Shown here piece after piece: positions 1 through 64,000 of a stretch of DNA of 64,000 nt. The notes under the pieces are model-generated. The model was given only the letters and a program-made list of their open reading frames with translations, was not told where the DNA came from and did not search any database. Source of the DNA: a virus; the IMG/VR virus record IMGVR_UViG_3300025237_000002, positions 1 to 64,000 of that record, one strand, 5' to 3'. The position numbers and the translations under genes were made by a program. Positions within the stretch are counted from its first letter, which is position 1. Every line of letters begins with the position of its first letter.

Positions 1-40
1 AAATAAGACTATCATTAATTTGGTAGTCTTATTTTTTTGT
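1..40 (+). terminator. Terminator hairpin overlapping the next promoter
   Basis: An 11-bp perfect stem (positions 1-11 with 27-37) is followed by a T-run. The TTTG at 19-22, in the loop, is also the -33 box of the promoter that serves the next gene, so terminator and promoter are merged. The same arrangement recurs at 3896-3935. Confidence 0.75.
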
Positions 41-50
41 CTTATATTTG
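19..50 (+). promoter_or_regulatory. Bacteroidota-type promoter
   Basis: TTTG at 19-22, 20 bp, TATATTTG at 43-50. The start codon at 55 follows almost immediately, so the mRNA has a very short leader. Confidence 0.75.
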
Positions 51-54
51 CAGT

Positions 55-435
55 ATGAGAGATATTAAATTTAGAGTTTGGGAGAAATCTAGGAAAACTA
101 TGATTTATAATGCTATTGAATATGCATTACTAGCCCTTGCGAAGGCTACCCATAGTACAGACAACAAACTTAACCCTATTGGGTTTAGTGAACAAGACTA
201 TGAACACTTTGAAGTGATGCAATTCACAGACATACAAGACAAAAACAGAATTGATATCTATGAAGGTGATATAATGCGAGATAAGAATGGAATTATTTAT
301 AAGGTAGAGTTTAGGTGTGGTGGATTTATAAAATATGGTGATGGTGTTACAACTCCCTTAATCGATTCAATAGGGTGGTTAGAGTGTGAGGTAATAGGTA
401 ACAGACACGAAAACCCTGAACTAATAAAATATTAA
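55..435 (+). CDS. YopX-like protein
   Basis: A 126-aa protein with the layout of the phage YopX family: an N-terminal R-[DE]-I-K-F-R-x-W motif, a central MQFTDIQDKN segment followed by IYEGDI, and a C-terminal EVIGN...ENPEL motif. The family is common in phages and prophages of Bacteroidota and Firmicutes, and its molecular role is unknown. The ATG at 55 was chosen because the upstream TTG at 37 lies inside the promoter. The family assignment is by motif reading only. Confidence 0.75.
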   Translation: MRDIKFRVWEKSRKTMIYNAIEYALLALAKATHSTDNKLNPIGFSEQDYEHFEVMQFTDIQDKNRIDIYEGDIMRDKNGIIYKVEFRCGGFIKYGDGVTTPLIDSIGWLECEVIGNRHENPELIKY

Positions 436-437
436 CT

Positions 438-599
438 ATGAGACGACATAAATTAGTTTCCGAGATATGGAAACACGCAGAGAAACTAAATGCTAATAAA
501 ACCACATTAGTATTTTTACTTTCAACCATGACAGATAAAGCTTTAACTAAATTCCATAAAGAATTTATGGAAAAGTCAGTGCCTTATGACGGAAAATGA
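438..599 (+). CDS. Small hypothetical protein (53 aa)
   Basis: A basic 53-aa protein beginning MRRHKLVSEIWKHAEK, with no recognised domain. It starts two bases after the YopX-like stop and overlaps the next ORF, so it sits in the same transcription unit. Confidence 0.6.
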   Translation: MRRHKLVSEIWKHAEKLNANKTTLVFLLSTMTDKALTKFHKEFMEKSVPYDGK

Positions 600-729
600 G
601 ACAAATATTGAAATACTTCAAGAGCTACAATTTAACGATAGGTGGTTAAGTCATGAATATAAACAGAGTACAGAATATCGAGCTTACTTGGCTCAAGTAG
701 CTAAAGATTTACAAAAATTTTATACATAA
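586..729 (+). CDS. Small hypothetical protein (47 aa)
   Basis: A 47-aa mostly helical protein (MTENETNIEILQELQ...). It overlaps the end of the preceding gene by 14 bases in another frame, which suggests translational coupling. Function unknown. Confidence 0.55.
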   Translation: MTENETNIEILQELQFNDRWLSHEYKQSTEYRAYLAQVAKDLQKFYT

Positions 730-761
730 TTTGGTTATGTGGATTATTTTGAGTATAATTG
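730..761 (+). promoter_or_regulatory. Bacteroidota-type promoter
   Basis: TTTG at 730-733, 20 bp, TATAATTG at 754-761, with the ATG 16 bp downstream at 777. Confidence 0.7.
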
Positions 762-776
762 CGCAAACATTAACAT

Positions 777-1070
777 ATGAGAACTGAAGGTAAAGTGAGT
801 AAAAACAATTCAAAAAAATTTATATTAAACGACACTTGCGATTCAATCAAAGATGTTGTTCATTTAGTTGCAATAGTTTTTCAAACAGCCGACCTATACA
901 CAATAAGTAAAGCTTTAGAGAGAATTGGCTATCCATATGGTGCTTGGGGTGATTTCACAACAAGATTAATGACCGTACATGGATGGTACCTAAAAGCAGA
1001 TAGAGATATTAATAAACTAACGAAGTCTTATGGCGGTGCTGAAGACTATTTCGATTTATTACATAAATAA
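777..1070 (+). CDS. Hypothetical protein (97 aa)
   Basis: A soluble 97-aa protein, not recognised. It is the first gene of a run (777-2278) read from the promoter at 730. The middle looks helical (residues ~20-60) and the C-terminus is acidic and aromatic (GGAEDYFDLLHK). Confidence 0.6.
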   Translation: MRTEGKVSKNNSKKFILNDTCDSIKDVVHLVAIVFQTADLYTISKALERIGYPYGAWGDFTTRLMTVHGWYLKADRDINKLTKSYGGAEDYFDLLHK

Positions 1071-1075
1071 AATAT

Positions 1076-1291
1076 ATGAAAAGTAGTATAAAAGTAGATT
1101 ACGTAAAACTCCCTAATGGTAAATATATTGGGTGGGCAGTAGATTATAAAGCTGTAGTAGTACAAGGCGATGATTTAGTAGATTTAAGAATGAAAATAAT
1201 GACTTCTTTAAAAGCATTATTTTCACATTTTATTGATAAGATAGATGATGATACTTTATCGGTTCATTGTAATGAAAAAAACCTTGATTAA
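1076..1291 (+). CDS. HicB-like small protein (71 aa)
   Basis: A 71-aa protein whose pattern (IKVDYVKLPNGKYIGWAVDYKAVVVQGDDLVDLRMKI) resembles the short beta-beta-alpha fold of HicB or UPF0150 proteins: strands reading 'G.yiGwa.d', then 'vvvqGdtl.eL...i'. No HicA toxin lies next to it and no DNA-binding tail is present, so an antitoxin role is not supported. Its stop overlaps the next ATG. Confidence 0.5.
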   Translation: MKSSIKVDYVKLPNGKYIGWAVDYKAVVVQGDDLVDLRMKIMTSLKALFSHFIDKIDDDTLSVHCNEKNLD

Positions 1292-1491
1292 TGAATAAAG
1301 AGGTAAAAAGACTTTATAACGAAGCATTAGCAAATCAAGAGTTTAATCTTGAATGTAAAGAAGCTGACCCAAGTGGTTATATTAAACCAAATATGTTTTC
1401 TAGCCCAGTGCTTCAACATTTATATGGTATGGCATACTATGGATGGTTAGTAGGTAAGAAAAGATATAAGCACGAAAATTATCATTATTAA
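1291..1491 (+). CDS. Hypothetical protein (66 aa)
   Basis: A 66-aa protein with no recognised domain, overlapping the preceding stop by one base. The C-terminal half is rich in Tyr and Gly (HLYGMAYYGWLVGKKRYKHENYHY). Confidence 0.55.
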   Translation: MNKEVKRLYNEALANQEFNLECKEADPSGYIKPNMFSSPVLQHLYGMAYYGWLVGKKRYKHENYHY

Positions 1492-1508
1492 CAAACAAAA
1501 AATTATAT

Positions 1509-1979
1509 ATGAAACCAATTAAAGGAACAAGAAAAACAAACAAAAAAGAACTTAAAGCAATTGCTAACTATTTAGCAACCGATGCAATGCACCTATACGA
1601 CCAACCTTATCCAACAAACGATGAAGCTTATTCTGCGTATAAAAAGGTGTTGAAAAAACTTACCACAATTACATATGAATTACCAAAAACTGCTGGAGTC
1701 TTAGTAGTGGTAATCAATGTATTCAAAGTTAAAGATAAAGTTTCTGGGCTTTGTTACGATAAATTTGTTGAACAATATCTAATCACTGAAGACGAAGTAA
1801 AAAACGTAACTGATTTGGATTATATTGCATCAGACGAATTCACTGAAGTTCCACTTCCATTTGGTGTCCAATTAATTAACGGTGAAATAGCTATGGTTGA
1901 CGAAAACGGTCCAACTATTATTGATGAGAATCCATGTGCTCGAATCCCATTACCTAGTGATATTAATGAGATTCACTAA
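1509..1979 (+). CDS. Hypothetical protein (156 aa)
   Basis: A soluble 156-aa protein, not recognised. The N-terminal ~50 residues are lysine-rich and helical, followed by hydrophobic strands (AGVLVVVINVFKV) and an acidic C-terminus. It is coupled to the following zinc-ribbon gene by a one-base stop/start overlap. Confidence 0.6.
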   Translation: MKPIKGTRKTNKKELKAIANYLATDAMHLYDQPYPTNDEAYSAYKKVLKKLTTITYELPKTAGVLVVVINVFKVKDKVSGLCYDKFVEQYLITEDEVKNVTDLDYIASDEFTEVPLPFGVQLINGEIAMVDENGPTIIDENPCARIPLPSDINEIH

Positions 1980-2278
1980 TGGAATGTCCTAAATGTTTAA
2001 AGAATTGGGTATGTGGGTGTAAGTCTTGTAAATCGAGACGTAATATGCCTATGTATCGAAGTTCTAAATTAAGCGGTGGGAAATTAGATTGGGAGCAGTG
2101 CCCTTATTGTCGAACCAAATACCATCCAGACCAATTATTGGATTATGAATGGGCTTTGAGGCAAGGTGCTGAAAAAATTACTGGTGACCCACTTGGGGTA
2201 CTCTCTAATATTCAATTAAACGAAATTAGAAAAGAAGCTAGGAAGGGTGAATTGTTAAAACATATATTTAAAACATAA
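1979..2278 (+). CDS. Cysteine-rich putative zinc-binding protein
   Basis: A 99-aa protein with CPKC (residues 3-6), CGCKSC (12-17) and CPYC (42-45), enough to bind one or two zinc ions. The rest is helical. The pattern fits a zinc ribbon, but the target is unknown. Last gene before a new promoter. Confidence 0.6.
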   Translation: MECPKCLKNWVCGCKSCKSRRNMPMYRSSKLSGGKLDWEQCPYCRTKYHPDQLLDYEWALRQGAEKITGDPLGVLSNIQLNEIRKEARKGELLKHIFKT

Positions 2279-2282
2279 AATA

Positions 2283-2314
2283 CTAGGTAGTTTGAATTAA
2301 TTATTGTATATTTG
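2283..2314 (+). promoter_or_regulatory. Bacteroidota-type promoter
   Basis: TATATTTG at 2307-2314, with CTAG (instead of TTTG) 20 bp upstream at 2283-2286. It drives the glutamate-synthase-like gene. Confidence 0.6.
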
Positions 2315-2334
2315 CATAAATAAAAACACATATT

Positions 2335-3810
2335 ATGGAAATATTCAGATTGATAGTTTTAGGAATTTTTGTATACCTCATATACCTCATTATTTATGAC
2401 ATCTTCAATAAGAAACATGCTATAATGAGTAACTTCCCATTGATTGGAAGGCTTAGATACATTTTAGAGAAGATTGGACCAGAATTACGACAATACATTG
2501 TAGCTAGTAATAGAGAAGAAACCCCATTTAATAGACTTTGGCGAAATTACATATACGCATCTTCTAAAGGTGAAAATAATCTAACTGGGTTTGGTTCTGA
2601 CGCTGACTTTAACAAAACAGGACATTTCTTTCTTAAAACTTCTGTATTCCCAGTTAAAAATGATAATGTAACAACAATTCCAAGTGCAAAGATAATAGGC
2701 TCATGTAGAGATAAACCTTATAGACCAAAATCTGTTGTTAATATTTCAGCAATGAGTTATGGGTCATTAGGTAAAAAAGCAACTACGGCAAATAATATTG
2801 GAGCAGACATTGCTGGTGCTTACCATAATACTGGTGAGGGTGGATATTCACCCGAATATCATGGTAATGGGGCAGATGTTGTATTCCATATAGGTACAGG
2901 TTACTTTGGTTGTGGGGATACAGATGAAAATGGTCATAGACAATTTAATATGTGGAAGCTTAAAATGCTTGTTAATCTTAATCCAAATATTAAGATGATT
3001 GAACTTAAGTTATCGCAAGGTGCAAAACCAGGTAAGGGTGGAATACTTCCAGCGAATAAGGTAACACCAGAGATAGCAAAAGCAAGAGGTGTAAAAGTTG
3101 GTGAAACAGTTTATTCACCTTCATATCATAGTGCTTTTGATAATGTACACGATATGGTAAATCTGATTGAAGATATTGCTAACGAAACTGGTTTACCAGT
3201 TGGTATTAAATCGGCAGTTGGAAAGATGATTTTTTGGGATGATTTGGCTAGTTTAATGAATCGCACACACAAAGGTCCAGACTTCATAACAATTGATGGT
3301 GGTGAAGGTGGTACTGGAGCCGCACCAATTGCGTTTACCGATAACATGTCACTTCCACTAAGAGATGGGTTTGCACAAGTTTATAAAACGTTTCAAAAAT
3401 ATCATTTAGTAGATAGAATTACTTGGATAGCTTCGGGAAAGTTGGGTCACCCAACAAGAGCAGCAGTTGCATTTGCAATGGGAGCGGATTTAATCAATAT
3501 AGCAAGAGAAGTAATGATTTCTGCGGGTTGTATTCAAGCGCAACAATGTCACACTGGAAATTGTCCTACTGGTATTGCCACACACAAATGGTGGTTAGAG
3601 AAAGGTTTCAATGTAAAAGATAAATCTGAGAGGGTTGGTCTATTCATTAAAACCCTTGTTAAAGATATTCTTGAAGTAACTAATGCAAGTGGATACACAC
3701 ATCCTTGTGAATTTACAATGGACGATGTGATGTTCAATACAAGTGATTCTTCAAGAATGAAAAGCATGGAAGTGCTTTATGGTTATAAAAAAAATATAGT
3801 TAAAAGGTGA
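2335..3810 (+). CDS. FMN-binding glutamate-synthase-family protein
   Basis: A 491-aa protein of the stand-alone FMN-binding glutamate synthase family, which matches the TIM-barrel synthase domain of GltB. A membrane helix sits at residues ~4-24. The barrel carries SAMSYGSLG near residue 138, the FMN-phosphate-type motif GGEGGTGAAP near 322, and the iron-sulfur-type CHTGNCPTG segment (Cys405 and Cys410). GltB makes glutamate from glutamine and 2-oxoglutarate. The short family lacks the glutaminase domain and its reaction is poorly defined. The ORF is intact with all key motifs, so it is probably active. It has its own promoter and is unusual cargo for a phage. Confidence 0.85.
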   Translation: MEIFRLIVLGIFVYLIYLIIYDIFNKKHAIMSNFPLIGRLRYILEKIGPELRQYIVASNREETPFNRLWRNYIYASSKGENNLTGFGSDADFNKTGHFFLKTSVFPVKNDNVTTIPSAKIIGSCRDKPYRPKSVVNISAMSYGSLGKKATTANNIGADIAGAYHNTGEGGYSPEYHGNGADVVFHIGTGYFGCGDTDENGHRQFNMWKLKMLVNLNPNIKMIELKLSQGAKPGKGGILPANKVTPEIAKARGVKVGETVYSPSYHSAFDNVHDMVNLIEDIANETGLPVGIKSAVGKMIFWDDLASLMNRTHKGPDFITIDGGEGGTGAAPIAFTDNMSLPLRDGFAQVYKTFQKYHLVDRITWIASGKLGHPTRAAVAFAMGADLINIAREVMISAGCIQAQQCHTGNCPTGIATHKWWLEKGFNVKDKSERVGLFIKTLVKDILEVTNASGYTHPCEFTMDDVMFNTSDSSRMKSMEVLYGYKKNIVKR

Positions 3811-3838
3811 AATTCCTAAAAAAATATCAAATAAACTT

Positions 3839-3867
3839 GTTTAAGTGGAATATAAATAGTATATTTG
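3839..3867 (+). promoter_or_regulatory. Bacteroidota-type promoter for a very short transcript
   Basis: CTTG, 20 bp, TATATTTG at about 3860-3867. A terminator begins only ~30 bp downstream (3896) and no credible ORF lies between, so any transcript would be about 60-70 nt. Confidence 0.5.
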
Positions 3868-3895
3868 ATATGCAAATTAATTTTTAAATGTTATG

Positions 3896-3935
3896 AAATA
3901 AGGCTATCAATTATTTGGTAGTCTTATTTTTATTT
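3896..3935 (+). terminator. Terminator hairpin overlapping a promoter
   Basis: A near-perfect stem built from AAATAAGGCTA and TAGTCTTATTT, followed by T-rich DNA. As at the window start, the loop carries the TTTG that serves as -33 box for the next promoter (TACCTTTG at about 3942-3949). Confidence 0.65.
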
Positions 3936-3949
3936 AGTACCTTTGCGAC

Positions 3950-4456
3950 ATGAAAACATTAGTAATACATCCATACGACCCAACTACCGAATTTCTTAAA
4001 CCGATTTATGCGGGTAAGGATTGGACTGTAATAACCGAAAACGCATCCAAGAGATTGATATTTGAGTCTTTAAAGGAGCATGACCGAATCATAATGATGG
4101 GACATGGTACTGGATATGGATTAATCGGATATGGTCGATTGATTATTGAATCTAAATGGGTTTACTTATTAAGAGAAAAATATACTGTATCAATTTGGTG
4201 TAACGCAGATGAGTTCGTATTAAAATATGGATTGAAAGGGTTTTACACTGGAATGATTATTTCTGAATTAGAGGAAGCTATGATGTTTTGCGTTCCAGCA
4301 ACAGGAGCTGAAATTGAAGGGTCTAACACCCTATTCACTGATACAATAACTAAACATATCGATGATATGACTAAAGTCGATGAAATCGTTGCTGACTACG
4401 CCCTTGTGGATACTCCAGTGATAGAATTCAACAAGGCTAGAATATACCATACATAA
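3950..4456 (+). CDS. Hypothetical protein with possible caspase/CHAT-like fold
   Basis: A 168-aa protein, not firmly recognised. It alternates hydrophobic strands and helices. A strand ends in IIMMGHGTG (His52) and the next strand ends in VSIWCNADEF (Cys84). A His after 'hhhxGHG' and a Cys after the next strand is the spacing of the dyad in clan CD peptidases (caspase, gingipain, CHAT). The length is short for that clan. Other alpha/beta folds, such as a flavodoxin-like domain, are possible. Its stop overlaps the start of the SLOG gene. Confidence 0.5.
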   Translation: MKTLVIHPYDPTTEFLKPIYAGKDWTVITENASKRLIFESLKEHDRIIMMGHGTGYGLIGYGRLIIESKWVYLLREKYTVSIWCNADEFVLKYGLKGFYTGMIISELEEAMMFCVPATGAEIEGSNTLFTDTITKHIDDMTKVDEIVADYALVDTPVIEFNKARIYHT

Positions 4457-4857
4457 TGGAAGAAAAATACAGAGTAATAATTGCTGGTGGTAGAGACTTC
4501 GATAACTTCAGAAAGTTGTCAGAGGTTTGTATGTACATGCTAAAAAATAAGAGAAACGTTGAAATTGTTTCTGGTACTTGCAAAGGTGCGGATAAATTAG
4601 GTGAACAGTTTGCAAAATTTGCGGGACATTCATTAAAACAATACCCAGCAAGTTGGGATGAATTGGGGAAAGCGGCTGGCTTTATTAGAAATAAAGAAAT
4701 GGCTGAATACGCTGATGCGTTGATAGTATTCTGGGATGGTAAATCTAAGGGAACTAAGCATATGATTGACCTAGCTAACAAAATGAATTTAAAAGTGAAA
4801 TTGGTTATGTATAGTAATGAAATAGTTAAGGAAGAAATTAAAAAGTGGTGGGAATGA
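4456..4857 (+). CDS. SLOG-family (DUF2493/YAcAr-type) nucleotide-binding protein
   Basis: A 133-aa protein with a SLOG Rossmannoid fold: an N-terminal strand leading into IIAGGRDFDNF, then VSGTCKGADKLGEQFA, then a final ADALIVFWDGKSKGTKHMI. These are the sugar- and nucleotide-binding loops of the DprA/LOG superfamily. Phage DUF2493 proteins probably bind nucleotides or ADP-ribose-like ligands. Given the NAD and ADP-ribose genes elsewhere, a ligand-sensing or processing role is possible but unproven. Confidence 0.8.
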   Translation: MEEKYRVIIAGGRDFDNFRKLSEVCMYMLKNKRNVEIVSGTCKGADKLGEQFAKFAGHSLKQYPASWDELGKAAGFIRNKEMAEYADALIVFWDGKSKGTKHMIDLANKMNLKVKLVMYSNEIVKEEIKKWWE

Positions 4858-5399
4858 TAGATTATAACTTACTAAACGAATCAATAATTCATTATACAGA
4901 TTGTGGTTATACTCGAATAGAAACTCCTTGGCTAGTAACTGATTATGTTGATGCTATTACACGACCCAAAACTGCAATTAAGTATCACATACCTAATAAA
5001 AATAAGAACTTTATCGCAAGTGGTGAACAAGGTTTTTTATATCTTTATTTAAAGCAATATCTTCCTAAGGGTAAATTTCAAACGTTAACACCTTGTTTAC
5101 GTAATGACCCATTTGATTTCACACATACAAAATATTTCATGAAGAATGAATTGATAATCACTGATGATGTTTCAGATTCATCATTAGATTCAATGATTAA
5201 CCATGCTTTAGAATTTTTTAGGACTTATGTGAGTAAATCCGTGGTCCCATTAAAAACTAATGATGGTTATGATTTGATGTTAGATAACATTGAGTTGGGG
5301 TCTTATGGAATAAGGAAGTGTGAATTTTTAACGTGGATTTATGGTACAGGTTGTGCCGAACCAAGAACAAGTAATTTAATAACAAATGGGATATCATAA
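4854..5399 (+). CDS. Class II aminoacyl-tRNA synthetase-like catalytic domain
   Basis: A 181-aa protein starting at the ATG that overlaps the SLOG stop. It reads like a stripped class II synthetase core. YTRIETPWLVTDY resembles motif 1, TPCLRNDPFDFTHTKYFMKNELI resembles motif 2 (R...E with a linking loop), and a C-terminal IELGSYGIR plus GTGCAEPR resembles motif 3. No anticodon-binding domain is present. It may aminoacylate a non-tRNA substrate, act on a phage tRNA, or be a paralogue with another role. Its 3' end is the left edge of the 463-bp tandem duplication. Confidence 0.6.
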   Translation: MIDYNLLNESIIHYTDCGYTRIETPWLVTDYVDAITRPKTAIKYHIPNKNKNFIASGEQGFLYLYLKQYLPKGKFQTLTPCLRNDPFDFTHTKYFMKNELIITDDVSDSSLDSMINHALEFFRTYVSKSVVPLKTNDGYDLMLDNIELGSYGIRKCEFLTWIYGTGCAEPRTSNLITNGIS

Positions 5400-5795
5400 A
5401 GTAGAAATAAAAAAGGGTAAAATCGGTGAATTTTCTAAGATAAGAGAAGAGTTCGAAGAATTACAAGATGCAGTTGGTCAAGACGATTCAGTATTGATAT
5501 TATGTGAAATGTCCGACTTATATGGGGCAATGGAAGAATATCTTAAAAAATGGAATTTAAATATGAACGCATTGGAGATGTTTTCAAATAAAACTAAAGA
5601 AGCGTTTAAAGAAGGTAAAAGATGAGAATAACAAACGGAGCATACATTATAGACAAGAGAGGAAATATTTTAATAACACACCCAACGAATCATGTGAACA
5701 CACTATGGTCAATCCCTAAAGGGTTAACTGATGACGATGAAACCTCGAAGGAAGCTGCTATTAGAGAGGTTTGGGAAGAAACTAATCTTGATTTA
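5333..5795 (+). repeat. Tandem duplication, copy 1 (463 bp)
   Basis: Copy 1 of a direct tandem duplication; copy 2 follows at 5796-6258. It contains the last codons of the synthetase-like gene, a complete MazG-like gene and the 5' half of a Nudix gene. The copies differ at only a few positions, and the differences inside the complete MazG-like ORF are silent. Confidence 0.9.
5386..5625 (+). CDS. MazG-like pyrophosphohydrolase, copy 1
   Basis: A 79-aa all-helical protein with the MazG-type metal signature: REEFEELQDA (EExxE-like) in helix 1 and CEMSDLYGAMEE (E..D) in helix 2. MazG-like enzymes hydrolyse NTPs or modified nucleotides to monophosphates. The protein is identical to copy 2 (5849-6088) despite several nucleotide differences. 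It overlaps the following Nudix start (ATGAG), so the two are probably translated together. Confidence 0.75.
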   Translation: MGYHKVEIKKGKIGEFSKIREEFEELQDAVGQDDSVLILCEMSDLYGAMEEYLKKWNLNMNALEMFSNKTKEAFKEGKR

Positions 5796-5837
5796 GTGGA
5801 TTTATGGTACAGGTTGTGCCGAACCAAGAACAAGTAA
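5622..5837 (+). pseudogene. Truncated Nudix gene (duplication remnant)
   Basis: The first ~58 residues match the intact Nudix protein at 6085-6546, including the whole Nudix box. The duplication junction then replaces the C-terminal half with 13 residues read from the tail of the synthetase gene in another frame. Without the C-terminal strands the fold is probably incomplete. It could still be translated, but is best treated as a remnant. Confidence 0.8.
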
Positions 5838-6258
5838 TTTAATAACACATGGGATATCATAAAGTAGAAATAAAAAAGGGTAAAATAGGTGAATTTTCTA
5901 AGATAAGAGAAGAATTCGAAGAATTACAAGATGCAGTTGGGCAAGACGATTCAGTATTGATATTATGTGAAATGTCCGACTTATATGGGGCAATGGAAGA
6001 ATATCTTAAAAAATGGAATTTAAATATGAATGCATTGGAGATGTTTTCAAATAAAACTAAAGAAGCGTTTAAAGAAGGTAAAAGATGAGAATAACAAACG
6101 GAGCATACATTATAGACAAGAGAGGAAATATTTTAATAACACATCCAACGAATCATGTGAACACACTATGGTCAATCCCTAAAGGGTTAACTGATGACGA
6201 TGAAACCTCGAAGGAAGCTGCTATTAGAGAGGTTTGGGAAGAAACTAATCTTGATTTA
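5796..6258 (+). repeat. Tandem duplication, copy 2 (463 bp)
   Basis: Second copy of the unit at 5333-5795. The junction lies at a shared TTAG/GTGG-like microhomology within the Nudix codons for L-D-L. The right edge continues into the intact Nudix gene. Confidence 0.9.
5849..6088 (+). CDS. MazG-like pyrophosphohydrolase, copy 2
   Basis: The 79-aa protein is identical to copy 1, including the metal-binding EExxE and E..D helices. Upstream of it the duplicated tail of the synthetase-like gene is only a non-coding remnant. Divergence from copy 1 is synonymous only, which suggests both copies are under selection or that the duplication is recent. Confidence 0.75.
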   Translation: MGYHKVEIKKGKIGEFSKIREEFEELQDAVGQDDSVLILCEMSDLYGAMEEYLKKWNLNMNALEMFSNKTKEAFKEGKR

Positions 6259-6546
6259 GAATTGTTTATTAATAAAACAATTTATAGAGATATGGGTAGT
6301 AGAAATTATGGACGTAAAAAGCGTTTAAATGCGCATTTCTTTTATATTGACTTACCACTATCCGAAATGGATTTAAATTTATGGTGTAAAAGTAGATTTG
6401 ACTGTGAGGAAACGGGAGCTAACTTACCTGAGAATGACATAACTAAGTGGGAGACGTTGAAATTTGCAAGAGAGTTCCTACATTATTCACAAAAAGAAAT
6501 ATTGAATAAAGTTGAAATTTTACTTGGTAGTGTGGATTTTAAATAG
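6085..6546 (+). CDS. Nudix hydrolase
   Basis: A 153-aa protein with a perfect Nudix box GX5EX7REVXEEX2NL at residues ~34-56 (G-LTDDD-E-TSKEAAI-REVWEET-NL). This motif binds Mg2+ and positions X-linked diphosphate substrates. Length is typical for the family. Likely substrates are nucleotide-type diphosphates, but specificity cannot be read. It overlaps the MazG-like gene, giving a two-enzyme nucleotide-sanitising cassette. Confidence 0.85.
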   Translation: MRITNGAYIIDKRGNILITHPTNHVNTLWSIPKGLTDDDETSKEAAIREVWEETNLDLELFINKTIYRDMGSRNYGRKKRLNAHFFYIDLPLSEMDLNLWCKSRFDCEETGANLPENDITKWETLKFAREFLHYSQKEILNKVEILLGSVDFK

Positions 6547-6573
6547 TATAATTACCCAAAATACTAAAACAAT

Positions 6574-7965
6574 ATGAATTCAAAAACAAATGAGACGGCT
6601 TTTCCAAGTGCTCCAATATATAACGGTGAAGACACTGGTTATGATAAAGAGGTAAGTGAAAATGAAGTTACGCATCGTGAGGATTACGGTGAAGGAATTA
6701 CGGTTGGTGAAGAAAATCTTTTTGATGAAGGGATTACCAGTAAGAATAATTACAAATCAAAGATTAGTTTTTATGACGAAGTTAATAAGCCAATCATGGC
6801 TATTTTCTTTAGTTTTTTTAATTTACTAAGTCACAAGAGAACCAATGAAGGGTGTGATACTTTTAAAGGTGTTATGTTTAAAGGTATTTTAAACAATGAT
6901 AATACCTACATTGATTATCTTCCTGACCATCCACCGATGGTTTTTGAATATTCGGTATTACTAAACCTTAACGGTAACGATGTATCATTTGTTTTACTAG
7001 CTTTTAAAGAAGGTGGTAAAATTAGAAATATTATTAGATTATCAAGTTTAGATGATGATAATATTAAATCTCAAGTAGCTTATGATAATTTATTCAAGTT
7101 AGCTATAGATTCTTCAAATCTAAAGGGAAGTTACTTAACAATTTCCGATGAATATCTTGAATGGAAAATACGTGAATTGAAAGACATTTCATTTGACGAT
7201 GTATTCTTACCTGATGATTTGATGGAAGATTTACATATGTATGTTAAGTTATTTGAAAAGAAAAATGTCATTTCAAGGTATATGTTGAGTGGTGTTCCAG
7301 GAACTGGGAAAACTGAACTAACACGAGCTGTAAGTAATATTTTAAATCAGAAAGGTGTAACTATAATCAAGACAAACATTTGTAAGATTATAAAAGAGAA
7401 ATTTGAGTTAGCCAAAATATTAGCACCATGTGTTTTAATATTAGATGATATTGATTTATATCTAGGTGATAGAAATCATGGTTCATATAGTCCATTACTA
7501 GGGGCATTTTTAGATATCCTAGATGGTGTGGATAAATTACCTGATAATGTTGGGGTTATTGCGAGTACAAACGCACCACATTTGATTGATTTAGCGGCTC
7601 AAAGACCAGGTAGATTTGATAAGGTTTTATTCTTTGATGAGTTAACACATGATAATATCGAGGGTATCATAAAGAAATCATTAAAAAGTCTAAATAACAA
7701 ATACGGTAATGTAACTGAAGGTGATGTTTCAATATTAACTGATGTTAAGTTGGTGAAGTTCTTTAAAGAATCTGGTATGACTGGTGCATTTATTTATGAA
7801 ATTGTCCAAGACGTTAAAAATAAGTCAGAAATCTTAGAATTACCATTAGATTTAGATAAGATTGTTGCTGATATCAAGAGACGAAACGATGTTTTAGAAA
7901 AGAAATTACAGGCTGTAACCATAGCTAACAAGCTAAAAGGTGAAGGAAAAAAGATGGGATATTAA
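6574..7965 (+). CDS. AAA+ ATPase
   Basis: A 463-aa protein with a poorly conserved ~230-residue N-terminal part (first ~60 residues acidic) and a classic AAA domain. Walker A is GVPGTGKTE (residues ~240-248), Walker B is VLILDDID (~287-294), sensor 1 lies at VIASTNAP (~327), and the arginine-finger region RPGRFD at ~344. A small C-terminal helical domain follows. AAA proteins of this type remodel proteins or complexes. It precedes two coiled-coil proteins and an ABC transporter. By analogy with Vps4 and ESCRT-III it could disassemble the coiled-coil partners, but that is inference. Confidence 0.85.
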   Translation: MNSKTNETAFPSAPIYNGEDTGYDKEVSENEVTHREDYGEGITVGEENLFDEGITSKNNYKSKISFYDEVNKPIMAIFFSFFNLLSHKRTNEGCDTFKGVMFKGILNNDNTYIDYLPDHPPMVFEYSVLLNLNGNDVSFVLLAFKEGGKIRNIIRLSSLDDDNIKSQVAYDNLFKLAIDSSNLKGSYLTISDEYLEWKIRELKDISFDDVFLPDDLMEDLHMYVKLFEKKNVISRYMLSGVPGTGKTELTRAVSNILNQKGVTIIKTNICKIIKEKFELAKILAPCVLILDDIDLYLGDRNHGSYSPLLGAFLDILDGVDKLPDNVGVIASTNAPHLIDLAAQRPGRFDKVLFFDELTHDNIEGIIKKSLKSLNNKYGNVTEGDVSILTDVKLVKFFKESGMTGAFIYEIVQDVKNKSEILELPLDLDKIVADIKRRNDVLEKKLQAVTIANKLKGEGKKMGY

Positions 7966-7983
7966 AAAATAAATGGGAAATAG

Positions 7984-8015
7984 TTTGGTAGTTTGAATTA
8001 TTTTCCTTATATTTG
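7984..8015 (+). promoter_or_regulatory. Bacteroidota-type promoter
   Basis: TTTG at 7984-7987, 20 bp, TATATTTG at 8008-8015. It serves the coiled-coil pair at 8043-9841. Confidence 0.75.
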
Positions 8016-8042
8016 CATAATAATAACATTTAAAACTATAAT

Positions 8043-8783
8043 ATGTCAGAAAAAAAAGGAGGTTTATTTAATAAATTCTTAAACCTAATTTCAGAAGAAG
8101 TGCCAGAGAATGGTACTGTTGTGGAACAAACGAAAAAAGAATCAGCAAAAGCTGAGGGTATTCCAACACAAACATTAGATTTTGAGACTACTGTACCTGA
8201 AAAGTTCAGAAGCAAATCTATTACACCTAGCACAACTACCGTAAGAGGTGGTTTTAATGAAGAATTTTATAATCATCTTCAAGAAGAAATCAAGAAAAAT
8301 GATTTAGAAGGTGCTGATTATTACGAGTTCAGAAAAACCTATGAAGCACTTAGTAAAAACATGGGAGATGTTCAAGCATTAAACGCTTCATTCTCCGCAT
8401 TATGTGCAATGTCACCTAACTTAACGGTTGACCATTTATTAGAAACTGCTAATTTTTATTTAGATTTAGTAAATAAAGAACATGATGGTTTCGAAAATCA
8501 ATTCAACGACAAAATTACTACTGAAATTCATGGAAGACAATCAGCGATTGAAGCTGAGGATGAATTACAAGGAAAAATGACTAAAGAAATCGAAGCTCTT
8601 GAGTTAGAGATTCAAGAAAGTCAAAACAAGCAACAAGGTCTTCAGAATGAGAAAGACGTTGAAGAAGACAAACTTAATAGCGTAAAAGCTAATTGGGATT
8701 TCACTATTGAATTAGTAAAAAATAATATTAACACTGATATCGCCAACATCGGAACACATTTAGTTGGTACTAAAACCGTATAA
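8043..8783 (+). CDS. Coiled-coil protein
   Basis: A soluble 246-aa acidic protein, not recognised. The first ~70 residues are polar and probably disordered, residues ~80-150 helical, and residues ~165-235 form a long heptad-rich coiled coil (EDELQGKMTKEIEALELEI...). It lies two bases upstream of the membrane coiled-coil protein, so the two are probably partners. No signal peptide, hence cytoplasmic. Confidence 0.6.
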   Translation: MSEKKGGLFNKFLNLISEEVPENGTVVEQTKKESAKAEGIPTQTLDFETTVPEKFRSKSITPSTTTVRGGFNEEFYNHLQEEIKKNDLEGADYYEFRKTYEALSKNMGDVQALNASFSALCAMSPNLTVDHLLETANFYLDLVNKEHDGFENQFNDKITTEIHGRQSAIEAEDELQGKMTKEIEALELEIQESQNKQQGLQNEKDVEEDKLNSVKANWDFTIELVKNNINTDIANIGTHLVGTKTV

Positions 8784-8785
8784 TT

Positions 8786-9841
8786 ATGAAAGAAGATTTA
8801 AAACCTTTAAAAAGCTTTTGGGAAAAACCACAAGGAACTGTAGGTATGGTAGGTATAGGAGCCTTAGTATTTGGAGCTGGATGGTTAATCCTTAAGAATG
8901 CTGCGTGGTTAGCGTTAGCAATGTCAAACTTAACTACTGCTGTCTTTATGGGACTTGGTTTATTCGCCATTGCGTGGTTATTAACTGACAAAAAATTTAG
9001 AAACTTAATCTGGTTCCTTTATCAAGGACTGATGGAAAAAGCAACTTCAATATTCATTGAGATAGACCCAATTGGAATTATGAAAACTTACGTTAGTGAA
9101 CTTAATAACAAACGTAGTAAAATGAATGGTTTATTAGGAAAGCTTAAACAAGAGATTGGGAAATTAAAACGTGATATCAAGGATAATAAAACTGAGATAT
9201 CAACTTTAATGACTAAAGCTTCAGTTGCATCAAAATCGGAAGATAAAAGAATGCAAGCTAGAACTAATCTTAATACAAGAAAAGCTGCAAGACGACAAAA
9301 TTCAACTATGAAATTAGTAGATTTATTAATTAAGGTTGAAGGCTTATATAAGAAAATGGACAAGATGTACTACTACTCTGGTATCATGATTGAAGATGTT
9401 GATGACCAAGTAGAAACTATCGAAAGAGAGCGTAAAGTTATACATGCTAGTTATGGAGTGATGAAACATGCACAAAGTATTATCGCTGGTGATGATAACA
9501 AAGCACAAATGTTTGATAGAGCATTAGACTTCGTAGTAGAAGACTTAGGGGCGAAAATGGGTGAAATGGAGAGATTCATGGACTTATCACAAAACTTTAT
9601 GGATGGGGTTGACTTAGACAATGAAGTATTTGAAATGGAAGGTTTAGCTATGTTAGAAGCATGGGAAGGTCAAGACACTTTAAACTTCCTTAACCAAGGT
9701 TCTGTTGATTACTTAGAAGTGATTGACGCTAAAATGCACGCTGATAATGAGAAACCAGAACCAGTATTAGTAGATAAAACCCCTACCAATACGCAACCTT
9801 TAAAGCAAAAAGAAATGGGGAAAACAAACTTTTTTAATTAA
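8786..9841 (+). CDS. Membrane-anchored PspA/ESCRT-III-like coiled-coil protein
   Basis: A 351-aa protein with two membrane helices (residues ~18-38 and ~43-67) followed by a long, highly charged helical region (~90-290). The layout of an extended helical hairpin (SELNNKRSKMNGLLGKLKQ...), more helices, and a Glu-rich distal part resembles PspA/IM30/ESCRT-III proteins, which scaffold membranes. Another possible relative is the XpaC/TelA stress family. Sequence identity to either is not evident by eye. It sits between an AAA ATPase and an ABC transporter. Confidence 0.5.
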   Translation: MKEDLKPLKSFWEKPQGTVGMVGIGALVFGAGWLILKNAAWLALAMSNLTTAVFMGLGLFAIAWLLTDKKFRNLIWFLYQGLMEKATSIFIEIDPIGIMKTYVSELNNKRSKMNGLLGKLKQEIGKLKRDIKDNKTEISTLMTKASVASKSEDKRMQARTNLNTRKAARRQNSTMKLVDLLIKVEGLYKKMDKMYYYSGIMIEDVDDQVETIERERKVIHASYGVMKHAQSIIAGDDNKAQMFDRALDFVVEDLGAKMGEMERFMDLSQNFMDGVDLDNEVFEMEGLAMLEAWEGQDTLNFLNQGSVDYLEVIDAKMHADNEKPEPVLVDKTPTNTQPLKQKEMGKTNFFN

Positions 9842-9844
9842 AAG

Positions 9845-9876
9845 TTTGGTAGAACCAAATAAAAGTTATATATTTG
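9845..9876 (+). promoter_or_regulatory. Bacteroidota-type promoter
   Basis: TTTG at 9845-9848, 20 bp, TATATTTG at 9869-9876, upstream of the binding-protein/OmpA fusion. The AT-rich leader is about 40 nt. Confidence 0.75.
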
Positions 9877-9925
9877 CATAGAAGTAACATTTAAATATTA
9901 ATTAACATTAAAAAAAACAGTAATT

Positions 9926-11488
9926 ATGGCAAGAGCAATTAAACCATCAGGAAAAATCGCAATCGTATTATTGATTGCAGTAGGAGCGTTATTCGCCCTA
10001 TGGTCAACGGACAATTTGAACTTCGCATCTGTATTTCCAGATGAAGATTCGAATTCCGAAACAACTAGTTCAACTAGAAAGGTAAATAAGGACGTACCTA
10101 AAGACGTTCTAACAATAAACGTAGGTGTTGTAACTTGGGGTGGATATGTCGGAGGACAGTATTTCAACGAAGGGTTCGATGCTAATACAAACTCAAGATT
10201 CTATAAAGATTATGGGTTCTTAGTAAACTTTGAAGTTATTGATGACTTTAATGCATCAAGAGCGGCTTGGAAATCAGGTGATATCGATTTACTATGGGCA
10301 ACCACTGGCTCATTCTCAACGGAAGCTCCAGGTTTGAAAGAATTTGAACCACAAATTATATTCCAATCAGATTGGTCTAGAGGTGGTGATGCAGTAGTAG
10401 TACGTAAAGGTATTACAACAGTGAATGATTTAAAAGGTAAAACCATTGCGGTAGCACCTATGACACCATCACATACATTCTTCCTAAACTTATTAGAAGC
10501 GGGAAGTCTTAAACAAACTGACTTAACAGTAATCGAAGTATCTAACGCAATCGATGCGGCTGATATGTTCAAAAATGGACAAGTTGATGCGGCTGTAGTA
10601 TGGTCACCTGACGATATTAGTTGTGTGAATTCAGTAAAAGGTTCTAAAATCCTTCAATCAACTAAACAAGCATCTTATATAATTGCTGATATGTTTATCG
10701 CTAAAAAGAGCTTCGTTAATAGTCACAAGGCTGAGTTAGGTCAATTAGTAACTGGTTGGTTAACTGGTGCGGGTGAAATTAACACAAATGCTGGGTCTAA
10801 AAACAAAGCAGTTCAAATATTAGCGTCTGGTCTTAACATCAGTGAAAGCGATGCACTAGGGTCTATTGACAATGTTAGGTTAACTACATATGGAGATAAC
10901 GTTAATTACTACGGGTTGAACCCTGACTTTAACGGTGTAACAGGAGAGAAAATATATGCTCAAATGTCTCAAAAATATAAGCAAGTTGGTTATTTAAGTG
11001 AAAATACATATTGGAGAACAGTAGGTAATCCTAATATAATTAGAAGTATCACTTTAACTGGTAGTGCTAATTCAGCTGAGGGAAGTGTTAAATTCACTAA
11101 ACCAACAGTAACCATGGCTGACACCAAACTTACAACTGCGGTATCAACTAAACAAGTAACTGTATCATTCCCAACTGGTAGTGCTACATTATCAGAAGAC
11201 TCTAAATATAAAATTGATAGAGAATTTTTAGAAATCGCACAAAACTTTGCTAACGCTAGAATTAGAATTTCAGGTAATACTGATAACACTGGTAGCTATC
11301 AAGGTAACGTAACATTATCAAAACGTAGAGCGCAAGCTGTAGCAAGTTACTTAAGTAATGAGCATGGTTTTGATAGAAACAGATTTGTAGTAGTAGGGAA
11401 TGGTCCTGATTACCCAACTGCATCAAATGGTTCTGCCGAAGGTAGAGCACAAAACAGAAGGACTGACTTTGAATTGATTTCAGAGTAG
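9926..11488 (+). CDS. ABC substrate-binding protein fused to OmpA-like peptidoglycan-binding domain
   Basis: A 520-aa protein with an N-terminal membrane anchor (residues ~9-27). A periplasmic binding domain follows (~55-345) resembling the nitrate/sulfonate/taurine (NMT1/SsuA) class: TINVGVVTWGGYVGG, then DIDLLWATTG, then DLKGKTIAVAPMTPSHTF. A linker leads to an OmpA-family domain (~405-520) with SGNTDNTG, LSKRRAQAVASYL and a final NRRTDFEL, the motifs that grip peptidoglycan. The protein should capture a solute while tethered to both the inner membrane and the cell wall. A strong terminator separates it from the permease gene. Confidence 0.85.
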   Translation: MARAIKPSGKIAIVLLIAVGALFALWSTDNLNFASVFPDEDSNSETTSSTRKVNKDVPKDVLTINVGVVTWGGYVGGQYFNEGFDANTNSRFYKDYGFLVNFEVIDDFNASRAAWKSGDIDLLWATTGSFSTEAPGLKEFEPQIIFQSDWSRGGDAVVVRKGITTVNDLKGKTIAVAPMTPSHTFFLNLLEAGSLKQTDLTVIEVSNAIDAADMFKNGQVDAAVVWSPDDISCVNSVKGSKILQSTKQASYIIADMFIAKKSFVNSHKAELGQLVTGWLTGAGEINTNAGSKNKAVQILASGLNISESDALGSIDNVRLTTYGDNVNYYGLNPDFNGVTGEKIYAQMSQKYKQVGYLSENTYWRTVGNPNIIRSITLTGSANSAEGSVKFTKPTVTMADTKLTTAVSTKQVTVSFPTGSATLSEDSKYKIDREFLEIAQNFANARIRISGNTDNTGSYQGNVTLSKRRAQAVASYLSNEHGFDRNRFVVVGNGPDYPTASNGSAEGRAQNRRTDFELISE

Positions 11489-11499
11489 ATATATTCATT

Positions 11500-11551
11500 A
11501 AAAAAGCGTGAGATTACGTGACATCTGTCTACCCTCTCACGCTTTTTTTTT
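11500..11551 (+). terminator. Strong intrinsic terminator
   Basis: Perfect stem AAAAAGCGTGAGA/TCTCACGCTTTTT with T8, lying between the binding protein and the permease. Some read-through is likely needed for permease expression, giving more binding protein than transporter, a common arrangement for ABC importers. Confidence 0.9.
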
Positions 11552-11562
11552 AAATCTTAAAT

Positions 11563-12357
11563 ATGAAAAAATATTTTAAATTAAGAGGTGAGTTATCAAA
11601 GAAAGCTGAAACATTAATTGGTTTTGGTGGACTTATAGCAATATTGTTGACTTGGTATGGTATTACCAGTAGTGGTCTAGTATCAAAGTCAATCCTACCA
11701 AATCCAGTAGATGTTCTGGCATCATTTAAAACTTTACACTTTGACAAGTTTTTGATTAAGAACACTCTTTATTCATTAAAACTTAATTACCTAGGATATA
11801 TACAAGCTGTGCTTATAGCAATCCCATTAGGGTTTATAATAGGTTTATTTCCATTCTTTAGAGCATTACTATCTAAGTATGTAGATTCAAGTAGATTCAT
11901 CCCCTTAACGGCTTTAACAGGTTTATTCATTGTTTGGTTCGGGATTCAAGATAACATGAAAGTACAATTCTTAGCATTTGGTATTATGGTTTACTTATTA
12001 CCAATCGTAGTGCAACGAATATCACAAGTTTCAGAAGTATATGTACAAGCGGCTCAAACGTTAGGCGGTACTAAATGGCAAATAATTAAACATGTATTCT
12101 TACCAGCAGTTTTGAGTAAGTTATTTGATGACATTAAAGTTATCGTAGCAATTTCATGGACGTACATTATCATTGCAGAAATGGTGAATAGTACAGGTGG
12201 TATTGGAGCAATGATATTCAAATCAGCAAGACAAAGTAGGACCGAAGAAGTATTCGCACTCTTAATTGTTATAGTTGTAATCGGAATCATCCAAGATAAA
12301 TTATTCACATGGGCTGATAAATTAATCTTCCCATATAAACACTTAACCAAAGCGTAA
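11563..12357 (+). CDS. ABC transporter permease (SsuC/TauC-like)
   Basis: A 264-aa polytopic inner-membrane protein with about six helices (first at residues ~18-38). The cytoplasmic EAA loop, VYVQAAQTLGGTKWQIIKHVFLPAVL, near residues 159-185 is the coupling site for the ATPase. Length and loop match permeases of the nitrate/sulfonate/taurine family. It starts 12 bp after a terminator and ends next to the ATPase start. Confidence 0.85.
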   Translation: MKKYFKLRGELSKKAETLIGFGGLIAILLTWYGITSSGLVSKSILPNPVDVLASFKTLHFDKFLIKNTLYSLKLNYLGYIQAVLIAIPLGFIIGLFPFFRALLSKYVDSSRFIPLTALTGLFIVWFGIQDNMKVQFLAFGIMVYLLPIVVQRISQVSEVYVQAAQTLGGTKWQIIKHVFLPAVLSKLFDDIKVIVAISWTYIIIAEMVNSTGGIGAMIFKSARQSRTEEVFALLIVIVVIGIIQDKLFTWADKLIFPYKHLTKA

Positions 12358-12358
12358 T

Positions 12359-13174
12359 ATGGAATTTATAAACGATTTAGCAAAGCCAGACATAATTGAA
12401 TTAAGAGGGATTGAAAAATCCTACGGTCTAGGTGATAAAAAGAAAACAATCATAGAAGGTTTCAACTTCTTAATTGAACGAAATGAAAATATTGTTAACG
12501 GTAAAAGACAAGGACAATTTAAAACGATTCTAGGACCTTCAGGTTGTGGAAAATCAACTGTCCTAAGAATGATTGCGGGATTAACAAAACCGACTAGTGG
12601 TAGTGTTCTAATTGACGAAGTGCCAATAACTGAAAGCCCTAAGATAGGGATGGTGTTTCAAAAATACTCTAATTTTCCATGGTTAACAGTTCTTGAAAAT
12701 GTTGCACTTGGATTAAAATTTCAAGGTATTAATAAGAAAGAACGTCAAGAGAGAGCAATGGAAATGGTTAAATTGGTAGGTCTTGAAGGACATGAAGATA
12801 AGTTCGCTCAATACCCAACCTTATCAGGTGGTCAACTGCAACGTGTAGCGATTGCAAGAAGCCTTGTAGCGAGTCCAAACATATTGTTAATGGATGAACC
12901 ATTTGGTGCATTAGATGTTAAGACAAGGTTGCAGATGCAAGATTTGTTGGTTACTATCTATGAGACATTAAATCCAACTATCATCTTTGTAACGCATGAT
13001 ATCCAAGAAGCTGTATACTTGTCAGATGACATATACATTATGGGTACGGCACCTAGTAAATTTGTAATGCATTATGATATTGCGTTACCATTTAATAGAA
13101 AGGGTATTAAAAGAGACCCAAAATTTATGAAAATTGTAGAACAAATTGAAGACACGATGATGTCTATTAATTAA
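12359..13174 (+). CDS. ABC transporter ATP-binding protein
   Basis: A 271-aa nucleotide-binding subunit with every catalytic motif: Walker A GPSGCGKST (59-67), Q-loop Gln101, signature LSGGQ (155-159), Walker B ILLMDEP (Glu180) and switch His213. The sequence matches the SsuB/TauB/NrtD class and pairs with the adjacent permease. All elements of an active importer are therefore intact within 3.3 kb. Confidence 0.92.
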   Translation: MEFINDLAKPDIIELRGIEKSYGLGDKKKTIIEGFNFLIERNENIVNGKRQGQFKTILGPSGCGKSTVLRMIAGLTKPTSGSVLIDEVPITESPKIGMVFQKYSNFPWLTVLENVALGLKFQGINKKERQERAMEMVKLVGLEGHEDKFAQYPTLSGGQLQRVAIARSLVASPNILLMDEPFGALDVKTRLQMQDLLVTIYETLNPTIIFVTHDIQEAVYLSDDIYIMGTAPSKFVMHYDIALPFNRKGIKRDPKFMKIVEQIEDTMMSIN

Positions 13175-13184
13175 AAAATGAAAT

Positions 13185-13469
13185 ATGTATAGTTTAATAT
13201 ATTTTTTAGTGTTATCTTTGGCGCAGTATCTATTCTACCTTTGGAAAAGGTCAGATTTAAGAGATTACCAAGAGGTGGTAAGTGGTGTGGCAAATTTTAG
13301 TGGTGCTGATAAACATAACGTTTATAAAAGAAGTGTCATTTTTTTAAATAACATGTTAGGTATTTTTAAAGGGTACTTATGGATTCCAGTACTAATTGTA
13401 TTGGTTCTTAATGGTATCGTATCAATTATTATGGGAAGTTTAACGCATTTAATTGTTAGTTTTTTCTAA
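13185..13469 (+). CDS. Small membrane protein of the transporter operon
   Basis: A 94-aa protein with a hydrophobic N-terminus (residues ~1-17) and a second membrane segment at ~65-90. No family recognised. It lies ten bases after the ATPase gene and may be an accessory transporter subunit. Confidence 0.6.
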   Translation: MYSLIYFLVLSLAQYLFYLWKRSDLRDYQEVVSGVANFSGADKHNVYKRSVIFLNNMLGIFKGYLWIPVLIVLVLNGIVSIIMGSLTHLIVSFF

Positions 13470-13550
13470 CAATTATATCGGATGTTTATCATCCAATAAG
13501 TAAGTCCTGAAAACTTCAGGCAAAATAACTAAGTCCTAAAAAATTAGGCA
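13451..13550 (+). repeat. Series of small hairpins, two of them tandem with base-pair changes
   Basis: AATTGTTAG/CTAACAATT (loop T6) ends the membrane-protein gene. GGATG/CATCC follows at 13480-13494. Two near-repeats with the frame AAGTCCT...AGGCA then form CCTGAA/TTCAGG (13506-13520) and CCTAA/TTAGG (13535-13548). The stem sequences of the last two differ while pairing is kept, suggesting selected RNA structure in the leader of the barrel gene. Confidence 0.6.
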
Positions 13551-13571
13551 CAATAATTAAAACAATAACTT

Positions 13572-14213
13572 ATGAGAAATTTAATCTTAGGCTTTTTTGC
13601 CTTATTTATTACAGTGGCAGTTTCTGCCCAAAATTATTCTTATTTCGACAACGATGTGAGATTTTATGATGACAAAGAAATGTTGGGTGACCCAGTGGTA
13701 ACACTTACTCATTTTGGTCAATTCCAAATAACTGAAAGTTTCGGTTTCACGGATTATGCTTCAATTGAAGGAAATGATGCGTATAGCTACGGTCAAGTCT
13801 TATTAGGTGGGTATTATAACTTTGGTAACTTTACTGCTTATGTAATGGCTGGTAAAGAAAGTATTTCTAATGACGTTAGATTTGGATATATGTTATACTA
13901 CACAACTGGAGATGACTTTAGAGCATATGGATTCTATCAACGAAATGGTGACCCATTTGCAAGCGATACTAAAGATAGTGAATGGTACGATGTTATGGCA
14001 CGATTTGCTTTAATATCAAAAACTAAAAACTCAGTATATGTCGGTGGACGTTTTATGACTTATTACGGATTAGGACCAACAGTTAGTGTAAGACAATCTT
14101 TAAGTGATACAAGTAATGTCTATGTAGGATTTACAATGTATAATGATGTTGCTGACGATTACAGTGATGGTGATTGGACTCCAACGCTAACGTTAGCGGT
14201 TGAATTCAACTAA
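13572..14213 (+). CDS. Outer-membrane beta-barrel protein
   Basis: A 213-aa protein with a signal peptide (residues 1-19, cut after VSA). The rest alternates hydrophobic and polar residues in aromatic-rich strands: SYGQVLLGGYYNFGNFTAYVMAG, then VYVGGRFMTYYGLGP, ending in TLTLAVEFN with a terminal aromatic residue as in barrels inserted by Bam. It is likely an 8-10-strand barrel in the host outer membrane. Placed directly after the ABC importer, it could supply the outer-membrane step, or act in superinfection exclusion. Confidence 0.7.
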   Translation: MRNLILGFFALFITVAVSAQNYSYFDNDVRFYDDKEMLGDPVVTLTHFGQFQITESFGFTDYASIEGNDAYSYGQVLLGGYYNFGNFTAYVMAGKESISNDVRFGYMLYYTTGDDFRAYGFYQRNGDPFASDTKDSEWYDVMARFALISKTKNSVYVGGRFMTYYGLGPTVSVRQSLSDTSNVYVGFTMYNDVADDYSDGDWTPTLTLAVEFN

Positions 14214-14233
14214 TAGATAGTAGATAAATAGAA

Positions 14234-14268
14234 ATAAAACCCATGCAAAAAGTGTGGGTTTTTTTTAA
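14234..14268 (+). terminator. Intrinsic terminator
   Basis: Stem AAAACCCA (14236-14243) with TGGGTTTT (14255-14262), followed by T-rich DNA. It ends the transporter/barrel region. Confidence 0.85.
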
Positions 14269-14296
14269 GGGAGTTTTAACTAAAAATACAAAATAA

Positions 14297-15031
14297 TTGG
14301 GAGCAAAAGAAAGTTATCACTTAGACAAAAAACCTTACGGAAATCATAAAATGTATTCAATTAAAGAAGAGTTTTTAGCCCACGTAGATACCAAAAGAAT
14401 GAATTGGTACTTAGATAGAGATTTAGCAATTATGCTGAATGAGAAGGACTTTAGACTAACATTCAAGAGTAAAGGTGATAGGCGTGACGCTGAAACAGCT
14501 TACTATAAATTAGAATTACAAAATAAGTGTGTGGTTTGTGGAAATGAAGATGAACTAACAAAACATCACGTAGTTCCAACTCAATATCGTAAGTACTTAC
14601 CAATGAATTATAAATCTAAAAGCTCATTTGATGTGCTTGTTATATGTTCTGACTGTCATCATGAATATGAAGCAATCGCTGATGTGCTAAAATTAGAGAT
14701 ACTAACTAAATATGGTCTGGAAAATCATTCTAAACAAATGATTAAGATTAAATCATATCATAATACGTTAAGTAATCATTCACAATATCTTTCAGATGAT
14801 AGACGAAGTGAAATGGTTGAATGCCTTGAAACTTATTTCGAGTCAACAATTGAAGAAATTCTAGCTGTTGATGATTATGAGTTCGAGTCAACAACTTATT
14901 TATTAATGAAGAATATTACTGACTATGAGGATTTTGTAATCATGTGGAGAAAGCATTTTATTAAACATGCTAACCCACAACACTTGCCACAAGAATGGAT
15001 TGATGAAATTAATCTTGTAATTAGACAATAA
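14297..15031 (+). CDS. HNH endonuclease-like protein
   Basis: A 244-aa protein with a treble-clef HNH module: CVVCG, then TKHHVVP about 12 residues later, then LVICSDCHHEYEA. The two CxxC pairs bind zinc and the HH pair is catalytic. HNH proteins in phages can be homing nucleases, packaging nucleases or antihost nucleases; no intron lies nearby. Start is TTG at 14297; an in-frame ATG at 14351 (Met19) is the alternative. No strong promoter was seen, so low read-through is likely. Confidence 0.75.
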   Translation: MGAKESYHLDKKPYGNHKMYSIKEEFLAHVDTKRMNWYLDRDLAIMLNEKDFRLTFKSKGDRRDAETAYYKLELQNKCVVCGNEDELTKHHVVPTQYRKYLPMNYKSKSSFDVLVICSDCHHEYEAIADVLKLEILTKYGLENHSKQMIKIKSYHNTLSNHSQYLSDDRRSEMVECLETYFESTIEEILAVDDYEFESTTYLLMKNITDYEDFVIMWRKHFIKHANPQHLPQEWIDEINLVIRQ

Positions 15032-15034
15032 AAA

Positions 15035-15066
15035 TTTGGTAGTGTCACATTAAATGTGTATATTTG
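15035..15066 (+). promoter_or_regulatory. Bacteroidota-type promoter
   Basis: TTTG at 15035-15038, 20 bp, TATATTTG at 15059-15066, with ATG at 15089. Confidence 0.75.
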
Positions 15067-15088
15067 TACCACAATAAATTATAATTTT

Positions 15089-15409
15089 ATGAAATGGACA
15101 ACAACTAATATAATGCTTGCGATATTAATTGCAGCTAGTTTAGTTACCAGCTATAAACTACACCAAGTAGTTAACAGGTACGATGATATGAAAGTTCAAG
15201 TAACTAAAGTAGTCGGTGAAGTAGATGTTAAAATCGATGACTTCAATAAAGTACTTGAAGATTTCACACTCAAATACGGTGATGAAATCGCAGAAGGATT
15301 AAAAGAAGAAGCGGATATCTTAAGAGCTGATGCTGAAAAATACGCTGACTCTCTTAGAGTCAAAGCGAGTACATTTTTAAAAAAAATTAATACTAAAACA
15401 ACAGAATAA
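15089..15409 (+). CDS. Membrane-anchored coiled-coil protein (106 aa)
   Basis: A 106-aa protein starting at the ATG after the promoter. An N-terminal membrane helix (residues ~7-24) is followed by a charged helix to the end. It overlaps the next start by one base, and heads a membrane/lipoprotein operon (15089-16423). Confidence 0.65.
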   Translation: MKWTTTNIMLAILIAASLVTSYKLHQVVNRYDDMKVQVTKVVGEVDVKIDDFNKVLEDFTLKYGDEIAEGLKEEADILRADAEKYADSLRVKASTFLKKINTKTTE

Positions 15410-15678
15410 TGAAAAAATTAATGATTATCGGGATACTATCCCTATTTATGTTTTCTTGTACGGAAAATTCAAGAGCTAAAACCTTTGGTGGAACGGCTAA
15501 ATTAGCAGTTCCTTGCGGGCAGAAAGTTCTAAACATCACTTGGAAAGATAATGAACTATGGTACAGTACTGTACCAATGGAAGCTGGTTATACGCCACGA
15601 GTACACACATTTTCAGAAGAGTCTTCTTGGGGTGTGATGGAAGGAAATTATATAATTACTGAAACTAAATGTAACTAA
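15409..15678 (+). CDS. Putative lipoprotein (89 aa)
   Basis: An 89-aa protein with a type II signal peptide: basic N-terminus, hydrophobic core, then FMFSC with the lipidated Cys at 17. The mature part is small and polar. No acidic sorting signal for surface export follows the Cys (TENSRAK), so either leaflet is possible. Phage lipoproteins often block superinfection; that role is speculative here. Confidence 0.75.
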   Translation: MKKLMIIGILSLFMFSCTENSRAKTFGGTAKLAVPCGQKVLNITWKDNELWYSTVPMEAGYTPRVHTFSEESSWGVMEGNYIITETKCN

Positions 15679-15680
15679 TT

Positions 15681-16226
15681 ATGGAACAGATTCTTGAAAA
15701 TTTAACAGGGTTTATCCTGTTCGGAAGTGTGTTATGGTTTTGGGTATTCACATCAGCATTCTTATTAGTATTATTTTTATCCGACATTTATGAAAACGGT
15801 TATTATGCATTCGTGTCATTTCTAATATTTCTTGGATTTTTACATTTCAAGAGTAATTTAGATTTACTAAGTTTTATTCAATTATATTGGTATACACCTT
15901 TCATATACTTAGGAATTGGAATGATATACGCAATGATTAGAACCTACTTTTATGGTAGAAAACCATATAAACCACCTTTTGTTAATAAAGAGGATAGTGC
16001 TGAAAAAGTAAGAGAATTAAAAAGAGAAGCGTTAAAATCTAAATTAAAAAAGAATGTATTTAGATGGTGGTTCTTATTTCCAATATCATTTATAAATTGG
16101 GTATTATCTGATTTACTAAAAGAGTTCTTCAGTGCAATTTACAGTAAATTGAGAAAGGTATTTGAAGGTATCTTAGATATGGGTATAAATTCAGTTTCAA
16201 CTGAAGATGAAAAAGATTCAGAGTAA
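15681..16226 (+). CDS. Multi-pass membrane protein (181 aa)
   Basis: A 181-aa protein with about three N-terminal membrane helices (residues ~10-35, 40-65, 70-95), a basic stretch, and another hydrophobic segment near 120-140. No family recognised. One-base overlap with the next gene. Confidence 0.6.
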   Translation: MEQILENLTGFILFGSVLWFWVFTSAFLLVLFLSDIYENGYYAFVSFLIFLGFLHFKSNLDLLSFIQLYWYTPFIYLGIGMIYAMIRTYFYGRKPYKPPFVNKEDSAEKVRELKREALKSKLKKNVFRWWFLFPISFINWVLSDLLKEFFSAIYSKLRKVFEGILDMGINSVSTEDEKDSE

Positions 16227-16423
16227 TGAAAAACCTAGAAATCAACATCTTAAAATCTGTAATTAAAAATCTAAAGGATTCTGCCAAAAGTGGTTGGCGA
16301 TATGGAGATTTTGAAGAATGGGCAAATTTTGCTAAGAAGATGAAAAGTACTATTAAAAGTAATGTTTCTGTATTAGAGACGTTATTAGAAGAGAAAGAAG
16401 AAGAGAAAGAAGAAGAGGAATAA
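16226..16423 (+). CDS. Small helical protein with Glu-rich tail (65 aa)
   Basis: A 65-aa protein whose last ~15 residues are almost only Glu and Lys. The N-terminal part is a basic helix. Function unknown. Confidence 0.55.
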   Translation: MKNLEINILKSVIKNLKDSAKSGWRYGDFEEWANFAKKMKSTIKSNVSVLETLLEEKEEEKEEEE

Positions 16424-16425
16424 AG

Positions 16426-16627
16426 AAGTGACTCAATGGTACTTGAGTAAGGGGGACGTAACTGCCTAGGTAATTGTTACGTCTGCGACCAAAAAATTGT
16501 ACTTGGAAGAGTGCCCTCAATCCAAAGGTTGAATTCCTAGATTTCGACTTTGAACAAAAGGGGTTTTTAAGGGACCATATAAATCACCTGGTTTTCCAGA
16601 CGAAGAGAGAAACTTCAGGTCCTTTTT
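16426..16627 (+). ncRNA. Structured non-coding RNA ending in a terminator
   Basis: About 200 nt with no good ORF but clear helices. ACTCAA/TTGAGT forms a 6-bp hairpin near 16432. GACGTAAC/GTTACGTC forms a perfect 8-bp hairpin near 16456-16484. A closing GGACC/GGTCC stem (16572-16622) encloses CTGG-TTTT-CCAG and GAAG/CTTC hairpins and is followed by T5. It could be a stand-alone RNA read from the upstream operon or a 3' UTR structure. I do not recognise the family; tmRNA, 6S and SRP RNA do not fit. Confidence 0.5.
16571..16627 (+). terminator. Branched terminator
   Basis: A GGACC/GGTCC stem encloses two small hairpins and is followed by TTTTT at 16623-16627. Confidence 0.6.
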
Positions 16628-16645
16628 AAAAAAAGTATAAAACAA

Positions 16646-16677
16646 TTTGTATATTAAATAAAATTGTTTTATATTTG
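16646..16677 (+). promoter_or_regulatory. Bacteroidota-type promoter
   Basis: TTTG at 16646-16649, 20 bp, TATATTTG at 16670-16677, followed by an ~40-nt A-rich leader before ATG 16717. Confidence 0.75.
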
Positions 16678-16716
16678 CAGTAACATACACCATTAGGTGT
16701 TAAAAATAAAAATATT

Positions 16717-18552
16717 ATGAAAACAATGTATTTAAAAATTTTCACAATCCTAGTATTCTTAACGGGATTTTCAAACTTATCAGCGCAAGATTTTATATTA
16801 GCACCTAATGGTGTTACTTGTCTATGTCCAACAGCAAGTGTTGGTGATACAGGGGATGTAAATGGAATTACTTATACCAAAAGAACAAGAGAAGATATTA
16901 CAGATGTAAATGCGGATACTACTTGTACGAGTGACATTACAGATATGTCAGAATTGTTTTGGGGTCACACTGATTTTAATGGTGATATTAGTTCTTGGGA
17001 TACGAGTTCTGTGGTTAACATGGAATTTACATTAGCAGATACACAAGTATTTAATCAAAATATAGGGTTTTGGGATGTGAGTTCTGTTACAAATATGAAA
17101 GCATTATTTGCTGGAGCTTCTTTATTTAATCAAGATATTAGTTCTTGGGATACGAGTTCTGTGGTTAACATGGAAGGATTATTTGCAGTTGCATCAGTTT
17201 TTAATCAAGATATAAATAGTTGGGATGTAGGTAATGTTACTAACATGACCAATATGTTTACAATGGCTTCTTTATTTAATCAAGATATAGAGATTTGGCA
17301 ATTCAACTCTAATGTTGAATTTGATAGTTTTGTCAGTAATTCTGGTTTGGATATAAATAATTATAACTCCTTGTTAAATGCTTTTTCAACTCAAAATCTA
17401 ACTAACAAAACATTAAATTCAGATAATTTAACTTATTGTAATATAACCGCTTGGGAAGATTTAGTAAATAATAAAGGTTGGACGATTTCAGGGGATACTT
17501 ATTCTCAAACTATTATCGAAGCACCAAATAATGTGGGTGTTGCACCAGATAGTGGCACTTGTATAGCTACAAATGTAGACCTTGGTACACCTACGATTAC
17601 TAATGCATGTGGAACTACAACAGTTACTAATGATGCGCCATCTGAATACCAAATAGGTGATACCGATATTATTTGGACAGTTGTCGATGAAAATGGTGTG
17701 GAATCAACAGATTTACAAACCGTATCAGTAATAATAGATGTCGATATTGCAGAACTATGTTATGTAAGTAGTGATGATATTGAAGTAACTAAAAATAGAG
17801 TCTTTCTTTTTAATATAGATGGGCTTAATGTTGATAATTATGAAGTGTTAAGAGAAACAACTACGGGTGGTGTTTATGAAACTATTGGTTTTATAGTACC
17901 ACCAGCAAATTCATTTTTGGATAATACATCAAATAACTCTACTCAAGCATATCGTTACAAAGTTCAAACTTTAGATATCTGTGGTACTTTGTCAGAAGAA
18001 TCACCTTATCATAAAACGATTTTATTGCAAAGTAGTATTGCGGCAAATAATACAATAAATCTTAGTTGGACACCATATGTTGGTACTGATTATACAACGT
18101 ATAATATTTTCAAACAGATTAACGGTGGGACTTTTGAATTATTTACTTCAATAGCGTCTACGAATTTAACATATAATGACATTGAAGTGGACTTATCAAT
18201 AAACTCATACGCATATTATGTTTCAATTGATGTCGCTGGTTGTATCGGAACACCATTTATGTCAGAGGCGATTAGGTCAAATCAAGATGGTACGATGATA
18301 CTTGATGTTGTAGACGTTGAACAATTGAAAAAATCTATTATTTTGTTTCCAAATCCATCAAGCTCAATAGTTAACGTTAGTGTTCCTAATGATGTGATGT
18401 TTAATAAAGTTAGTGTAATAAACAATATTGGACAAGTAGTTGCTAAATATAACACTAAGACTTTCAATGTTGAGAGTTTAATAGGTGGTATATATTACAT
18501 AACAATTGAAACCGATAAAGGCGTTTTTACTAAGAGATTAATAAAACGATAA
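16717..18552 (+). CDS. BspA-like surface protein with type IX secretion sorting domain
   Basis: A 611-aa protein. Residues 1-23 are a signal peptide (cut after LSA). Residues ~68-190 hold four or more BspA/DUF285 repeats with the core SSWDTSSVVNM...F.ga..FNQDI. Residues ~255-345 look like a HYR/Ig-like domain and ~350-520 like fibronectin-type folds. The last ~70 residues (ILFPNPSSSIVNVSV... ending GGIYYITIETDKGVFTKRLIKR) match the type A C-terminal signal of the Bacteroidota type IX system. The product should be exported through the host machinery to the surface or medium. BspA repeats bind host or cell-surface partners in other proteins. Confidence 0.85.
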   Translation: MKTMYLKIFTILVFLTGFSNLSAQDFILAPNGVTCLCPTASVGDTGDVNGITYTKRTREDITDVNADTTCTSDITDMSELFWGHTDFNGDISSWDTSSVVNMEFTLADTQVFNQNIGFWDVSSVTNMKALFAGASLFNQDISSWDTSSVVNMEGLFAVASVFNQDINSWDVGNVTNMTNMFTMASLFNQDIEIWQFNSNVEFDSFVSNSGLDINNYNSLLNAFSTQNLTNKTLNSDNLTYCNITAWEDLVNNKGWTISGDTYSQTIIEAPNNVGVAPDSGTCIATNVDLGTPTITNACGTTTVTNDAPSEYQIGDTDIIWTVVDENGVESTDLQTVSVIIDVDIAELCYVSSDDIEVTKNRVFLFNIDGLNVDNYEVLRETTTGGVYETIGFIVPPANSFLDNTSNNSTQAYRYKVQTLDICGTLSEESPYHKTILLQSSIAANNTINLSWTPYVGTDYTTYNIFKQINGGTFELFTSIASTNLTYNDIEVDLSINSYAYYVSIDVAGCIGTPFMSEAIRSNQDGTMILDVVDVEQLKKSIILFPNPSSSIVNVSVPNDVMFNKVSVINNIGQVVAKYNTKTFNVESLIGGIYYITIETDKGVFTKRLIKR

Positions 18553-18555
18553 AAA

Positions 18556-18587
18556 CTTGTTTGTTAAATATATTTGTAGTATATTTG
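18556..18587 (+). promoter_or_regulatory. Bacteroidota-type promoter (tRNA cluster)
   Basis: CTTG at 18556-18559, 20 bp, TATATTTG at 18580-18587, just upstream of the first tRNA-like element. Confidence 0.75.
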
Positions 18588-18598
18588 CAGAGTCAAAA

Positions 18599-18721
18599 TT
18601 CAGGAATGGTAAATTGGTAAAGCACCATGGGGGAACTGTGGGATGTAGGTTCGAATCCTTAAGTATAGTGAAAGCTAAACGACTATGGTAGTATTGTAGG
18701 TTCAAGTCCTACTTCCTGAAC
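18599..18721 (+). tRNA. Chimeric tRNA-like element (123 nt)
   Basis: The ends pair as an 8-bp acceptor (TTCAGGAA/TTCCTGAA). Inside are one D-arm-like GGTAAATTGGTAAAGCACC and two T-arm-like segments (GTAGGTTCGAATCC and GTAGGTTCAAGTCCTAC). The length is well above a normal tRNA and no proper anticodon arm is evident. Most simply, this is two tRNAs fused by a deletion that removed the 3' end of one and the 5' half of the next. An inserted tRNA is the alternative. Confidence 0.4.
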
Positions 18722-18778
18722 AACTAAATGGTTAATAATCAACCATTTAAAAAAAGATTAAAAAAAATGTGATTTTTG

Positions 18779-18810
18779 CTTGTTTATTAAATATATATAT
18801 AGTACATTTG
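18779..18810 (+). promoter_or_regulatory. Tandem promoter 1 upstream of the large RNA
   Basis: CTTG at 18779-18782, 20 bp, TACATTTG at 18803-18810. The initiated sequence (AGAGTCGAAAGAAAGTTATTAT) is repeated after the next promoter. Confidence 0.7.
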
Positions 18811-18870
18811 CAGAGTCGAAAGAAAGTTATTATGGTTAACATAAAACTTTTGAAAATAAATTCAAAAAGA

Positions 18871-18902
18871 CTTGTTTATTACAATATAATGTAGTATATT
18901 TG
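18871..18902 (+). promoter_or_regulatory. Tandem promoter 2 upstream of the large RNA
   Basis: CTTG at 18871-18874, 20 bp, TATATTTG at 18895-18902. It lies in a ~92-bp direct repeat with the preceding promoter, with the same start sequence. Confidence 0.75.
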
Positions 18903-18974
18903 CAGAGTCGAAAGAAAGTTATTATAGTGGTAAGTTATCACAATAAAAACTTTTTTAAATTAAAAGCAAAAAGA

Positions 18975-19006
18975 CTTGTTTATTAAAATAATAAGTTGTA
19001 TATTTG
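18975..19006 (+). promoter_or_regulatory. Tandem promoter 3, proximal to the large RNA
   Basis: CTTG at 18975-18978, 20 bp, TATATTTG at 18999-19006. Transcription would start a few bases before the first hairpin (GTCGTTTA-GAAA-TAGACGAC) of the giant RNA. Confidence 0.75.
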
Positions 19007-19009
19007 CAA

Positions 19010-19930
19010 AGTCGTTTAGAAATAGACGACACGTTCTTAAAAATATTGAAAATAATGGGGTGCTTATACTCCTTCCTCTTCGGGGGATAAGATAAACCTA
19101 GTAATAGGGATAAAGCGATGTATTCAAAGTGCATTGCGTTGAGAAGACTTCTTCGGGAGTTTTAACAATCTATGTAAGCAATTAATCACGAACCATACAT
19201 CGAGGGGCTACTGTCATAGATGAATTGAGTTCACCTCCTAGCTTCGGGGGGTTGAGTTAGAAATAGCAAAAGATGATTAATTAGTTTTTGGTTGAAACAT
19301 GTAAAAAGTGGATAGGCTGAATTCATCATAATTTGTTATGGAATGTTACCTTGAAATGCGGCACCTAACAGAGTCGTAGATTGATAGGAGATGAACCTTC
19401 GGGTGATTCTTTAAATGTAAATCTAATTAATGAAGAAATGACGTGACTGTAAAAAGTTGCAACGGGATGTTGATAGCTAAAGTGCTCAAAAGGCAACACG
19501 CTAGTCAATCGCAAGACACATCCTGTAAGAGAGAGCATCGCTATACAACTAAGGTTAATAGCCTTAATTTTTAATTTGATAAAAATTGTAAAGAGAAAGT
19601 TCTTGTGGACATGGATAAAAAATTAAGTTATTCTACTGAAAAATGTAGATGATGGAGGCTCTCAAGGCTGAAGTTAAAACGAGAGAAGTATCGTTAGTAA
19701 GAGGTGGGAACCTTTGCATCCCTTCCAAGGGAACTAGGTAATGAAAGTTGTTTATATCAATTCATGGTGAGAAAGGTGAAAGCCTAATCGTTCTCTTCGG
19801 AGAATAAAAGAGTTTGCAGTTGCTAATTTAAAACTGTCTTAGTGATACCTACGGACACGAAAGTGAAAGTGTGTGATATAGGGAAACCGAAAACGAAAGG
19901 TATTATAAACGCCCAAACACTCAAGCGTTT
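19010..19930 (+). ncRNA. Giant ornate non-coding RNA (GOLLD/ROOL-type candidate)
   Basis: About 0.9 kb without credible ORFs but rich in RNA structure. It opens with an 8-bp hairpin capped by GAAA (19011-19031). Stems capped by UUCG follow near 19075 (CCTC/GGGG), 19150 (ACTTC/GGAGT), 19397 (ACC/GGT) and 19793 (TTCTC/GAGAA), with an ACCTCC/GGGGGT stem near 19232 and a CAC-GAAA-GTG hairpin near 19857. Length, three tandem promoters and position at the head of a phage tRNA array match GOLLD and ROOL RNAs, which are known to be large, phage-borne and tRNA-linked. I could not align it to either consensus. A novel class is possible. Confidence 0.65.
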
Positions 19931-19934
19931 AATC

Positions 19935-20009
19935 GGGGATGTAGCTTAATAGAGAGCGGCTTGGTTTCAAATCCAAGAGGATGTAGTATCGATTCTACCA
20001 TCCCCACCA
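19935..20009 (+). tRNA. Aberrant tRNA-like element with encoded CCA
   Basis: Acceptor GGGGATG/CATCCCC, then A and an encoded CCA. The D-arm GCTT-AATAGA-GAGC lacks the usual GG. The anticodon arm CTTGG/CCAAG has an 8-nt loop (TTTCAAAT), so the anticodon is ambiguous (TCA or CAA by register). The T-arm is GTAG/CTAC with an 8-nt loop (TATCGATT). These features recur in neighbours at 20383 and 20828. Confidence 0.5.
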
Positions 20010-20059
20010 ATAGACTTGATAAAGCCTCTTCCTTATTGGAACGTAATTAAGTATAGTAT

Positions 20060-20126
20060 GGGTATACAATTAAGGTTCTCACCAACCTTTAAGGTTGTAT
20101 CATAGGTTCAAATCCTTCTATACCCA
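20060..20126 (+). tRNA. Aberrant tRNA-like element (67 nt)
   Basis: A perfect acceptor GGGTATA/TATACCC and a T-arm-like TAGGTTCAAATCCTT. The middle can instead form one long hairpin (ATACAATTAAGGTT with AACCTTTAAGGTTGTAT), and no regular D-arm is seen. The same 3' half (CCTTCTATACCCACTAAA) recurs at 24040-24060. Confidence 0.4.
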
Positions 20127-20137
20127 CTAAAATTAAA

Positions 20138-20209
20138 GAGGTCTCGTCTAATTAAAGATGGTCAGCGTAAGTTGACAGATGTGGTTGGAAACACCATAGT
20201 CTCTAAAGA
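20138..20209 (+). tRNA. Degenerate tRNA-like element
   Basis: AGAGGTC and AGTCTCT pair through 6 bp (two wobbles). GTCAG/TTGAC can form an anticodon-like stem with a 6-nt loop, and GTGGT/ACCAT a T-arm-like stem with loop TGGAAAC. Consensus D- and T-loop bases are missing. Confidence 0.3.
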
Positions 20210-20382
20210 AGTTTAGGTTCGGTAGTCCGATAGTGAAGTACAAACGATAGTTTAACGACAACCTTTATACTAAAATAGTTCTCATTGGCTATTCAATTCA
20301 ATGGGTATGACCCAACTTTAATGTTGGTTGATACTACAAGGGGAGTGTCGTAAAAACCTACAAGTTAGTCGTGTAGCGAAAA

Positions 20383-20451
20383 GGGAATGTCGTCTAATAG
20401 AAGGCAGCTGGCGTGAAGCTGGAAAATGTAGTATCAAATCTACCATTCCCA
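20383..20451 (+). tRNA. Aberrant tRNA-like element
   Basis: Acceptor GGGAATG/CATTCCC. D-region GTCTAATAGAAGGC lacks GG. The anticodon stem CAGCT/AGCTG is perfect but its loop (GGCGTGA) lacks U33. T-arm GTAG/CTAC has an 8-nt loop (TATCAAAT). It shares these departures with the elements at 19935 and 20828. Confidence 0.45.
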
Positions 20452-20661
20452 CTAAAGGATATGCACGAATGCAGTTAAGCGATACCTTTCAAATCGGAGG
20501 AACTGTACAAGGAGTAACTGAAATAGGTTTTCCAAAATAGATTTTTTGAGTAGTGGGTGTAAATACCGTATAAAGGTAAGCAACAAGAAAGAAAAAATAA
20601 TAGTAAATCCTAAGACTTGCGAAAGCTGGTTCAATAACAAATAGTTAGGTAATCTATTAAA

Positions 20662-20752
20662 TGGGGGTATAGCCCACACCTGTCGTGAAGATGGTGAAGT
20701 GGTAACTATGCTGAGAATGTAACTGTGAATGTTGCTACCTCCACAAATTGAG
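20662..20752 (+). tRNA. Possible degenerate tRNA-like element
   Basis: GGGGGTA (near 20662) and TACCTCC (near 20743) can pair as a 7-bp acceptor. The interior shows no consensus D-, anticodon or T-arm. It is listed because it continues the series of aberrant elements. Confidence 0.2.
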
Positions 20753-20827
20753 TTTAGTTTTGCGGTTAAGTTCTCAATTAAATAAAAAACTGGTGGGGTG
20801 TTAAACCCCATCGTAAACGCCCAATTG

Positions 20828-20903
20828 ACACTGGGATAGCTTAGTAAAGAGCAACCCGAAATTATAAGAGGTAGTGTGAGGTATTGAATCCTCAATCAGT
20901 GTT
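20828..20903 (+). tRNA. Aberrant tRNA-like element
   Basis: Acceptor ACACTGG/TCAGTGT. D-arm GCTT-AGTAAA-GAGC matches the one at 19944. T-arm TGAGG/CCTCA is perfect but has the 8-nt loop TATTGAAT. The anticodon arm is unclear. A T-run follows directly and may act as terminator. Confidence 0.4.
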
Positions 20904-20926
20904 TTTTAAAAATAAATGAAAATAAA

Positions 20927-20958
20927 TTAGGATGTTTGAATACTTTTATGTATTTTTG
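20927..20958 (+). promoter_or_regulatory. Promoter of the 33-aa microgene
   Basis: TTAG at 20927-20930, 20 bp, TATTTTTG at 20951-20958. Confidence 0.6.
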
Positions 20959-21008
20959 CATACTTATTATAAACGCACTAAGTGCAAAACGATTAAAAAA
21001 TAGAAATT

Positions 21009-21110
21009 ATGACAACAGTAACGACATATACGAAACAGTATCAACCGAAGGGCGGGAAGCCACAAGGTCAACTGAGTATGCGTTGTTATAACGATGAAGA
21101 AGAAGGATAA
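21009..21110 (+). CDS. 33-aa microprotein within the tRNA cluster
   Basis: A 33-aa ORF beginning MTTVTTYTKQYQPKGGKPQG and ending in acidic DEEEEG. It has an A-rich ribosome-entry region, its own promoter (20927) and its own strong terminator (21139). No homologue is recognised. GC content is higher than in neighbouring genes. The basic-then-acidic layout might bind RNA or a host protein, but that is a guess. Confidence 0.6.
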   Translation: MTTVTTYTKQYQPKGGKPQGQLSMRCYNDEEEG

Positions 21111-21138
21111 GTTCTTAATCATAATAAACAATATAGCT

Positions 21139-21170
21139 AAACCCAGTTGAAATCTTCAACTGGGTTTTTT
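21139..21170 (+). terminator. Strong intrinsic terminator
   Basis: A 12-bp perfect stem AACCCAGTTGAA/TTCAACTGGGTT with T6. It isolates the microgene from the downstream tRNAs. Confidence 0.92.
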
Positions 21171-21235
21171 GCGTTCTATAGGTTTTTCATCACCTGATAA
21201 AAAAGATGAATCTTTGAAATATTGTATTTTTTTAT

Positions 21236-21308
21236 CGGGAAGTATATCAATTGGTAGATTACGTGCTTTGGGAGTACGAGGTTGGAGGTTCGAGTCCTCT
21301 CTTTCCGA
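21236..21308 (+). tRNA. tRNA-Pro(TGG)
   Basis: Acceptor CGGGAAG/CTTTCCG, D-arm with GG, anticodon arm CGTGC-TTTGGGA-GTACG, T-arm GGAGG-TTCGAGT-CCTCT, discriminator A. Complete cloverleaf. Confidence 0.85.
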
Positions 21309-21312
21309 CTTA

Positions 21313-21364
21313 GGGAGACTGTTATTAATTCATAGGACCAATTGTGGTAATCATAGAATTAAAT
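21313..21364 (+). repeat. tRNA spacer hairpin repeat, copy 1
   Basis: Begins GAGACTGTTATTAATTCATAGGAC. TTAATTC pairs with GAATTAA around an inner hairpin ACCA-ATTG-TGGT. Copy 2 (21710-21767) keeps the outer sequence but has a different inner hairpin. Confidence 0.6.
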
Positions 21365-21368
21365 GTAT

Positions 21369-21444
21369 CGGGGTGTGGTGCAGTAGGCGATACACGCCTG
21401 TTTTGGAAACAGGAGGTTCGAGGGTTCGAATCCCTTTGCCCCGA
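21369..21444 (+). tRNA. tRNA-Pro(TGG), second copy
   Basis: Acceptor CGGGGTG/TGCCCCG, anticodon arm CCTGT-TTTGGAA-ACAGG (TGG), T-loop TTCGAAT, discriminator A. The sequence differs widely from the first Pro tRNA, so it is not a recent duplicate. Confidence 0.85.
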
Positions 21445-21521
21445 CAAAAAATAAACTTGTAGTTTAAAATGGCAACAACAAGTATGTATGATAATTAGCT
21501 GAACAGGTACCGTCAGTGAAA

Positions 21522-21597
21522 GGTGTATAGAAAGGGGTTGCAGAATTAGAATGTGTGGTAGAGGACCGCAAGATGTGAGTTCAAATCTCACCAAAGT
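21522..21597 (+). tRNA. Degenerate tRNA-like element
   Basis: A good T-arm (GTGAG-TTCAAAT-CTCAC) and an anticodon-like stem TGTGG/CCGCA whose loop (TAGAGGA) lacks U33. No matching acceptor stem was found, so this is probably a pseudo-tRNA. Confidence 0.3.
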
Positions 21598-21608
21598 TAT
21601 TTTTATAT

Positions 21609-21703
21609 CTACCAATGCACGAGTCGGTTTAAGTGGCTGGGCTTGGACCCCAGTGACAGCTTCATGAGGTTGCTGTCCGTAGGTTCGAATCCTACTTGGT
21701 AGA
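21609..21703 (+). tRNA. tRNA with TGG (Pro) anticodon and long variable arm
   Basis: Acceptor CTACCAA/TTGGTAG, anticodon arm CTGGG-CTTGGAC-CCCAG, reading TGG by position. A 24-nt variable region forms GACAGC/GCTGTC. T-arm GTAGG-TTCGAAT-CCTAC, discriminator A. Long arms normally mark Ser, Leu or Tyr tRNAs. A one-base shift would give GGA (Ser), but the 5-bp stem then breaks. Charging identity is uncertain. Confidence 0.75.
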
Positions 21704-21709
21704 CGAGTT

Positions 21710-21767
21710 GGAGACTGTTATTAATTCATAGGACTGTCAGATACAGTGTATAAGCATAGAATTAAAT
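21710..21767 (+). repeat. tRNA spacer hairpin repeat, copy 2
   Basis: Shares GAGACTGTTATTAATTCATAGGAC and CATAGAATTAAAT with copy 1. The inner hairpin here is ACTGT-CAGAT-ACAGT, different in sequence but alike in shape. Confidence 0.6.
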
Positions 21768-21769
21768 CT

Positions 21770-21843
21770 TGGGATATCGACTAGCGGTCCAAGTCATCTG
21801 GTTTTGAACCAGAAGAGCGAGGGTTCGAATCCCTCTATCCTAA
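21770..21843 (+). tRNA. tRNA-Gln(TTG)
   Basis: Acceptor TGGGATA/TATCCTA, anticodon arm TCTGG-TTTTGAA-CCAGA, T-loop TTCGAAT, discriminator A. Confidence 0.85.
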
Positions 21844-21844
21844 C

Positions 21845-21907
21845 TACCAATATATTGTCTATTTAGTCGATATATTGGCAAAATAGATAACATATTGTCT
21901 ATTTTAT
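21845..21907 (+). repeat. Two spacer hairpins
   Basis: CCAATATAT/ATATATTGG (9 bp) followed by AAAATAGA/TCTATTTT (8 bp). Probably processing or termination structures between tRNAs. Confidence 0.5.
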
Positions 21908-21911
21908 TACT

Positions 21912-21996
21912 GGGGGTGCGCCAAAGTTGGAGAGTTGGGGCGGTCTGTAAAACCGTTGCGTAAGCTGAGTAGGTTCGATTCCTATCACCCCCACCA
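21912..21996 (+). tRNA. tRNA-Tyr(GTA) with encoded CCA
   Basis: Acceptor GGGGGTG/CACCCCC, anticodon arm GCGGT-CTGTAAA-ACCGT, a longer variable region, T-arm with loop TTCGATT, discriminator A followed by genomic CCA. Most other tRNAs here lack encoded CCA. Confidence 0.85.
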
Positions 21997-22006
21997 GTAT
22001 ATATAT

Positions 22007-22079
22007 TCCCTCGAAGCTCAAGTGGACGGGCACCCCGCTTTTAACGGGGAGATTGCGGGTTCGAAGCCCGCTGGGGGAA
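22007..22079 (+). tRNA. tRNA-Lys(TTT)
   Basis: Acceptor TCCCTCG/TGGGGGA, D-arm GCTC..., anticodon arm CCCCG-CTTTTAA-CGGGG, T-arm GCGGG-TTCGAAG-CCCGC, discriminator A. Confidence 0.88.
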
Positions 22080-22124
22080 CTGAGAGAGTTATTACGTTCT
22101 CTTCGACAAGAAAAAACGTAATTT
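22080..22124 (+). repeat. Post-Lys spacer hairpin, copy 1
   Basis: Starts CTGAGAG and contains ATTACGTT/AACGTAAT (8 bp). The spacer after the second Lys tRNA (22494-22536) has the same start and a different but paired stem. Confidence 0.6.
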
Positions 22125-22206
22125 GGGAGTATTGAGCAACTGGTCGCTCAGCAGATTGTAAATCTGTCGCCTTCGGGCATTGTGGGTTCGAATCCCTCTA
22201 TTCCCA
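22125..22206 (+). tRNA. tRNA-Tyr(GTA), second copy
   Basis: Acceptor GGGAGTA/TATTCCC, anticodon arm GCAGA-TTGTAAA-TCTGT, variable-arm hairpin GCC-TTCG-GGC, T-loop TTCGAAT, discriminator A. Confidence 0.88.
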
Positions 22207-22207
22207 C

Positions 22208-22273
22208 TAGAGTTCGTCTAAGCTAAAAGGCATCGCCTGAACGGTGAAAATGTAGGAGAATACCCTATACTCT
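22208..22273 (+). tRNA. Degenerate tRNA-like element
   Basis: AGAGT/ACTCT acceptor-like pairing, D-like GTCTAAGCTAAAAGGC, TCGCC/GGTGA with a 5-nt loop, GTAGG/CCTAT with loop AGAATAC. It parallels the element at 20138. Confidence 0.3.
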
Positions 22274-22280
22274 TAACTAT

Positions 22281-22391
22281 GGCTATAGTACTACGGTGTA
22301 CCATTCGATGAATATATTGAGTTGAATGAGAGTGGATGTGTGAGTGTTACATCACATCTTCGGTTGGGTTCGAATCCCTAGGTAGCCACCA
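22281..22391 (+). tRNA. Atypical long tRNA-like element with encoded CCA
   Basis: GGCTAT/GTAGCC acceptor-like ends, discriminator A then CCA. A long stem GATGTG/CACATC precedes the T-arm. I could not assign an anticodon arm. At 111 nt it is either a class II tRNA with an insertion or a pseudo-tRNA. Confidence 0.4.
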
Positions 22392-22419
22392 GATGTATGT
22401 TTTTGTACATTAATAATAT

Positions 22420-22493
22420 ACCTTCGTAGCTCAACTGGCTAGAGCACCTGACTTTTAATCAGGGGGTTGGGGGTTCGAGTCCCTTCGGGGGTA
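22420..22493 (+). tRNA. tRNA-Lys(TTT), second copy
   Basis: Acceptor ACCTTCG/CGGGGGT, anticodon arm CCTGA-CTTTTAA-TCAGG, T-loop TTCGAGT, discriminator A. Confidence 0.88.
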
Positions 22494-22536
22494 CTGAGAG
22501 GGTTCTATGCTCCCTTAACACAGAAAAAGCATAACT
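22494..22536 (+). repeat. Post-Lys spacer hairpin, copy 2
   Basis: Begins CTGAGAG like copy 1. Stem TATGCT/AGCATA replaces the ATTACGTT/AACGTAAT stem of copy 1, a covarying change. Confidence 0.6.
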
Positions 22537-22608
22537 GCTACCTTAGTATAAAGGCGATTACTCTGCATTTGTAACGCAGAAATCTCGGTTCGATTCCGTG
22601 AGGTAGCT
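22537..22608 (+). tRNA. tRNA-Thr(TGT)
   Basis: Acceptor GCTACCT/AGGTAGC, anticodon arm CTGCA-TTTGTAA-CGCAG (A-C mismatch next to the loop), T-loop TTCGATT, discriminator T. Confidence 0.8.
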
Positions 22609-22692
22609 CCAAAACTACTAACTCATACCGAAAAGTATGTTAATTTGGATGATTATGTATACCACTAATCATCCAAGTGTTAGAACAAATAT

Positions 22693-22765
22693 TGCTCCAT
22701 GGTGTAATTGGTAACACGTCTGTTTTTGGTGCAGAAGAGTGTGGGTTCGAGACCCGCTGGAGTAA
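22693..22765 (+). tRNA. tRNA-Gln(TTG), second copy
   Basis: Acceptor TGCTCCA/TGGAGTA, anticodon arm TCTGT-TTTTGGT-GCAGA, T-loop TTCGAGA, discriminator A. Confidence 0.82.
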
Positions 22766-22772
22766 CAAATAT

Positions 22773-22846
22773 TGCCCTATGGTGTAATTGGTTAACATAC
22801 GAGATTTTGGCTCTCGTGAGTGTGGGTTCGAGTCCCACTAGGGCTT
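22773..22846 (+). tRNA. tRNA-Gln(TTG), third copy
   Basis: Acceptor TGCCCTA/TAGGGCT with an unpaired first position (weak 1-72 pairs are typical of Gln tRNAs), anticodon arm CGAGA-TTTTGGC-TCTCG, T-arm GTGGG-TTCGAGT-CCCAC. Confidence 0.8.
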
Positions 22847-22888
22847 CAAAGGGAGATGTTCACCTAACATCTTTAAAAATAGGTTTAT

Positions 22889-22975
22889 CCCCTCATAGCT
22901 CAGTTGGTTTGGCGAAAGCCTTAGAGCATCCGTCTTTTAAACGGAGGGTCGTAGGTTCGAATCCTACTGGGGGGA
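22889..22975 (+). tRNA. tRNA-Lys(TTT) with hairpin inserted in the D-loop
   Basis: Acceptor CCCCTCA/TGGGGGG, anticodon arm TCCGT-CTTTTAA-ACGGA, T-arm GTAGG-TTCGAAT-CCTAC, discriminator A. The D-loop, otherwise AGTTGGT...TAGAGC, carries an extra ~12 nt that folds as GGC-GAAA-GCC. The rest of the tRNA is intact. Confidence 0.82.
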
Positions 22976-22982
22976 CAATAAA

Positions 22983-23053
22983 CGATGTGTGGTGTAATGT
23001 TAGCACGAGTTCCATTGGGGGACTTAGAAGAGGTTCAATTCCTTTCTCATCGA
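22983..23053 (+). tRNA. tRNA-like element, anticodon unclear
   Basis: Acceptor CGATGTG/CTCATCG (one mismatch), D-arm GTGT/GCAC, anticodon stem AGTTC/GGACT with loop CATTGGG lacking U33, T-arm AGAGG-TTCAATT-CCTTT. Either a decayed tRNA or one with an unusual loop. Confidence 0.45.
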
Positions 23054-23058
23054 CAAAT

Positions 23059-23144
23059 GCGGTGTTAGTGTAATGGACAAATATTCTAGATGAAAACACG
23101 CAACCATTCAGGTTGAGATAGAGGTTCGATTCCTTTATGCCGCT
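23059..23144 (+). tRNA. tRNA-like element with long variable arm
   Basis: Acceptor GCGGTGT/ATGCCGC, variable-arm hairpin CAACC-ATTCA-GGTTG, T-arm with loop TTCGATT, discriminator T. No standard anticodon stem could be drawn (region TTCTAGATGAAAACACG). Confidence 0.45.
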
Positions 23145-23150
23145 CTAAAA

Positions 23151-23312
23151 ATGATTGATATGAAAGAAATGAAATTTAGATATACTGGTGAATTATCTGA
23201 AGAAGCTAAGGTTAAATTAGATAAATTAAAGTTAAGAAAAGAAACAACATTGAAAAACCTACAAGATGATTATGACTCTGGTAAGTTTGACGATGAATTT
23301 AAAAACCTATAA
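23151..23312 (+). CDS. Small hypothetical protein (53 aa)
   Basis: A 53-aa charged helical protein (MIDMKEMKFRYTGELSEEAK...) starting six bases after a tRNA-like element. It probably depends on the tRNA transcript. Function unknown. Confidence 0.5.
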   Translation: MIDMKEMKFRYTGELSEEAKVKLDKLKLRKETTLKNLQDDYDSGKFDDEFKNL

Positions 23313-23321
23313 AATTATGTT

Positions 23322-23513
23322 ATGGATATTGAGAATTATTCAATCGGAGATGTATTAAGGAACAAACAAGGAATTAATGGTAAGGTGATTGGAAAGACGA
23401 TAAATTCAATTAATTTATATCATACAGCTAGAAGTAGTAAAGGTATTAATTGTACTCAATGGTACACATTACAAGACATAATTAAAAATTTTAAACATGC
23501 CGTCATAGTTTAA
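23322..23513 (+). CDS. Small hypothetical protein overlapping a tRNA
   Basis: A 63-aa protein with a beta-rich pattern (YSIGDVLRNKQGINGKVIGKTI), reminiscent of a small barrel that opens with 'G..v....g..G.V'. Its last 15 bases overlap the 5' end of tRNA-Thr(GGT), so processing of that tRNA would cut the mRNA before its stop codon. Confidence 0.55.
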   Translation: MDIENYSIGDVLRNKQGINGKVIGKTINSINLYHTARSSKGINCTQWYTLQDIIKNFKHAVIV

Positions 23514-23571
23514 GTGGTTAGAATCCTAGTGTGGTATATTAGGGGTGTCGCTTCGATTGCGATTGATGGCT
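23499..23571 (+). tRNA. tRNA-Thr(GGT)
   Basis: Acceptor GCCGTCA/TGATGGC, anticodon arm CTAGT-GTGGTAT-ATTAG, T-arm GTCGC-TTCGATT-GCGAT, discriminator T. It overlaps the 3' end of the preceding ORF. Confidence 0.8.
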
Positions 23572-23620
23572 CCACGACCAGCTGATAGTCTGGGATAACA
23601 ATAAATTAAAACTATCAAAA

Positions 23621-23694
23621 GCGAGTAACGCATAAGTGGTGGTGCGCCAGCCTTCCAAGCTGGAATAGAGTCGGTTCGATACCGTCTACTCGCT
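23621..23694 (+). tRNA. tRNA-Gly(TCC)
   Basis: Acceptor GCGAGTA/TACTCGC, D-arm GCAT...GTGC, anticodon arm CCAGC-CTTCCAA-GCTGG, T-loop TTCGATA, discriminator T. Confidence 0.85.
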
Positions 23695-23789
23695 CAAAAA
23701 AGGGGTGCTTTAATATAACCAATGACAATAGCGTTATAAATTGCTGAACTTTCTACCAAATTGATTTTTGTCGATGATATAAGGTAGTT

Positions 23790-23862
23790 GTCCTATTAGT
23801 TTAACTGGATAAAACTGGGGGTGCTAAACCCTCGGATGTGGGTTCGAATCCCATATAGGAAA
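23790..23862 (+). tRNA. tRNA, probable GCT anticodon (Ser codons) without long arm
   Basis: Acceptor GTCCTAT/ATAGGAA with a G-A first pair, D-arm with GG, anticodon stem GGGGG/CCCTC around TGCTAAA. The strict 7-nt loop puts G at position 33; shifting by one gives U33-GCT. T-arm GTGGG-TTCGAAT-CCCAT. The short variable region argues against normal serine identity. Confidence 0.6.
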
Positions 23863-23869
23863 CAATTAA

Positions 23870-24058
23870 GGGTATACTTTTGGTGTGATGAACCGACCCT
23901 CCGAGAATGGAGGTGCTTTAACTAGCTAAGTATTGAAAACGTTGAGAACATAAACTAAAGTATAGATGTACGAATACTGGGTCTGAATTATGTTAGTAGG
24001 CAAGTAAGTGGATACACGACTTCCAATCGGTATCTAGGTTTGAAACCTTCTATACCCA
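23870..24058 (+). tRNA. tRNA-Gly(TCC)-like element, possibly with insertion
   Basis: The 3' part has loop CTTCCAA within GATAC-a-CGA...TCG-GTATC and a T-arm AGG-TTTGAAA-CCT, ending TATACCC. A perfect partner, GGGTATA, lies 180 bp upstream at 23870. A weaker 5' end, GGGTCTG, lies at 23979. Either the tRNA spans 23979-24058, or a ~110-nt insertion (with a CCTCC/GGAGG hairpin) splits it. Confidence 0.4.
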
Positions 24059-24091
24059 CTAAAAACTATTTACTTATATTTAATTTTTTAG

Positions 24092-24099
24092 TATATTTG
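24092..24099 (+). promoter_or_regulatory. Probable promoter -7 box
   Basis: TATATTTG at 24092-24099 with a poor -33 match (ATTT). It precedes the ORF at 24119. Confidence 0.45.
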
Positions 24100-24118
24100 T
24101 TTATAAAAATTAAATATT

Positions 24119-24418
24119 ATGTATGATGAAAAAGTAAGTATGGGAAATAACCCTATGACAGTTAAAAAGTTGTCAGAATTAGAAAATATAATTTCTAACT
24201 TTAAAGTAGAATTAAGTAAATTAAGTGAAAATAATTATGAATTACTTAATAAGGTAGATAAAATGGTTGGTTGCGAACTACAAGATGATTGTGCAGAAAA
24301 ATCAAGTCCAACGGATGAAAATATTGTTGATGTCCTCAACGAATGTATCCGTGAATTAGGTTATAAAAATAATAATTTTAGAGAGCAATTAAGTAGATTA
24401 GGTGGTATTGTTGGATAA
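24119..24418 (+). CDS. Hypothetical coiled-coil protein (99 aa)
   Basis: A 99-aa protein with a heptad region (VKKLSELENIISNFKVELSKL...) and two cysteines in CELQDDCAE. It lies between tRNA groups with its own promoter. Function unknown. Confidence 0.6.
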   Translation: MYDEKVSMGNNPMTVKKLSELENIISNFKVELSKLSENNYELLNKVDKMVGCELQDDCAEKSSPTDENIVDVLNECIRELGYKNNNFREQLSRLGGIVG

Positions 24419-24479
24419 CCATTAAGAATGATTACTGGAGTAGAGTACCTTAATGGTCAGGTTGATAACCTCTACAAAT

Positions 24480-24551
24480 GCGGGAATAGCTCAACGGTAG
24501 AGCGTTAGATTACCAATTTAAAGGTTGTGGGTTCGAATCCCATTTCCCGCC
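24480..24551 (+). tRNA. tRNA-Gly with rare ACC anticodon
   Basis: Acceptor GCGGGAA/TTCCCGC, canonical glycine D-arm AGCTCAACGGTAGAGC, anticodon arm TTAGA-TTACCAA-TTTAA, T-arm GTGGG-TTCGAAT-CCCAT, discriminator C. The body is a typical glycine tRNA, but position 34 is A, giving ACC instead of GCC or TCC. Confidence 0.82.
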
Positions 24552-24560
24552 CAATACAAT

Positions 24561-24646
24561 GCAGTAGTCGCATAGAGGTCGATTGCCCCAGATTTCCAAT
24601 CTGGTAAGATAATATCACATCGCTGGTTCGAATCCAGTCTACTGCT
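24561..24646 (+). tRNA. tRNA with TCC (Gly) anticodon and long variable region
   Basis: Acceptor GCAGTAG/CTACTGC, anticodon arm CCAGA-TTTCCAA-TCTGG, a 17-nt variable region, T-arm CTGG-TTCGAAT-CCAG, discriminator T as in tRNA-Gly 23621. The arm length is abnormal for glycine. Confidence 0.75.
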
Positions 24647-24659
24647 CAACACGAGTTTC

Positions 24660-24693
24660 ATCTGAAACATGTATTTTAAACATGGTTTCAGAC
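24660..24693 (+). repeat. Spacer hairpin
   Basis: TCTGAAACATGT/ACATGGTTTCAGA forms a ~12-bp stem with one bulge between two tRNAs, probably a processing structure. Confidence 0.6.
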
Positions 24694-24709
24694 ATAACTC
24701 AAACATTAT

Positions 24710-24793
24710 GCCTACGTCCCATAGAGGTCGATTGGACTAGATTTGTAATCTAGAATGGAAACATCATCGTGGGTTCGAATCCCTCCGTAGGCT
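24710..24793 (+). tRNA. tRNA with TGT (Thr) anticodon and long variable region
   Basis: Acceptor GCCTACG/CGTAGGC, anticodon arm CTAGA-TTTGTAA-TCTAG, a 15-nt variable region with ATG-GAAA-CAT, T-loop TTCGAAT, discriminator T as in the two other Thr tRNAs. D-arm is nearly the same as in the tRNA at 24561. Confidence 0.78.
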
Positions 24794-24811
24794 CATAAAA
24801 AATACAATTTT

Positions 24812-24843
24812 CTTGTGTAATCCAATTTTTTTCATTATCTTTG
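24812..24843 (+). promoter_or_regulatory. Bacteroidota-type promoter
   Basis: CTTG at 24812-24815, 20 bp, TATCTTTG at 24836-24843. Confidence 0.7.
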
Positions 24844-24860
24844 TAATCTAAATACAAACT

Positions 24861-25124
24861 ATGAGAGGCACACTTGAACCACTTCAATTAGAAGAAGGTA
24901 AGTCTTACAACATTAAGACTTCACATACACACAATTTCAAATCTGGTAAAATTCACATTGATAAGGTTTATCCTAGTCCATGCTACTCTCCTATGGATAG
25001 TATGATTGATAATGCTGAAGATATGGTTGTTTTTAGAATTTGGTCCAAAAGACAACGTTGGGTTTGGTTTGTTTCAACGTATTGGGAAATATGTTTGTAT
25101 AATGATTGGAAATATGAAAAATAA
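24861..25124 (+). CDS. Hypothetical protein (87 aa)
   Basis: An 87-aa soluble protein rich in aromatic residues (RQRWVWFVSTYWEICLYNDWKYEK at the C-terminus). The SYNIKTSHTHNFKSGKIHIDKVY part suggests a small beta-barrel. No homologue recognised. Confidence 0.55.
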   Translation: MRGTLEPLQLEEGKSYNIKTSHTHNFKSGKIHIDKVYPSPCYSPMDSMIDNAEDMVVFRIWSKRQRWVWFVSTYWEICLYNDWKYEK

Positions 25125-25135
25125 TTATTCATACA

Positions 25136-25167
25136 CTTGCACACCTCAAATTAATTTCTTATATTTG
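25136..25167 (+). promoter_or_regulatory. Bacteroidota-type promoter
   Basis: CTTG at 25136-25139, 20 bp, TATATTTG at 25160-25167, with ATG at 25184. Confidence 0.75.
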
Positions 25168-25183
25168 CAATAACATATTAATT

Positions 25184-25486
25184 ATGGTTTATAAAAACAA
25201 TTGCCAGGCTCTTAATTATTACGATGAATTAGGAAGACCTGTATATAAAAATAAACATCAATTCGCAAGTCATGAATTGGCTGTTAAAGCTTGTAAAATT
25301 TATAATCTTAAGGAACAACAAATTAAAAAGTTGGTAACATATAAGTGTAATATTTGTTTTAAATATCATATTGGTAGAAATGGTAATGACATTAAACCTA
25401 AGTATATTAAAAGAATAAAACAAGAAAACATTATAAATCGTAAATCCAAACATCAATTTAAAATAATAGGAAAAATAGAGTTATGA
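25184..25486 (+). CDS. Small basic protein with zinc-ribbon-like half
   Basis: A 100-aa basic protein. YKCNICFKYHIGRNG (residues ~53-67) has one CxxC and a His, suggesting half of a zinc knuckle. The Lys/Arg-rich tail suggests nucleic-acid contact. It overlaps the following gene. Confidence 0.5.
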   Translation: MVYKNNCQALNYYDELGRPVYKNKHQFASHELAVKACKIYNLKEQQIKKLVTYKCNICFKYHIGRNGNDIKPKYIKRIKQENIINRKSKHQFKIIGKIEL

Positions 25487-25839
25487 ATTTTGAAAAATTA
25501 GCAAACAAGGTTATAAAACGTTTAAAAAAAGAAGGTGTAGTATGCTACCTTTGGCATTCAACCGCTAGTGCATACATTCGTTTTCAAGATTGTAGAATGG
25601 GGTCTATTAGACTAGGTGACCATAAAGGTCGTAGCCAATATGGTTATATGTGGAACATACGTAGTGATTTCCCTAAAGGTCATAAGAAATGGCACAAAAT
25701 TGAAGGTAAGTGGAGATTTTATGCGCACAGTGAAAATTGGATTGCGATACTTCCACATATCTTAGAAAGAAAATCAAGAGTTGAACAGTGGGGTGAAAAT
25801 AAACATAAATATTTCATACCTGAACATAAAAAAAAATAA
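25483..25839 (+). CDS. Hypothetical protein (118 aa)
   Basis: A 118-aa protein with N-terminal helix and strands (YLWHSTASAYIRFQDCRMGSIRLGDH). Many Trp, His and Lys residues. No family recognised. Confidence 0.55.
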   Translation: MNFEKLANKVIKRLKKEGVVCYLWHSTASAYIRFQDCRMGSIRLGDHKGRSQYGYMWNIRSDFPKGHKKWHKIEGKWRFYAHSENWIAILPHILERKSRVEQWGENKHKYFIPEHKKK

Positions 25840-25840
25840 T

Positions 25841-26056
25841 ATGAGTGATATGAGATTTAGTATCGAGGAAATTAAGAAGTACATTCTATCACAAGATAGT
25901 ATGGGAGATATTCTTTATAATTTAAACGAAGCGAAAATTATTGAAGCTAATACGATAAGGTGTCCAAATTGTGAAGTAGAAACTTCAGAAACAATGTTGG
26001 AGGTCTTCAATGGTAATTGTGAAACATGCGCTGAGGAATTAGAAGAAGATGAGTAA
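25841..26056 (+). CDS. Small zinc-finger-like protein (71 aa)
   Basis: Begins at the ATG two bases after the previous stop. A C-terminal CPNC...CETC pair, 18-20 residues apart, should bind one zinc ion. The N-terminal half is helical and the C-terminus acidic. Confidence 0.6.
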   Translation: MSDMRFSIEEIKKYILSQDSMGDILYNLNEAKIIEANTIRCPNCEVETSETMLEVFNGNCETCAEELEEDE

Positions 26057-26080
26057 TATGGAAACTAAAAATAAATAACG

Positions 26081-26377
26081 ATGAATAACTCAAAGGAAAT
26101 TGAAAAACTTAAACGAGAAGTTGAAGAACGTAAATTAAAAATTGAGAGTCTTTTGACTAATCAAAATAAATTCGAATCTTTACCAGAGAACTATAAATTG
26201 GCTGAAAAAATTCACAGTAAAACTTGTAGTTGGAATCATACGGATGGTTGTAGTTGGGAATATGAAAATTGGGATGGTAAATTAAGACAATGTAGGAGCC
26301 ATTATGTAGTAATTGCTGATAGGGTATTAAAAAAAGTGCCTTATGAAATGGCTGCAATGACTTTAGATAATATATAA
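26081..26377 (+). CDS. Hypothetical coiled-coil/Cys-containing protein (98 aa)
   Basis: A 98-aa protein whose first ~30 residues form a coiled coil, followed by a Trp/Cys/His segment (HSKTCSWNHTDGCSWEYENWD) that could bind a metal. It shares its last base with the MscL start. Confidence 0.55.
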   Translation: MNNSKEIEKLKREVEERKLKIESLLTNQNKFESLPENYKLAEKIHSKTCSWNHTDGCSWEYENWDGKLRQCRSHYVVIADRVLKKVPYEMAAMTLDNI

Positions 26378-26787
26378 TGAAAATATTTAAAGAATTTAAG
26401 AATTTTGCGGTCAAGGGTAATATGATGGATATGGCTATCGGTATTATCATTGGGGCATCTTTCAACAAGGTTTTAAACATAATGGTAAAGAAGGTATTAC
26501 TTCCACCATTGAGTTACATATCTAGCGGTGTTAACCTAAGCGAGAAGCGTGTAATTCTTCAAAACGCACAAGAAGGTATGGAAGAGATTTCAATCCAGTA
26601 TGGGGCACTTATAGAAGCCTTCATCGATTTCTTTGTAATAGGTCTGGTCCTATTCATTGTGGTTAAAATAATGAATAGAATTAAAGATAAGGCTGACGAT
26701 GTTACAGATTTAACATTCAGAACACCTAAGAACATTCAATTATTATCTAGTATTGAAACTGAATTAAAGAAACTAAACGAAAAATAA
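26377..26787 (+). CDS. mscL: Large-conductance mechanosensitive channel (MscL)
   Basis: A 136-aa protein of normal MscL length. The N-terminal amphipathic helix and first membrane helix read FKEFKNFAVKGNMMDMAIGIIIGASFNKVLN, the family signature. A periplasmic loop follows, then the second membrane helix (~residues 68-92, ALIEAFIDFFVIGLVLFIVVKI) and a basic cytoplasmic helix. MscL opens under membrane tension and releases solutes. In a phage it could protect the infected cell from osmotic stress, or help late-stage lysis. It overlaps the preceding gene, so it belongs to a small-gene operon. Confidence 0.88.
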   Translation: MKIFKEFKNFAVKGNMMDMAIGIIIGASFNKVLNIMVKKVLLPPLSYISSGVNLSEKRVILQNAQEGMEEISIQYGALIEAFIDFFVIGLVLFIVVKIMNRIKDKADDVTDLTFRTPKNIQLLSSIETELKKLNEK

Positions 26788-26788
26788 T

Positions 26789-27214
26789 ATGAGCAAAGAT
26801 TTATATATTCAAAAGGGGTTAGTAGCTAATGAAGAACTATCAGGATTAGATTTTTCAATTAGAGATGACTATGGTTTTGATTGGGATGAAGGTGAATACC
26901 ATGAAATTGATAGAATAATTGATAAAGATATGAAGAATGCTTGGTATGTTGATACCACACCTATAAAAATCGATGATTTAGAAAAGTTAATAACCAAATT
27001 CAAAAAGAAAGGTGCAACACATATGCAAATATCACATCATGGTGACCATCACGGTTATGAGTTCTCTGGATTTAAGGTTGAATTGGCACCGCAAGAACTT
27101 ATCGATAGATATCTTGCTGAACTTGAAAAAAAGAAAGAATTAAGTAAAGAATTAAATAACTTAAGTAAACAAATGACAGTTATTAAAGAAAAATATGATA
27201 ATTTGAAAGTTTGA
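26789..27214 (+). CDS. Hypothetical protein with C-terminal coiled coil (141 aa)
   Basis: An acidic 141-aa protein. The centre has a His-rich strand (GATHMQISHHGDHHGYEFSGFKVEL) and the last ~35 residues form a coiled coil. Function unknown. Confidence 0.55.
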   Translation: MSKDLYIQKGLVANEELSGLDFSIRDDYGFDWDEGEYHEIDRIIDKDMKNAWYVDTTPIKIDDLEKLITKFKKKGATHMQISHHGDHHGYEFSGFKVELAPQELIDRYLAELEKKKELSKELNNLSKQMTVIKEKYDNLKV

Positions 27215-27246
27215 TTTGGTTAAGTCAAATTTTTATAGTATAATTG
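27215..27246 (+). promoter_or_regulatory. Bacteroidota-type promoter
   Basis: TTTG at 27215-27218, 20 bp, TATAATTG at 27239-27246. The -33 box overlaps the stop codon of the preceding gene. Confidence 0.7.
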
Positions 27247-27264
27247 TAAAATAAAATATCACAT

Positions 27265-27462
27265 ATGAAAGAATTTTGCTTAATAATATTATTAGTTTAT
27301 TTTGGTTACAGATTGTTTATGGGGTTTATTGTAGTATACAATTGGAATACTCCTGAAATGATTGAACTGCGAAAAGAAGACGATAACGATGATATTAATG
27401 TATATTACAAAGGTATTATGGAGAATTTAGTATTAATGAGTGTAACATATCTATTATATTAA
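27265..27462 (+). CDS. Small membrane protein (65 aa)
   Basis: A 65-aa protein with an N-terminal membrane helix (residues ~4-24) and a hydrophobic C-terminus (NLVLMSVTYLLY). Function unknown. Confidence 0.55.
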   Translation: MKEFCLIILLVYFGYRLFMGFIVVYNWNTPEMIELRKEDDNDDINVYYKGIMENLVLMSVTYLLY

Positions 27463-27463
27463 T

Positions 27464-27838
27464 ATGGAAGATACATTACCATACAACAAGAAACTACTTC
27501 ATGAAGATGTGAAGTTCCCATTACAATGGGGTAGTGAAGAGTATAAGATGTACGTTTTTGACGCTGATATGAATATGATAGCACAAGTCGATTTAGATAC
27601 ATTTGAAGACCCCGCAGTTATAATTCACCCATTTGCAAAATTACTTGGTAACTATAAAGAATTTACAACCGCTGAAGGTTATCTTAAATTGAAAGATGGT
27701 GATTATCTTGACCCTTCAATTAATAAAGTAATTGGTTGTGTAAGAGGATGGGGAAGGTTACAAAAGTTAAAATCACCAAGAGGTGAAAAGAGGCAAGATA
27801 ACATTGCCGCCTATATTTTAAATGTAATAAACAATTAA
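27464..27838 (+). CDS. Hypothetical protein (124 aa)
   Basis: A 124-aa soluble protein, not recognised. It contains YKMYVFDADMNMIAQVDLD, a strand-turn-strand motif typical of small beta-rich phage proteins. Confidence 0.55.
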   Translation: MEDTLPYNKKLLHEDVKFPLQWGSEEYKMYVFDADMNMIAQVDLDTFEDPAVIIHPFAKLLGNYKEFTTAEGYLKLKDGDYLDPSINKVIGCVRGWGRLQKLKSPRGEKRQDNIAAYILNVINN

Positions 27839-27842
27839 AATT

Positions 27843-28043
27843 ATGAAAGAATTTGTATTTGTTATTATAGAAATTAATGGTCGTGAATGGGGTGCTATTT
27901 TAAAATGGAAACTTAGACCTTGGTATTTAAGAATCTTTTCAATATACAAATATAGTTACCAACCATTTGGGTTATCCAATAAAGTTGAAGAACAAAGAGA
28001 TTTTTATAATAAATATTACTCAGAGATTAGTTTTGATAAATAA
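27843..28043 (+). CDS. Hypothetical protein (66 aa)
   Basis: A 66-aa basic, aromatic-rich protein, not recognised. It is followed by four tandem copies of the 8-mer AAACAAAT or close variants before the next gene. Confidence 0.5.
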   Translation: MKEFVFVIIEINGREWGAILKWKLRPWYLRIFSIYKYSYQPFGLSNKVEEQRDFYNKYYSEISFDK

Positions 28044-28068
28044 ACAAATAAACAAATAAACAATTAAT

Positions 28069-28242
28069 ATGAAAAGAAATAAAATAATAATAACAAAAGA
28101 CGAAACACTTATCAACGATTATCTTGATAATGATTGGATAGTTAAAAGTGTAACGGCTCAACATTTTTCTTATACCACAAGTGTAACAATTACACATTTA
28201 GAAGAAGGTAATTTTTGTTTTCTATTAGAAAAAGATGAATAA
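28069..28242 (+). CDS. Small hypothetical protein (57 aa)
   Basis: A 57-aa protein (MKRNKIIITKDETLI...) overlapping the next gene by 8 bases. Function unknown. Confidence 0.5.
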   Translation: MKRNKIIITKDETLINDYLDNDWIVKSVTAQHFSYTTSVTITHLEEGNFCFLLEKDE

Positions 28243-29122
28243 TTGGATTAAGGAATGGGTGAATATGCCTCATTTTGTTATTCCAACTAGAGATACTGAA
28301 AAGAGGAATCAAATTGATATTACGGATGTTCAAAAGATTGCAGACCTTAACACAAGCAAGCAACCAAAGTATCCAATTTATATAATATCAAAAGGTAGAT
28401 TCAAATACCCACAGACAGCAAGAGCTTTAGAAGGTCTTGGAATTGAATACAAGATAGTTATTGAACCAACTGAGTATGATGACTATTCTGCGGTAATAGA
28501 TAAAGAACGAATATTAATACTACCTTTCAGTGACTTAGGTCAAGGTTCAATACCAGCAAGAAATTGGGTATTAGACCATTCAATAGCTAATGGAGATAAA
28601 AGGCATTGGATATTAGATGACAATCTAAATGGGTTTGGTTATCAAAAAGGAGGTCGGAGAATTACTACAAAGACTAATGGTGATTTGTTTAGGGAGTGTG
28701 AAGACTTTGTAGATAGATATAAGAATATCAAAATTGCTGGAATAAGATATAGGTTTAATCACAATTATGTGAAATCACCTTATTATTTGAACACTCGTAT
28801 TTACTCTTGTATCTTGATGGATAACACCATACAACATAGATGGAGAGGGAAGTATAATGAAGATACCGATTTAAGTTTAAGGGTATTGAAGGATGGAGAT
28901 TGTACGATGTTGTTCACTTGGTGCTATTGCAACAAGGCTGGAACGTTAAGTATGAAGGGTGGTAACACCAATACAGTATATGGAGATACTGATAATAGGA
29001 AAGAATTCGCTGAAAGTTTAAAACAACAACACCCAGATGTGGTAAAAGTTGTTTGGAGATATGAAAGATGGCATCATGAAGTAAACTATAAGGGATTTAG
29101 AGAAAACAAATTAATTAAATGA
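28235..29122 (+). CDS. TET-associated glycosyltransferase (TAGT)-like protein
   Basis: A 295-aa protein matching the TAGT family, first noted beside phage TET/JBP enzymes. Markers are YPIYIISKGRF (residues ~48-58), ARALEGLGIEYKIVIEP, ILPFSDLGQGSIPARNWV (~95-115), the acceptor-site RHWILDDNLNGF (~125-136) and GKYNEDTDLSLRVL (~205). It is probably a GT-A-type transferase adding sugar to a hydroxylated base in phage DNA. No thymidylate hydroxymethylase is in the window; the 2OG-oxygenase-like protein at 60993 may be a partner. Modified DNA would resist restriction. Confidence 0.72.
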   Translation: MNNWIKEWVNMPHFVIPTRDTEKRNQIDITDVQKIADLNTSKQPKYPIYIISKGRFKYPQTARALEGLGIEYKIVIEPTEYDDYSAVIDKERILILPFSDLGQGSIPARNWVLDHSIANGDKRHWILDDNLNGFGYQKGGRRITTKTNGDLFRECEDFVDRYKNIKIAGIRYRFNHNYVKSPYYLNTRIYSCILMDNTIQHRWRGKYNEDTDLSLRVLKDGDCTMLFTWCYCNKAGTLSMKGGNTNTVYGDTDNRKEFAESLKQQHPDVVKVVWRYERWHHEVNYKGFRENKLIK

Positions 29123-29616
29123 TTGAGATTAGAATAAATGATGAACAAAGACAAAGAGCTAGTGAACTATATGAATTTAACGTTTTAAAAGGTTCGGTAA
29201 CAAAAGGAGAAGGGAATGAAGTTGGTGCTCTTGGAGAAATAATAGTATTAGATTACTATGGTGATTCAGCTGAATACGTTGGGGATTATGATTATGATTT
29301 AATAATAAAAGGTAAGAAGGTTGATGTTAAAACTAAGAAACAAAATTTAAGACCAGCTAAACATCATTCTTGTAACATATTCTCATATAATACAAAACAA
29401 AAATGTGATTGGTATTGTTTCGTATTTATACATCAATCATTAAATTTTGGATGGATTATGGGATGGTTAACTAAAGATGATTTTTATAAAAAAGCAATCT
29501 TTAGAAGAAAGGGTGAAGTAGACCCAACATTAAATACTAATTGGAGTTTTAGAGGTGATTGTTACACTATTAAAGTACCTGAATTAGATTTATATAATGA
29601 AGAGATAACAAATTAA
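29119..29616 (+). CDS. PD-(D/E)XK nuclease-fold protein
   Basis: A 165-aa protein with the core of the PD-(D/E)XK fold: an N-terminal helix with GEIIVLDYY, then YDYDLIIKGKKVDVKTKK, giving D...DVK. It could be a small restriction-like nuclease or a resolvase. It overlaps the glycosyltransferase stop by four bases, so the two are co-translated. Confidence 0.65.
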   Translation: MIEIRINDEQRQRASELYEFNVLKGSVTKGEGNEVGALGEIIVLDYYGDSAEYVGDYDYDLIIKGKKVDVKTKKQNLRPAKHHSCNIFSYNTKQKCDWYCFVFIHQSLNFGWIMGWLTKDDFYKKAIFRRKGEVDPTLNTNWSFRGDCYTIKVPELDLYNEEITN

Positions 29617-29822
29617 TTAAAGTAAGTCAGAGATTCTAACGCACTACGGTGAGGAACTTCGAGACACCACAGTTTAAGGTAGGAGACGAAAGTCGCACGC
29701 ACTACCGAGGGTGCAATTCAAACAGACTGAGAGGATGAACTGCTCTATGAGGTCGGGTATGAAGCAAATAGGTAAATGTTAGATTAAAACAGGATTTCGG
29801 GTAAGCTCAACTTACTTTAATT
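29615..29822 (+). ncRNA. Candidate minimal RNase P RNA
   Basis: About 208 nt that fold into an RNase P RNA topology. P1 is 29615-29627 with 29810-29822 (13 bp). P2 is TCTAAC (29635) with GTTAGA (29778). P3 is a tiny CAC-TACG-GTG. A GAGGAAC box (29651) starts P4, which pairs AC and UCGAG with UUCGG and GU (29796-29802) and leaves a bulged U at 29658, like the universal P4 bulge. ACAG (29789) precedes the 3' P4 strand, and AGCAAATAGG (29763) matches the conserved AGCAA...AAAUAGG region. A GAC-GAAA-GTC hairpin and GGGTGCAA fit the specificity domain. The P15-P18 region appears to be missing. The protein partner would come from the host. Confidence 0.6.
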
Positions 29823-29838
29823 AAAATAAAAATACAAT

Positions 29839-30246
29839 ATGAATGATAATACAATTTTAGAACACTATGGTTGGACCATTGAATGTGAATCACCATTTGA
29901 AATACGACATGAAGATGGTTCGTTTGCCAGTGGGCAAGCAGCTTATACAGTTCTAATAGACTTAGTAGAAGACTATGAATGTGAAGTTATTAAGAAACCG
30001 ATTGAATTAACATTTGGACCTGATAATCATTTCGACCCTGTTGCAATAAAACATAACAATAAGGGTGAACGAATTGATTTCGCTAAAACGGTAAGATGGT
30101 TTATTAATAACGCTGAAAATTCTATTGAAAATTCTTACGATGAAGGTGCGCCAAGGCGTGTTGAAATGTATCAGTTATGTAATAGTCTTAGAAATCAATT
30201 AAAGGCTCAATTATCAAAAGAACAAATACGAGAAATTAAATTATGA
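29839..30246 (+). CDS. Hypothetical protein (135 aa)
   Basis: A 135-aa acidic protein, not recognised. Overlaps the ADP-ribosylglycohydrolase start (ATGA), so the two are co-translated and may be functionally linked. Confidence 0.55.
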   Translation: MNDNTILEHYGWTIECESPFEIRHEDGSFASGQAAYTVLIDLVEDYECEVIKKPIELTFGPDNHFDPVAIKHNNKGERIDFAKTVRWFINNAENSIENSYDEGAPRRVEMYQLCNSLRNQLKAQLSKEQIREIKL

Positions 30247-31013
30247 ATAGAGGTTACGGAGCAATATTAGGTGATTTAGCGGGGAAACCCTTTGAAAAGA
30301 AGTTTAGTATTAAGAAAAAGGATATCAAGGTTTACGCTGAAGATACAAACATTACTGATGATTCAGTAATGACATTAGCTACAATGGATGCTATTTTAAG
30401 CAACATTGATTACCAAACAGCATATCGCTATTGGGGTAATAAATACTTTAGTGATTACTATGGTAAATCGTTCAAGCTATGGTTGAAAGACCCAGCTATG
30501 AAGATGGATTCATATGGTAACGGATGTCTTATGAGAATGTCACCAATACCTCATTACTTCCGTAACAATGACTATTCTTCAATCATAGAATCAGTTGGTA
30601 GTTGTACAACTTCTCATAATCATGCATATTCAAGAAAGGCTGTTATTATATTGAATTACATTTATAATATGATTTATGAAGGTAAAACAAAAGTTGAGAT
30701 TTGGGATTGGGTTAAAGAGAATTATCCATTACCTAAACGATTTAATAAGTTTGTAGAGATAGATGCAACCTCACAAGGTACTTTACCTTACGTGTTACAT
30801 TGTTTCTTATCCACTACATCAACACACGCTTGTATTGAAATGGCGATTGGTTATGGTGGTGATACAGATACAAATGCGTCAATTGCTGCTGAATTATCAG
30901 CAACATTTTATGACGATATTTCGAAAGAAGATGTCGAGTATGTTAACAGTCATCTAGATGATTTTCAACTAGATACGTTAACAAGGTTTAATAATGCATT
31001 AAATGAAATTTAG
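30243..31013 (+). CDS. ADP-ribosylglycohydrolase (ARH/DraG family)
   Basis: A 256-aa protein with the family motifs. N-terminal GAILGDLAGKPFE is followed by EDTNITDDSVMTLAT (residues ~29-43), which ligates one metal pair. C-terminal YGGDTDTNASIAAEL (~204-218) supplies the second Asp cluster. ARH enzymes remove ADP-ribose from arginine, serine or other groups using two Mg2+ ions. With the NADAR and macrodomain proteins downstream, it is one of three ADP-ribose-removing families within 4 kb. Confidence 0.88.
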   Translation: MNRGYGAILGDLAGKPFEKKFSIKKKDIKVYAEDTNITDDSVMTLATMDAILSNIDYQTAYRYWGNKYFSDYYGKSFKLWLKDPAMKMDSYGNGCLMRMSPIPHYFRNNDYSSIIESVGSCTTSHNHAYSRKAVIILNYIYNMIYEGKTKVEIWDWVKENYPLPKRFNKFVEIDATSQGTLPYVLHCFLSTTSTHACIEMAIGYGGDTDTNASIAAELSATFYDDISKEDVEYVNSHLDDFQLDTLTRFNNALNEI

Positions 31014-31374
31014 AGAAAATTTAACAGAAAAGTTAATAGAAAAAGAAGTTCAAAAACGAGTAGGATTTAAGGTACAAGCGATAAGAACTCAATTTAAAAT
31101 GGGTTTGGATGCTTCTAAATTAGCTGATAAACATAGTTGGGGACATATACAAACTCGTGGCTTCTTAAAAGCATTTGAGATTGCACATGATATGATGGAG
31201 AAGGAGCTTACTATGGGTACTCCACATGATGGTGATTTTGAAATAAAGATTTGGAAGCGTAAAGAAAAGTTGGTTGATAAACTAACTGATAGACTTTTAA
31301 ATAGAGGTACTAGAGATTATGACCACAAAAAAAGTTTCATTAATGATAGTGTAGAAAATTTTATAGATAATTAA
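31003..31374 (+). CDS. Hypothetical helical protein (123 aa)
   Basis: A 123-aa basic, mainly helical protein. It overlaps the glycohydrolase gene by 11 bases and ends at a strong terminator. Function unknown. Confidence 0.55.
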   Translation: MKFRENLTEKLIEKEVQKRVGFKVQAIRTQFKMGLDASKLADKHSWGHIQTRGFLKAFEIAHDMMEKELTMGTPHDGDFEIKIWKRKEKLVDKLTDRLLNRGTRDYDHKKSFINDSVENFIDN

Positions 31375-31378
31375 ATTA

Positions 31379-31411
31379 AATGGTATAAAGAAATTTATAC
31401 CATTTTTTTTG
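31379..31411 (+). terminator. Strong intrinsic terminator
   Basis: 9-bp perfect stem TGGTATAAA/TTTATACCA with a GAAA loop and T8. Confidence 0.92.
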
Positions 31412-31418
31412 TTTAAAA

Positions 31419-31450
31419 CTTGTTTATGTCAATTATATTGTGTTGTATTG
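31419..31450 (+). promoter_or_regulatory. Bacteroidota-type promoter
   Basis: CTTG at 31419-31422, 20 bp, TTGTATTG at 31443-31450 (weaker -7), with ATG at 31472. Confidence 0.6.
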
Positions 31451-31471
31451 CACAATAAATAAACAAAAATT

Positions 31472-32269
31472 ATGGAACACTTGTATGACTTAAGCGCAAA
31501 CTCAAATCACGTTAAACTTTTTAAATGGCTTTGGGGCGTTGACCCAAGCATTAAATATAAAACCATGTGTCCGTACTTTTGGGCATTTGTAGGTAGTATC
31601 TTAATATTGCCGATTATTCTAGCTGTTAAATTGGTAATTTGGTTAATTAAACCTATTGCTACTTATTACACAACTTACTCTCAGAAGCAAATTGATGACT
31701 ACATCAATGGTCTATGTTTTAAATTAGATTCAAACGCTTATACCGATTATGATTTATACAAAATTCGTAAGTCTAAATGTTATAAAGGAAACCAATATAA
31801 GTTTATGGAGAGTGAAGGATATAAAACTGGTATGTATGATAAGATTGAAGAATCTTATGAGAATTATTTAAGATTATTAAATAGTAGAAAAGCGCAAGCT
31901 AAACAAACATTAGATAAGTTCAAATATGGATTTTTCGGTAAGTCTATAGGTTATATTATTGGTTTAAGTGCATTAACTTTACTTGGTTGGGGAGTACATG
32001 GATTTGTACATTTATTTACTTGGAGTCAATTTGTAACATTTTTAATTGGTCTTGGATGGGTAGTTTTAGGTATTGGTGGATTGGCACTTATTATAGCCTT
32101 AGTTATATGGATTAATGAAAAGTACGCTTGCAACTCTTTCATAAGTAGAATTGTATTCTGGAAACACATCGGTGATTTCTTTAAAGTAATAGGAAATGGG
32201 TTTTTAATTGTGTTTGATATGATTAAAAATGTATATAAGCAAAATTGTCCAATAATTCATTGGGGTTAA
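31472..32269 (+). CDS. Multi-pass membrane protein (265 aa)
   Basis: A 265-aa protein with a membrane helix near residues 40-62, a charged ~80-residue cytoplasmic stretch, two helices near 150-175 and 180-210, and another hydrophobic tail segment near 240. No family recognised. First gene after a promoter and one base upstream of the NADAR fusion. Confidence 0.6.
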   Translation: MEHLYDLSANSNHVKLFKWLWGVDPSIKYKTMCPYFWAFVGSILILPIILAVKLVIWLIKPIATYYTTYSQKQIDDYINGLCFKLDSNAYTDYDLYKIRKSKCYKGNQYKFMESEGYKTGMYDKIEESYENYLRLLNSRKAQAKQTLDKFKYGFFGKSIGYIIGLSALTLLGWGVHGFVHLFTWSQFVTFLIGLGWVVLGIGGLALIIALVIWINEKYACNSFISRIVFWKHIGDFFKVIGNGFLIVFDMIKNVYKQNCPIIHWG

Positions 32270-32270
32270 G

Positions 32271-33074
32271 ATGATAAAGCAATTCAGAGACGAATACGCT
32301 TGGTTAAGTAATATGACCCCTTGTATAATGACATACAAGGGTATTGAATATGCTACAAGTGAACATGCATACATGTCGGCAAAGTCTGATGATATGGAAT
32401 GGAAATCAAGATGTGCTGACAAACAAGTACCAGCAAAGGTAATAAAACGAGAAAGTAAAGATATCATTCTAATAGATAATTGGGAACTCTTTAAGTTCTT
32501 CGTAATGAGTGAGGTGATAGATATTAAATTTTCACTAGAACCCTTTAGAAGTCAATTGTTAGCTACTGGCGATGTTGGTATTGAAGAAGGTAATACCTGG
32601 AATGATTTATTCTGGGGTGTTGACAATTACACTCGTAAAGGTCATAACCATTTAGGGAATATTCTAATGGAGAAAAGAGACCTATTAAACTGTGAAGAAT
32701 CAAATAAAAAAACAAATATGGATATTAAAGATAAAATAGATTTTACAAAATATATGGAGTTGTCAAAACAACTAGATATTAGAGTTGGTATCATAAATGA
32801 TGCTGAAAAAATACCTAAGAGTTTCGGACTTAAATTAACGGTTCAATTCGCATGTGGTGATGATAATCATGTTACCAAGACAGCGTTCACTAACTTAGGT
32901 AAGACACACGAACCTGAAGACCTAATTGGTCTTCAATGTCCATTCATTGTTAACCTTGAACCAAGTGTTATCAAGGGTGTTACCAGTGAGGTAATGATTA
33001 TGGTTGGTGAAGAAATTGGTGGTGGGTTACAAGTTAATCCAAGTAATTATGTATCTGGAGCAAAATTAATGTAA
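32271..33074 (+). CDS. NADAR/YbiA domain fused to CsaA-like tRNA-binding domain
   Basis: A 267-aa protein. Residues ~1-142 are a NADAR (YbiA/DUF1768) domain, with FRDEYAWLSNM, GIEYATSEHAYMSAKS, and a C-terminal WNDLFWGVDNYTRKGHNHLGNILM. Residues ~160-267 match the OB-fold tRNA-binding family of CsaA/Arc1p/EMAP-II (FTKYMELSKQLDIRVGII..., SEVMIMVGEEIGGGLQV). NADAR proteins cleave N-glycosidic bonds, and some remove ADP-ribose from guanine in nucleic acid. The tRNA-binding fusion suggests the substrate is ADP-ribosylated RNA, possibly tRNA. Both domains are complete and in one frame. Confidence 0.82.
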   Translation: MIKQFRDEYAWLSNMTPCIMTYKGIEYATSEHAYMSAKSDDMEWKSRCADKQVPAKVIKRESKDIILIDNWELFKFFVMSEVIDIKFSLEPFRSQLLATGDVGIEEGNTWNDLFWGVDNYTRKGHNHLGNILMEKRDLLNCEESNKKTNMDIKDKIDFTKYMELSKQLDIRVGIINDAEKIPKSFGLKLTVQFACGDDNHVTKTAFTNLGKTHEPEDLIGLQCPFIVNLEPSVIKGVTSEVMIMVGEEIGGGLQVNPSNYVSGAKLM

Positions 33075-33322
33075 TGTTAGAAGAAATTTTAGAAACATAT
33101 GAAGATGAAGAATTATTGATTGCCGATGGTTTTGATGATGCGGTTATTGGTATAGCAACGGACTTCACAGAACCAAGACTAATCTATTCAGTAAACAAAT
33201 GTATTGAAATCTTAATGAGTGATGGTACAACTAGTTATGAAGATGCTATGGACTATTTCACGTTCAATACATCTGGTGCTTGGGTTGGAGATAAAACACC
33301 AATTTGGTGTTGGGATATTTAA
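33074..33322 (+). CDS. Hypothetical acidic protein (82 aa)
   Basis: An 82-aa acidic protein (LLIADGFDDAVIGIATDFTEPRLIYSVNKCIEIL) resembling small phage proteins annotated only as hypothetical. Single-base overlap with the NADAR fusion. Confidence 0.6.
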   Translation: MLEEILETYEDEELLIADGFDDAVIGIATDFTEPRLIYSVNKCIEILMSDGTTSYEDAMDYFTFNTSGAWVGDKTPIWCWDI

Positions 33323-33333
33323 AATAAAGTAAT

Positions 33334-33732
33334 ATGAAAATTTGGATAACATTTAATACTGTATGGAGTTTACAATCTGGTGGGTTGGAGCGGTGTCGGG
33401 TATGGTGGCAAAAACCACAATACGTTTTTATTGATAGAGAGTTCGACTACGATTCACTACCATTTGGTAGCCCTGGTGCGGCAGACCAAACGCAAGGATT
33501 AACTAGGTTGGGTTGGAGATGTTCACAAACCAATGGTAATGAGACAGGTAGTGTAAGTTTAGGTAAGATTTTCGATTATAAGGGTGATATTTGTGAATTG
33601 GTATGGGATAAGCTATGTGAATTCTTTCAAAGCACCGACCTAAGACAATGGGATAAACAAGAAGAAGAATTACAACTAAACTCTAAAGATTTCTTATTAG
33701 AATTAGATGTTGATTTCACTTTAAGTAAATAA
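33334..33732 (+). CDS. Hypothetical protein (132 aa)
   Basis: A 132-aa protein rich in Trp and Gly with no recognised domain. Last gene before a promoter. Confidence 0.55.
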   Translation: MKIWITFNTVWSLQSGGLERCRVWWQKPQYVFIDREFDYDSLPFGSPGAADQTQGLTRLGWRCSQTNGNETGSVSLGKIFDYKGDICELVWDKLCEFFQSTDLRQWDKQEEELQLNSKDFLLELDVDFTLSK

Positions 33733-33734
33733 AC

Positions 33735-33766
33735 CTTGTTTTTATCAATTATTATGTGTATATTTG
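33735..33766 (+). promoter_or_regulatory. Bacteroidota-type promoter
   Basis: CTTG at 33735-33738, 20 bp, TATATTTG at 33759-33766. Confidence 0.75.
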
Positions 33767-33788
33767 TAGTATCTTAAAAAAGAATATT

Positions 33789-34400
33789 ATGATAATACAA
33801 TTAGTAGATAGAAATGAAGGTATGGTTGATGCTTGGACAAGTGAATTTTTTGATTGTAAAGATGTTATCATCTATCACGATGATTTCTTCGCTCCACAAA
33901 CAGACTGCATCGTATCACCAGCAAATTCATTCGGATTTATGGATGGTGGTTTAGATGGTGTAATTACCAAACACTTAGGACCTAACATTCAATTTAATGT
34001 TCAATCTAGAATTGCGAAAACAACAATGAAAGAATTGTTGGTCGGTGAAGCGATGTTAGTTGAAACTGGGAATGATGAGATTCCATGGTGCATTTCAGCA
34101 CCAACAATGAGACTACCAGCAACGAAACTAACGAATACACCAAATGTTTATTTAGCCGCTAAAGCAATTTTTGGTGTATTAAAAAATCTAGAAAATACGT
34201 TTCAAACCATGATTAAAACTGTTACAATTAGTGGATTAGGTACGGGAGTTGGACAAGTACCTTTTGAAATTTGTGCTCAACAAATGAAGTTGGCATATGA
34301 TGAAGTATGGTTAGGTAAAGGTACGTCACCAAAAACTTGGTATGAAGCGTTTGATACACAACAATTACTATACAGTGATATAAATAAAGCAAGAAAATAA
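33789..34400 (+). CDS. Macrodomain protein
   Basis: A 203-aa protein starting at the ATG after the promoter. Macrodomain features are IVSPANSFGFMDGGLDGVI (residues ~44-62), the loop lining the distal ribose, and ISGLGTGVGQVPFE (~153-166), the phosphate-binding loop. Macrodomains bind or remove ADP-ribose from proteins or nucleic acid. DarG-type domains strip thymidine marks left by DarT. It heads the operon macro-Tpt1-Thg1, placing ADP-ribose handling beside RNA repair. Confidence 0.85.
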   Translation: MIIQLVDRNEGMVDAWTSEFFDCKDVIIYHDDFFAPQTDCIVSPANSFGFMDGGLDGVITKHLGPNIQFNVQSRIAKTTMKELLVGEAMLVETGNDEIPWCISAPTMRLPATKLTNTPNVYLAAKAIFGVLKNLENTFQTMIKTVTISGLGTGVGQVPFEICAQQMKLAYDEVWLGKGTSPKTWYEAFDTQQLLYSDINKARK

Positions 34401-34402
34401 TA

Positions 34403-34684
34403 ATGAACCCACAAGAAATTATAGAAAACGATAGAATGTTAAGTGCCATATTAAAAGGTTTAACCGATATGTGGCATTTCCAAGAAGAATTCCTAGCTCT
34501 GATAGTGTTTATCACTAGAGACTTTGATATAGCAAATAATACTGTTGAATACTTTGCTGATGAAGATATAGGTTTAGAAGAAGCATTGTTCCAATCAATG
34601 GATTTAGATGATTTTAAATCTATTTGTTTAAACAGTGAATACTTAGATAACGACAAATGTAAAGAATTAGTAGATGAGTGTTAA
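34403..34684 (+). CDS. Hypothetical acidic protein (93 aa)
   Basis: A 93-aa acidic helical protein, not recognised, overlapping the Tpt1 gene by 11 bases. Confidence 0.55.
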   Translation: MNPQEIIENDRMLSAILKGLTDMWHFQEEFLALIVFITRDFDIANNTVEYFADEDIGLEEALFQSMDLDDFKSICLNSEYLDNDKCKELVDEC

Positions 34685-35213
34685 GAATAACAGTAGATTT
34701 TTGAGTTTGGTTTTGAGACATAAACCTGAAACCATCGGTCTTAAATTAGATAAGAACGGTTGGGTTGATGTTGATGTGTTGTTAACTCAATTAAAAGAAC
34801 ATGACCGTGAAATGACGATGTTAGAATTAACTGAGGTTGTCACCACCAATGATAAGAAGCGTTTCGAGTTTAACGATGAAATGACCATGATTAGAGCGGC
34901 ACAAGGACATAGCGTGAAGGTTGATTTACAACTGAAAACAAAACGTCCACCAATGGAGTTATTTCATGGTACAGTGCCTAGATTCCTACCTGACATTAGG
35001 AAAGGTGGTCTAAAGAAAATGAAACGTCATGCGGTACATCTAAGTGACGATATCAAGACTGCTGAAAAAGTTGGCTCACGTAGAGGTAAAGAAATTATAT
35101 TAACTATTGAAACAGGTGCTATGTATGCGGATGGATTTAAATTCACCCAATCAAAGAACGGTGTTTGGTTAGTAGACAATGTACCAAGTAAGTACATCAA
35201 AATCAAAGAGTAA
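34674..35213 (+). CDS. kptA: RNA 2'-phosphotransferase (Tpt1/KptA family)
   Basis: A 179-aa protein of family length. N-terminal winged-helix lobe: SRFLSLVLRHKPETIGLKLDKNGWVDVD (residues ~7-34; Arg15 and His16 of the catalytic set). C-terminal lobe binds NAD+: ELFHGTVPRFLPDIRKGGLKKMKRHAVHLS (~104-133) and a later RRGKEIILTIE. Tpt1 moves a 2'-phosphate from RNA to NAD+, giving ADP-ribose 1'',2''-cyclic phosphate. Some members ADP-ribosylate RNA ends. It may repair tRNA cleaved by host nucleases or process RNA-linked ADP-ribose; both fit the neighbours. Confidence 0.88.
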   Translation: MSVKNNSRFLSLVLRHKPETIGLKLDKNGWVDVDVLLTQLKEHDREMTMLELTEVVTTNDKKRFEFNDEMTMIRAAQGHSVKVDLQLKTKRPPMELFHGTVPRFLPDIRKGGLKKMKRHAVHLSDDIKTAEKVGSRRGKEIILTIETGAMYADGFKFTQSKNGVWLVDNVPSKYIKIKE

Positions 35214-35362
35214 TGAGTTTTAAACAACAACTCATAAACTTAGAAAAAGAATACCCTATTAAAAATAGGGAATATTGGGTTAAATATGGTAAATTGCAAG
35301 AAGAATTAACAACAAGGCTTAAGGAAATTGACCCAACAATATTCCCAGACAAATTATTTTAA
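35213..35362 (+). CDS. Small hypothetical protein (49 aa)
   Basis: A 49-aa protein (MSFKQQLINLEKEYPIKNREYW...) sharing one base with the Tpt1 stop. Charged and helical; function unknown. Confidence 0.5.
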   Translation: MSFKQQLINLEKEYPIKNREYWVKYGKLQEELTTRLKEIDPTIFPDKLF

Positions 35363-35372
35363 ATTAAATAGA

Positions 35373-35663
35373 ATGAAAAATAATAAATTAGATTTTGTTA
35401 ACGCACAAGAAATGATGGAACAAAATCCAAATACTTTTGAGGCACCAACATTAGATGAATTAAATAATATTCAACTTAATGATTTTGTAAAAGTGAGTAT
35501 TGGTGGTGAAAGATTTTGGGTATGTGTTGGAAAACTTATAACAGATGAAATAATTGAAGGAGTTGTTAATAATGATTTACTTTGTACAGATGTTCATGGG
35601 ATTGAATGTGATGACAAAATCATATTCAATAAGTCCAACATTTTTTCAATTTATGAAGAATAA
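35373..35663 (+). CDS. Hypothetical protein (96 aa)
   Basis: A 96-aa protein starting at the ATG after the previous stop. The pattern NIQLNDFVKVSIGGERFWVCVGKLITDEIIEGVVNNDL suggests a small beta-barrel domain. Function unknown. Confidence 0.55.
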   Translation: MKNNKLDFVNAQEMMEQNPNTFEAPTLDELNNIQLNDFVKVSIGGERFWVCVGKLITDEIIEGVVNNDLLCTDVHGIECDDKIIFNKSNIFSIYEE

Positions 35664-35678
35664 CAAACAGATAAATAA

Positions 35679-36461
35679 ATGAAAAAAGATGATTTAGGGG
35701 ATAGAATGAAAGGTTATGAAGCCGTTACTAAGTACAAGTTGCTTAGAAGAGGTTATACTATGATTAGAATTGATGGTAAGGCTTTTCACACCTATACAAA
35801 AGGTCTTATACGTCCATTTGATATGGGGTTGGTTGAAGATATGGATGCTACTGCTAAGTATCTTTGTAAAGAGATTCAAGGTGCTGTATGTGCATTCGTT
35901 CAATCTGATGAGATTAGTATTTTGTTATGTGATTTTGAAAATAGAAATACAAGCGCATGGTATGATAATTCATTACAAAAAATGTGTAGTGTTTCAGCAT
36001 CATTGGCAACAGCTAAATTTAATCAATTAAGAACTTCAAGAGTTATAAGTGCTGGAAAAATACTAACTGAATTTGATAATATTGTATTAGCTATATTTGA
36101 TTCAAGAGTTTACCAATTACCAGCAAAGTATGAGGTTGAAAACTATATGATTTGGAGGCAACAAGATACTGTTAAGAATAGTATTTCTAGTGTTGCACAA
36201 TCAATGTTTTCACACAAAGAATTGAATGGTAAGAATGGAAACCAGAAGCAAGAAATGATGTTTCAAAAAGATGGTACGAATTGGGATGGTTTTGACCCTA
36301 AGTTAAAGAGGGGTAGAATGATTACAAAAGAGATATATGAGAAGGAACCTGACGTTATTAGAACTAGGTATGTGAGTAACGCACCACCAACATTTACACA
36401 AGATAAGGATTATTTAAATGAATTAATCCCAGATAGAGAAATTAGTAGATTATTAGTATGA
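35679..36461 (+). CDS. tRNA-His guanylyltransferase (Thg1-like)
   Basis: A 260-aa protein with Thg1 hallmarks: GDRMKGYE at the N-terminus, MIRIDGKAFHTYTKG (residues ~28-42; metal-binding Asp after the strand), CAFVQSDEISILL (~72-84; second Asp and Glu) and a KMCSVSASLATAKFN helix. Thg1 enzymes add nucleotides 3' to 5'. Bacterial and phage members (TLPs) can rebuild damaged tRNA 5' ends from a template. With Tpt1 and 2H proteins nearby, a tRNA-repair role is plausible. Overlaps the phosphatase start. Confidence 0.87.
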   Translation: MKKDDLGDRMKGYEAVTKYKLLRRGYTMIRIDGKAFHTYTKGLIRPFDMGLVEDMDATAKYLCKEIQGAVCAFVQSDEISILLCDFENRNTSAWYDNSLQKMCSVSASLATAKFNQLRTSRVISAGKILTEFDNIVLAIFDSRVYQLPAKYEVENYMIWRQQDTVKNSISSVAQSMFSHKELNGKNGNQKQEMMFQKDGTNWDGFDPKLKRGRMITKEIYEKEPDVIRTRYVSNAPPTFTQDKDYLNELIPDREISRLLV

Positions 36462-37243
36462 GAACATTAGTTATAGGTGATATTCATGGAGCTGGCTTAG
36501 CACTTAAACAAGTGTTAGAGCGTTGCGAATTCGACTATGAAAAGGATTTATTGATAACCATTGGTGATATTGTTGATGGTTGGGAAGATTCATTTATGTG
36601 CGTTGAAGAATTACTTAAGATACCAAATAGAATTGATATTATAGGTAATCACGATAATTGGTTTAGGTCATTTATTGACTCAGGAGTTCACGATACGAAT
36701 TGGGGTAACGGTGGTTTATCTACCGCAAAGTCTTACGCAAAGGCTGCTGGTATTGAGTTGTTAGTTCAAAAGCAAACAAATGAATACTTTGAACCAAGTG
36801 ATAAGTTTACTTTGAATTTGAATTCTGGTGATATTCCTGATTCTCATAAGAGTTTCTTTAGAGGTCAACACAAGTACTATAAGGATAATGATAACAATCT
36901 ATTCATCCATGGTGGTTTTGCTCGTAGTTACCCATTAAGAGAGCAAATGGATTATACTTTTATGTGGGATAGACATTTAATCACTCAAGCAATGTCAGCT
37001 AAATCAACTGGTACAAAATTAACATTTGTTGAAGAGTTCAATCAAATATATTTAGGTCATACCGCAACATTAAATTGGAAGACCGATAAACCAATTTATG
37101 CTGATAAGATTTGGAATGTAGATACTGGTGCTGGTGGTGGTGGTAAATTGACGATAATGGATATTGATACCAATAAATATTGGCAATCAGATAACGTACC
37201 TAGTCTGTATCCAGACGATGAACATAATTTAAGAAATAAATAA
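36458..37243 (+). CDS. Calcineurin-like metallophosphoesterase
   Basis: A 261-aa protein with the five-block PPP-type signature: GDIHG (residues 7-11), GDIVDGWED (~36), GNHDNW (~65), a His block at FIHGG (~150), and a final GHTATLNW (~202). Such enzymes dephosphorylate Ser/Thr proteins or cleave Ap4A and other nucleotides. Overlaps the Thg1 stop by four bases, so it may remove phosphates during RNA repair. Confidence 0.85.
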   Translation: MRTLVIGDIHGAGLALKQVLERCEFDYEKDLLITIGDIVDGWEDSFMCVEELLKIPNRIDIIGNHDNWFRSFIDSGVHDTNWGNGGLSTAKSYAKAAGIELLVQKQTNEYFEPSDKFTLNLNSGDIPDSHKSFFRGQHKYYKDNDNNLFIHGGFARSYPLREQMDYTFMWDRHLITQAMSAKSTGTKLTFVEEFNQIYLGHTATLNWKTDKPIYADKIWNVDTGAGGGGKLTIMDIDTNKYWQSDNVPSLYPDDEHNLRNK

Positions 37244-37251
37244 AAAACAAT

Positions 37252-38343
37252 ATGAGTAAAGAAAAAGAATTCCTTAAGGATTATATTAAAACCCCATCAC
37301 CGAGTGGGTATGAAATGCAATTAGGTGGACAAAAGGTGTGGATTGATTATGTATCACAATATGCTAATAGGGTCGAGGTTGATAACTATGGAAATGCTTA
37401 TGCTTATTACGGAAGTAGAATTGTTGAAGATGGTGTTGTTACTAAAAAAAGAAAACCCCACACCGTATTGCTAGACGCACATGCTGACGAAATTGGATTT
37501 TTTGTATTTGATATTACGTCTAAAGGGTTCCTTAAAATCGGTTGTCTAGGTGGAAGTGATATTACAATAGCACCATCATCTAGAGTGAATATATGGACTA
37601 AAAACGGTCCAGTTAAAGGTGTTTTTGGACACCCAGCTATTCATGTACATGGACGTAAATTTGAGGCTAAAAAAGAAGATATGTTTGTTGATATCGGAGT
37701 GTCATCTAAGAAAAAAGTGAGTAAATTAGGTATTGTAGTTGGTGACCCAATCACAATGGTTGACGGTTATATGGAATTAGGTGATTATCACTGTGGTAGA
37801 GCGTTAGATGACAAAATAGGTGGTTATATAACTTCTCAAGTATTACGAAGTTTAAGTGAGAATGAGATAGAATTGTCTTTTGAATTGGTTATCGTTAATG
37901 CAGTTCAAGAAGAAGTTGGATTATATGGTGCTAAAATGGCAGCGCAAAGGGTTAAACCTGACGTTGCAATCGCAATTGATGTTACGCATGACACAACAAG
38001 TCCATGTTATAACCCAAATAAACAAGGTTCTTTAACTGCTGGTAATGGTATTGTTATAATGACAGCACCATCATTACATAAAAAAGTTGTGGAATTATTG
38101 GTTGATACAGCGATTGAGAATAAAATTAAGTATCAAAGAATCGCAAGTGGTGGTTCATCAGGTACAAATGCAGACGCTTATGCATATCCACATGGAATCC
38201 CAACAGCGTTGCTTAAAATGGCAATGAGATATATGCATACAACTGTAGAGACAGTTCATAAAAAAGATGTTAAATCTGCTATTGAATTGCTATATAAGGT
38301 GTTACAAACACCAGAAATAACTGAATCATTTAAGTATGATTAG
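37252..38343 (+). CDS. M42-family aminopeptidase
   Basis: A 363-aa protein with M42 metal motifs: LLDAHADEIGF (residues ~74-84), CGRALDDKIGGY (~182-193) and NAVQEEVGLYGAKMA (~221-235), then IAIDVTHDT. These are the two-metal ligands of TET aminopeptidases, which form large dodecamers that trim peptides. Length is typical, all ligands are present. Rare in phages; the role may be amino-acid recycling. Confidence 0.85.
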   Translation: MSKEKEFLKDYIKTPSPSGYEMQLGGQKVWIDYVSQYANRVEVDNYGNAYAYYGSRIVEDGVVTKKRKPHTVLLDAHADEIGFFVFDITSKGFLKIGCLGGSDITIAPSSRVNIWTKNGPVKGVFGHPAIHVHGRKFEAKKEDMFVDIGVSSKKKVSKLGIVVGDPITMVDGYMELGDYHCGRALDDKIGGYITSQVLRSLSENEIELSFELVIVNAVQEEVGLYGAKMAAQRVKPDVAIAIDVTHDTTSPCYNPNKQGSLTAGNGIVIMTAPSLHKKVVELLVDTAIENKIKYQRIASGGSSGTNADAYAYPHGIPTALLKMAMRYMHTTVETVHKKDVKSAIELLYKVLQTPEITESFKYD

Positions 38344-38390
38344 TTAAATTACCGTCTGTAAGTGGGACCTTAGACACCCACAAAATTATT
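38344..38390 (+). other. Short intergenic hairpin
   Basis: GTGGG/CCCAC stem with a 10-nt loop between the M42 and 2H genes. No promoter boxes are seen, so it may be a processing or mRNA-stability element. Confidence 0.4.
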
Positions 38391-38972
38391 ATGAATAACA
38401 AAGAAATAATTAAAGAAGAATTAAGAAAAAAATTATTATTAGAGAAAAAAGGAGATTCACATAGCTACGGGTGTGTGATGTTATTTTTTGATATTGGAAA
38501 AGGTAACTGGAAAAAGATTCAATCATTGATTGATGATGATGACATTTACACTGAGGAAGGTGACCAAAGTTATGGGAGAGAGAATGAACCTCACGTAACC
38601 ATTTTATATGGTTTACATGATGATATTGAAGACTCTACAATTGAAGCTTTGATTGATGAAATTAAACCGACTAAATTGACGCTTAAGAAAATCTCATTAT
38701 TTGAGAACGATAAGTTTGATGTGGTTAAATTTGATGTAATTGGAGTGAGTGAAGGTAGATTAGGTAAAATGAATGCTAAGTTCGCTGAATTACCTCATAC
38801 AACTGACTTCCCAGACTATCACCCACATGCAACTATTGCATATGTTAAAGCTGGAACAGGTAAGAAATACATTCAAACCCTATCAAGCGAAGACGCAATT
38901 ACTGTTGAATGTAATGACGTGGTATATAGCAAAGCTGATGATACTAAAAACAAATATAAATTGAAGAAATGA
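38391..38972 (+). CDS. 2H phosphoesterase (LigT/Acb1-like)
   Basis: A 193-aa protein with two HxT motifs, PHVTILYGLH (residues ~68-77) and PHATIAYVKAG (~144-154), the defining active site of 2H phosphoesterases. Family members open 2',3'-cyclic phosphates, ligate tRNA halves or, as phage Acb1, destroy the cyclic oligonucleotides of CBASS defence. An N-terminal ~25-residue charged helix precedes the domain. Its context (Tpt1, Thg1) favours RNA-end or ADP-ribose cyclic-phosphate processing, but an anti-CBASS role is equally testable. Confidence 0.82.
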   Translation: MNNKEIIKEELRKKLLLEKKGDSHSYGCVMLFFDIGKGNWKKIQSLIDDDDIYTEEGDQSYGRENEPHVTILYGLHDDIEDSTIEALIDEIKPTKLTLKKISLFENDKFDVVKFDVIGVSEGRLGKMNAKFAELPHTTDFPDYHPHATIAYVKAGTGKKYIQTLSSEDAITVECNDVVYSKADDTKNKYKLKK

Positions 38973-39151
38973 GAGGAAACAAGAGAGTAAGCTATGGTTC
39001 AAATAGGGATGAATATGTGATAATTGAATCATTATCAGATGAAATAAGATTTGCGCAATGTATGAAATTATACAAATCGTTTGGTACCATTGACAAGTTG
39101 GAGGACTCATTAAAGAAAAAGACGTTAAATAAGATAAAACAAACTTTCTAA
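38969..39151 (+). CDS. Small hypothetical protein (60 aa)
   Basis: A 60-aa basic protein (MRGNKRVSYGSNRDEY...), not recognised. ATGA overlap with the 2H gene and one-base overlap with the next. Confidence 0.55.
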   Translation: MRGNKRVSYGSNRDEYVIIESLSDEIRFAQCMKLYKSFGTIDKLEDSLKKKTLNKIKQTF

Positions 39152-39504
39152 TGAGACTAGACTATAAGAAGTTAAATAAAGAATTCCCTAAAGCAACTAT
39201 TTTGTTAGGGGCTTTGATTAATACACCAAATAAGTTAATAAAATTCTTTGACTCAAATGGTGTTAGGGTTTATTTAGGTTACGGAGCCAGTGGTGGAACT
39301 AGTGTTGAAGTTTATCGTAAGAGAACTTCTAAGGAGTTTAAAAAACTAAATCCAAATTCTAACTTAGACGTGAACTGGCAAATGACCAGAGTTGGAATCA
39401 TTAATAGCTTTAGAACTAGAGATGAAGCCTATAAAGTTGGGTTTGAGGAAGCATTCAAACAATTAGAATATTTAATAAATAATAAAGATGAAAACACAAA
39501 TTAA
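39151..39504 (+). CDS. Hypothetical protein (117 aa)
   Basis: A 117-aa protein, mixed alpha/beta (KATILLGALINTPNKLIKFF...). No domain recognised. Overlaps the YqeY gene by 17 bases. Confidence 0.55.
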   Translation: MRLDYKKLNKEFPKATILLGALINTPNKLIKFFDSNGVRVYLGYGASGGTSVEVYRKRTSKEFKKLNPNSNLDVNWQMTRVGIINSFRTRDEAYKVGFEEAFKQLEYLINNKDENTN

Positions 39505-39892
39505 AAACGACATGGTACAAGCCATGAAAGATAAGAATGTTGTCGCTAGAGACATTCTTAGAGTGCTTATGGGTGAAATCCAAAGGGACGAAAATACCAT
39601 TAAAGGTGGTAAAGTTGAAGTAACTGATGAAGCCATTCAAAAGATGGTTAAGAAGTTAATTGAAAGTGTTAAAGAATCTGGTGATAATGGTGAAATTGAA
39701 TTGTTAGAAGGGTATTTACCTCAACAATTAACAAACGATGAGATGATAGGTCACGCTAGAGTGTTCATCGAATCAAATAATCTTAGCTCTCCAAAAGAAA
39801 TGGGACGAGTTATGGGCTACTTTAGTCAAGCATTTGCGGGAACGTATGATGGTAAGGCTTTAAGTGGTATTGTTAAAAATTTATTGACATGA
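39488..39892 (+). CDS. yqeY: YqeY / GatB-tail-like protein
   Basis: A 134-aa protein matching the YqeY family: IKNDMVQAMKDKNVVARDILRVLMGEIQ, then EAIQKMVKKLIESVKES, then IELLEGYLPQQLTNDEM and MGRVMGYFS. It resembles the helical tail of GatB, part of the tRNA-dependent amidotransferase, and probably binds tRNA. Length is slightly below bacterial YqeY (~148). Adds to the RNA theme of the region. Confidence 0.85.
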   Translation: MKTQIKNDMVQAMKDKNVVARDILRVLMGEIQRDENTIKGGKVEVTDEAIQKMVKKLIESVKESGDNGEIELLEGYLPQQLTNDEMIGHARVFIESNNLSSPKEMGRVMGYFSQAFAGTYDGKALSGIVKNLLT

Positions 39893-40302
39893 TAGAACTA
39901 TTAATAGTAATGTACATTATATTTGGTCATTTTATTGCTGATTTTGTTATGCAATCTCGTGAAATGGCTGTCAATAAAAGCTCTAGCACCTATTGGTTGA
40001 CTAGACATATCTTAGCATACGGTAAAACGATGCTCTTTATTGGTTTTATCTTTGTGTTAGTTATGTTCATATTTGGCACAAATTTATTTCATTTAATACC
40101 ATTGATAATAGGATATGTTTTATTGAATATGGGGTTACATTGGGTGACTGATTATTTTACTAGTAAAGAAACTACTAGATTATACTTAAAAGAAAGTAAA
40201 AAAATAGAACCTAATTATCATAATTTTTTTGTTATGATAGGGTTTGACCAATTAATTCATCTGCTCTGTTTAATAGGGACATACGGGTTATTTTATATAT
40301 AA
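39889..40302 (+). CDS. DUF3307 membrane protein
   Basis: A 137-aa protein with four membrane helices and the DUF3307 features GHFIADFVMQSREMAVNKSS at the N-terminus and a LHWVTDYFTSK motif in the centre, ending FDQLIHLLCLIGTY. The family is common in Bacteroidota and phages; function unknown. Confidence 0.78.
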   Translation: MIELLIVMYIIFGHFIADFVMQSREMAVNKSSSTYWLTRHILAYGKTMLFIGFIFVLVMFIFGTNLFHLIPLIIGYVLLNMGLHWVTDYFTSKETTRLYLKESKKIEPNYHNFFVMIGFDQLIHLLCLIGTYGLFYI

Positions 40303-40450
40303 ATATGCAAGTCGTAAACTGAAAAAGGGTTAACAGTAGGTCTTGATACAACCCAGTAACCTTGCGGGGCACATATCCCCAATACACCAAGCCTTTAATA
40401 TGTGTGGTAGGTGAGAAAGCTGTTAGGTATCAGGCTTGTATATTTTTTTA
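40303..40450 (+). ncRNA. Structured non-coding RNA with terminator
   Basis: About 145 nt without an ORF. Stems: GGGTT/AACCC (40327-40354), GGGG/CCCC with loop CACATAT (40366-40380), and CAAGCCT/AGGCTTG (40388-40438), followed by T7 after three bases. It could be a small RNA read from the upstream operon or a 3' UTR structure. No named family fits. Confidence 0.5.
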
Positions 40451-40458
40451 TAAAAATA

Positions 40459-40490
40459 TTAGGTTATATCAATTATATTAAGTATCTTTG
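40459..40490 (+). promoter_or_regulatory. Bacteroidota-type promoter (TTAG/TATCTTTG variant)
   Basis: TTAG at 40459-40462, 20 bp, TATCTTTG at 40483-40490. Nearly the same spacer occurs before the GluRS-like gene at 50541-50572. Confidence 0.7.
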
Positions 40491-40518
40491 CATAGTAATA
40501 ATCAAAAAATAGAAAATT

Positions 40519-40881
40519 ATGTTTTTAGAAATCACTTTTATAATATTCCTTATTATCGGCATCTTTTTAATTGCTACATCTGATTATGAATCACTTGGTG
40601 GATGGGTTTTAATAAGTATTTCGGTATTTGTCGTATTTTTTAATACGATTGAACTTTCAACATCTGAGTATGATTATGAAGTTTTAGTTGCAGAACGAGA
40701 TTCTTATCAATTATCACTAGATGGATTGAGGGCAATAGGTCAAGATTTTGAGACCTTAGCTATAGGTCAGGACATCGTTGATTTTAATAAACTTATCGCA
40801 GTTGAGAAGGTTCAAAATAAATCATGGTTTTATGATATATATATTGACGATAGAATTGACTCTTTACAACCTATAAAATAA
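40519..40881 (+). CDS. Small membrane protein (120 aa)
   Basis: A 120-aa protein with two N-terminal membrane helices (residues ~3-20 and ~25-45) and a soluble acidic C-terminal domain. Function unknown; first gene of the NadM operon. Confidence 0.6.
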   Translation: MFLEITFIIFLIIGIFLIATSDYESLGGWVLISISVFVVFFNTIELSTSEYDYEVLVAERDSYQLSLDGLRAIGQDFETLAIGQDIVDFNKLIAVEKVQNKSWFYDIYIDDRIDSLQPIK

Positions 40882-40997
40882 TGGGAAAAGAAGCCAACAA
40901 CTCAGAGTGCTATTATGCAAAACATCTAAAGAGAATTATATCTGTTATTGAAAACAAAGATTTATTCAAAAATATTAATCAATTTAATCACGAGTAA
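40881..40997 (+). CDS. Small hypothetical protein (38 aa)
   Basis: A 38-aa ORF (MGKEANNSECYYAKHLKR...) sharing a base with the previous stop and lying two bases before nadM. It fits the tight gene spacing but has no recognisable domain. Confidence 0.45.
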   Translation: MGKEANNSECYYAKHLKRIISVIENKDLFKNINQFNHE

Positions 40998-40999
40998 TT

Positions 41000-42034
41000 A
41001 TGGTGGAAATACAAAAAATGATTGACCCAAAAGATTATGAAATCGGAGTTGCAGTAGCTAGATTTCAAGGGAAGAGATTACACGAAGGACATAAACAAAT
41101 GCTTGACCTTATAACTAGTAATCATAATAAAGTGATTATCTTCTTAGGGGTACCTAAAATTAGTAATACGAGAAGAAATCCATTGGACTTTGCAACTCGT
41201 AGGTTAATGATTCAAAAATTATACCCTAATGTGGTAATCCTACCACAACATGACCAACGTTCTGATGAAGTTTGGTCAAGAGCATTAGACGCTCAAATAT
41301 CAACGCCATTCGGAGATGGAAAAGCTTTACTATACGGTAGTAGAGATTCATTCATACCACATTACGAAGGTAAACATACCACAACAATATTAACTGATAT
41401 TCCAAACGTAAGTGGAACTGAACTAAGAGATAAGGTAGCAAGTGAAATTCTTCCTAACTCTAGTTTTAGAGCGGGTGTTATATATGCAAATTATGCACGT
41501 AGACCAGTCACTTATTCAACCGTTGACGTAGCAATACATAACGACAAGGGTCAATTCTTATTGGCTAAAAAACCACACGAGAAGCATTGGCGATTCGTTG
41601 GTGGGTTTGTAGATAGAGAAGATGAGAGTGATGAACAAGCCGTTATTAGAGAGGCTTCGGAAGAAACCAATGGTTGTCACATAGGTAATATAAGATACAT
41701 ATTATCACAAAAAGTTGATGATTGGAGATATCGAAGAGAAGCAGATGGTATTATGACACGTTTATTCCTTACATCATATGTTTTTGGTAATCCTAAAGCA
41801 ACTGATGACCTTGCAAATGGTGGTGATTTGCAATGGCACGATATATCTTACTTCACAGAAGCTAGACGTATTGAAAATGAAATTATGCCTGAACACCAAA
41901 GTTTGATGACTCAATTAATTGAGAAAATCTATACTGATAAAATGGTTCCTAACTTGGGTAGATTCCACGTACCATTTATAGAGGAACGTGACCCTGATGC
42001 TGTAGTAGAAAACACCGAATTTATACCTAAATAA
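41000..42034 (+). CDS. nadM: Bifunctional NMN adenylyltransferase / Nudix hydrolase
   Basis: A 344-aa protein of the NadM-Nudix fusion type. The nucleotidyltransferase half has GVAVARFQGKRLHEGHKQM (HxGH-like His28/His31), ISNTRRNPLDFATRRLMI, and the adenylylation motif SGTELR (~residue 135). The Nudix half has GGFVDREDESDEQAVIREASEETNG (~200-223). It should convert NMN plus ATP to NAD+, and its Nudix domain may cleave ADP-ribose or related compounds. With NamPRT (43808) and PRPP synthetase (52011) it completes NAD+ synthesis from nicotinamide. Confidence 0.92.
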   Translation: MVEIQKMIDPKDYEIGVAVARFQGKRLHEGHKQMLDLITSNHNKVIIFLGVPKISNTRRNPLDFATRRLMIQKLYPNVVILPQHDQRSDEVWSRALDAQISTPFGDGKALLYGSRDSFIPHYEGKHTTTILTDIPNVSGTELRDKVASEILPNSSFRAGVIYANYARRPVTYSTVDVAIHNDKGQFLLAKKPHEKHWRFVGGFVDREDESDEQAVIREASEETNGCHIGNIRYILSQKVDDWRYRREADGIMTRLFLTSYVFGNPKATDDLANGGDLQWHDISYFTEARRIENEIMPEHQSLMTQLIEKIYTDKMVPNLGRFHVPFIEERDPDAVVENTEFIPK

Positions 42035-42035
42035 T

Positions 42036-42887
42036 ATGAAAAATAAGGACACGTTTTTTAATGCTAGAGCGGCAATAGGTTTTATCTTACACAAGATATC
42101 AGATTTCAATTACGAACCAATTAAAGATTATCTTGATAATCTTGATGCCGATGTTGAAGCTGTTAAACTTCGTTTTGGTTTAGGTTTTACACATAAAAAG
42201 GTATATCTTGATTTGTTAGAAATTTATTATAAAGATAGGTGGAATGGACATTTAACCTTATATACATTACTTCACGAGATAGGACATACCCTACGTATTA
42301 AAGAAAATGAAGACCTTTTAAATATATTAGAAACTGATGATTTTGAGGTTTATTTTAATAATGTATTGATTGAAGAAGCGGCTGCACATGAATATGCGGT
42401 TAACCAATTCAAATTACTAACTGGAGTTGAACTTAACGAAGGGCTTGAAGCCTCAATGCCCGATATTAATAGTGACTCATTTAGAGAGGTGATGATGCAA
42501 GTATTTAATAAAAAACAAAACTTTGATTCTTTTGCTGAATTTGGTGAAAGTTTAATCGACAGAGATTTTGTTTTTAAAACTAAAGACCTTTCATGGAATC
42601 AGTATCCTGATGAAGAAAGACATATTAGAGCTTGTATTGCGGGGTCTTACTACAATCCATTTAATATACCTAAAGATAGTGATATGGTTATGTTTAACGC
42701 ATCTACTTTTGAAGGGACTAGGTTTGATGAAAGTACTATGGATGATTATAATGAAAAAGATGTGATGATAATGAACCCATTTAATTCAAAATATATATCA
42801 AAAGTTTCATATGAAAATGGTAAAGTGGTTGAGGCTTTTAGGGTAGAAGATAACGAATGGGTATCAGTTGATTTAAACACATTATAA
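42036..42887 (+). CDS. Putative zincin-type metalloprotease
   Basis: A 283-aa protein with LHEIGHTL (residues ~84-91), the HExxH signature of zinc metallopeptidases, followed ~30 residues later by EEAAAHEYAV, which could supply the third ligand (E.AA.. helix). The C-terminal half is unrecognised. Possibly a host-protein protease. No signal peptide, so it acts in the cytoplasm. Confidence 0.68.
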   Translation: MKNKDTFFNARAAIGFILHKISDFNYEPIKDYLDNLDADVEAVKLRFGLGFTHKKVYLDLLEIYYKDRWNGHLTLYTLLHEIGHTLRIKENEDLLNILETDDFEVYFNNVLIEEAAAHEYAVNQFKLLTGVELNEGLEASMPDINSDSFREVMMQVFNKKQNFDSFAEFGESLIDRDFVFKTKDLSWNQYPDEERHIRACIAGSYYNPFNIPKDSDMVMFNASTFEGTRFDESTMDDYNEKDVMIMNPFNSKYISKVSYENGKVVEAFRVEDNEWVSVDLNTL

Positions 42888-42888
42888 T

Positions 42889-43095
42889 ATGGCATTAACT
42901 TGGGAACAAATACAAGGTAAATTAAAAGCCTTTGATAAAAAGGATATAATAATATATGATGATAACCATGATGATGGTAATCAATTTATAAGTGTAGCAC
43001 ATAAGAAGGTAATTCAATTTAAAATTAGAAGACCTTTTATGAATAAATTAAAGCGTTCTGGCTACAAAATAGAAAGACGTGAAATAGAAAAATAA
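42889..43095 (+). CDS. Hypothetical protein (68 aa)
   Basis: A 68-aa basic protein, not recognised, one base after the zincin gene. Confidence 0.55.
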   Translation: MALTWEQIQGKLKAFDKKDIIIYDDNHDDGNQFISVAHKKVIQFKIRRPFMNKLKRSGYKIERREIEK

Positions 43096-43098
43096 ACA

Positions 43099-43464
43099 AT
43101 GGATTTTGACAACAATATTAAAATATTAGATAAATTATTTACAAGGGTATTTGCAAACAAAAAAAGTAAGTGGAATGAATTTAGAAAATTTCATAAATTC
43201 GTCATTGATAACCTCAGTGTTGAATTATGTGATAATTTAGGTTCAATGAGTAATATCTGTAAAGTACATAATACATATTCATTGCAATTTACAGCGAAAG
43301 ATTATCTTTGGTGGGGAATGCAAAACTATAAAAAATTGAATTTATATTCAATTGATAAATTTAAAAAGGACGTGTATAATAAAATCACTCAAATGGTGGA
43401 TGATTTAAATAACGAAGATGTGACAATGGAAGTTGCTGAAGAATTATTAAAAAAACTGAGGTAA
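43099..43464 (+). CDS. Hypothetical protein (121 aa)
   Basis: A 121-aa mostly helical protein, not recognised. Precedes a promoter. Confidence 0.55.
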   Translation: MDFDNNIKILDKLFTRVFANKKSKWNEFRKFHKFVIDNLSVELCDNLGSMSNICKVHNTYSLQFTAKDYLWWGMQNYKKLNLYSIDKFKKDVYNKITQMVDDLNNEDVTMEVAEELLKKLR

Positions 43465-43488
43465 TTAAAATAAAAAGTTGTATCTTTG
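43457..43488 (+). promoter_or_regulatory. Probable promoter (TATCTTTG)
   Basis: TATCTTTG at 43481-43488; the -33 box is poor (TGAG). ATG follows at 43507. Confidence 0.5.
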
Positions 43489-43506
43489 CATTAACAAACA
43501 AATACT

Positions 43507-43803
43507 ATGAAATTACCTTATTACTCAAAAGAAGAAAAGAAGAATATATTGGAAGGTATGGGTTATACAGTCGAAACCATTAAAACGTTTCGTAGTGAGA
43601 ACGCATATCATAATAGAGTTGAATACACTGACACCACATCAACAGTAGCTTATAAGCCTACTACAATTAACATAGATGACTTTAAAGATAAAGAAATTTA
43701 TAAGGTGGAACAAAAAATTGGACTTAAAAATGTTTTTGAAGGGCTAGGTGAACTAGCTATGAAAACACTAATAACTAGACAAATTATTAACAATAACGTA
43801 TAA
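43507..43803 (+). CDS. Hypothetical protein (98 aa)
   Basis: A 98-aa protein, not recognised, four bases upstream of the NamPRT gene and therefore probably co-expressed. Confidence 0.55.
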   Translation: MKLPYYSKEEKKNILEGMGYTVETIKTFRSENAYHNRVEYTDTTSTVAYKPTTINIDDFKDKEIYKVEQKIGLKNVFEGLGELAMKTLITRQIINNNV

Positions 43804-43807
43804 CATA

Positions 43808-45475
43808 ATGGAGAAAGAAAGAGGAATCACAATTAGTTCTGTAAATGAAGTGGTATTACCACAAAGAAAAGTCTTTGACACACCAAGACTATTACAAGCT
43901 GATGCTTACACTGTAGGTTCAGATGGTTTTCAATCTGTGAAAGCTAAAGAGAAATCAACTTATTATATTGTCTTCCGTAGACAACTATCAACAGTAAACC
44001 CAACCTTATATAATAAGGGTGACGATAGAATGATATTTGAAGGTCTAGGAACTTATTTAGAAAAATTATTCTACAAACCAGTTACTCACGAAGAAATTGA
44101 TACCGCTAAAGAATTCTTGAAAACGTTCAAAGCGACTTCATTAGGATTAGCTGAGTATGCTTTTCCTGAAGCTATGTGGCGTAGAGTAGTAGACGAATTC
44201 AATGGTAGACCACCAATCAAAATTAAGGCAATGCCTAACGGTTCTGTGGTTTATCCTAACGAACCAATCATACAAATAGAATCAATGGTTAACGGTATGG
44301 GTGAACTAGCCGCTTGGTTTGAGTCAACACTTCTTAAAGTGTGGGCACCTTCTGAACGTGTTACCCAAAACGAACATTGGTTATCTAAGTTGAAAAATAT
44401 GCTTAGAAAGGTTTATGGTACTACCATGAGCGAAGAAGATATTCACTTCAAAGCATCTCTTATGCTAACAGATTTCGGTGATAGAGCTGGAATGACAAAC
44501 GAAGAAAGTGAAGTATTAGGTATGGCTCACTTGTATACATTTCCAGGAACTGATAACTGCCAAGGAGCATATCAAGCATGGGAAAATGCGGGAAGAGTTC
44601 CAATCGGAAGTTCAGTTAATGCACTAGCACATAGAAATATACAAGCGTATGACGTAGAGAATGACTGTTATGAAGCGATTTATGATTTCTGTCAAAACGG
44701 AGAATTCATTTCAATGGTTTCTGACTGTTACGATTTCTACACTGCGAATGAAAAATACATACTACCTCTTGCTAAAAGAAGTATTGCGGAAGGTAACAAT
44801 AAGGTAGTTGTTTCAAGACCTGATTCAGGTAATGCGAAAGAACAAGTACTTTGGTTATGTAGATTAGCTGTAAGAAATGGTTTATACACAACTCAAGTTA
44901 TCGATGGTGTTGAATGGAAATTCGCCACATCACTTAGATTTATTGAAGGTGATGGAATGACGTGGGCTGATATGTGGGAAATCATTGAAGCTTTATTAGA
45001 AGCTGGATTTGCACCTGACGCTTGGGGATTATTCGGAGTAGGTGGTGGATTAAGAAACCCACTTAAACGTGATAACACTTCAGCAAAATATGCTTTATGT
45101 GCAAAAGGAGATGACAACGAAGGAGTTGTTAAATTCTCAGATACCCTAGGAAAGACAACACTTCCAGGACCTTTTAAAATCCTAAGAACACCTTGGGCTT
45201 TAGAAAATAAGGAAACAATCGTATTTGAACATGAAGATGGTGACGATGCAATGGTGGTTTACTTCGATGGTAGTAACATTTGGAAACCATTTGGAGTAGG
45301 ACAAGATGATAACTTCTTGGTCACTAGAGACAGAATAAGAACACAATGGGATTCAATGCCATTGAACCTTACAACTGCTACAAATCATAATTATCCAGCT
45401 TCAGAGGCTATTCTAAATGAGCGTAGAAGATTACTTAAAATTCATGCTCCTAAGAAACAAGCTAAAAACTATTAA
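43808..45475 (+). CDS. nadV: Nicotinamide phosphoribosyltransferase
   Basis: A 555-aa protein of the NamPRT (NadV/PBEF) family. Markers are LQADAYTVGSDGFQSVKAKEKSTYYIVFRRQLS near the N-terminus, RAGMTNEESEVLGMAHLYTFPGTDN (~residue 220), VVSRPDSGN (~335-343) and WGLFGVGGGLRNPLKRDNTSAKYALCAKGD (~400-429), which line the PRPP/NMN site. It couples nicotinamide and PRPP to NMN. Longer than most bacterial NadV (~470 aa), mainly through an N-terminal and central extension. Supplies NMN to NadM; PRPP would come from the phage Prs. Confidence 0.92.
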   Translation: MEKERGITISSVNEVVLPQRKVFDTPRLLQADAYTVGSDGFQSVKAKEKSTYYIVFRRQLSTVNPTLYNKGDDRMIFEGLGTYLEKLFYKPVTHEEIDTAKEFLKTFKATSLGLAEYAFPEAMWRRVVDEFNGRPPIKIKAMPNGSVVYPNEPIIQIESMVNGMGELAAWFESTLLKVWAPSERVTQNEHWLSKLKNMLRKVYGTTMSEEDIHFKASLMLTDFGDRAGMTNEESEVLGMAHLYTFPGTDNCQGAYQAWENAGRVPIGSSVNALAHRNIQAYDVENDCYEAIYDFCQNGEFISMVSDCYDFYTANEKYILPLAKRSIAEGNNKVVVSRPDSGNAKEQVLWLCRLAVRNGLYTTQVIDGVEWKFATSLRFIEGDGMTWADMWEIIEALLEAGFAPDAWGLFGVGGGLRNPLKRDNTSAKYALCAKGDDNEGVVKFSDTLGKTTLPGPFKILRTPWALENKETIVFEHEDGDDAMVVYFDGSNIWKPFGVGQDDNFLVTRDRIRTQWDSMPLNLTTATNHNYPASEAILNERRRLLKIHAPKKQAKNY

Positions 45476-45476
45476 G

Positions 45477-45797
45477 ATGGAACATAACGAAATTATTAAA
45501 ATCATTAACAGAAAAGTTAATTGGGAATCAAAAGAGTTAGTTAAACTAATTAAATCAGAATCAGAAAATCAAATTAAAATCAGTTTTTGTCATATTGGTG
45601 GTTATGAACTTTTAAAAGATGGGACAAAAACCGAAATCTGTACGTCATTAGAACAGGTTCAAGGTATGTTATATAATTCAGATATTGAATTTGATGAAAG
45701 TATTAAAGACCCATATATATTGGCTGATAAATATGGTGATGAATGGGGTGAAGGATATAATGATGGTGGTGGTAGTGGATGGATTGAGTGGGAATAA
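45477..45797 (+). CDS. Hypothetical protein (106 aa)
   Basis: A 106-aa acidic protein beginning at ATG 45477, two bases after the NamPRT stop. Gly/Trp-rich C-terminus (GGGSGWIEWE). One-base overlap with the next gene. Confidence 0.55.
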   Translation: MEHNEIIKIINRKVNWESKELVKLIKSESENQIKISFCHIGGYELLKDGTKTEICTSLEQVQGMLYNSDIEFDESIKDPYILADKYGDEWGEGYNDGGGSGWIEWE

Positions 45798-46003
45798 TGA
45801 ATTGGATTAAGTTTATAGAAGATGATTCCAGTACATATCCCGAAGAAGGTGTTGATGTGTTAGTAAGTGATGGTAAACGTCATGACGTTGCTTGGTATAT
45901 AATGAGTGGTGACTATAAATGGCTTAAAGATGACGTACTAAACGATGATGTAAATGATTTTAAAGATTTCATTATCACTAAGTGGTCATATATAAATGAA
46001 TAA
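45797..46003 (+). CDS. DUF551-like small protein
   Basis: A 68-aa protein whose pattern (W..F.......YPEEGVDVLVSDGKRHDVAWY, then ITKWSYIN) resembles DUF551, with the opening 'W..v....P.....VLv' and closing 'vThW..lp'. Function unknown. Confidence 0.5.
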   Translation: MNWIKFIEDDSSTYPEEGVDVLVSDGKRHDVAWYIMSGDYKWLKDDVLNDDVNDFKDFIITKWSYINE

Positions 46004-46005
46004 TT

Positions 46006-46584
46006 ATGGAAGAAATAATACTGATATTAGAAACGAGTAAAGGATTCACAAAAATGAATACCACTATGAATAAAGTATGTGGTATTTTAAATACTATTGG
46101 CGACCTTAAGAATTGGCAAGTTATTAATCGTTACTCCAACACCAAGCATGACCTTATCAAGACAATTGATAGAGAATATATGCACATGAGAAAGAAAGGT
46201 TGGGATAGAATATTTTTATTCTTTGATTTACATGGAACTGTAATCAAACCTAATTATGAAGAGGGTAATGTGGAATTGAACTATTATCCCTATGCTAAGG
46301 AAACTCTTCAATTATTAACTGGTAGAGCTGACCTAGATTTAAACATCTATACTTGCTCACATCAACATGAAATAGTTGAGTATCAAAGACTTTTTAAATT
46401 GGATGGTATTCACTTCAAGTATGTGAATGAGAATCCTGATGTACAAAGTAATGGATATGGTAATTACGACATTAAACCTTATATGAATGTAATGTTTGAA
46501 GATAAGGCTGGGTTCTTCGGTGAAACCGATTGGGAACCAATATACAATCATTTTAAAGGTATATATGGAGAAAATAGTTTATGA
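46006..46584 (+). CDS. HAD-like phosphatase
   Basis: A 192-aa protein with the HAD motif I variant FLFFDLHGTV (residues ~66-75; nucleophile Asp followed by an LH in place of xD) and a later MFEDKAGFFG motif. An N-terminal ~55-residue extension is helical. The substitution of the second Asp makes phosphatase activity uncertain. Confidence 0.65.
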   Translation: MEEIILILETSKGFTKMNTTMNKVCGILNTIGDLKNWQVINRYSNTKHDLIKTIDREYMHMRKKGWDRIFLFFDLHGTVIKPNYEEGNVELNYYPYAKETLQLLTGRADLDLNIYTCSHQHEIVEYQRLFKLDGIHFKYVNENPDVQSNGYGNYDIKPYMNVMFEDKAGFFGETDWEPIYNHFKGIYGENSL

Positions 46585-46924
46585 TATTAATGAGGTGTTA
46601 GAGGAATACGAATGTGATTGGAGGTCAGTTTTAGAATTGAAAAACCCAACATTATTTTTCCATGAATACCCAACTAAAGATACTGATTGGGATGATGTCT
46701 ATCGAGATATGTCAGGTTGGAATGGTGCTTACGTTGGTTCAGTTTATCTTAAACTTGGTATTAAGAGAATGGATGGATGGATGTGTAAAGAGATTATGAA
46801 AGGTGAAGAAGAATCCAAGTATACAAAAGAACAAATGGAATATATGATAAAGTATAACCCACATGTTCACCCAATAATAAAAACTAATTTACTTGAAAAC
46901 TTACAAACAATTTGGAATATATGA
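46565..46924 (+). CDS. Hypothetical protein (119 aa)
   Basis: A 119-aa protein starting at ATG 46565 inside the end of the HAD gene. Not recognised. ATGA overlap with the next ORF. Confidence 0.55.
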   Translation: MEKIVYDINEVLEEYECDWRSVLELKNPTLFFHEYPTKDTDWDDVYRDMSGWNGAYVGSVYLKLGIKRMDGWMCKEIMKGEEESKYTKEQMEYMIKYNPHVHPIIKTNLLENLQTIWNI

Positions 46925-47073
46925 ATGAAATTAAAGGTGGTGACGGTGTTTTAATAGTGGAACATTCTGGTTATTTTAAGGTATATGATTATGGTGATGA
47001 CTTATATATATTTTTAGGTCCAGATAAACAGAGTTTAAGAGATTTTACAATAAAAGAAATATATAATGAGTAA
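46921..47073 (+). CDS. Small hypothetical protein (50 aa)
   Basis: A 50-aa protein (MNEIKGGDGVLIVEHSGYFKVYDYG...) with a beta-rich pattern. Overlaps both neighbours by 4-8 bases. Confidence 0.5.
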   Translation: MNEIKGGDGVLIVEHSGYFKVYDYGDDLYIFLGPDKQSLRDFTIKEIYNE

Positions 47074-47260
47074 AACAGCTAGAATTGAATTAGAAAATAT
47101 TAAATGTTCTGATGGTTGGACTGGATTAGCCAACGATTTAGGGTATTCAAACGAAGATGCTAGAGACATTTTCGAATACGGGGAATATGGACATATTACC
47201 ATTGAAGTTGATGAGAATTTAAATATCATTGGCGGTAAAATACATCCATTTAAAAAATGA
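47066..47260 (+). CDS. Small hypothetical protein (64 aa)
   Basis: A 64-aa acidic protein (SKTARIELENIKCSDGW...). Not recognised. ATGA overlap with the next gene. Confidence 0.55.
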   Translation: MSKTARIELENIKCSDGWTGLANDLGYSNEDARDIFEYGEYGHITIEVDENLNIIGGKIHPFKK

Positions 47261-47613
47261 GTGATATAGTACATTATAGAGGTATTCTATATGAGGTTCA
47301 CCCTCAAAACAACGAGACCATTCAAGAAACGGCTGAGAGATTATTCAATGAGGGAGGTCATAAAGTAAGTGATTATTCCAAAGAATTTTATAGGGGTGAT
47401 TGGGTAAGAACACTATGCGCATATGCAGAAAATTACTTCCTATTCAATTATAAACTATATATAATAAAAAAAGAGGAACTAGACCCAAATGATGATATTA
47501 TCAGTGCTTCATTCAACGAAGATGGTTCTATTGATTTTGAACTTAAATACTATAATGGCGGTGCTAGTATGCAAGAAGCATTAGAATCTGCCATGAAAAA
47601 ATTAAATCTATGA
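47257..47613 (+). CDS. Hypothetical protein (118 aa)
   Basis: A 118-aa protein, not recognised. The C-terminus (GGASMQEALESAMKKLNL) is helical. ATGA overlap with the RlmN-like gene. Confidence 0.55.
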   Translation: MSDIVHYRGILYEVHPQNNETIQETAERLFNEGGHKVSDYSKEFYRGDWVRTLCAYAENYFLFNYKLYIIKKEELDPNDDIISASFNEDGSIDFELKYYNGGASMQEALESAMKKLNL

Positions 47614-48554
47614 AAAAATTCGAAGCCGTTAAAGCAATTCAAAGTACTGATGAGAACGTAATGAAATTCGTTTTCACAACCAAAAACGCTGTTGCTGAAG
47701 CAGTGTTGTATAAATACCCGACCTATGAAAAAAGAACGGTAATCTGTTGCTCAACCCAAAGTGGTTGTCCAGTAGGTTGTCGATTTTGTGGTACAGGTGA
47801 CTTCTTTGTTAGGTCATTGAAAGCCGATGAAATTGTTTATCAAGTTGACCATTGTTTAGAGAGTCAAAGTGTTGATGCTAGTAAGATTCAGAATTTCCAA
47901 ATTATGGTTATGTCAATGGGTGAACCAATGCTTAACTATAAGGAGTTAGAGAAAGCTTTTCGTATTTTAAATGAAAAGTATCCACAAGCTAAATTATTAA
48001 TCAGTACAGTAGGTCCAAAGGTGAATTACGAACCTCTTATGGCTCTTGCTGAAGAAATAGATACCATTGGATTACAATTTTCTGTACATGAAAGCACCGA
48101 TGAAAAAAGAGATGCTTTAATCCCATTCAAGAGTAAACTTACCCTTGAAGAAATATCAATGGTTGGTGAAGTGTTTTTAGCTCGTACAGGTCGTAAACCA
48201 TTTTATAATTACTGCGCTCATGATGACAATTCGTCAGATGAAGATGCTGATAGAATTACCGAATTGTTTAACCCTGATGTTTTTGAGGCGACCATTTCAG
48301 TAATTTGTGAAAAAGATGAAAGTGTTTCGGCATCAAATATAAGGCAACAAACCCTAGCCAATGACTTCAACCAAAAACTAACCGATAGAGGGTTCTCAAC
48401 AAGAACATTTGACCCAGCTGGTCAAGATGATATTGGTGGTGGTTGTGGGCAATTATGGTTTGTTCAAGATTGGATGAAAAAGAATCCAGAATATGCGAGA
48501 AAATCAGTAGGATTTGGATTGGAAGATATTCATGCACCACAAGAACTAGAATAA
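47610..48554 (+). CDS. RlmN-like radical SAM RNA methyltransferase
   Basis: A 314-aa protein with the radical SAM motif CPVGCRFC (Cys53, 57, 60), a VMSMGEPMLNYKEL motif and a C-terminal GGGCGQLW, whose Cys corresponds to the resolving cysteine of RlmN/Cfr. RlmN methylates C2 of A2503 in 23S rRNA and A37 of some tRNAs; Cfr methylates C8. About 40 residues shorter than bacterial RlmN at the N-terminus, losing the helix-hairpin domain. The likely target here is tRNA from the phage cluster or host ribosomes. Confidence 0.82.
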   Translation: MKKFEAVKAIQSTDENVMKFVFTTKNAVAEAVLYKYPTYEKRTVICCSTQSGCPVGCRFCGTGDFFVRSLKADEIVYQVDHCLESQSVDASKIQNFQIMVMSMGEPMLNYKELEKAFRILNEKYPQAKLLISTVGPKVNYEPLMALAEEIDTIGLQFSVHESTDEKRDALIPFKSKLTLEEISMVGEVFLARTGRKPFYNYCAHDDNSSDEDADRITELFNPDVFEATISVICEKDESVSASNIRQQTLANDFNQKLTDRGFSTRTFDPAGQDDIGGGCGQLWFVQDWMKKNPEYARKSVGFGLEDIHAPQELE

Positions 48555-48559
48555 ATCTT

Positions 48560-49093
48560 ATGTTAGATAAATTAAAACAAATAGAGAGTAAAGAATTACG
48601 TGACCTTTTATTGGACTCTGATAACTGGAATACGTTAGATGTGGACTATACACCACCTCGTGTTGAGAGATTATGGATGCAATATGACGATGAACATCGA
48701 TTATTGATACATAAGATTCATCCATGTACCAAAGAGGAAGCGTTATTTCACCCACACCCTTGGAAATCAGCGGTTCACGTACTACCAGTTGGTGGTGGAT
48801 ATGGACATAGTGTTGGTGTTATGAATATGTTTGGTGATAAACATATTCATTGTGAAATGGAGGTTCATGGTGAGATGTATTACGAGATGTTAAAACAGGT
48901 TACTTGTCATTCAGTTAGACCAATAGGTTTTCCAGTTTATACAGTAATGTTGATAGGTAAACCAATCTGGAAATGCAATGAGGAAACGTTTCAATATACC
49001 CTAAAAGTTAAGCCAACTGATTTGAAACCTTTAAACGATAAAGCTAAAAAAGAGCTTTTAGAAGTGGTAAGCAAACACTTTCAATTTAGATAA
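48560..49093 (+). CDS. Hypothetical protein (177 aa), cupin-like
   Basis: A 177-aa protein starting at ATG 48560, five bases after the RlmN-like stop. It has a His-rich core (FHPHPWKSAVHVLPVGGGYGHSVG, then GDKHIHCEMEVHGEMYYEM), which resembles a metal-binding cupin barrel. Function unknown. Confidence 0.5.
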   Translation: MLDKLKQIESKELRDLLLDSDNWNTLDVDYTPPRVERLWMQYDDEHRLLIHKIHPCTKEEALFHPHPWKSAVHVLPVGGGYGHSVGVMNMFGDKHIHCEMEVHGEMYYEMLKQVTCHSVRPIGFPVYTVMLIGKPIWKCNEETFQYTLKVKPTDLKPLNDKAKKELLEVVSKHFQFR

Positions 49094-49101
49094 AATAAGA
49101 T

Positions 49102-49458
49102 ATGAAAAAATTTATAGTAGTAATTAAACAACATGGTGAAGGTTGTGGCTATATGATAGCTTGCGGTCAAAAGACAGTTGAAATAGAGGCTAAGGATATC
49201 GAACAAGCTGGTCAGAGATTCATTTCAATGATGAGATGTTTTGAGGATGATGACGTATCTTGGACTAAAGATTATGGTGGTTATTATGATGAAAATTCAT
49301 TAGAAAGTGCTGTTATACATGAGGTTATTGATACTAAAAAAATTGACACTGCTGGTGTTTATGCAGCGTTAGTAACTGAGGAATGTAAAGCATTAGTTGC
49401 TGAACAAAATAAGGCTGAAAAGGTAGAGTATGAACGTTTAAAAAAGAAATTTGGATGA
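49102..49458 (+). CDS. Hypothetical protein (118 aa)
   Basis: A 118-aa protein with a strand-rich N-terminus (KFIVVIKQHGEGCGYMIACGQ) and helical C-terminus. Overlaps the next gene by four bases. Confidence 0.55.
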   Translation: MKKFIVVIKQHGEGCGYMIACGQKTVEIEAKDIEQAGQRFISMMRCFEDDDVSWTKDYGGYYDENSLESAVIHEVIDTKKIDTAGVYAALVTEECKALVAEQNKAEKVEYERLKKKFG

Positions 49459-49838
49459 AAAATATATTTAAGAATAACTTTGGATTAACTAAGTCTAAAT
49501 TTAAAGGAAGTGGTAAAAGTACTATCTCAATAAATGGTAAATCCTATGTTGGAAATAACGTTACCGTTGCTGGTAATAAGGTCTACATCGATGGTAAATT
49601 ATCGGACGGTGAAGAGTCTAAAGAAATCACTATTATTGTTGATGGAAACATAGATAAATTAGATGTTGACGTAGCTAATCAAATTAGAGTTAATGGTGAT
49701 GTTAAATCACTTAAAACAACTTCAGGTGATGTAGAGGTTTATGGTAATGTTGATGGAAACGTTAAAACTATGAGTGGTGACGTAGAATGCAAATCGATTG
49801 CTGGTGACGTAGAAACAATGAGTGGAGATATAAATTAA
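49455..49838 (+). CDS. Repetitive beta-solenoid-like protein (127 aa)
   Basis: A 127-aa protein with short repeats of the form GDVExxxxxGDVxxMSG: QIRVNGDVKSLKTTSGDVEVYGNVDGNVKTMSGDVECKSIAGDVETMSGD. These read like rungs of a beta-helix, as in DUF4097 or bactofilin-type domains. No signal peptide. Might polymerise or cap a structure. Confidence 0.6.
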   Translation: MKNIFKNNFGLTKSKFKGSGKSTISINGKSYVGNNVTVAGNKVYIDGKLSDGEESKEITIIVDGNIDKLDVDVANQIRVNGDVKSLKTTSGDVEVYGNVDGNVKTMSGDVECKSIAGDVETMSGDIN

Positions 49839-49843
49839 AGAAA

Positions 49844-50533
49844 ATGAAAATAGCCGTATTTACTGGAGCTGGAATCAGCCAAGAAAGTGGGATAGCCACT
49901 TATAGAGACCATGAAGATGGTATGTGGTATGAGTATCATACTGAGGAAGTTGCAAGCGCAGAAGCTTGGAAGAATACACCTGAAAAGGTATTAGAATTTC
50001 ATAATGTTATGCGTGGAAAGTGTCGTAATGTAGAAGCTAATATAGCCCACGAAGCTCTAGCTAAACTTGAAGAGAAACACGAGGTTACGATTGTAACCCA
50101 AAACGTTGATGACTTACACGAGAAAGGTGGTTCAACCAACGTATTACATATTCATGGTGAGATAATGAAAGGTAGAGATAGCTTTGATAAAATATTAGAC
50201 CTTGAAGGTGATTTGAATATAGGTGACAAAGATGAATATGGTGAACAAATCCGACCACATACCGTTTTATTCGGTGAAGAACCATTTCATTGGTTTGAGG
50301 CTTTGAATGCAATCAACGATGCTGACGTATTTTTGATTATAGGAACATCATTCTCAATAGGTTACACAATGTTCATATTAGGTGCTTGTAAGTCTGATTG
50401 TAAAGTGATTTACATTGACCCTAAACCAGATTTAGGTATTCACCATGCTGGTAGTGATGATGTTGAGTTGATATATGCTAAGGCGACTAAAGGAGTGCCA
50501 GCAACAGTAGATAAATTAATGAAAAATACTTAA
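49844..50533 (+). CDS. Sir2-family NAD+-dependent protein
   Basis: A 229-aa sirtuin: FTGAGISQESGIATYRD (residues ~6-22) binds NAD+, TQNVDDLHEKGG (~84-95) and LHIHGE (catalytic His near 100) follow, then RPHTVLFGEEPFHW and IIGTSFSIGYTM. The zinc CxxC pairs of classical deacylases are absent, so the structural zinc is lost. It may deacylate or de-ADP-ribosylate, or consume NAD+. In the setting of NAD+ synthesis it may be a regulator. Confidence 0.87.
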   Translation: MKIAVFTGAGISQESGIATYRDHEDGMWYEYHTEEVASAEAWKNTPEKVLEFHNVMRGKCRNVEANIAHEALAKLEEKHEVTIVTQNVDDLHEKGGSTNVLHIHGEIMKGRDSFDKILDLEGDLNIGDKDEYGEQIRPHTVLFGEEPFHWFEALNAINDADVFLIIGTSFSIGYTMFILGACKSDCKVIYIDPKPDLGIHHAGSDDVELIYAKATKGVPATVDKLMKNT

Positions 50534-50540
50534 CGATTCG

Positions 50541-50572
50541 TTAGGTTATATCAATTATGTTTAGTATCTTTG
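50541..50572 (+). promoter_or_regulatory. Bacteroidota-type promoter (TTAG/TATCTTTG variant)
   Basis: TTAG at 50541-50544, 20 bp, TATCTTTG at 50565-50572, with ATG only five bases later (50577), so the mRNA is nearly leaderless. Confidence 0.7.
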
Positions 50573-50576
50573 TCGT

Positions 50577-51446
50577 ATGAAACACATCGTAAGAATTGCT
50601 CCGTCACCGACTGGACAATTACATATAGGAACATTAAGGACTGCGTATTTTAATTGGTTGATAGCCAATCAAAATCCCGACAGCACATTCATTGTGCGAA
50701 TCGATGACACAGATTTATCTCGTTCTCAAGATGACCTCATTCAACCAATATTTGATTCCTTAACCAGTTATGGTTTAAAATGGGATTTAACATTCAGACA
50801 ATCAAGTAGATTTAGTCGATACCAAGATTTGGCACAAGACTTAATCAACAGTGGTAAAGCTATTAGAAGTGATGGTGCCGTTATGTTAAATAATGTACAC
50901 GCATATAGTTTAGATGCTGATGATGCAGATTTAAAATGGACTGATACCATCACAGGACCTAAAACTAAGATATCACCAGATTTGGGTTTCTTAATAAGAA
51001 ACCAAGTGATTATCAAAAGTGATGGTTCGCCAACATATAATTTCGCAAGTGCGGTTGATGATATGGATTATGGTGTAACTTGGATTGTTAGAGGTACTGA
51101 CCATATAGTTAATACCTATAAGCAAGTAATCTTCTTTAACTTATTTGGAAAGCCATTACCATTATTTACACACGTAGGTTTGGTTTGTCATCCATCAGGA
51201 AAGAAGGTATCAAAGAGAGATAGTGATTCAATGGATTTATCACAATACATCCCTGATGCATTATTAAACTACGTATTACGACTTGGATGGTCACCAAGTC
51301 AAGACGACAAAACTAATAATATAATTCCAATGGACAAAGCAATTAACTTGTTTTTATCTGGTGGTAAAATGAGAGCACCTAACAGTAAATTAGATTTAAC
51401 TAAATTACAATGGTACAATAAAAAATACACAAATGGCAATAATTAA
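50577..51446 (+). CDS. Truncated glutamyl-tRNA synthetase-like enzyme
   Basis: A 289-aa class I synthetase core: RIAPSPTGQLHIGTLRTAYFNWL carries the HIGH motif (residues ~7-29), RGTDHIVNTYKQ binds the amino acid, and HPSGKKVSKRDS (~205-216) is the KMSKS loop. The C-terminal anticodon-binding domain of GluRS is missing, as in Glu-Q-RS (YadB), which glutamylates queuosine on tRNA-Asp. The intact KVSKR loop is closer to GluRS than to Glu-Q-RS. It might charge phage tRNA-Gln or tRNA-Glu without reading the anticodon. Confidence 0.85.
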   Translation: MKHIVRIAPSPTGQLHIGTLRTAYFNWLIANQNPDSTFIVRIDDTDLSRSQDDLIQPIFDSLTSYGLKWDLTFRQSSRFSRYQDLAQDLINSGKAIRSDGAVMLNNVHAYSLDADDADLKWTDTITGPKTKISPDLGFLIRNQVIIKSDGSPTYNFASAVDDMDYGVTWIVRGTDHIVNTYKQVIFFNLFGKPLPLFTHVGLVCHPSGKKVSKRDSDSMDLSQYIPDALLNYVLRLGWSPSQDDKTNNIIPMDKAINLFLSGGKMRAPNSKLDLTKLQWYNKKYTNGNN

Positions 51447-51792
51447 ATTTAACCTTGAAGCTAAACATCTAATCTTACTAAAGTTTTTAGATTGGGAACT
51501 CATCAAAGATGATAATAATAAACTAAGTACAGTAATTGAAGAAGGGGCAACAACACCATTTGGTGGAATTAGCTTGGTTGAAGATATTGGTGTTATGATT
51601 TTTGGTAAACCAGAGGGTGACTTTGACCCAATTAATGAATATGGAACTCAATACTCTGACGAACAAGAGCGTGAGATTGGAAGGTTATTTTCAGAATTAC
51701 CGATGGCATTGGAGATAGTTTTATTTCTTCAGACATTTGAAGTTGGGGTTTACAAAAGAAAGTGGAACCTTAAAAATTGGAAAAAGATATGA
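51433..51792 (+). CDS. Hypothetical protein (119 aa)
   Basis: A 119-aa protein, not recognised, overlapping the GluRS-like gene by 14 bases. The TTPFGGISLVEDIGVMIFGKP segment suggests mixed alpha/beta. Confidence 0.55.
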   Translation: MAIIKFNLEAKHLILLKFLDWELIKDDNNKLSTVIEEGATTPFGGISLVEDIGVMIFGKPEGDFDPINEYGTQYSDEQEREIGRLFSELPMALEIVLFLQTFEVGVYKRKWNLKNWKKI

Positions 51793-51995
51793 AAATAAAT
51801 AATTGTATGAATTGTGGAACAGAGCAACAACTAGTAGATGTTGACGAGTTTTATTGTGAAAGATGTGGGGCTAATAATCGAGCTGATGGGTGGTGTGAAC
51901 AACCTGACCCACAAGAGTCTGAAAGACAACAAGATTTTTATGATAATGGACACGATTATAGAGACAAACAAGATTTTGAAAGAGGTAGAAATTAA
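51789..51995 (+). CDS. Small zinc-ribbon protein (68 aa)
   Basis: Begins at ATG 51789. CMNCG and, 15 residues later, CERCG form a clear zinc ribbon. The C-terminus is acidic and Gln-rich. Could be a regulator or a linker. Confidence 0.65.
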   Translation: MKINNCMNCGTEQQLVDVDEFYCERCGANNRADGWCEQPDPQESERQQDFYDNGHDYRDKQDFERGRN

Positions 51996-52010
51996 TTTTA
52001 AATAAGATAT

Positions 52011-52973
52011 ATGAAAATAGATTCAGTAATTATTAATTTGAACCAAAGCGATAGTCTTATCAATAAAGTCTATGAACGATTAGCTGCAATGAGACATAAA
52101 GTACCAATGGGTAAAGCCAACATTCAGGTATTTTCTGATGGTGAAACTTGCGTTGATTTCTCAACACCAGTTCGTGGTAAAAGAGTTTTCTTAGTGACAT
52201 CACCTAATTCACCTTTAAAACGTGAACAATTGAATTTTGCAATTGATGCTGCTAGAAGAGCAAGTGCGGTTGAAATAATTCCTATCTTACCATATTTTCC
52301 ATATGCTAGACAAGATAAACGTGACCAACGTAGAGGACCAATAGGTGCTAGGGTTTACGCTGATTCATTACAAGATGTTGGCGCAACGTCAATCATCACA
52401 TTTGATTTACATTCAGACCAAATAGAAGGTTTCTTCAAAATACCTGTAATTCATTTAAGAGGTAAGTATTTGTTCTGTGAATTTATACACGAAATTAGCG
52501 ATGTTAACACCGTTTTATGTTCACCCGATGCTGGTGGGTTAAAACGTGTTAAAAAGATTAGAGACCGTATATATGAGAAGTATGATAACAAAATGTCATT
52601 CGTTTCAATAGACAAAACTAGAACACAAGCCAATAAGACTGATAGTGTTGAAATATTAGGTGAGGTTAAAGGTAAAAATGTTATCATGATTGATGATATG
52701 TGTGATACTGGTGGTACTTTGATTAAGGGTGCTGAGGCTTTGATAAACGCTGGGGCAACTTCAGTAAAAGTACTAGTAACTCACGCAATATTAAGTGGTG
52801 ACGCAAGTCTTAACTTGGGTGCATCAATAATAGAACAATTTATATGTTCAGATTCACTTACCCATAGGGGTGTAGGTTCTGATATGGACGGAAAAATGAA
52901 AGTAATATCAACTGCAACTGACTTAGCAAATGCTATTGTTAGTATCAATGTTGATGGAAGTATAAACCGATAA
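52011..52973 (+). CDS. prs: Ribose-phosphate pyrophosphokinase (PRPP synthetase)
   Basis: A 320-aa protein of normal Prs length. Active-site flag and loops: FSDGETCVDFSTPVRG, IPILPYFPYARQDKRDQRRGPIGARVYAD, FDLHSDQIEGFF (His and Asp metal ligands), SPDAGG, and the PRPP loop MIDDMCDTGGTL (~226-237). Makes PRPP from ribose 5-phosphate and ATP, the co-substrate for the phage NamPRT. Confidence 0.94.
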   Translation: MKIDSVIINLNQSDSLINKVYERLAAMRHKVPMGKANIQVFSDGETCVDFSTPVRGKRVFLVTSPNSPLKREQLNFAIDAARRASAVEIIPILPYFPYARQDKRDQRRGPIGARVYADSLQDVGATSIITFDLHSDQIEGFFKIPVIHLRGKYLFCEFIHEISDVNTVLCSPDAGGLKRVKKIRDRIYEKYDNKMSFVSIDKTRTQANKTDSVEILGEVKGKNVIMIDDMCDTGGTLIKGAEALINAGATSVKVLVTHAILSGDASLNLGASIIEQFICSDSLTHRGVGSDMDGKMKVISTATDLANAIVSINVDGSINR

Positions 52974-52976
52974 AAT

Positions 52977-53168
52977 ATGATGTGGAAAATACCAAAAATG
53001 TGGAGGTGGAGAATAAATAAAATTTGGACAGATTTTTGGTATAATTATCATCCAGACCCAAATCCAAAATATGGTGGAAGAAGCCGTAGTTATTATACTT
53101 TTAGAGAATCAAGACTTGCATTAGTGATAGCAATAATAACAATGGTAATAATAATATTTACACTATGA
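52977..53168 (+). CDS. Small membrane protein (63 aa)
   Basis: A 63-aa basic, Trp-rich protein with a single C-terminal membrane helix (residues ~46-63), giving a tail-anchored topology. ATG overlap with the next gene. Confidence 0.55.
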   Translation: MMWKIPKMWRWRINKIWTDFWYNYHPDPNPKYGGRSRSYYTFRESRLALVIAIITMVIIIFTL

Positions 53169-53377
53169 AAACATTTAATTTAAGAATTTTATTCCCATCA
53201 TCGAATAAGTATAAAACTGGTAAGTCATACACTGAGAGCATTTATGCTACGAATGTGCGTTATCATGACACACATTTAGAATTTTGGGATAACGAATCAC
53301 AATGTGTAATAGCTTCATACCCATCACAATATACTATTATAGAAAGTATTGAAGATGATGATATGGACACAAATTAA
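53165..53377 (+). CDS. Hypothetical protein (70 aa)
   Basis: A 70-aa beta-rich soluble protein, not recognised. Confidence 0.55.
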   Translation: MKTFNLRILFPSSNKYKTGKSYTESIYATNVRYHDTHLEFWDNESQCVIASYPSQYTIIESIEDDDMDTN

Positions 53378-53382
53378 ACGAT

Positions 53383-53619
53383 ATGGAAGTACATGAATTG
53401 ATTGCAAAATTACAAAAATGTGACCCTCACGCAACGGTCATAAGAACATCATCTAATTTTGAATTGAATGGTGCTAGTGTTAAAGCTAGTGGTGTTCATG
53501 AAAGTAAAACTGGTGAGAAGCGTCAAACGAATTGTCGTGATGCTTTTGATGGTACAGAATACACTACCGAAACTTGGAGTACCTTTGGTGGCGAAGAATC
53601 GATAATTTCAATAAGTTAA
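53383..53619 (+). CDS. Hypothetical protein (78 aa)
   Basis: A 78-aa protein. MEVHELIAKLQKCDPHATVIRTSSNFELNGASV resembles the 'L...L...dpda.V' opening common in small phage proteins. Function unknown. Confidence 0.55.
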   Translation: MEVHELIAKLQKCDPHATVIRTSSNFELNGASVKASGVHESKTGEKRQTNCRDAFDGTEYTTETWSTFGGEESIISIS

Positions 53620-53640
53620 CAGTAAAATTAGTACAAACAA

Positions 53641-54642
53641 ATGAGTAGGAGAAATAAATTAATACAAGAATTAGAATTCTCTATTAGAAAAGCTAGGGGT
53701 AACCCACATCTTTCAAAGCTGCAATTAGATATGATTGATGTATCTGAAAAAGTATTAAACAATTATAAAGGAATTGAAGCTATTGAAGCTGAACTTGTGC
53801 AGAAAAAAATGGCTAAAAAATTTGGAGTACAGAAAACAAACAAACAAATGAATAATTTAATAGGTGTTAGTGGTAAAATAAAGGATGGAAAAGACCTTGT
53901 AGGAGAAATGCTTCTATATATAGGTGATAATGTTGGTGAGCCAACATACGAAGGGTTTGAACTGTATGTTAATTTGGACCCAAGATATACAATTAAGAAG
54001 TGTGCGGATAAACTTAAAGATGCCATATGTGTGATATTAGGATGCACAAGAGCACAGCTTGAAGATAGAGATTATAAGGAAAAGGAATTGAGTGAAGAAT
54101 GGTGGTGCTACCAATTAGGTGATGGTACGCTACTACCAAGAGGGTACTACCCCAATAAACCCGATAATGATATGTGTGAAGAACGATATCTAGTTAAATT
54201 AACACCTAGAAAAATACTACAAATATTTGGTACTCAAGGTGGTAGAATGGTAGTTCATCCTAACATATGGGTCAACGCATTATTTGCTGATTATAATTCT
54301 TATTCGGCTAGAGGTAGTGAATATGAATTTGAGAAATCACATTGGATTATAACGGATATTAGGTTTCCAGAGAATGAAGGTAAAGCCGTATCAAGTAGAG
54401 GTGGTTTGCTGATTGGAATTAAGAGATTATTTAATTTAAGATTTCCAGAATATACAGAATTAAACGATGCGGAGGGTTATGATATCCCTGAAGAATTGGG
54501 GGTAGTTAATCCTGAGTTATATAAAAACTTAATGCATGAATCAGAAACTTCAATGGGTGACCATAGTTGGTGTGATGTAATTATTGAAAATAATGGAACT
54601 ATTGAAGAATTATTTAATAACGTTTTAAAAGCAGTACAATGA
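53641..54642 (+). CDS. Deoxynucleoside monophosphate kinase-like protein
   Basis: A 333-aa protein with a ~75-residue helical N-terminal extension and a P-loop kinase core. The P-loop region IGVSGKIKDGKDLVGEML (residues ~78-95) has Asp where Ser/Thr is usual. Later RKILQIFGTQGGRMVVHPNIWV (~193-214) and WIITDIRFPENEGKAV (~238-253) match phage dNMP kinases (T4 gp1 type). Phosphorylates dNMPs for phage DNA synthesis, possibly including modified dNMPs. Confidence 0.78.
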   Translation: MSRRNKLIQELEFSIRKARGNPHLSKLQLDMIDVSEKVLNNYKGIEAIEAELVQKKMAKKFGVQKTNKQMNNLIGVSGKIKDGKDLVGEMLLYIGDNVGEPTYEGFELYVNLDPRYTIKKCADKLKDAICVILGCTRAQLEDRDYKEKELSEEWWCYQLGDGTLLPRGYYPNKPDNDMCEERYLVKLTPRKILQIFGTQGGRMVVHPNIWVNALFADYNSYSARGSEYEFEKSHWIITDIRFPENEGKAVSSRGGLLIGIKRLFNLRFPEYTELNDAEGYDIPEELGVVNPELYKNLMHESETSMGDHSWCDVIIENNGTIEELFNNVLKAVQ

Positions 54643-54854
54643 TAGACATGAAACCATTTCCATATGTATTACCTTTAGATAAACATACTGACTTTGAAAA
54701 ATATATTATTTTAGAACAAATTAAAGTTTTAGAGCCATTAGGTTTTACTGAATTAGAAATGTTAGATGGATTTAGTGGATTATCAGATGTTTATACGTTT
54801 GAACAATTAAAAGAACTTTGTAAAGATTGGAATAAATGGGAAAAAGAATTATAG
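54639..54854 (+). CDS. Hypothetical protein (71 aa)
   Basis: A 71-aa acidic helical protein, not recognised, overlapping both neighbours. Confidence 0.5.
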   Translation: MIDMKPFPYVLPLDKHTDFEKYIILEQIKVLEPLGFTELEMLDGFSGLSDVYTFEQLKELCKDWNKWEKEL

Positions 54855-55063
54855 TAATAGGTGGTGGGACATTTGAACCCATCAGGAATCATTTAAGTTT
54901 ATGCGCACCAGCATTTGGTGTTACAGCTAGACATATACATAAACGTTTAGAGGGTGCTGAATTACACTTGACTAAGATGTGTGATTGGCGTTCACCGTTG
55001 GTGACCAATGATGACGTTGAAGAGTTTATTGATGAATTAATTGAAGATAAAACCGTTGGATGA
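54836..55063 (+). pseudogene. CoaB-like N-terminal fragment (frameshifted)
   Basis: 75 aa beginning GKRIIVIGGGTFEPIRNHLSL, the phosphate- and dinucleotide-binding start of the phosphopantothenoylcysteine synthetase (CoaB) fold. The reading frame ends inside a 28-bp tandem duplication (55034-55089). Reading past one repeat unit restores the frame into the next ORF, so 54836-56081 is one gene broken by the repeat. A sequencing or assembly error is possible. Confidence 0.75.
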
Positions 55064-55089
55064 ATTAATTGAAGATAAAACCGTTGGAA
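55034..55089 (+). repeat. 28-bp tandem duplication causing a frameshift
   Basis: Two head-to-tail copies of a 28-bp unit that begins GATGAATTAATTGAAGATAA. Since 28 is not divisible by 3, one extra copy shifts frame. Both ORFs encode the same DELIEDKTVG stretch at the repeat. Confidence 0.9.
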
Positions 55090-56081
55090 CTATCGTAATG
55101 AATGTAGCTTTATGTGATTTTAAAGCGTTACCGATTGATGAGAATGAGAATGGGTGGCATGGTAAACGTTTAAAGACATCTGAGGGTGATTTAACGATTA
55201 CTTTAACCCCAACTGATAAAATCATAAGTAAGATTAGAAAGGCACGCCCTGACATCTTCCTTGTAGGTTTTAAGACAACAACCAATGAAACGTCAAACGA
55301 CCAATTTCTTATTGCGTTGAAGATGATGAAGTCATCCAAATGTAACTTGGTGTTGGCAAATGATACGGTTACTAGAAACAATATGATTATCACTCCAGAA
55401 GAAACTATCTATGGTGAAACTGTTCTTAGATATTCAGTAATTGAAGAGTTGTGTGAGATGATTGAAATGAGGCAGAGTCTTACGTATCATAGAGGTGAGT
55501 TTATTGTAGGTAAAGATATTCCATTTGAAAATGCACCTGAAAACTTTAAAGAGGTTATGGGATTTTTACTTGATAATGGTGGTTATATAGAGAATAATGG
55601 CAATGGGTTCACACCAGGTCATTTTTGCTATAGAAGTGATGTATTTGAATCCAATGATTTTATATCTTCACAAAGACTTGTCAATCATAATGATGTGAGA
55701 GAAAATGGGATGACCTATGTAACAACTGCTGGAATGTGTAAATCTTTCACGTATTTAGGAAGTAAAAAAGCTTCAGTTGGTGCTAGAAGTCAAGCGTTAT
55801 TACTTAGTGAGAATCCAGAGTATGACTTTATTGTACACACTCACAACCCATTAAAGAAAGATAGTTTAATCCCTATAACACCACAGAAACCATTTCAATG
55901 CGGTTCTATAGAATGTGGTGTAAACACATTGAATCATTTAGGTGATTTCAACGATAGAAATATCAAAGCTGTGTTCCTAGAAAAGCATGGTATTAATATG
56001 TTGTTTAAGAAAACAACAAAATCTGAGGACGTAATAGAATTCCTCAAAAATAATATAGAATTAGGAGTGAAAATACGGTAA
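55041..56081 (+). CDS. CoaB-like C-terminal part fused to class II aldolase/adducin-like domain
   Basis: A 346-aa ORF. The first ~115 residues continue the CoaB-like fold (VGTIVMNVALCDFKALPID, ...RPDIFLVGFKTTTNE, the latter matching VGFAAET of CoaB). Residues ~190-340 resemble class II aldolase/adducin proteins: FIVHTHNP with the metal-binding HxH, FQCGSIECGVNT, and LEKHGIN. Together with the upstream fragment the ancestral protein was about 410 aa. Substrate unknown; nucleotide-sugar or CoA-related chemistry is possible. May start at the internal ATG 55041 or be a remnant. Confidence 0.65.
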   Translation: MKIKPLDELIEDKTVGTIVMNVALCDFKALPIDENENGWHGKRLKTSEGDLTITLTPTDKIISKIRKARPDIFLVGFKTTTNETSNDQFLIALKMMKSSKCNLVLANDTVTRNNMIITPEETIYGETVLRYSVIEELCEMIEMRQSLTYHRGEFIVGKDIPFENAPENFKEVMGFLLDNGGYIENNGNGFTPGHFCYRSDVFESNDFISSQRLVNHNDVRENGMTYVTTAGMCKSFTYLGSKKASVGARSQALLLSENPEYDFIVHTHNPLKKDSLIPITPQKPFQCGSIECGVNTLNHLGDFNDRNIKAVFLEKHGINMLFKKTTKSEDVIEFLKNNIELGVKIR

Positions 56082-56082
56082 C

Positions 56083-56238
56083 ATGAGTGAGTTTACAAGA
56101 GAAGAATATCAGAATCATTATGATAATATTACAGATGAAATTAAAGCATTAAATAAGAAAAAAAAAGTGTGGGTTGACCACGTTGAATCTAAAGGTTTTG
56201 ATTTAATAAAAGGTGAATTTGTGAAGCAAAAAAAGTGA
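56083..56238 (+). CDS. Small coiled-coil protein (51 aa)
   Basis: A 51-aa helical protein (MSEFTREEYQNHYDNITDEIKALNKKKKVW...), starting one base after the previous stop. Function unknown. Confidence 0.55.
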   Translation: MSEFTREEYQNHYDNITDEIKALNKKKKVWVDHVESKGFDLIKGEFVKQKK

Positions 56239-56239
56239 T

Positions 56240-56512
56240 ATGGATAAAATAGAAACAGATTTTTATAAGAAATATGTGGGTAATTACGCTAAGAGATTTT
56301 ACACTCCATTTAAAGAAGAAAACATATTAAAAATAGTTGGATTTAAAATGGATAAAGGTGAAGCATTTATTGAAGTTGAGCAAGAAGGAAATAAATGGTT
56401 CTGGGATATGGACGATAGTGTTATCATAACAAATGAGCCATTAGAAGAAGATATCGACAGGGTTGCAAATGTCAAACATTTGCAATATAATGGTTGGAAT
56501 CCATTTCAATAA
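56240..56512 (+). CDS. Hypothetical protein (90 aa)
   Basis: A 90-aa protein, not recognised. Likely SH3-like strands (NILKIVGFKMDKGEAFIEVEQEGNKWFWDM). Confidence 0.55.
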   Translation: MDKIETDFYKKYVGNYAKRFYTPFKEENILKIVGFKMDKGEAFIEVEQEGNKWFWDMDDSVIITNEPLEEDIDRVANVKHLQYNGWNPFQ

Positions 56513-56551
56513 AAATGATAAAAACCTTGATTTTAATGGTCTTTTACTAGA

Positions 56552-56573
56552 TTTTTTGATATTTATAGTATAG
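56552..56573 (+). promoter_or_regulatory. Second promoter-like motif, copy 1
   Basis: TTTTTTGATATTTATAGTATAG, closely matched at 58922-58944. It lacks the TATATTTG/TTTG layout. Possibly a late or phage-sigma promoter. The following gene starts at 56604. Confidence 0.5.
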
Positions 56574-56603
56574 GGAATTAACAACAAAAACAGTTTTAAA
56601 TAT

Positions 56604-56873
56604 ATGAAATTATTAGTCATTATGGATAGCGATGGGCACTTCAAAGTCGCACATCCAACCGATAGGAAAGCAACAGTTAAATTATTACAAGACATCAGCG
56701 ATGGTGATTACTATCACGATATCGTTGGTAGCTATGATGATATCGAATATGTTGATATGTGTTGTAAAGATTGGAACGATTTCATAAGTGAATTCATTCA
56801 AAGAGGTACGTTAGAATATGTTGAAATATCTGATACTGTACCAGTTGGATGTAAATGTGAAAAAACATCATAA
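56604..56873 (+). CDS. Hypothetical protein (89 aa)
   Basis: An 89-aa acidic alpha/beta protein (MKLLVIMDSDGHFKVAHP...), with a Cys-rich tail (VGCKCEKTS). Expressed from the second promoter class. Function unknown. Confidence 0.55.
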   Translation: MKLLVIMDSDGHFKVAHPTDRKATVKLLQDISDGDYYHDIVGSYDDIEYVDMCCKDWNDFISEFIQRGTLEYVEISDTVPVGCKCEKTS

Positions 56874-56944
56874 TAAATTAGATTTAACCAAAAAATAATC
56901 GTAAATTTACATTTACTTTAACAAAAAAAATACTATATTAAGAT

Positions 56945-57487
56945 ATGAATAAAAATGAAATTACAAAAGTTTCTGTCTTCGACTTTGACGGAACTTTAAT
57001 AGATACTACAATGCCTGAAATTGGTAAAGAGATGTGGAAAAAAGCCACTGGCGAAGACTTCCCTCACAAAGGGTGGTGGTCTAAGCGAGAGTCTTTAGAT
57101 ATTAACATTTATCCTAACAATGTCTTTGATGATATCCTAGCAGAATTCAACAAAGCCAAAGGTAATGCAAATACGTTTGTTGCCTTATGTACAGGTAGAA
57201 TTACACCATTAACAAATCAAGTAAAAGCCATCTTAGATAAACATAATTTGGTATTTGATGATGTTGTATTGACTGGTGATAAAAGGTTTAACAATGGTGC
57301 TAGTGATACATTAACATTTAAAATAAATTATTTATCATCTTTGCAAGACCAATTCCCTAATTTAGAGATGATTGAGTTCTTTGATGATAGAGACCATCAC
57401 CAAGCGACATTCCAACAATGGGGTAAGTTGCAACCAATACCAGTACATATTCATCACGTTCAACGTGATAGTGATAGCAGTCATTAA
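56945..57487 (+). CDS. HAD-superfamily (SAK RNA-repair-like) protein
   Basis: A 180-aa protein with HAD motif I VFDFDGTLIDT (residues ~10-20), motif II-type LCTGRITPL, and motif IV EFFDDRDHH (~153). The order and TGR-x-TPL element resemble phage 'Swiss Army Knife' RNA-repair-like HAD proteins, which may remove terminal phosphates from nucleic acid. Three tandem mini-hairpins begin at its stop codon. Confidence 0.75.
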   Translation: MNKNEITKVSVFDFDGTLIDTTMPEIGKEMWKKATGEDFPHKGWWSKRESLDINIYPNNVFDDILAEFNKAKGNANTFVALCTGRITPLTNQVKAILDKHNLVFDDVVLTGDKRFNNGASDTLTFKINYLSSLQDQFPNLEMIEFFDDRDHHQATFQQWGKLQPIPVHIHHVQRDSDSSH

Positions 57488-57550
57488 TCAGTACGTAAGT
57501 ACACCATTAATCAGTACGTAAGTACACCATTAATCAGTGCGTTAGCACAT
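57482..57550 (+). repeat. Three tandem 23-bp mini-hairpin repeats
   Basis: Units at 57482-57504, 57505-57527 and 57528-57550. Each has ATTAATCAG then a 4-bp hairpin: GTAC-GTAA-GTAC twice, and GTGC-GTTA-GCAC in the third. The third keeps pairing through paired base changes, and all loops are GNNA type. They sit in the leader of the sigma-factor gene. Confidence 0.75.
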
Positions 57551-57576
57551 CCCCAAATCAAAGAAAAAATAAACAA

Positions 57577-58434
57577 ATGAAACAATTTAAAATTCAATCG
57601 ACTATTACTAGTCGAGGTACCAATGCATTAAAAGCTTATTTTAATGATATCAAGCAAATCAAAATACTAACATCAGAAGAAGAATACGAAATTGCTTACC
57701 TAGCTCATGAAGGTGATGAAAAAGCTAGGCAAGACCTTGTAAGACATAACCTACGTTTCGTAGTATCTGTTGCAAAACAATACGAAACATCAACCCTAAA
57801 ACTTGAGGATTTAATCAATGAAGGTAATGTTGGTTTAGTGATTGCATCAACGAAATTCGACCCTTCAAGAGGTTTTAAGTTTCTATCATACGCTGTATGG
57901 TGGATTAGACGTTATATCTTAGCTTACATATCTGATAACGGTAAAACTATCAGAATTCCTAACAACAAAATCAACATCATTACTAAACTTAAAAGTAAGT
58001 ATGTTGCGTTAGAACAAAGGTTACAACGTGAACCAAGCTATAACGAACTTGTAGAGTACGTTAGCCCTGATTTTAACGAAGATGAAGTACATTACTTTTT
58101 TATGTCAAGAGATAATTACACCTCATCATTAGATGCACAAGTTGGACATGATGACTTTGGTAGCAATACTTTAGCTGATACAATTGAAGATAATACTGTA
58201 ATTAAGACTTCACACTATGTAGACGAACTAGATAGTGAATATAGAAAAAATACGATGCTAAACCTATTGGATAAAGACATTGAAAGAGAAGTTATTAGGT
58301 TAGCGTTTGGTTTAGATGGTCAATCACCATTACCATTAAAAACCATTGCGTTCTTATTAGGAGTTACTAGTGAGAGAGTTAGACAAGTTAAAGAAATATC
58401 TTTAAGACAATTAAAAATAAAACTAAGTAATTAG
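57577..58434 (+). CDS. RNA polymerase sigma-70 family factor
   Basis: A 285-aa protein with regions 1.2 to 4.2. ALKAYFNDIKQIKILTSEEEYEIAYLAHEGDEKARQDLVRHNLRFVVSVAKQY is region 1.2-2.1, GFKFLSYAVWWIRRYILAYISDNGKTIRIP is 2.3-2.4/3.0, and region 4 reads PLPLKTIAFLLGVTSERVRQVKEISLRQLK (helix-turn-helix). Region 1.1 is lacking. It resembles the primary sigma of Bacteroidota, so the phage may have captured a host-type sigma. It could read host-like promoters or the second motif class. Confidence 0.9.
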   Translation: MKQFKIQSTITSRGTNALKAYFNDIKQIKILTSEEEYEIAYLAHEGDEKARQDLVRHNLRFVVSVAKQYETSTLKLEDLINEGNVGLVIASTKFDPSRGFKFLSYAVWWIRRYILAYISDNGKTIRIPNNKINIITKLKSKYVALEQRLQREPSYNELVEYVSPDFNEDEVHYFFMSRDNYTSSLDAQVGHDDFGSNTLADTIEDNTVIKTSHYVDELDSEYRKNTMLNLLDKDIEREVIRLAFGLDGQSPLPLKTIAFLLGVTSERVRQVKEISLRQLKIKLSN

Positions 58435-58462
58435 TATATCTCAATAAATTTTATTATCTTTG
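58431..58462 (+). promoter_or_regulatory. Bacteroidota-type promoter (TTAG/TATCTTTG variant)
   Basis: TTAG at 58431-58434 overlaps the sigma-factor stop codon; 20 bp; TATCTTTG at 58455-58462. ATG at 58470. Confidence 0.7.
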
Positions 58463-58469
58463 TCCCTAT

Positions 58470-58901
58470 ATGAAAGAACTACTTAAATATAGGGACAATT
58501 CTTATTTTAACGATACTGACTACTTCTTAGCGGATAGTGGGCTTAGCTCGTTTTACCTAACTACTTTAGAATTATATAAAAGTAATTGGTATCCTAAAGA
58601 ACATATGGCTTTTAGTGGTGGAACTCTATACCCTAATGGTTATTGGTATCCGTCAAATCGATGGTATAATAACGGTTGTACCCAAGTTAATATGGCAACC
58701 ACAAGAACGTTAAATTGTAATGAACTTCTTGGAAGAGAGGTTGAATATAAGGGTACTGGAATAAAAGGTACTATCACTAAATTCTTATTACATAACATGG
58801 GTGTTAATTGGTATCAAGGTCAAGGCGACCTTAAGCGGAAGTTTGGTATGCCTACTTTCTGGAATGAACCAAAGTATTTAGAATTAACACAAAATTTCTG
58901 A
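58470..58901 (+). CDS. Hypothetical protein (143 aa)
   Basis: A 143-aa protein rich in Tyr, Trp and Asn (GGTLYPNGYWYPSNRWYNNGCTQ), not recognised. Nearly leaderless after its promoter. Confidence 0.55.
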   Translation: MKELLKYRDNSYFNDTDYFLADSGLSSFYLTTLELYKSNWYPKEHMAFSGGTLYPNGYWYPSNRWYNNGCTQVNMATTRTLNCNELLGREVEYKGTGIKGTITKFLLHNMGVNWYQGQGDLKRKFGMPTFWNEPKYLELTQNF

Positions 58902-58921
58902 TTTTATAAGCTTTTTCTCGC

Positions 58922-58944
58922 TTTTTTTCATATTTATAGTATAG
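58922..58944 (+). promoter_or_regulatory. Second promoter-like motif, copy 2
   Basis: TTTTTTTCATATTTATAGTATAG, sharing ATATTTATAGTATAG with 56552-56573. Gene start follows at 58970. Confidence 0.5.
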
Positions 58945-58969
58945 ACTCAATGAGTTAAAAGTTATAAAA

Positions 58970-59356
58970 ATGAAAAAAAACGAGATAAAGAAAGTATTAC
59001 GAGAAAATACAATAGGTCTGGAAGAAAAATCAGCACCTAATAGACATATTAACCACGCCATTAGCACTAAAACTAATGACGATGCTCAATCAGATAATGA
59101 ATATGAGAAAATAGTTAAGTTATTAGATAATGACTTGATTAACCACGCTGCAATTGGGCGTAGAATGAAAGGTGATGAATGGGGAGGTAATAGTGAAGCT
59201 ACTAATAGGTCCAAATTCAGAAAGAAAGTTAAGAGAATGCAAAATGATGAAGGTGGTACATACCACTTTGATGAAGATGAATTATCACAAGTCCAAAAGA
59301 TTCTGATGAACTTTTCTTCAACCATAAGTCATTCAATAGGTAGAGAAGGGAAATAA
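58970..59356 (+). CDS. Hypothetical protein (128 aa)
   Basis: A 128-aa basic, mostly helical protein. The MKKNEIKKVLRENTIGLEEK opening resembles the leader-like N-termini seen on some phage virion proteins, but no structural domain is visible. Confidence 0.6.
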   Translation: MKKNEIKKVLRENTIGLEEKSAPNRHINHAISTKTNDDAQSDNEYEKIVKLLDNDLINHAAIGRRMKGDEWGGNSEATNRSKFRKKVKRMQNDEGGTYHFDEDELSQVQKILMNFSSTISHSIGREGK

Positions 59357-59722
59357 TTGGATAAACGTTTGAATACCCAAGACATTAAAAGTCTAATCGA
59401 TAATATCCATAAGACTTTTGACCAACTGAAAAAACTTAGACTCCAAGCTAAAAATGAACTATCCCAAATTGATAAAGAACTGTCAAATCATTATCATAAT
59501 ATAGAGGGAACTAGTATAGAATATATGACCGACTCGCATTTAATGGTCATGAAACTAAAAGATATCTTATACCAGCGAAGAGAAGCTAAGATTAACCATA
59601 CGTTGTTAGAATCATTCGTATCTGCGCTAGAAAGACCCATGGACAAAACCAAGAAGCGGTCTACAGAAATCGTCAATAAACATGACGAGATTATTAAAGA
59701 AATAATAAAAAGAGCCAAATAG
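59357..59722 (+). CDS. Coiled-coil protein with TTG start (121 aa)
   Basis: A 121-aa coiled-coil protein. TTG at 59357, directly after the previous stop, is chosen because the first in-frame ATG lies ~55 residues in (59524), after much of the coiled coil. Function unknown. Confidence 0.6.
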   Translation: MDKRLNTQDIKSLIDNIHKTFDQLKKLRLQAKNELSQIDKELSNHYHNIEGTSIEYMTDSHLMVMKLKDILYQRREAKINHTLLESFVSALERPMDKTKKRSTEIVNKHDEIIKEIIKRAK

Positions 59723-59733
59723 AAGAAATTTTA

Positions 59734-59765
59734 TTTGGTTTTTTCGTTTTTAATACGTATCTTTG
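59734..59765 (+). promoter_or_regulatory. Bacteroidota-type promoter
   Basis: TTTG at 59734-59737, 20 bp, TATCTTTG at 59758-59765, with ATG at 59782. Confidence 0.75.
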
Positions 59766-59781
59766 TGAAAACTAAAATATT

Positions 59782-60027
59782 ATGACAGAACAAGCATTTG
59801 GTGCAATGGGAATTATTTTTACAATAGCAATGGGAATTATACTACTTGTTGGATTTATAGCCGATACAGGAAAACCCAACACTTGGGAAAATTTATACAC
59901 TTCTTATTTAGGTGGTAGAAACCAGACGTTGAAGATTAAACTTCAAATGATGGAGGAAGAAACCAAACAAATGGAGGAAGAAACCAAACAAATGGCTCTA
60001 ACCATAGGTGATTCGATAGGAGATTAA
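59782..60027 (+). CDS. Single-pass membrane protein with tandem repeat (81 aa)
   Basis: An 81-aa protein with a membrane helix (residues ~6-29) and a cytoplasmic coiled coil holding two copies of the heptad MEEETKQ from a 21-bp tandem repeat near 59949-59990. Confidence 0.6.
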   Translation: MTEQAFGAMGIIFTIAMGIILLVGFIADTGKPNTWENLYTSYLGGRNQTLKIKLQMMEEETKQMEEETKQMALTIGDSIGD

Positions 60028-60044
60028 AAATAAACCAGGTTTTA

Positions 60045-60076
60045 TTAGGTTTGTATGTTTATTATCCTTATATTTG
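60045..60076 (+). promoter_or_regulatory. Bacteroidota-type promoter
   Basis: TTAG at 60045-60048, 20 bp, TATATTTG at 60069-60076, with ATG at 60106. Confidence 0.7.
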
Positions 60077-60105
60077 TACCATAATAACAATAAAACATTA
60101 AAATT

Positions 60106-60600
60106 ATGAAAACTGATTCTTTAGAATTTAACACAATCAAAACGATTAAAGTTATCCAAAAGGATGGTATGCTTCAAAAAGTATACAATGCTAAAACAGA
60201 TAACTTTAACTTTACGAAATTATTAAGTGAAGCTGAAGCCAATACGTTAGCTGATGAAACAATTAAAACACTTAACGACATTTATGTATCAATCATATTG
60301 ATTGACGATGCTCAATTCGATGTGTATGAGAAAATAAATGGAACTCGAACTACACCTAGACGATATGGTAAAAACCAAATCAAGGTTGATGTTGAAGCAC
60401 AAGGTGGTATACCAACATCAGCACAAGAGTCAATGTTGTTATTAGGTGATTTAAAAGCTATGACATCGACTTTACTTAACAGAGGTGTATCTGATAGATA
60501 TAAAGGAACTGTGAACTTCTCAGATGCTGACCACCGTAAAATCAAATCAGCTATTAGAGAGTTGAAAAAGAGTTTGTTACCAGTACTTAAATCTAAATAA
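60106..60600 (+). CDS. Hypothetical protein (164 aa)
   Basis: A 164-aa soluble protein, not recognised, with helical C-terminal half (DADHRKIKSAIRELKKSLLPVLKSK). Own promoter. Confidence 0.6.
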   Translation: MKTDSLEFNTIKTIKVIQKDGMLQKVYNAKTDNFNFTKLLSEAEANTLADETIKTLNDIYVSIILIDDAQFDVYEKINGTRTTPRRYGKNQIKVDVEAQGGIPTSAQESMLLLGDLKAMTSTLLNRGVSDRYKGTVNFSDADHRKIKSAIRELKKSLLPVLKSK

Positions 60601-60601
60601 G

Positions 60602-60820
60602 ATGAAAGCAATTTTAAATAAAGTTAAAGATAACCAAGAAAGTAATAAGAACTCCTTATTACTAATGAGAAGGCATAATAGAATATTAATCCCTTCAATA
60701 TTTAACATAACGTTTTATTCATGTTTTATATATCAAGAATTATATATTCTTAAATATATTTGGATAGCTAACGATAATATTAAAATATTAGATAATTTAA
60801 TTAATAGTTTAAATAAATAA
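60602..60820 (+). CDS. Small membrane-associated protein (72 aa)
   Basis: A 72-aa protein with a hydrophobic segment (residues ~30-55, LIPSIFNITFYSCFIYQELYIL). Not recognised. Confidence 0.5.
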   Translation: MKAILNKVKDNQESNKNSLLLMRRHNRILIPSIFNITFYSCFIYQELYILKYIWIANDNIKILDNLINSLNK

Positions 60821-60822
60821 TT

Positions 60823-60993
60823 ATGAAATATAAATTCACTTCAATGTTCTTCGGTCTAACAGTATTTTTTGGGTTAGGAGTAATTGATAAAATAGTTGCA
60901 CAAACTATTTGGGATGGTTTTGATGTTGTTTTTACAATATTTTTTTCTATCTTTAGTGCAATTACTTTCTATAATTATAAAAACGCTAGATAA
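60823..60993 (+). CDS. Small two-helix membrane protein (56 aa)
   Basis: A 56-aa protein with hydrophobic segments at residues ~8-26 and ~33-50, two bases after the previous gene and sharing a base with the next. Function unknown; size fits a holin-like or regulatory membrane peptide. Confidence 0.5.
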   Translation: MKYKFTSMFFGLTVFFGLGVIDKIVAQTIWDGFDVVFTIFFSIFSAITFYNYKNAR

Positions 60994-61685
60994 TGATAAC
61001 AACTAACTTAAGGGATAGAGCATATAATGCACTTAATCTAAGACAATATTCAGAATTGAATGTAGTTGATGAATTAGGACCTCTTAACTTAGTTGTACCA
61101 TCGGAAAGACAATATGTCTTAAGAATACTAATCAAACGTACATTTGGTGAATTCCAAATCCCAACAGAATTAGAATGGGTTAGACCATTTATAAATACAA
61201 CTAAAGCTCACCAAGACAGAATAGGGGTTAAGCAACCATTTGTATATCTTACGGTAAGAAACGGTCTTGTGGAGTCTGTAACCGATGATGAGTGGCACGT
61301 AGATGGTTTTTCACAAACCATTACTCACTTACCCGAACAAAATTACCTATGGACTGATGTACTACCAACTGAATATATTGAGAAAACATTTAATTTTCCT
61401 GATAACTTCGATAGTGCTAAACATAACGTTCATGACTTCTTCCAACGTAGAATAACAACGGATGAAGTGCTAACTATGAAAGCCAAAAACGTATATGGTT
61501 TTGACCCATATGTTATTCATCGAAGACCTAAAATTAGTGCTGGAACTCAAAGATGTTTCTTAAGAGTATCTTACACACCAATTGAGATTGAAGACATTAA
61601 TAATACCTTCAATGACTTATTACCAACAGCTTATGTAAGAGATGGTGTGAAAGCATTTAGAGATAAATTAGTAAGTTATGATTAG
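60993..61685 (+). CDS. 2-oxoglutarate/Fe(II) oxygenase-like protein
   Basis: A 230-aa protein with WHVDGFS (HxD, residues ~103-109), and about 80 residues later YVIHRRPKISAGTQRCFLRVSYTPIEI, supplying the distal His and the 2OG-binding Arg on a final strand. The order HxD...H...R fits the double-stranded beta-helix oxygenases, which hydroxylate bases, proteins or small molecules. With the TAGT-like glycosyltransferase (28235) it may form a DNA-modification pair, though the genes lie 32 kb apart. Confidence 0.6.
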   Translation: MITTNLRDRAYNALNLRQYSELNVVDELGPLNLVVPSERQYVLRILIKRTFGEFQIPTELEWVRPFINTTKAHQDRIGVKQPFVYLTVRNGLVESVTDDEWHVDGFSQTITHLPEQNYLWTDVLPTEYIEKTFNFPDNFDSAKHNVHDFFQRRITTDEVLTMKAKNVYGFDPYVIHRRPKISAGTQRCFLRVSYTPIEIEDINNTFNDLLPTAYVRDGVKAFRDKLVSYD

Positions 61686-61824
61686 ATATAAATTAATGAG
61701 ATTGTGGTTTAAAATTAGATACCACAAAATATTTAGAAGCAAAGAAGAAAAGCTGCGAAGGAAGCAAAATGCTCTAGCACTTTACAACGAAATTATGAGT
61801 GAAAAATTTAGTGATAAAAAATAG
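61678..61824 (+). CDS. Small basic protein (48 aa)
   Basis: A 48-aa very basic protein (MIRYKLMRLWFKIRYHK...), overlapping the oxygenase end by 8 bases and ending in TAG. Function unknown. Confidence 0.5.
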   Translation: MIRYKLMRLWFKIRYHKIFRSKEEKLRRKQNALALYNEIMSEKFSDKK

Positions 61825-61835
61825 ATACGAATTTA

Positions 61836-61867
61836 TTTGCATATGTCGATAAAATTTCGTATATTTA
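61836..61867 (+). promoter_or_regulatory. Bacteroidota-type promoter
   Basis: TTTG at 61836-61839, 20 bp, TATATTTA at 61860-61867 (last base off consensus), with ATG at 61893. Confidence 0.65.
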
Positions 61868-61892
61868 CATATAAGAGTTAAATACTAATATT

Positions 61893-62255
61893 ATGCCAAC
61901 ACAAGGAGAAAGACAAAATTACCAATGGAGACCGAATGATAATTCGTCTACCACAAGGTTAAGATATGACTTGGAAGCTGAACATTGGTTAACCTCAATA
62001 AAATCAACATCTTCAAGAAGAGGTTCAGGTGGAAGTGGAAGTTTTGCGTTTTTATTCACGTTCTTCGCTTTAGCCTTCAATCTTTTGAACATACTCGTTC
62101 TTGGAATAACAATGTTATTCAAGTGGATGTTCGGACTTAACAAAAAGACTTCAAGGGTTGTTACCCATGAAGGTGTACGTGAAAGAATGTTAACACCTGA
62201 AGAGGTTGACGAAATAAATAGAACCCAAACACCAACAAGTATATATGAGAATTAA
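61893..62255 (+). CDS. Membrane protein (120 aa)
   Basis: A 120-aa protein with one or two membrane helices (residues ~50-83) after a polar N-terminus. Not recognised. Confidence 0.55.
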   Translation: MPTQGERQNYQWRPNDNSSTTRLRYDLEAEHWLTSIKSTSSRRGSGGSGSFAFLFTFFALAFNLLNILVLGITMLFKWMFGLNKKTSRVVTHEGVRERMLTPEEVDEINRTQTPTSIYEN

Positions 62256-62574
62256 AGGAACTTTATTTGATGAGTTAGGAAACTCATATCTAGCCGATAA
62301 TGTTGATATATATGTTGGTGAAATGAAAGATAGATTATTGGTTGTAACCTATATGAACACAATCCATTTTCATGAAATTGAACTAGATACTATGAAAACT
62401 CTAGTCAAAGAAGGTGTGATTGATACAATTGATGAAGATTACAATCCTAGTCTAACTCTAAGCGCAATAGATTCAATGAGGGAAGAAATCATTGAACGAT
62501 TCGATGAAGATTACCATGAGCATGTGATAGAACAACTTAAAAAGAAAATTTTAAAAGCTAAAAAAAATGGATAA
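62245..62574 (+). CDS. Hypothetical acidic protein (109 aa)
   Basis: A 109-aa acidic protein with N-terminal strands and C-terminal helix. Not recognised; overlaps both neighbours. Confidence 0.55.
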   Translation: MRIKGTLFDELGNSYLADNVDIYVGEMKDRLLVVTYMNTIHFHEIELDTMKTLVKEGVIDTIDEDYNPSLTLSAIDSMREEIIERFDEDYHEHVIEQLKKKILKAKKNG

Positions 62575-62749
62575 CGATTGGGGAGATAATACTGGAAAAA
62601 GAGTAGAGATTGATGGTGTAAGTCATTTATTAATACCCGAACAATCAACGGTTGTTAGCAAAGAAGGTGAATTTACGATGTATGATGACACACAAGGTCA
62701 TTGTGCGCTATGTGGACGTATAACTTGTAAACAAACATGTTTTAAATAA
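62567..62749 (+). CDS. Small Cys-rich protein (60 aa)
   Basis: A 60-aa protein ending CALCGRITCKQTCFK, which could bind one zinc. Not recognised. Confidence 0.55.
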   Translation: MDNDWGDNTGKRVEIDGVSHLLIPEQSTVVSKEGEFTMYDDTQGHCALCGRITCKQTCFK

Positions 62750-62919
62750 TGGATGCATTTCTACACTTATTAGGGTTATGTGGTGACACTCACTCACATT
62801 TCGACCTTATCGACTTACTCATCATCTTAGGTGGTGGTGGAGCTGGATTAGTTACAATTAAATTATACTACAGAACCGTGATATACATGGTTAAAGATTA
62901 CATTAAAAAAATATTATGA
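62749..62919 (+). CDS. Small membrane protein (56 aa)
   Basis: A 56-aa protein with one membrane helix (residues ~22-40, DLLIILGGGGAGLVTIKLYY). One-base overlap with the preceding stop and ATGA overlap with the next gene. Confidence 0.5.
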   Translation: MDAFLHLLGLCGDTHSHFDLIDLLIILGGGGAGLVTIKLYYRTVIYMVKDYIKKIL

Positions 62920-63683
62920 ATAAAATATACGGGGAAAATAGTGACAACGGACCTGAAGGTTCAACAGCAATAGGAAATGAAGTGGGTGCTGATAACATAG
63001 AAGATAAGTTTGTAAATGAAGTGTGTAACTTGGTTACAGAGATACTTGAAATTGGTTGGAAAGATAGAACTGTTTTTAAAGCAGTCCTAAAGAAAGCAAT
63101 TGGTAAAGATATTGATTCTAGTAATCGAGAAGATGGACTATTACAACAACATGGTGCCTATGTCTTAGATAAAGCGTCTAAACGAATTATTGATGAGTTA
63201 GAATTGGTTGACGTAAAGGTTAACCATGAGTATGCCGCACACGCTAAATTTGCTGATATAGTAAAAGCAATTAAAGCTAAGCTTGACGAACCATCGTTAA
63301 AAGTTGAAGAGCTTGATACTGAGGAATTTGCGGAGAAATTATTAGAGAAATATGGTCCAGAGTCTATATTTCAATTAGCTAAGTTGTTAATTAAAATTGC
63401 GAATGACGATGTTAATTTAGCTATTTCACAATCAATCTCAAGCCCAATGGCTGTTGATTATAGAGATGATAAAGTTAGGCAGAAAGAAGATGTAAAAAAG
63501 AAGAAATCGGATATTAAACCACCTAATATCATGCATTTGGTAGCTACTTATAAAGCTAGAATCTTAACTCTACAAAATAAAGATTTATCGAGTATTTCAG
63601 AATACAACGGAATAAAGATTGAAATTAATACTCTTCAAGGTGTGGTTGATAACCTATCCAGTTGGATTGTTTATAATTATTAA
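62916..63683 (+). CDS. Hypothetical helical protein (255 aa)
   Basis: A 255-aa mainly helical acidic protein, not recognised. The middle (KVEELDTEEFAEKLLEKYGPESIFQLAKLLIKI) and the C-terminal region (TLQNKDLSSISEYNGIKIEINTLQGVVDNL) contain likely coiled coils. Confidence 0.6.
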   Translation: MNKIYGENSDNGPEGSTAIGNEVGADNIEDKFVNEVCNLVTEILEIGWKDRTVFKAVLKKAIGKDIDSSNREDGLLQQHGAYVLDKASKRIIDELELVDVKVNHEYAAHAKFADIVKAIKAKLDEPSLKVEELDTEEFAEKLLEKYGPESIFQLAKLLIKIANDDVNLAISQSISSPMAVDYRDDKVRQKEDVKKKKSDIKPPNIMHLVATYKARILTLQNKDLSSISEYNGIKIEINTLQGVVDNLSSWIVYNY

Positions 63684-63689
63684 ACAAAA

Positions 63690-63721
63690 TTAGGTTTATA
63701 AGTTTATTATCATTATATTTG
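63690..63721 (+). promoter_or_regulatory. Bacteroidota-type promoter
   Basis: TTAG at 63690-63693, 20 bp, TATATTTG at 63714-63721. Confidence 0.75.
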
Positions 63722-63741
63722 CATCATAAAAAATAACAATT

Positions 63742-64000
63742 ATGCACGTAACCTTACAAATACTACATAGCGAAGAATACTTCCAACAAATGGATAGAGA
63801 AATCGATTGGGATGAAACTAATGACCCCAAAAAAGTATCGCTTGCACAAGCTGACCTTATCTTTAAGATTCTTACTTGTGAAGCATCTATATTCCTATTA
63901 CGTAGAGCAACTGGTTCAGATGGTGGAAACGTAGATATTATGGTGGGAGTCAGAAGAGATTTTATCAAAGAATATGAGAAATCATATGAACCATATAACT
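63742..64000 (+). CDS. Hypothetical protein, partial at window end
   Basis: An open frame of at least 86 codons (MHVTLQILHSEEYFQQMDR...) beginning after the promoter at 63690 and continuing past the window. Not recognised. Confidence 0.65.
   Translation, partial: MHVTLQILHSEEYFQQMDREIDWDETNDPKKVSLAQADLIFKILTCEASIFLLRRATGSDGGNVDIMVGVRRDFIKEYEKSYEPYN

What the first reader, a model, noticed from the sequence alone, without database searches (positions are those of the whole stretch)
30243..35213. Island of three ADP-ribose-erasing families plus Tpt1
ARH, NADAR and macrodomain proteins, each able to remove ADP-ribose by a different chemistry, occur within 5 kb together with Tpt1, which uses NAD+ and makes ADP-ribose cyclic phosphate. 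This looks like a broad counter-defence against ADP-ribosylation.
Basis: inference. Interest (0 to 1): 0.82.

Follow-up and report, generated by a model that had tools for sequence, protein, structure and literature searches.

The report
Phage NAD and ADP-ribose repair island
A large bacterial virus carries a conserved block of genes that appear to mend damaged transfer RNA with the cofactor NAD+, clear the ADP-ribose by-products and rebuild NAD+; the kit is mostly known from other giant phages, but one eraser is fused to a tRNA-binding domain in a way I could not find described.

Summary
ARH (30243-31013), NADAR (32271-33074), a macrodomain (ATG 33789-34400) and Tpt1 (34674-35213) all exceed curated cut-offs and keep key motifs, in a tight + strand array. 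Related phage contigs share the order, so it is not a chance pile.

The island continues with Thg1, a 2H phosphoesterase, NadM-Nudix, NAMPT, a sirtuin and PRPP synthetase. The macrodomain's nearest solved structure, clearly ahead of DarG or MacroD types, is yeast YMX7, an ADP-ribose-1''-monophosphatase acting on the Tpt1 by-product pathway; one of YMX7's three proposed catalytic residues is replaced. The NADAR is YbiA-type, not DarT1-type, and is fused to a Trbp111/MetRS-like tRNA-binding domain; in relatives that domain is free-standing, once beside an RNA ligase.

Best reading: NAD+-dependent tRNA repair with by-product disposal and NAD+ regeneration (counter-defence against tRNA cleavage and NAD+ depletion), with ARH and NADAR as adduct removers. 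All activity is inferred. Published surveys (PMC9503650, PMC7824862) already describe this network, so I rate it a new variant of a known kind. The NADAR-tRNA-binding fusion is the novel part and suggests a tRNA de-ADP-ribosylase.

The parts
21236..24794 (+). tRNA gene cluster (20 predicted tRNAs)
   Evidence: ARAGORN
30243..31013 (+). ARH / ADP-ribosylglycohydrolase (DraG-like), 256 aa
   Evidence: PF03747 81 bits, phrog_6572; TDDS and GGDTDT motifs
31003..31374 (+). conserved unknown (g31003)
   Evidence: homologues in L013, L014, L016
32271..33074 (+). NADAR (YbiA-type) fused to C-terminal tRNA_bind (Trbp111/MetRS-beta-like) domain, 267 aa
   Evidence: PF08719 54.8 and PF01588 32.5 bits; fold matches YbiA 2b3w Z 18.4 and MetRS-C/CsaA/Trbp111 Z about 7
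33074..33322 (+). conserved unknown (phrog_13182)
   Evidence: near Tpt1 also in L054, L056, L068, L077
33334..33732 (+). unknown, shared with L016 only
33789..34400 (+). macrodomain, phrog_2613, YMX7-like
   Evidence: PF01661, PF14519, phrog_2613; best fold 1njr Z 18.5
34403..34684 (+). conserved unknown between macro and Tpt1
   Evidence: homologues in the same place in L013, L016, L092
34674..35213 (+). Tpt1/KptA RNA 2'-phosphotransferase
   Evidence: PF01885 173 bits, NF002014 245 bits over cut-off 239
35679..36461 (+). Thg1 tRNA-His guanylyltransferase
   Evidence: PF04446 95.5 bits
36458..37243 (+). calcineurin-like phosphoesterase, ApaH-like N-terminus
   Evidence: PF00149 39 bits, weak ApaH matches
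38391..38972 (+). 2H phosphoesterase, HVT and HAT motifs
   Evidence: PF13563 37.7 bits, Acb1 PF23474 23.9 bits below cut-off; motifs conserved
39488..39892 (+). YqeY-like protein
   Evidence: PF09424 78 bits
41000..42034 (+). NadM-type NMN adenylyltransferase fused to Nudix
   Evidence: PF00293 46 bits; PRK05379 below cut-off; 2qjt/2qjo; HEGH and Nudix box
43808..45475 (+). NAMPT (NadV-like)
   Evidence: PF04095 51 bits, PF18127 29 bits; 7yqo 132 bits
49844..50533 (+). sirtuin
   Evidence: PF02146 123 bits
52011..52973 (+). PRPP synthetase
   Evidence: TIGR01251 254 bits over cut-off 113
56945..57487 (+). HAD phosphatase of the Swiss-army-knife RNA-repair type
   Evidence: PF10307 54 bits

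Best explanation
The four genes are the core of a phage NAD+/ADP-ribose region of about 23 kb that serves tRNA repair and NAD+ upkeep. Proposed flow: host RNases cut tRNAs; the 2H enzyme opens 2',3'-cyclic phosphate ends; [quoted passage not shown] 2H and the YMX7-like macrodomain turn this into ADP-ribose; the Nudix domain of NadM cuts ADP-ribose to ribose-5-phosphate and AMP; Prs, NAMPT and NadM rebuild NAD+. The NADAR-tRNA-binding fusion and ARH remove ADP-ribose stuck on tRNA (or RNA ends) and on protein. Shown here: gene identities, intact key motifs, conserved order, nearest folds, linkage to NAD+ genes. Inferred: every substrate, the order of steps, and that the pathway runs in infected cells.
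For: Order conserved in three groups of relatives. L017 keeps only Tpt1, metallophosphatase, 2H, NadM-Nudix and NAMPT, without macro, NADAR or ARH nearby, so the Tpt1/NAD part is the stabler core there. Tpt1 linked to NAMPT, ARH and NADAR outside this clade, p 0.011, 0.0018, 0.032 under a uniform null, thymidylate synthase control p 0.62. Macrodomain: 1njr YMX7 ADP-ribose-1''-monophosphatase is top by Foldseek (1e-10, next 1.4e-6), by VIA (Z 18.5 over 177 residues against 15.9 for the next) and by profile (4e-11). NADAR fused to a tRNA-binding fold; the same domain stands alone beside NADAR in L016 and beside PTH2, Nudix and a T4 Rnl1-like RNA ligase in L151. The near relative G001 has an Rnl1-like ligase start. 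In G005 a NADAR is fused to an adenylyltransferase-like domain beside NAMPT and ARH. NadM-Nudix homologues are known bifunctional enzymes.
Against: No RNA ligase (PF09511) in the 110.5-kb record, though it may be a fragment. YMX7 residue H145 is a serine here, N80 and D90 are kept (that these three are the proposed catalytic residues is from my memory of the YMX7 structure paper). Macro-Tpt1 linkage outside this clade is not above chance, Klebsiella jumbo phages being the one close case. The 2H enzyme is also weakly like the anti-CBASS protein Acb1. Linkage p-values ignore relatedness, multiple testing and general clustering of accessory genes.
Confidence: 0.5

Rival explanations
1. Counter-defence against soluble ADP-ribose signals and toxins plus NAD+ rebuilding: macrodomain, NADAR, 2H and Nudix destroy cADPR-type or ADP-ribose-1''-phosphate molecules made by host immunity, and NAMPT+NadM restore NAD+.
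For: Proposed for phages in general (PMC9503650). A phage glycosidase that degrades cADPR signals and feeds ADP-ribose to NARP1 shows the principle (PMC13232231). NAMPT and NadM-Nudix are in the island; a YMX7-like macrodomain would fit ADP-ribose-1''-phosphate as a toxin too.
Against: Does not explain Tpt1, Thg1 or the tRNA-binding fusion. The NAMPT lacks the Namat motif, so free ADP-ribose is not directly turned into NAD+ (PMC12774641).
Confidence: 0.22
2. One reading: broad removal of host-made ADP-ribosylation on DNA, RNA and protein (DarTG, CmdTAC and the like) by three erasers.
For: Three unrelated hydrolase families with intact motifs. NADARs reverse guanine ADP-ribosylation in DNA and RNA, and macro/ARH enzymes reverse phosphate-end RNA adducts (PMC11833690). 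A DarG-like antitoxin mimic in a phage is known (PMC11481870, title and abstract only).
Against: NADAR is YbiA-type and such NADARs did not protect from DarT1 (PMC11125620). Macrodomain is nearer YMX7 than DarG. No DarT in 17 records. Adenine adducts of CmdT are called irreversible (PMC13036486).
Confidence: 0.15
3. Control of the phage's own ADP-ribosylation: a phage PARP is the writer and ARH, macro and NADAR are erasers.
For: PARP catalytic domains over cut-off in 12 of 43 Tpt1-bearing records, including the nearest relative G001 and L017, but only 14 of 50,697 phage records match one phage PARP by tblastn. In G039 a macrodomain gene lies directly upstream of PARP in an NAMPT/NAD synthase/ligase cluster.
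Against: No PARP in the 110.5-kb record of this phage. PARP is not linked to Tpt1 (0 of 10 outside the clade) and is 30 kb away in G001.
Confidence: 0.07
4. No shared function: a region where large phages collect accessory genes.
For: NADAR and Macro are found in about half of jumbo phages (PMC9503650), so meetings are expected; the linkage test is only moderate.
Against: Same order in relatives, overlapping genes, control family not linked.
Confidence: 0.06

Closest known systems
Phage NAD+-ADPr networks and KptA-based RNA repair in jumbo phages (Iyer et al. 2022, PMC9503650; PMC7824862)
   Same: KptA/Tpt1 with 2H, Macro, NADAR and Nudix; NadV-NadM salvage; NADAR near NadM and NadV; SAK-HAD phosphatase; many tRNAs; sporadic Thg1
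   Different: Here they sit in one conserved ordered array with ARH (ARH reported in only about 5% of jumbo phages), and NADAR is fused to a tRNA-binding domain
Yeast tRNA-splicing by-product pathway (Tpt1, cyclic phosphodiesterase, ADP-ribose-1''-phosphatase)
   Same: Tpt1 with essential tetrad; a 2H enzyme; a macrodomain whose nearest fold is YMX7
   Different: Phage genes; one YMX7 active-site histidine replaced; cyclic phosphodiesterase role of the 2H untested
NAD+ salvage by NAMPT plus NadM (NARP2-type)
   Same: NAMPT, NMN adenylyltransferase and PRPP synthetase in one region
   Different: Not NARP1: no Namat signature
DarT1-NADAR (DarTG1) antitoxin
   Same: NADAR fold and conserved E and K
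   Different: YbiA-type residue, no DarT partner, C-terminal tRNA-binding domain instead of the N-terminal DNA-binding extension

Membership tests
[quoted passage not shown]
   PMC6333775
[quoted passage not shown]
   needs biochemistry
ARH / ADP-ribosylglycohydrolase | profile over cut-off and metal-site motifs TDD and GDxDT | tested here: met
NADAR, YbiA subfamily | NADAR profile, conserved E and K, Glu (not Asp or His) at the last-strand position | tested here: met
   position assigned from alignment, uncertain by one residue; PMC11543638
DarTG1 antitoxin | catalytic Asp of the BC4488 type and adjacent DarT | tested here: not met
   Glu instead of Asp; no DarT in the record
Macro2 / ADP-ribose-1''-monophosphatase (YMX7) | nearest fold and profile | tested here: met
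   (PF14519)
Macro2 / ADP-ribose-1''-monophosphatase (YMX7) | YMX7 residues N80, D90, H145 | tested here: not met
   N and D kept, H replaced by S, so it is not filed as this enzyme
NARP1 (Adps-Namat) | Namat motif GSX..TRD | tested here: not met
   window has GVGGGLRNPLKRD as in NAMPT; PMC12774641
NARP2-type NAMPT+NMNAT salvage | NAMPT and NMN adenylyltransferase both encoded | tested here: met
2H phosphoesterase | two HxT motifs | tested here: met
Acb1 anti-CBASS | score over Pfam cut-off | tested here: not met
   23.9 bits, cut-off 27
tRNA_bind (Trbp111/MetRS-beta) | profile over cut-off and OB fold | tested here: met
   the model of this half has low to middling confidence

The most novel reading that the evidence does not exclude
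The NADAR-tRNA-binding fusion is a dedicated tRNA de-ADP-ribosylase: it finds tRNA by its Trbp111-like domain and removes ADP-ribose from tRNA guanine. That would imply bacterial anti-phage systems that block tRNA by base ADP-ribosylation, and phages that carry a repair enzyme for it next to Tpt1 and Thg1.
Probability: 0.2. Interest if true: 0.75.

Novelty: new variant of a known kind. Interest (0 to 1): 0.52.

Why it matters
What bacterial and phage Tpt1 and NADAR enzymes do is an open question. A conserved phage array that puts Tpt1, a YMX7-like macrodomain, a 2H enzyme, NAD+ rebuilding genes and a tRNA-tethered NADAR together gives a concrete, testable pathway: by-products of NAD+-dependent RNA repair recycled to NAD+ by the phage itself. 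The tethered NADAR also points to tRNA as an ADP-ribosylation target in phage-host conflict.

Tried and rejected
NARP1 (ADP-ribose straight to NAD+) was considered because Prs and NAMPT homologues are both present; rejected on the missing Namat motif. A DarT or PARP partner in this record was sought and not found; the record may be incomplete, so absence is weak. Defence-system profiles (PADLOC) gave nothing useful. Nucleotide search of the phage collection gave no match. A single-sequence search with the NADAR fusion found no relative in IMG/VR, while its tRNA-binding half alone found five loci, none fused to NADAR, so the fusion rests on one genome. PARP and Macro linkage to Tpt1 outside the clade is not above chance. 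The paper search for NADAR with tRNA-binding domain found nothing relevant; only open-licence papers were searched. Only part of the proteins of the record were scanned with Pfam, so a divergent ADP-ribosyltransferase may be missed.
Full report
Observation. Pfam scores exceed the curated cut-offs for ADP_ribosyl_GH, NADAR, Macro and PTS_2-RNA, and PHROGs agree. Key motifs are intact. [quoted passage not shown] The genes overlap or nearly touch. The macrodomain probably starts at ATG 33789, where its relatives start, rather than GTG 33756. The window is part of a 110,535-base virus record that may be a fragment.

The island is larger than the finding. Next to it lie Thg1, a calcineurin-like phosphoesterase, a 2H phosphoesterase with HVT and HAT motifs, a NadM-type adenylyltransferase fused to Nudix, NAMPT, a sirtuin and PRPP synthetase, YqeY and a Swiss-army-knife HAD phosphatase; 20 tRNAs lie upstream.

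Conservation. Alignment-based scans of IMG/VR with Tpt1 and with the macrodomain returned 80 and 55 loci. L092, L093 and L094 carry ARH, NADAR, g33074, Macro, g34403, Tpt1, Thg1, metallophosphatase, 2H, NadM-Nudix and NAMPT in the window's order; L013/L014 carry NADAR, Macro, g34403, Tpt1, metallophosphatase, 2H and Prs; L016 carries NADAR, g33074, g33334, Macro, g34403, Tpt1 and Thg1; L017 keeps Tpt1, metallophosphatase, 2H, NadM-Nudix and NAMPT, followed by a PARP. Klebsiella jumbo phages have Tpt1 and a macrodomain about 2 kb apart, with NMN adenylyltransferase and PnuC in the same region.

Linkage test. Whole-record positions of Tpt1, Macro, NAMPT, NADAR, ARH, PARP and a thymidylate synthase control were taken for 43 Tpt1-bearing records. 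With the window-like clade removed, and within 12 kb of Tpt1: NAMPT 6 of 17 (expected 2.1, p 0.011), NADAR 5 of 16 (2.0, p 0.032), ARH 4 of 8 (0.63, p 0.0018), Macro 2 of 10 (2.1), PARP 0 of 10 (1.2), thymidylate synthase 1 of 10 (0.92). ARH lies within 6 kb of NAMPT in 3 of 5 (0.2, p 0.0005). The null is uniform placement, no correction was made for the several tests or for relatedness, and accessory genes cluster anyway, so these p-values are optimistic. They support a tie between Tpt1, ARH, NADAR and NAD+ synthesis, not a general Macro-Tpt1 tie.

NADAR fusion. The 267-residue protein has NADAR in residues 6-139 and tRNA_bind in 170-250. The AlphaFold model is confident for the NADAR half and low to middling for the second half. 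Fold comparison gives YbiA (Z 18.4) and P. nicotianae NADAR (16.5) for the first half, and MetRS-C, CsaA and Trbp111 (about 7) for the second. In L016 the NADAR is a separate gene flanked by two free-standing tRNA_bind genes, and in L151 the tRNA_bind gene sits with PTH2, Nudix, a kinase-like gene and a T4 Rnl1-like ligase. The second half of the fusion begins at a methionine that matches the start of the free-standing proteins, so a separate product from an internal start is possible. The NADAR keeps E31 and K38 and has Glu at the subfamily position, which marks the YbiA type rather than the Asp of DarT1 antitoxins (PMC11543638). NADARs reverse guanosine ADP-ribosylation in RNA (PMC11833690), but YbiA-type and phage NADARs did not rescue cells from DarT1 (PMC11125620). 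I infer that tRNA, or RNA at a repair site, is the likely target.

Macrodomain. Sequence profile, Foldseek and VIA-align all put yeast YMX7 (1njr, ADP-ribose-1''-monophosphatase) first, ahead of DarG, YmdB and MacroD2. YMX7 N80 and D90 are kept; H145 is serine here. So it works plausibly like that enzyme but is not filed as one.

NAD+ side. The NAMPT carries GVGGGLRNPLKRD, as NAMPT does, not the Namat signature GSX..TRD (PMC12774641), so this is NAMPT plus NadM salvage rather than NARP1. The nearest solved relatives of the NadM-Nudix protein are bifunctional NMN adenylyltransferase/Nudix enzymes; from general knowledge these hydrolyse ADP-ribose, which would let the phage turn ADP-ribose into ribose-5-phosphate for PRPP synthetase. 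That loop is inference.

Writers. PARP domains occur in 12 of the 43 Tpt1-bearing records, including the near relative G001 and L017, against 14 of 50,697 phage records for a tblastn search with one such PARP; the two searches differ in sensitivity, so this is only a rough contrast. G039 has NAMPT, a macrodomain, NAD synthase, a second macrodomain directly upstream of PARP, and an NAD+-dependent DNA ligase in one cluster. This record has neither PARP nor DarT.

What is known. The phage NAD+-ADPr network, including KptA with 2H, Macro and NADAR in RNA repair and NADAR beside NadM and NadV, was laid out in PMC9503650 and PMC7824862. A phage enzyme that degrades ADP-ribose signals and feeds NAD+ synthesis has been shown (PMC13232231). 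New here are the specific conserved array with ARH, and the NADAR-tRNA-binding fusion. I therefore call it a new variant of a known kind.

Noticed in passing
L147 709-1998; L017 18622-19893; L157 5428-7110: Phage PARP proteins (PF00644 domain, WGR-like N-terminus by eye) in Tpt1-bearing phages; in L157 a small macrodomain resembling TARG1 by eye is directly upstream of PARP, inside a Prs-NAMPT-Macro-NAD synthase-RecJ-like-Macro-PARP-NAD+-dependent ligase cluster.
   Followed up: partly
L158 784-1374: T4 Rnl1-like RNA ligase start followed by an intein/Hint match in the nearest relative G001 (PF14890 34.9 bits, just under its cut-off).
   Followed up: partly
L156 3994-5385: NADAR fused to a cytidylyltransferase-like (NMN adenylyltransferase-type) domain beside NAMPT and ARH in a 543-kb phage, with Tpt1 about 9 kb on.
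   Followed up: partly
window 9926-13174: Substrate-binding protein fused to an OmpA-like domain, a permease and an ABC ATPase: looks like a nitrate/taurine-type transporter in a phage (by eye from the translations).
   Followed up: no
window 28235-29122: TET-associated glycosyltransferase (PF20691, 119.5 bits) just upstream of the island, hinting at modified DNA bases.
   Followed up: no
window 4456-4857: YAcAr-family SLOG domain (PF10686, 41 bits), another predicted NAD+/ADP-ribose-related domain.
   Followed up: no
window 23790-23863: tRNA with CTA anticodon (called tRNA-Pyl by ARAGORN), a possible amber suppressor.
   Followed up: no
L006 (PQ182779) 14868-17912; L138 and L140: Klebsiella jumbo phages carry Tpt1 and a macrodomain annotated as 'tail protein' about 2 kb apart, near PnuC and NMN adenylyltransferase in L006.
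   Followed up: partly
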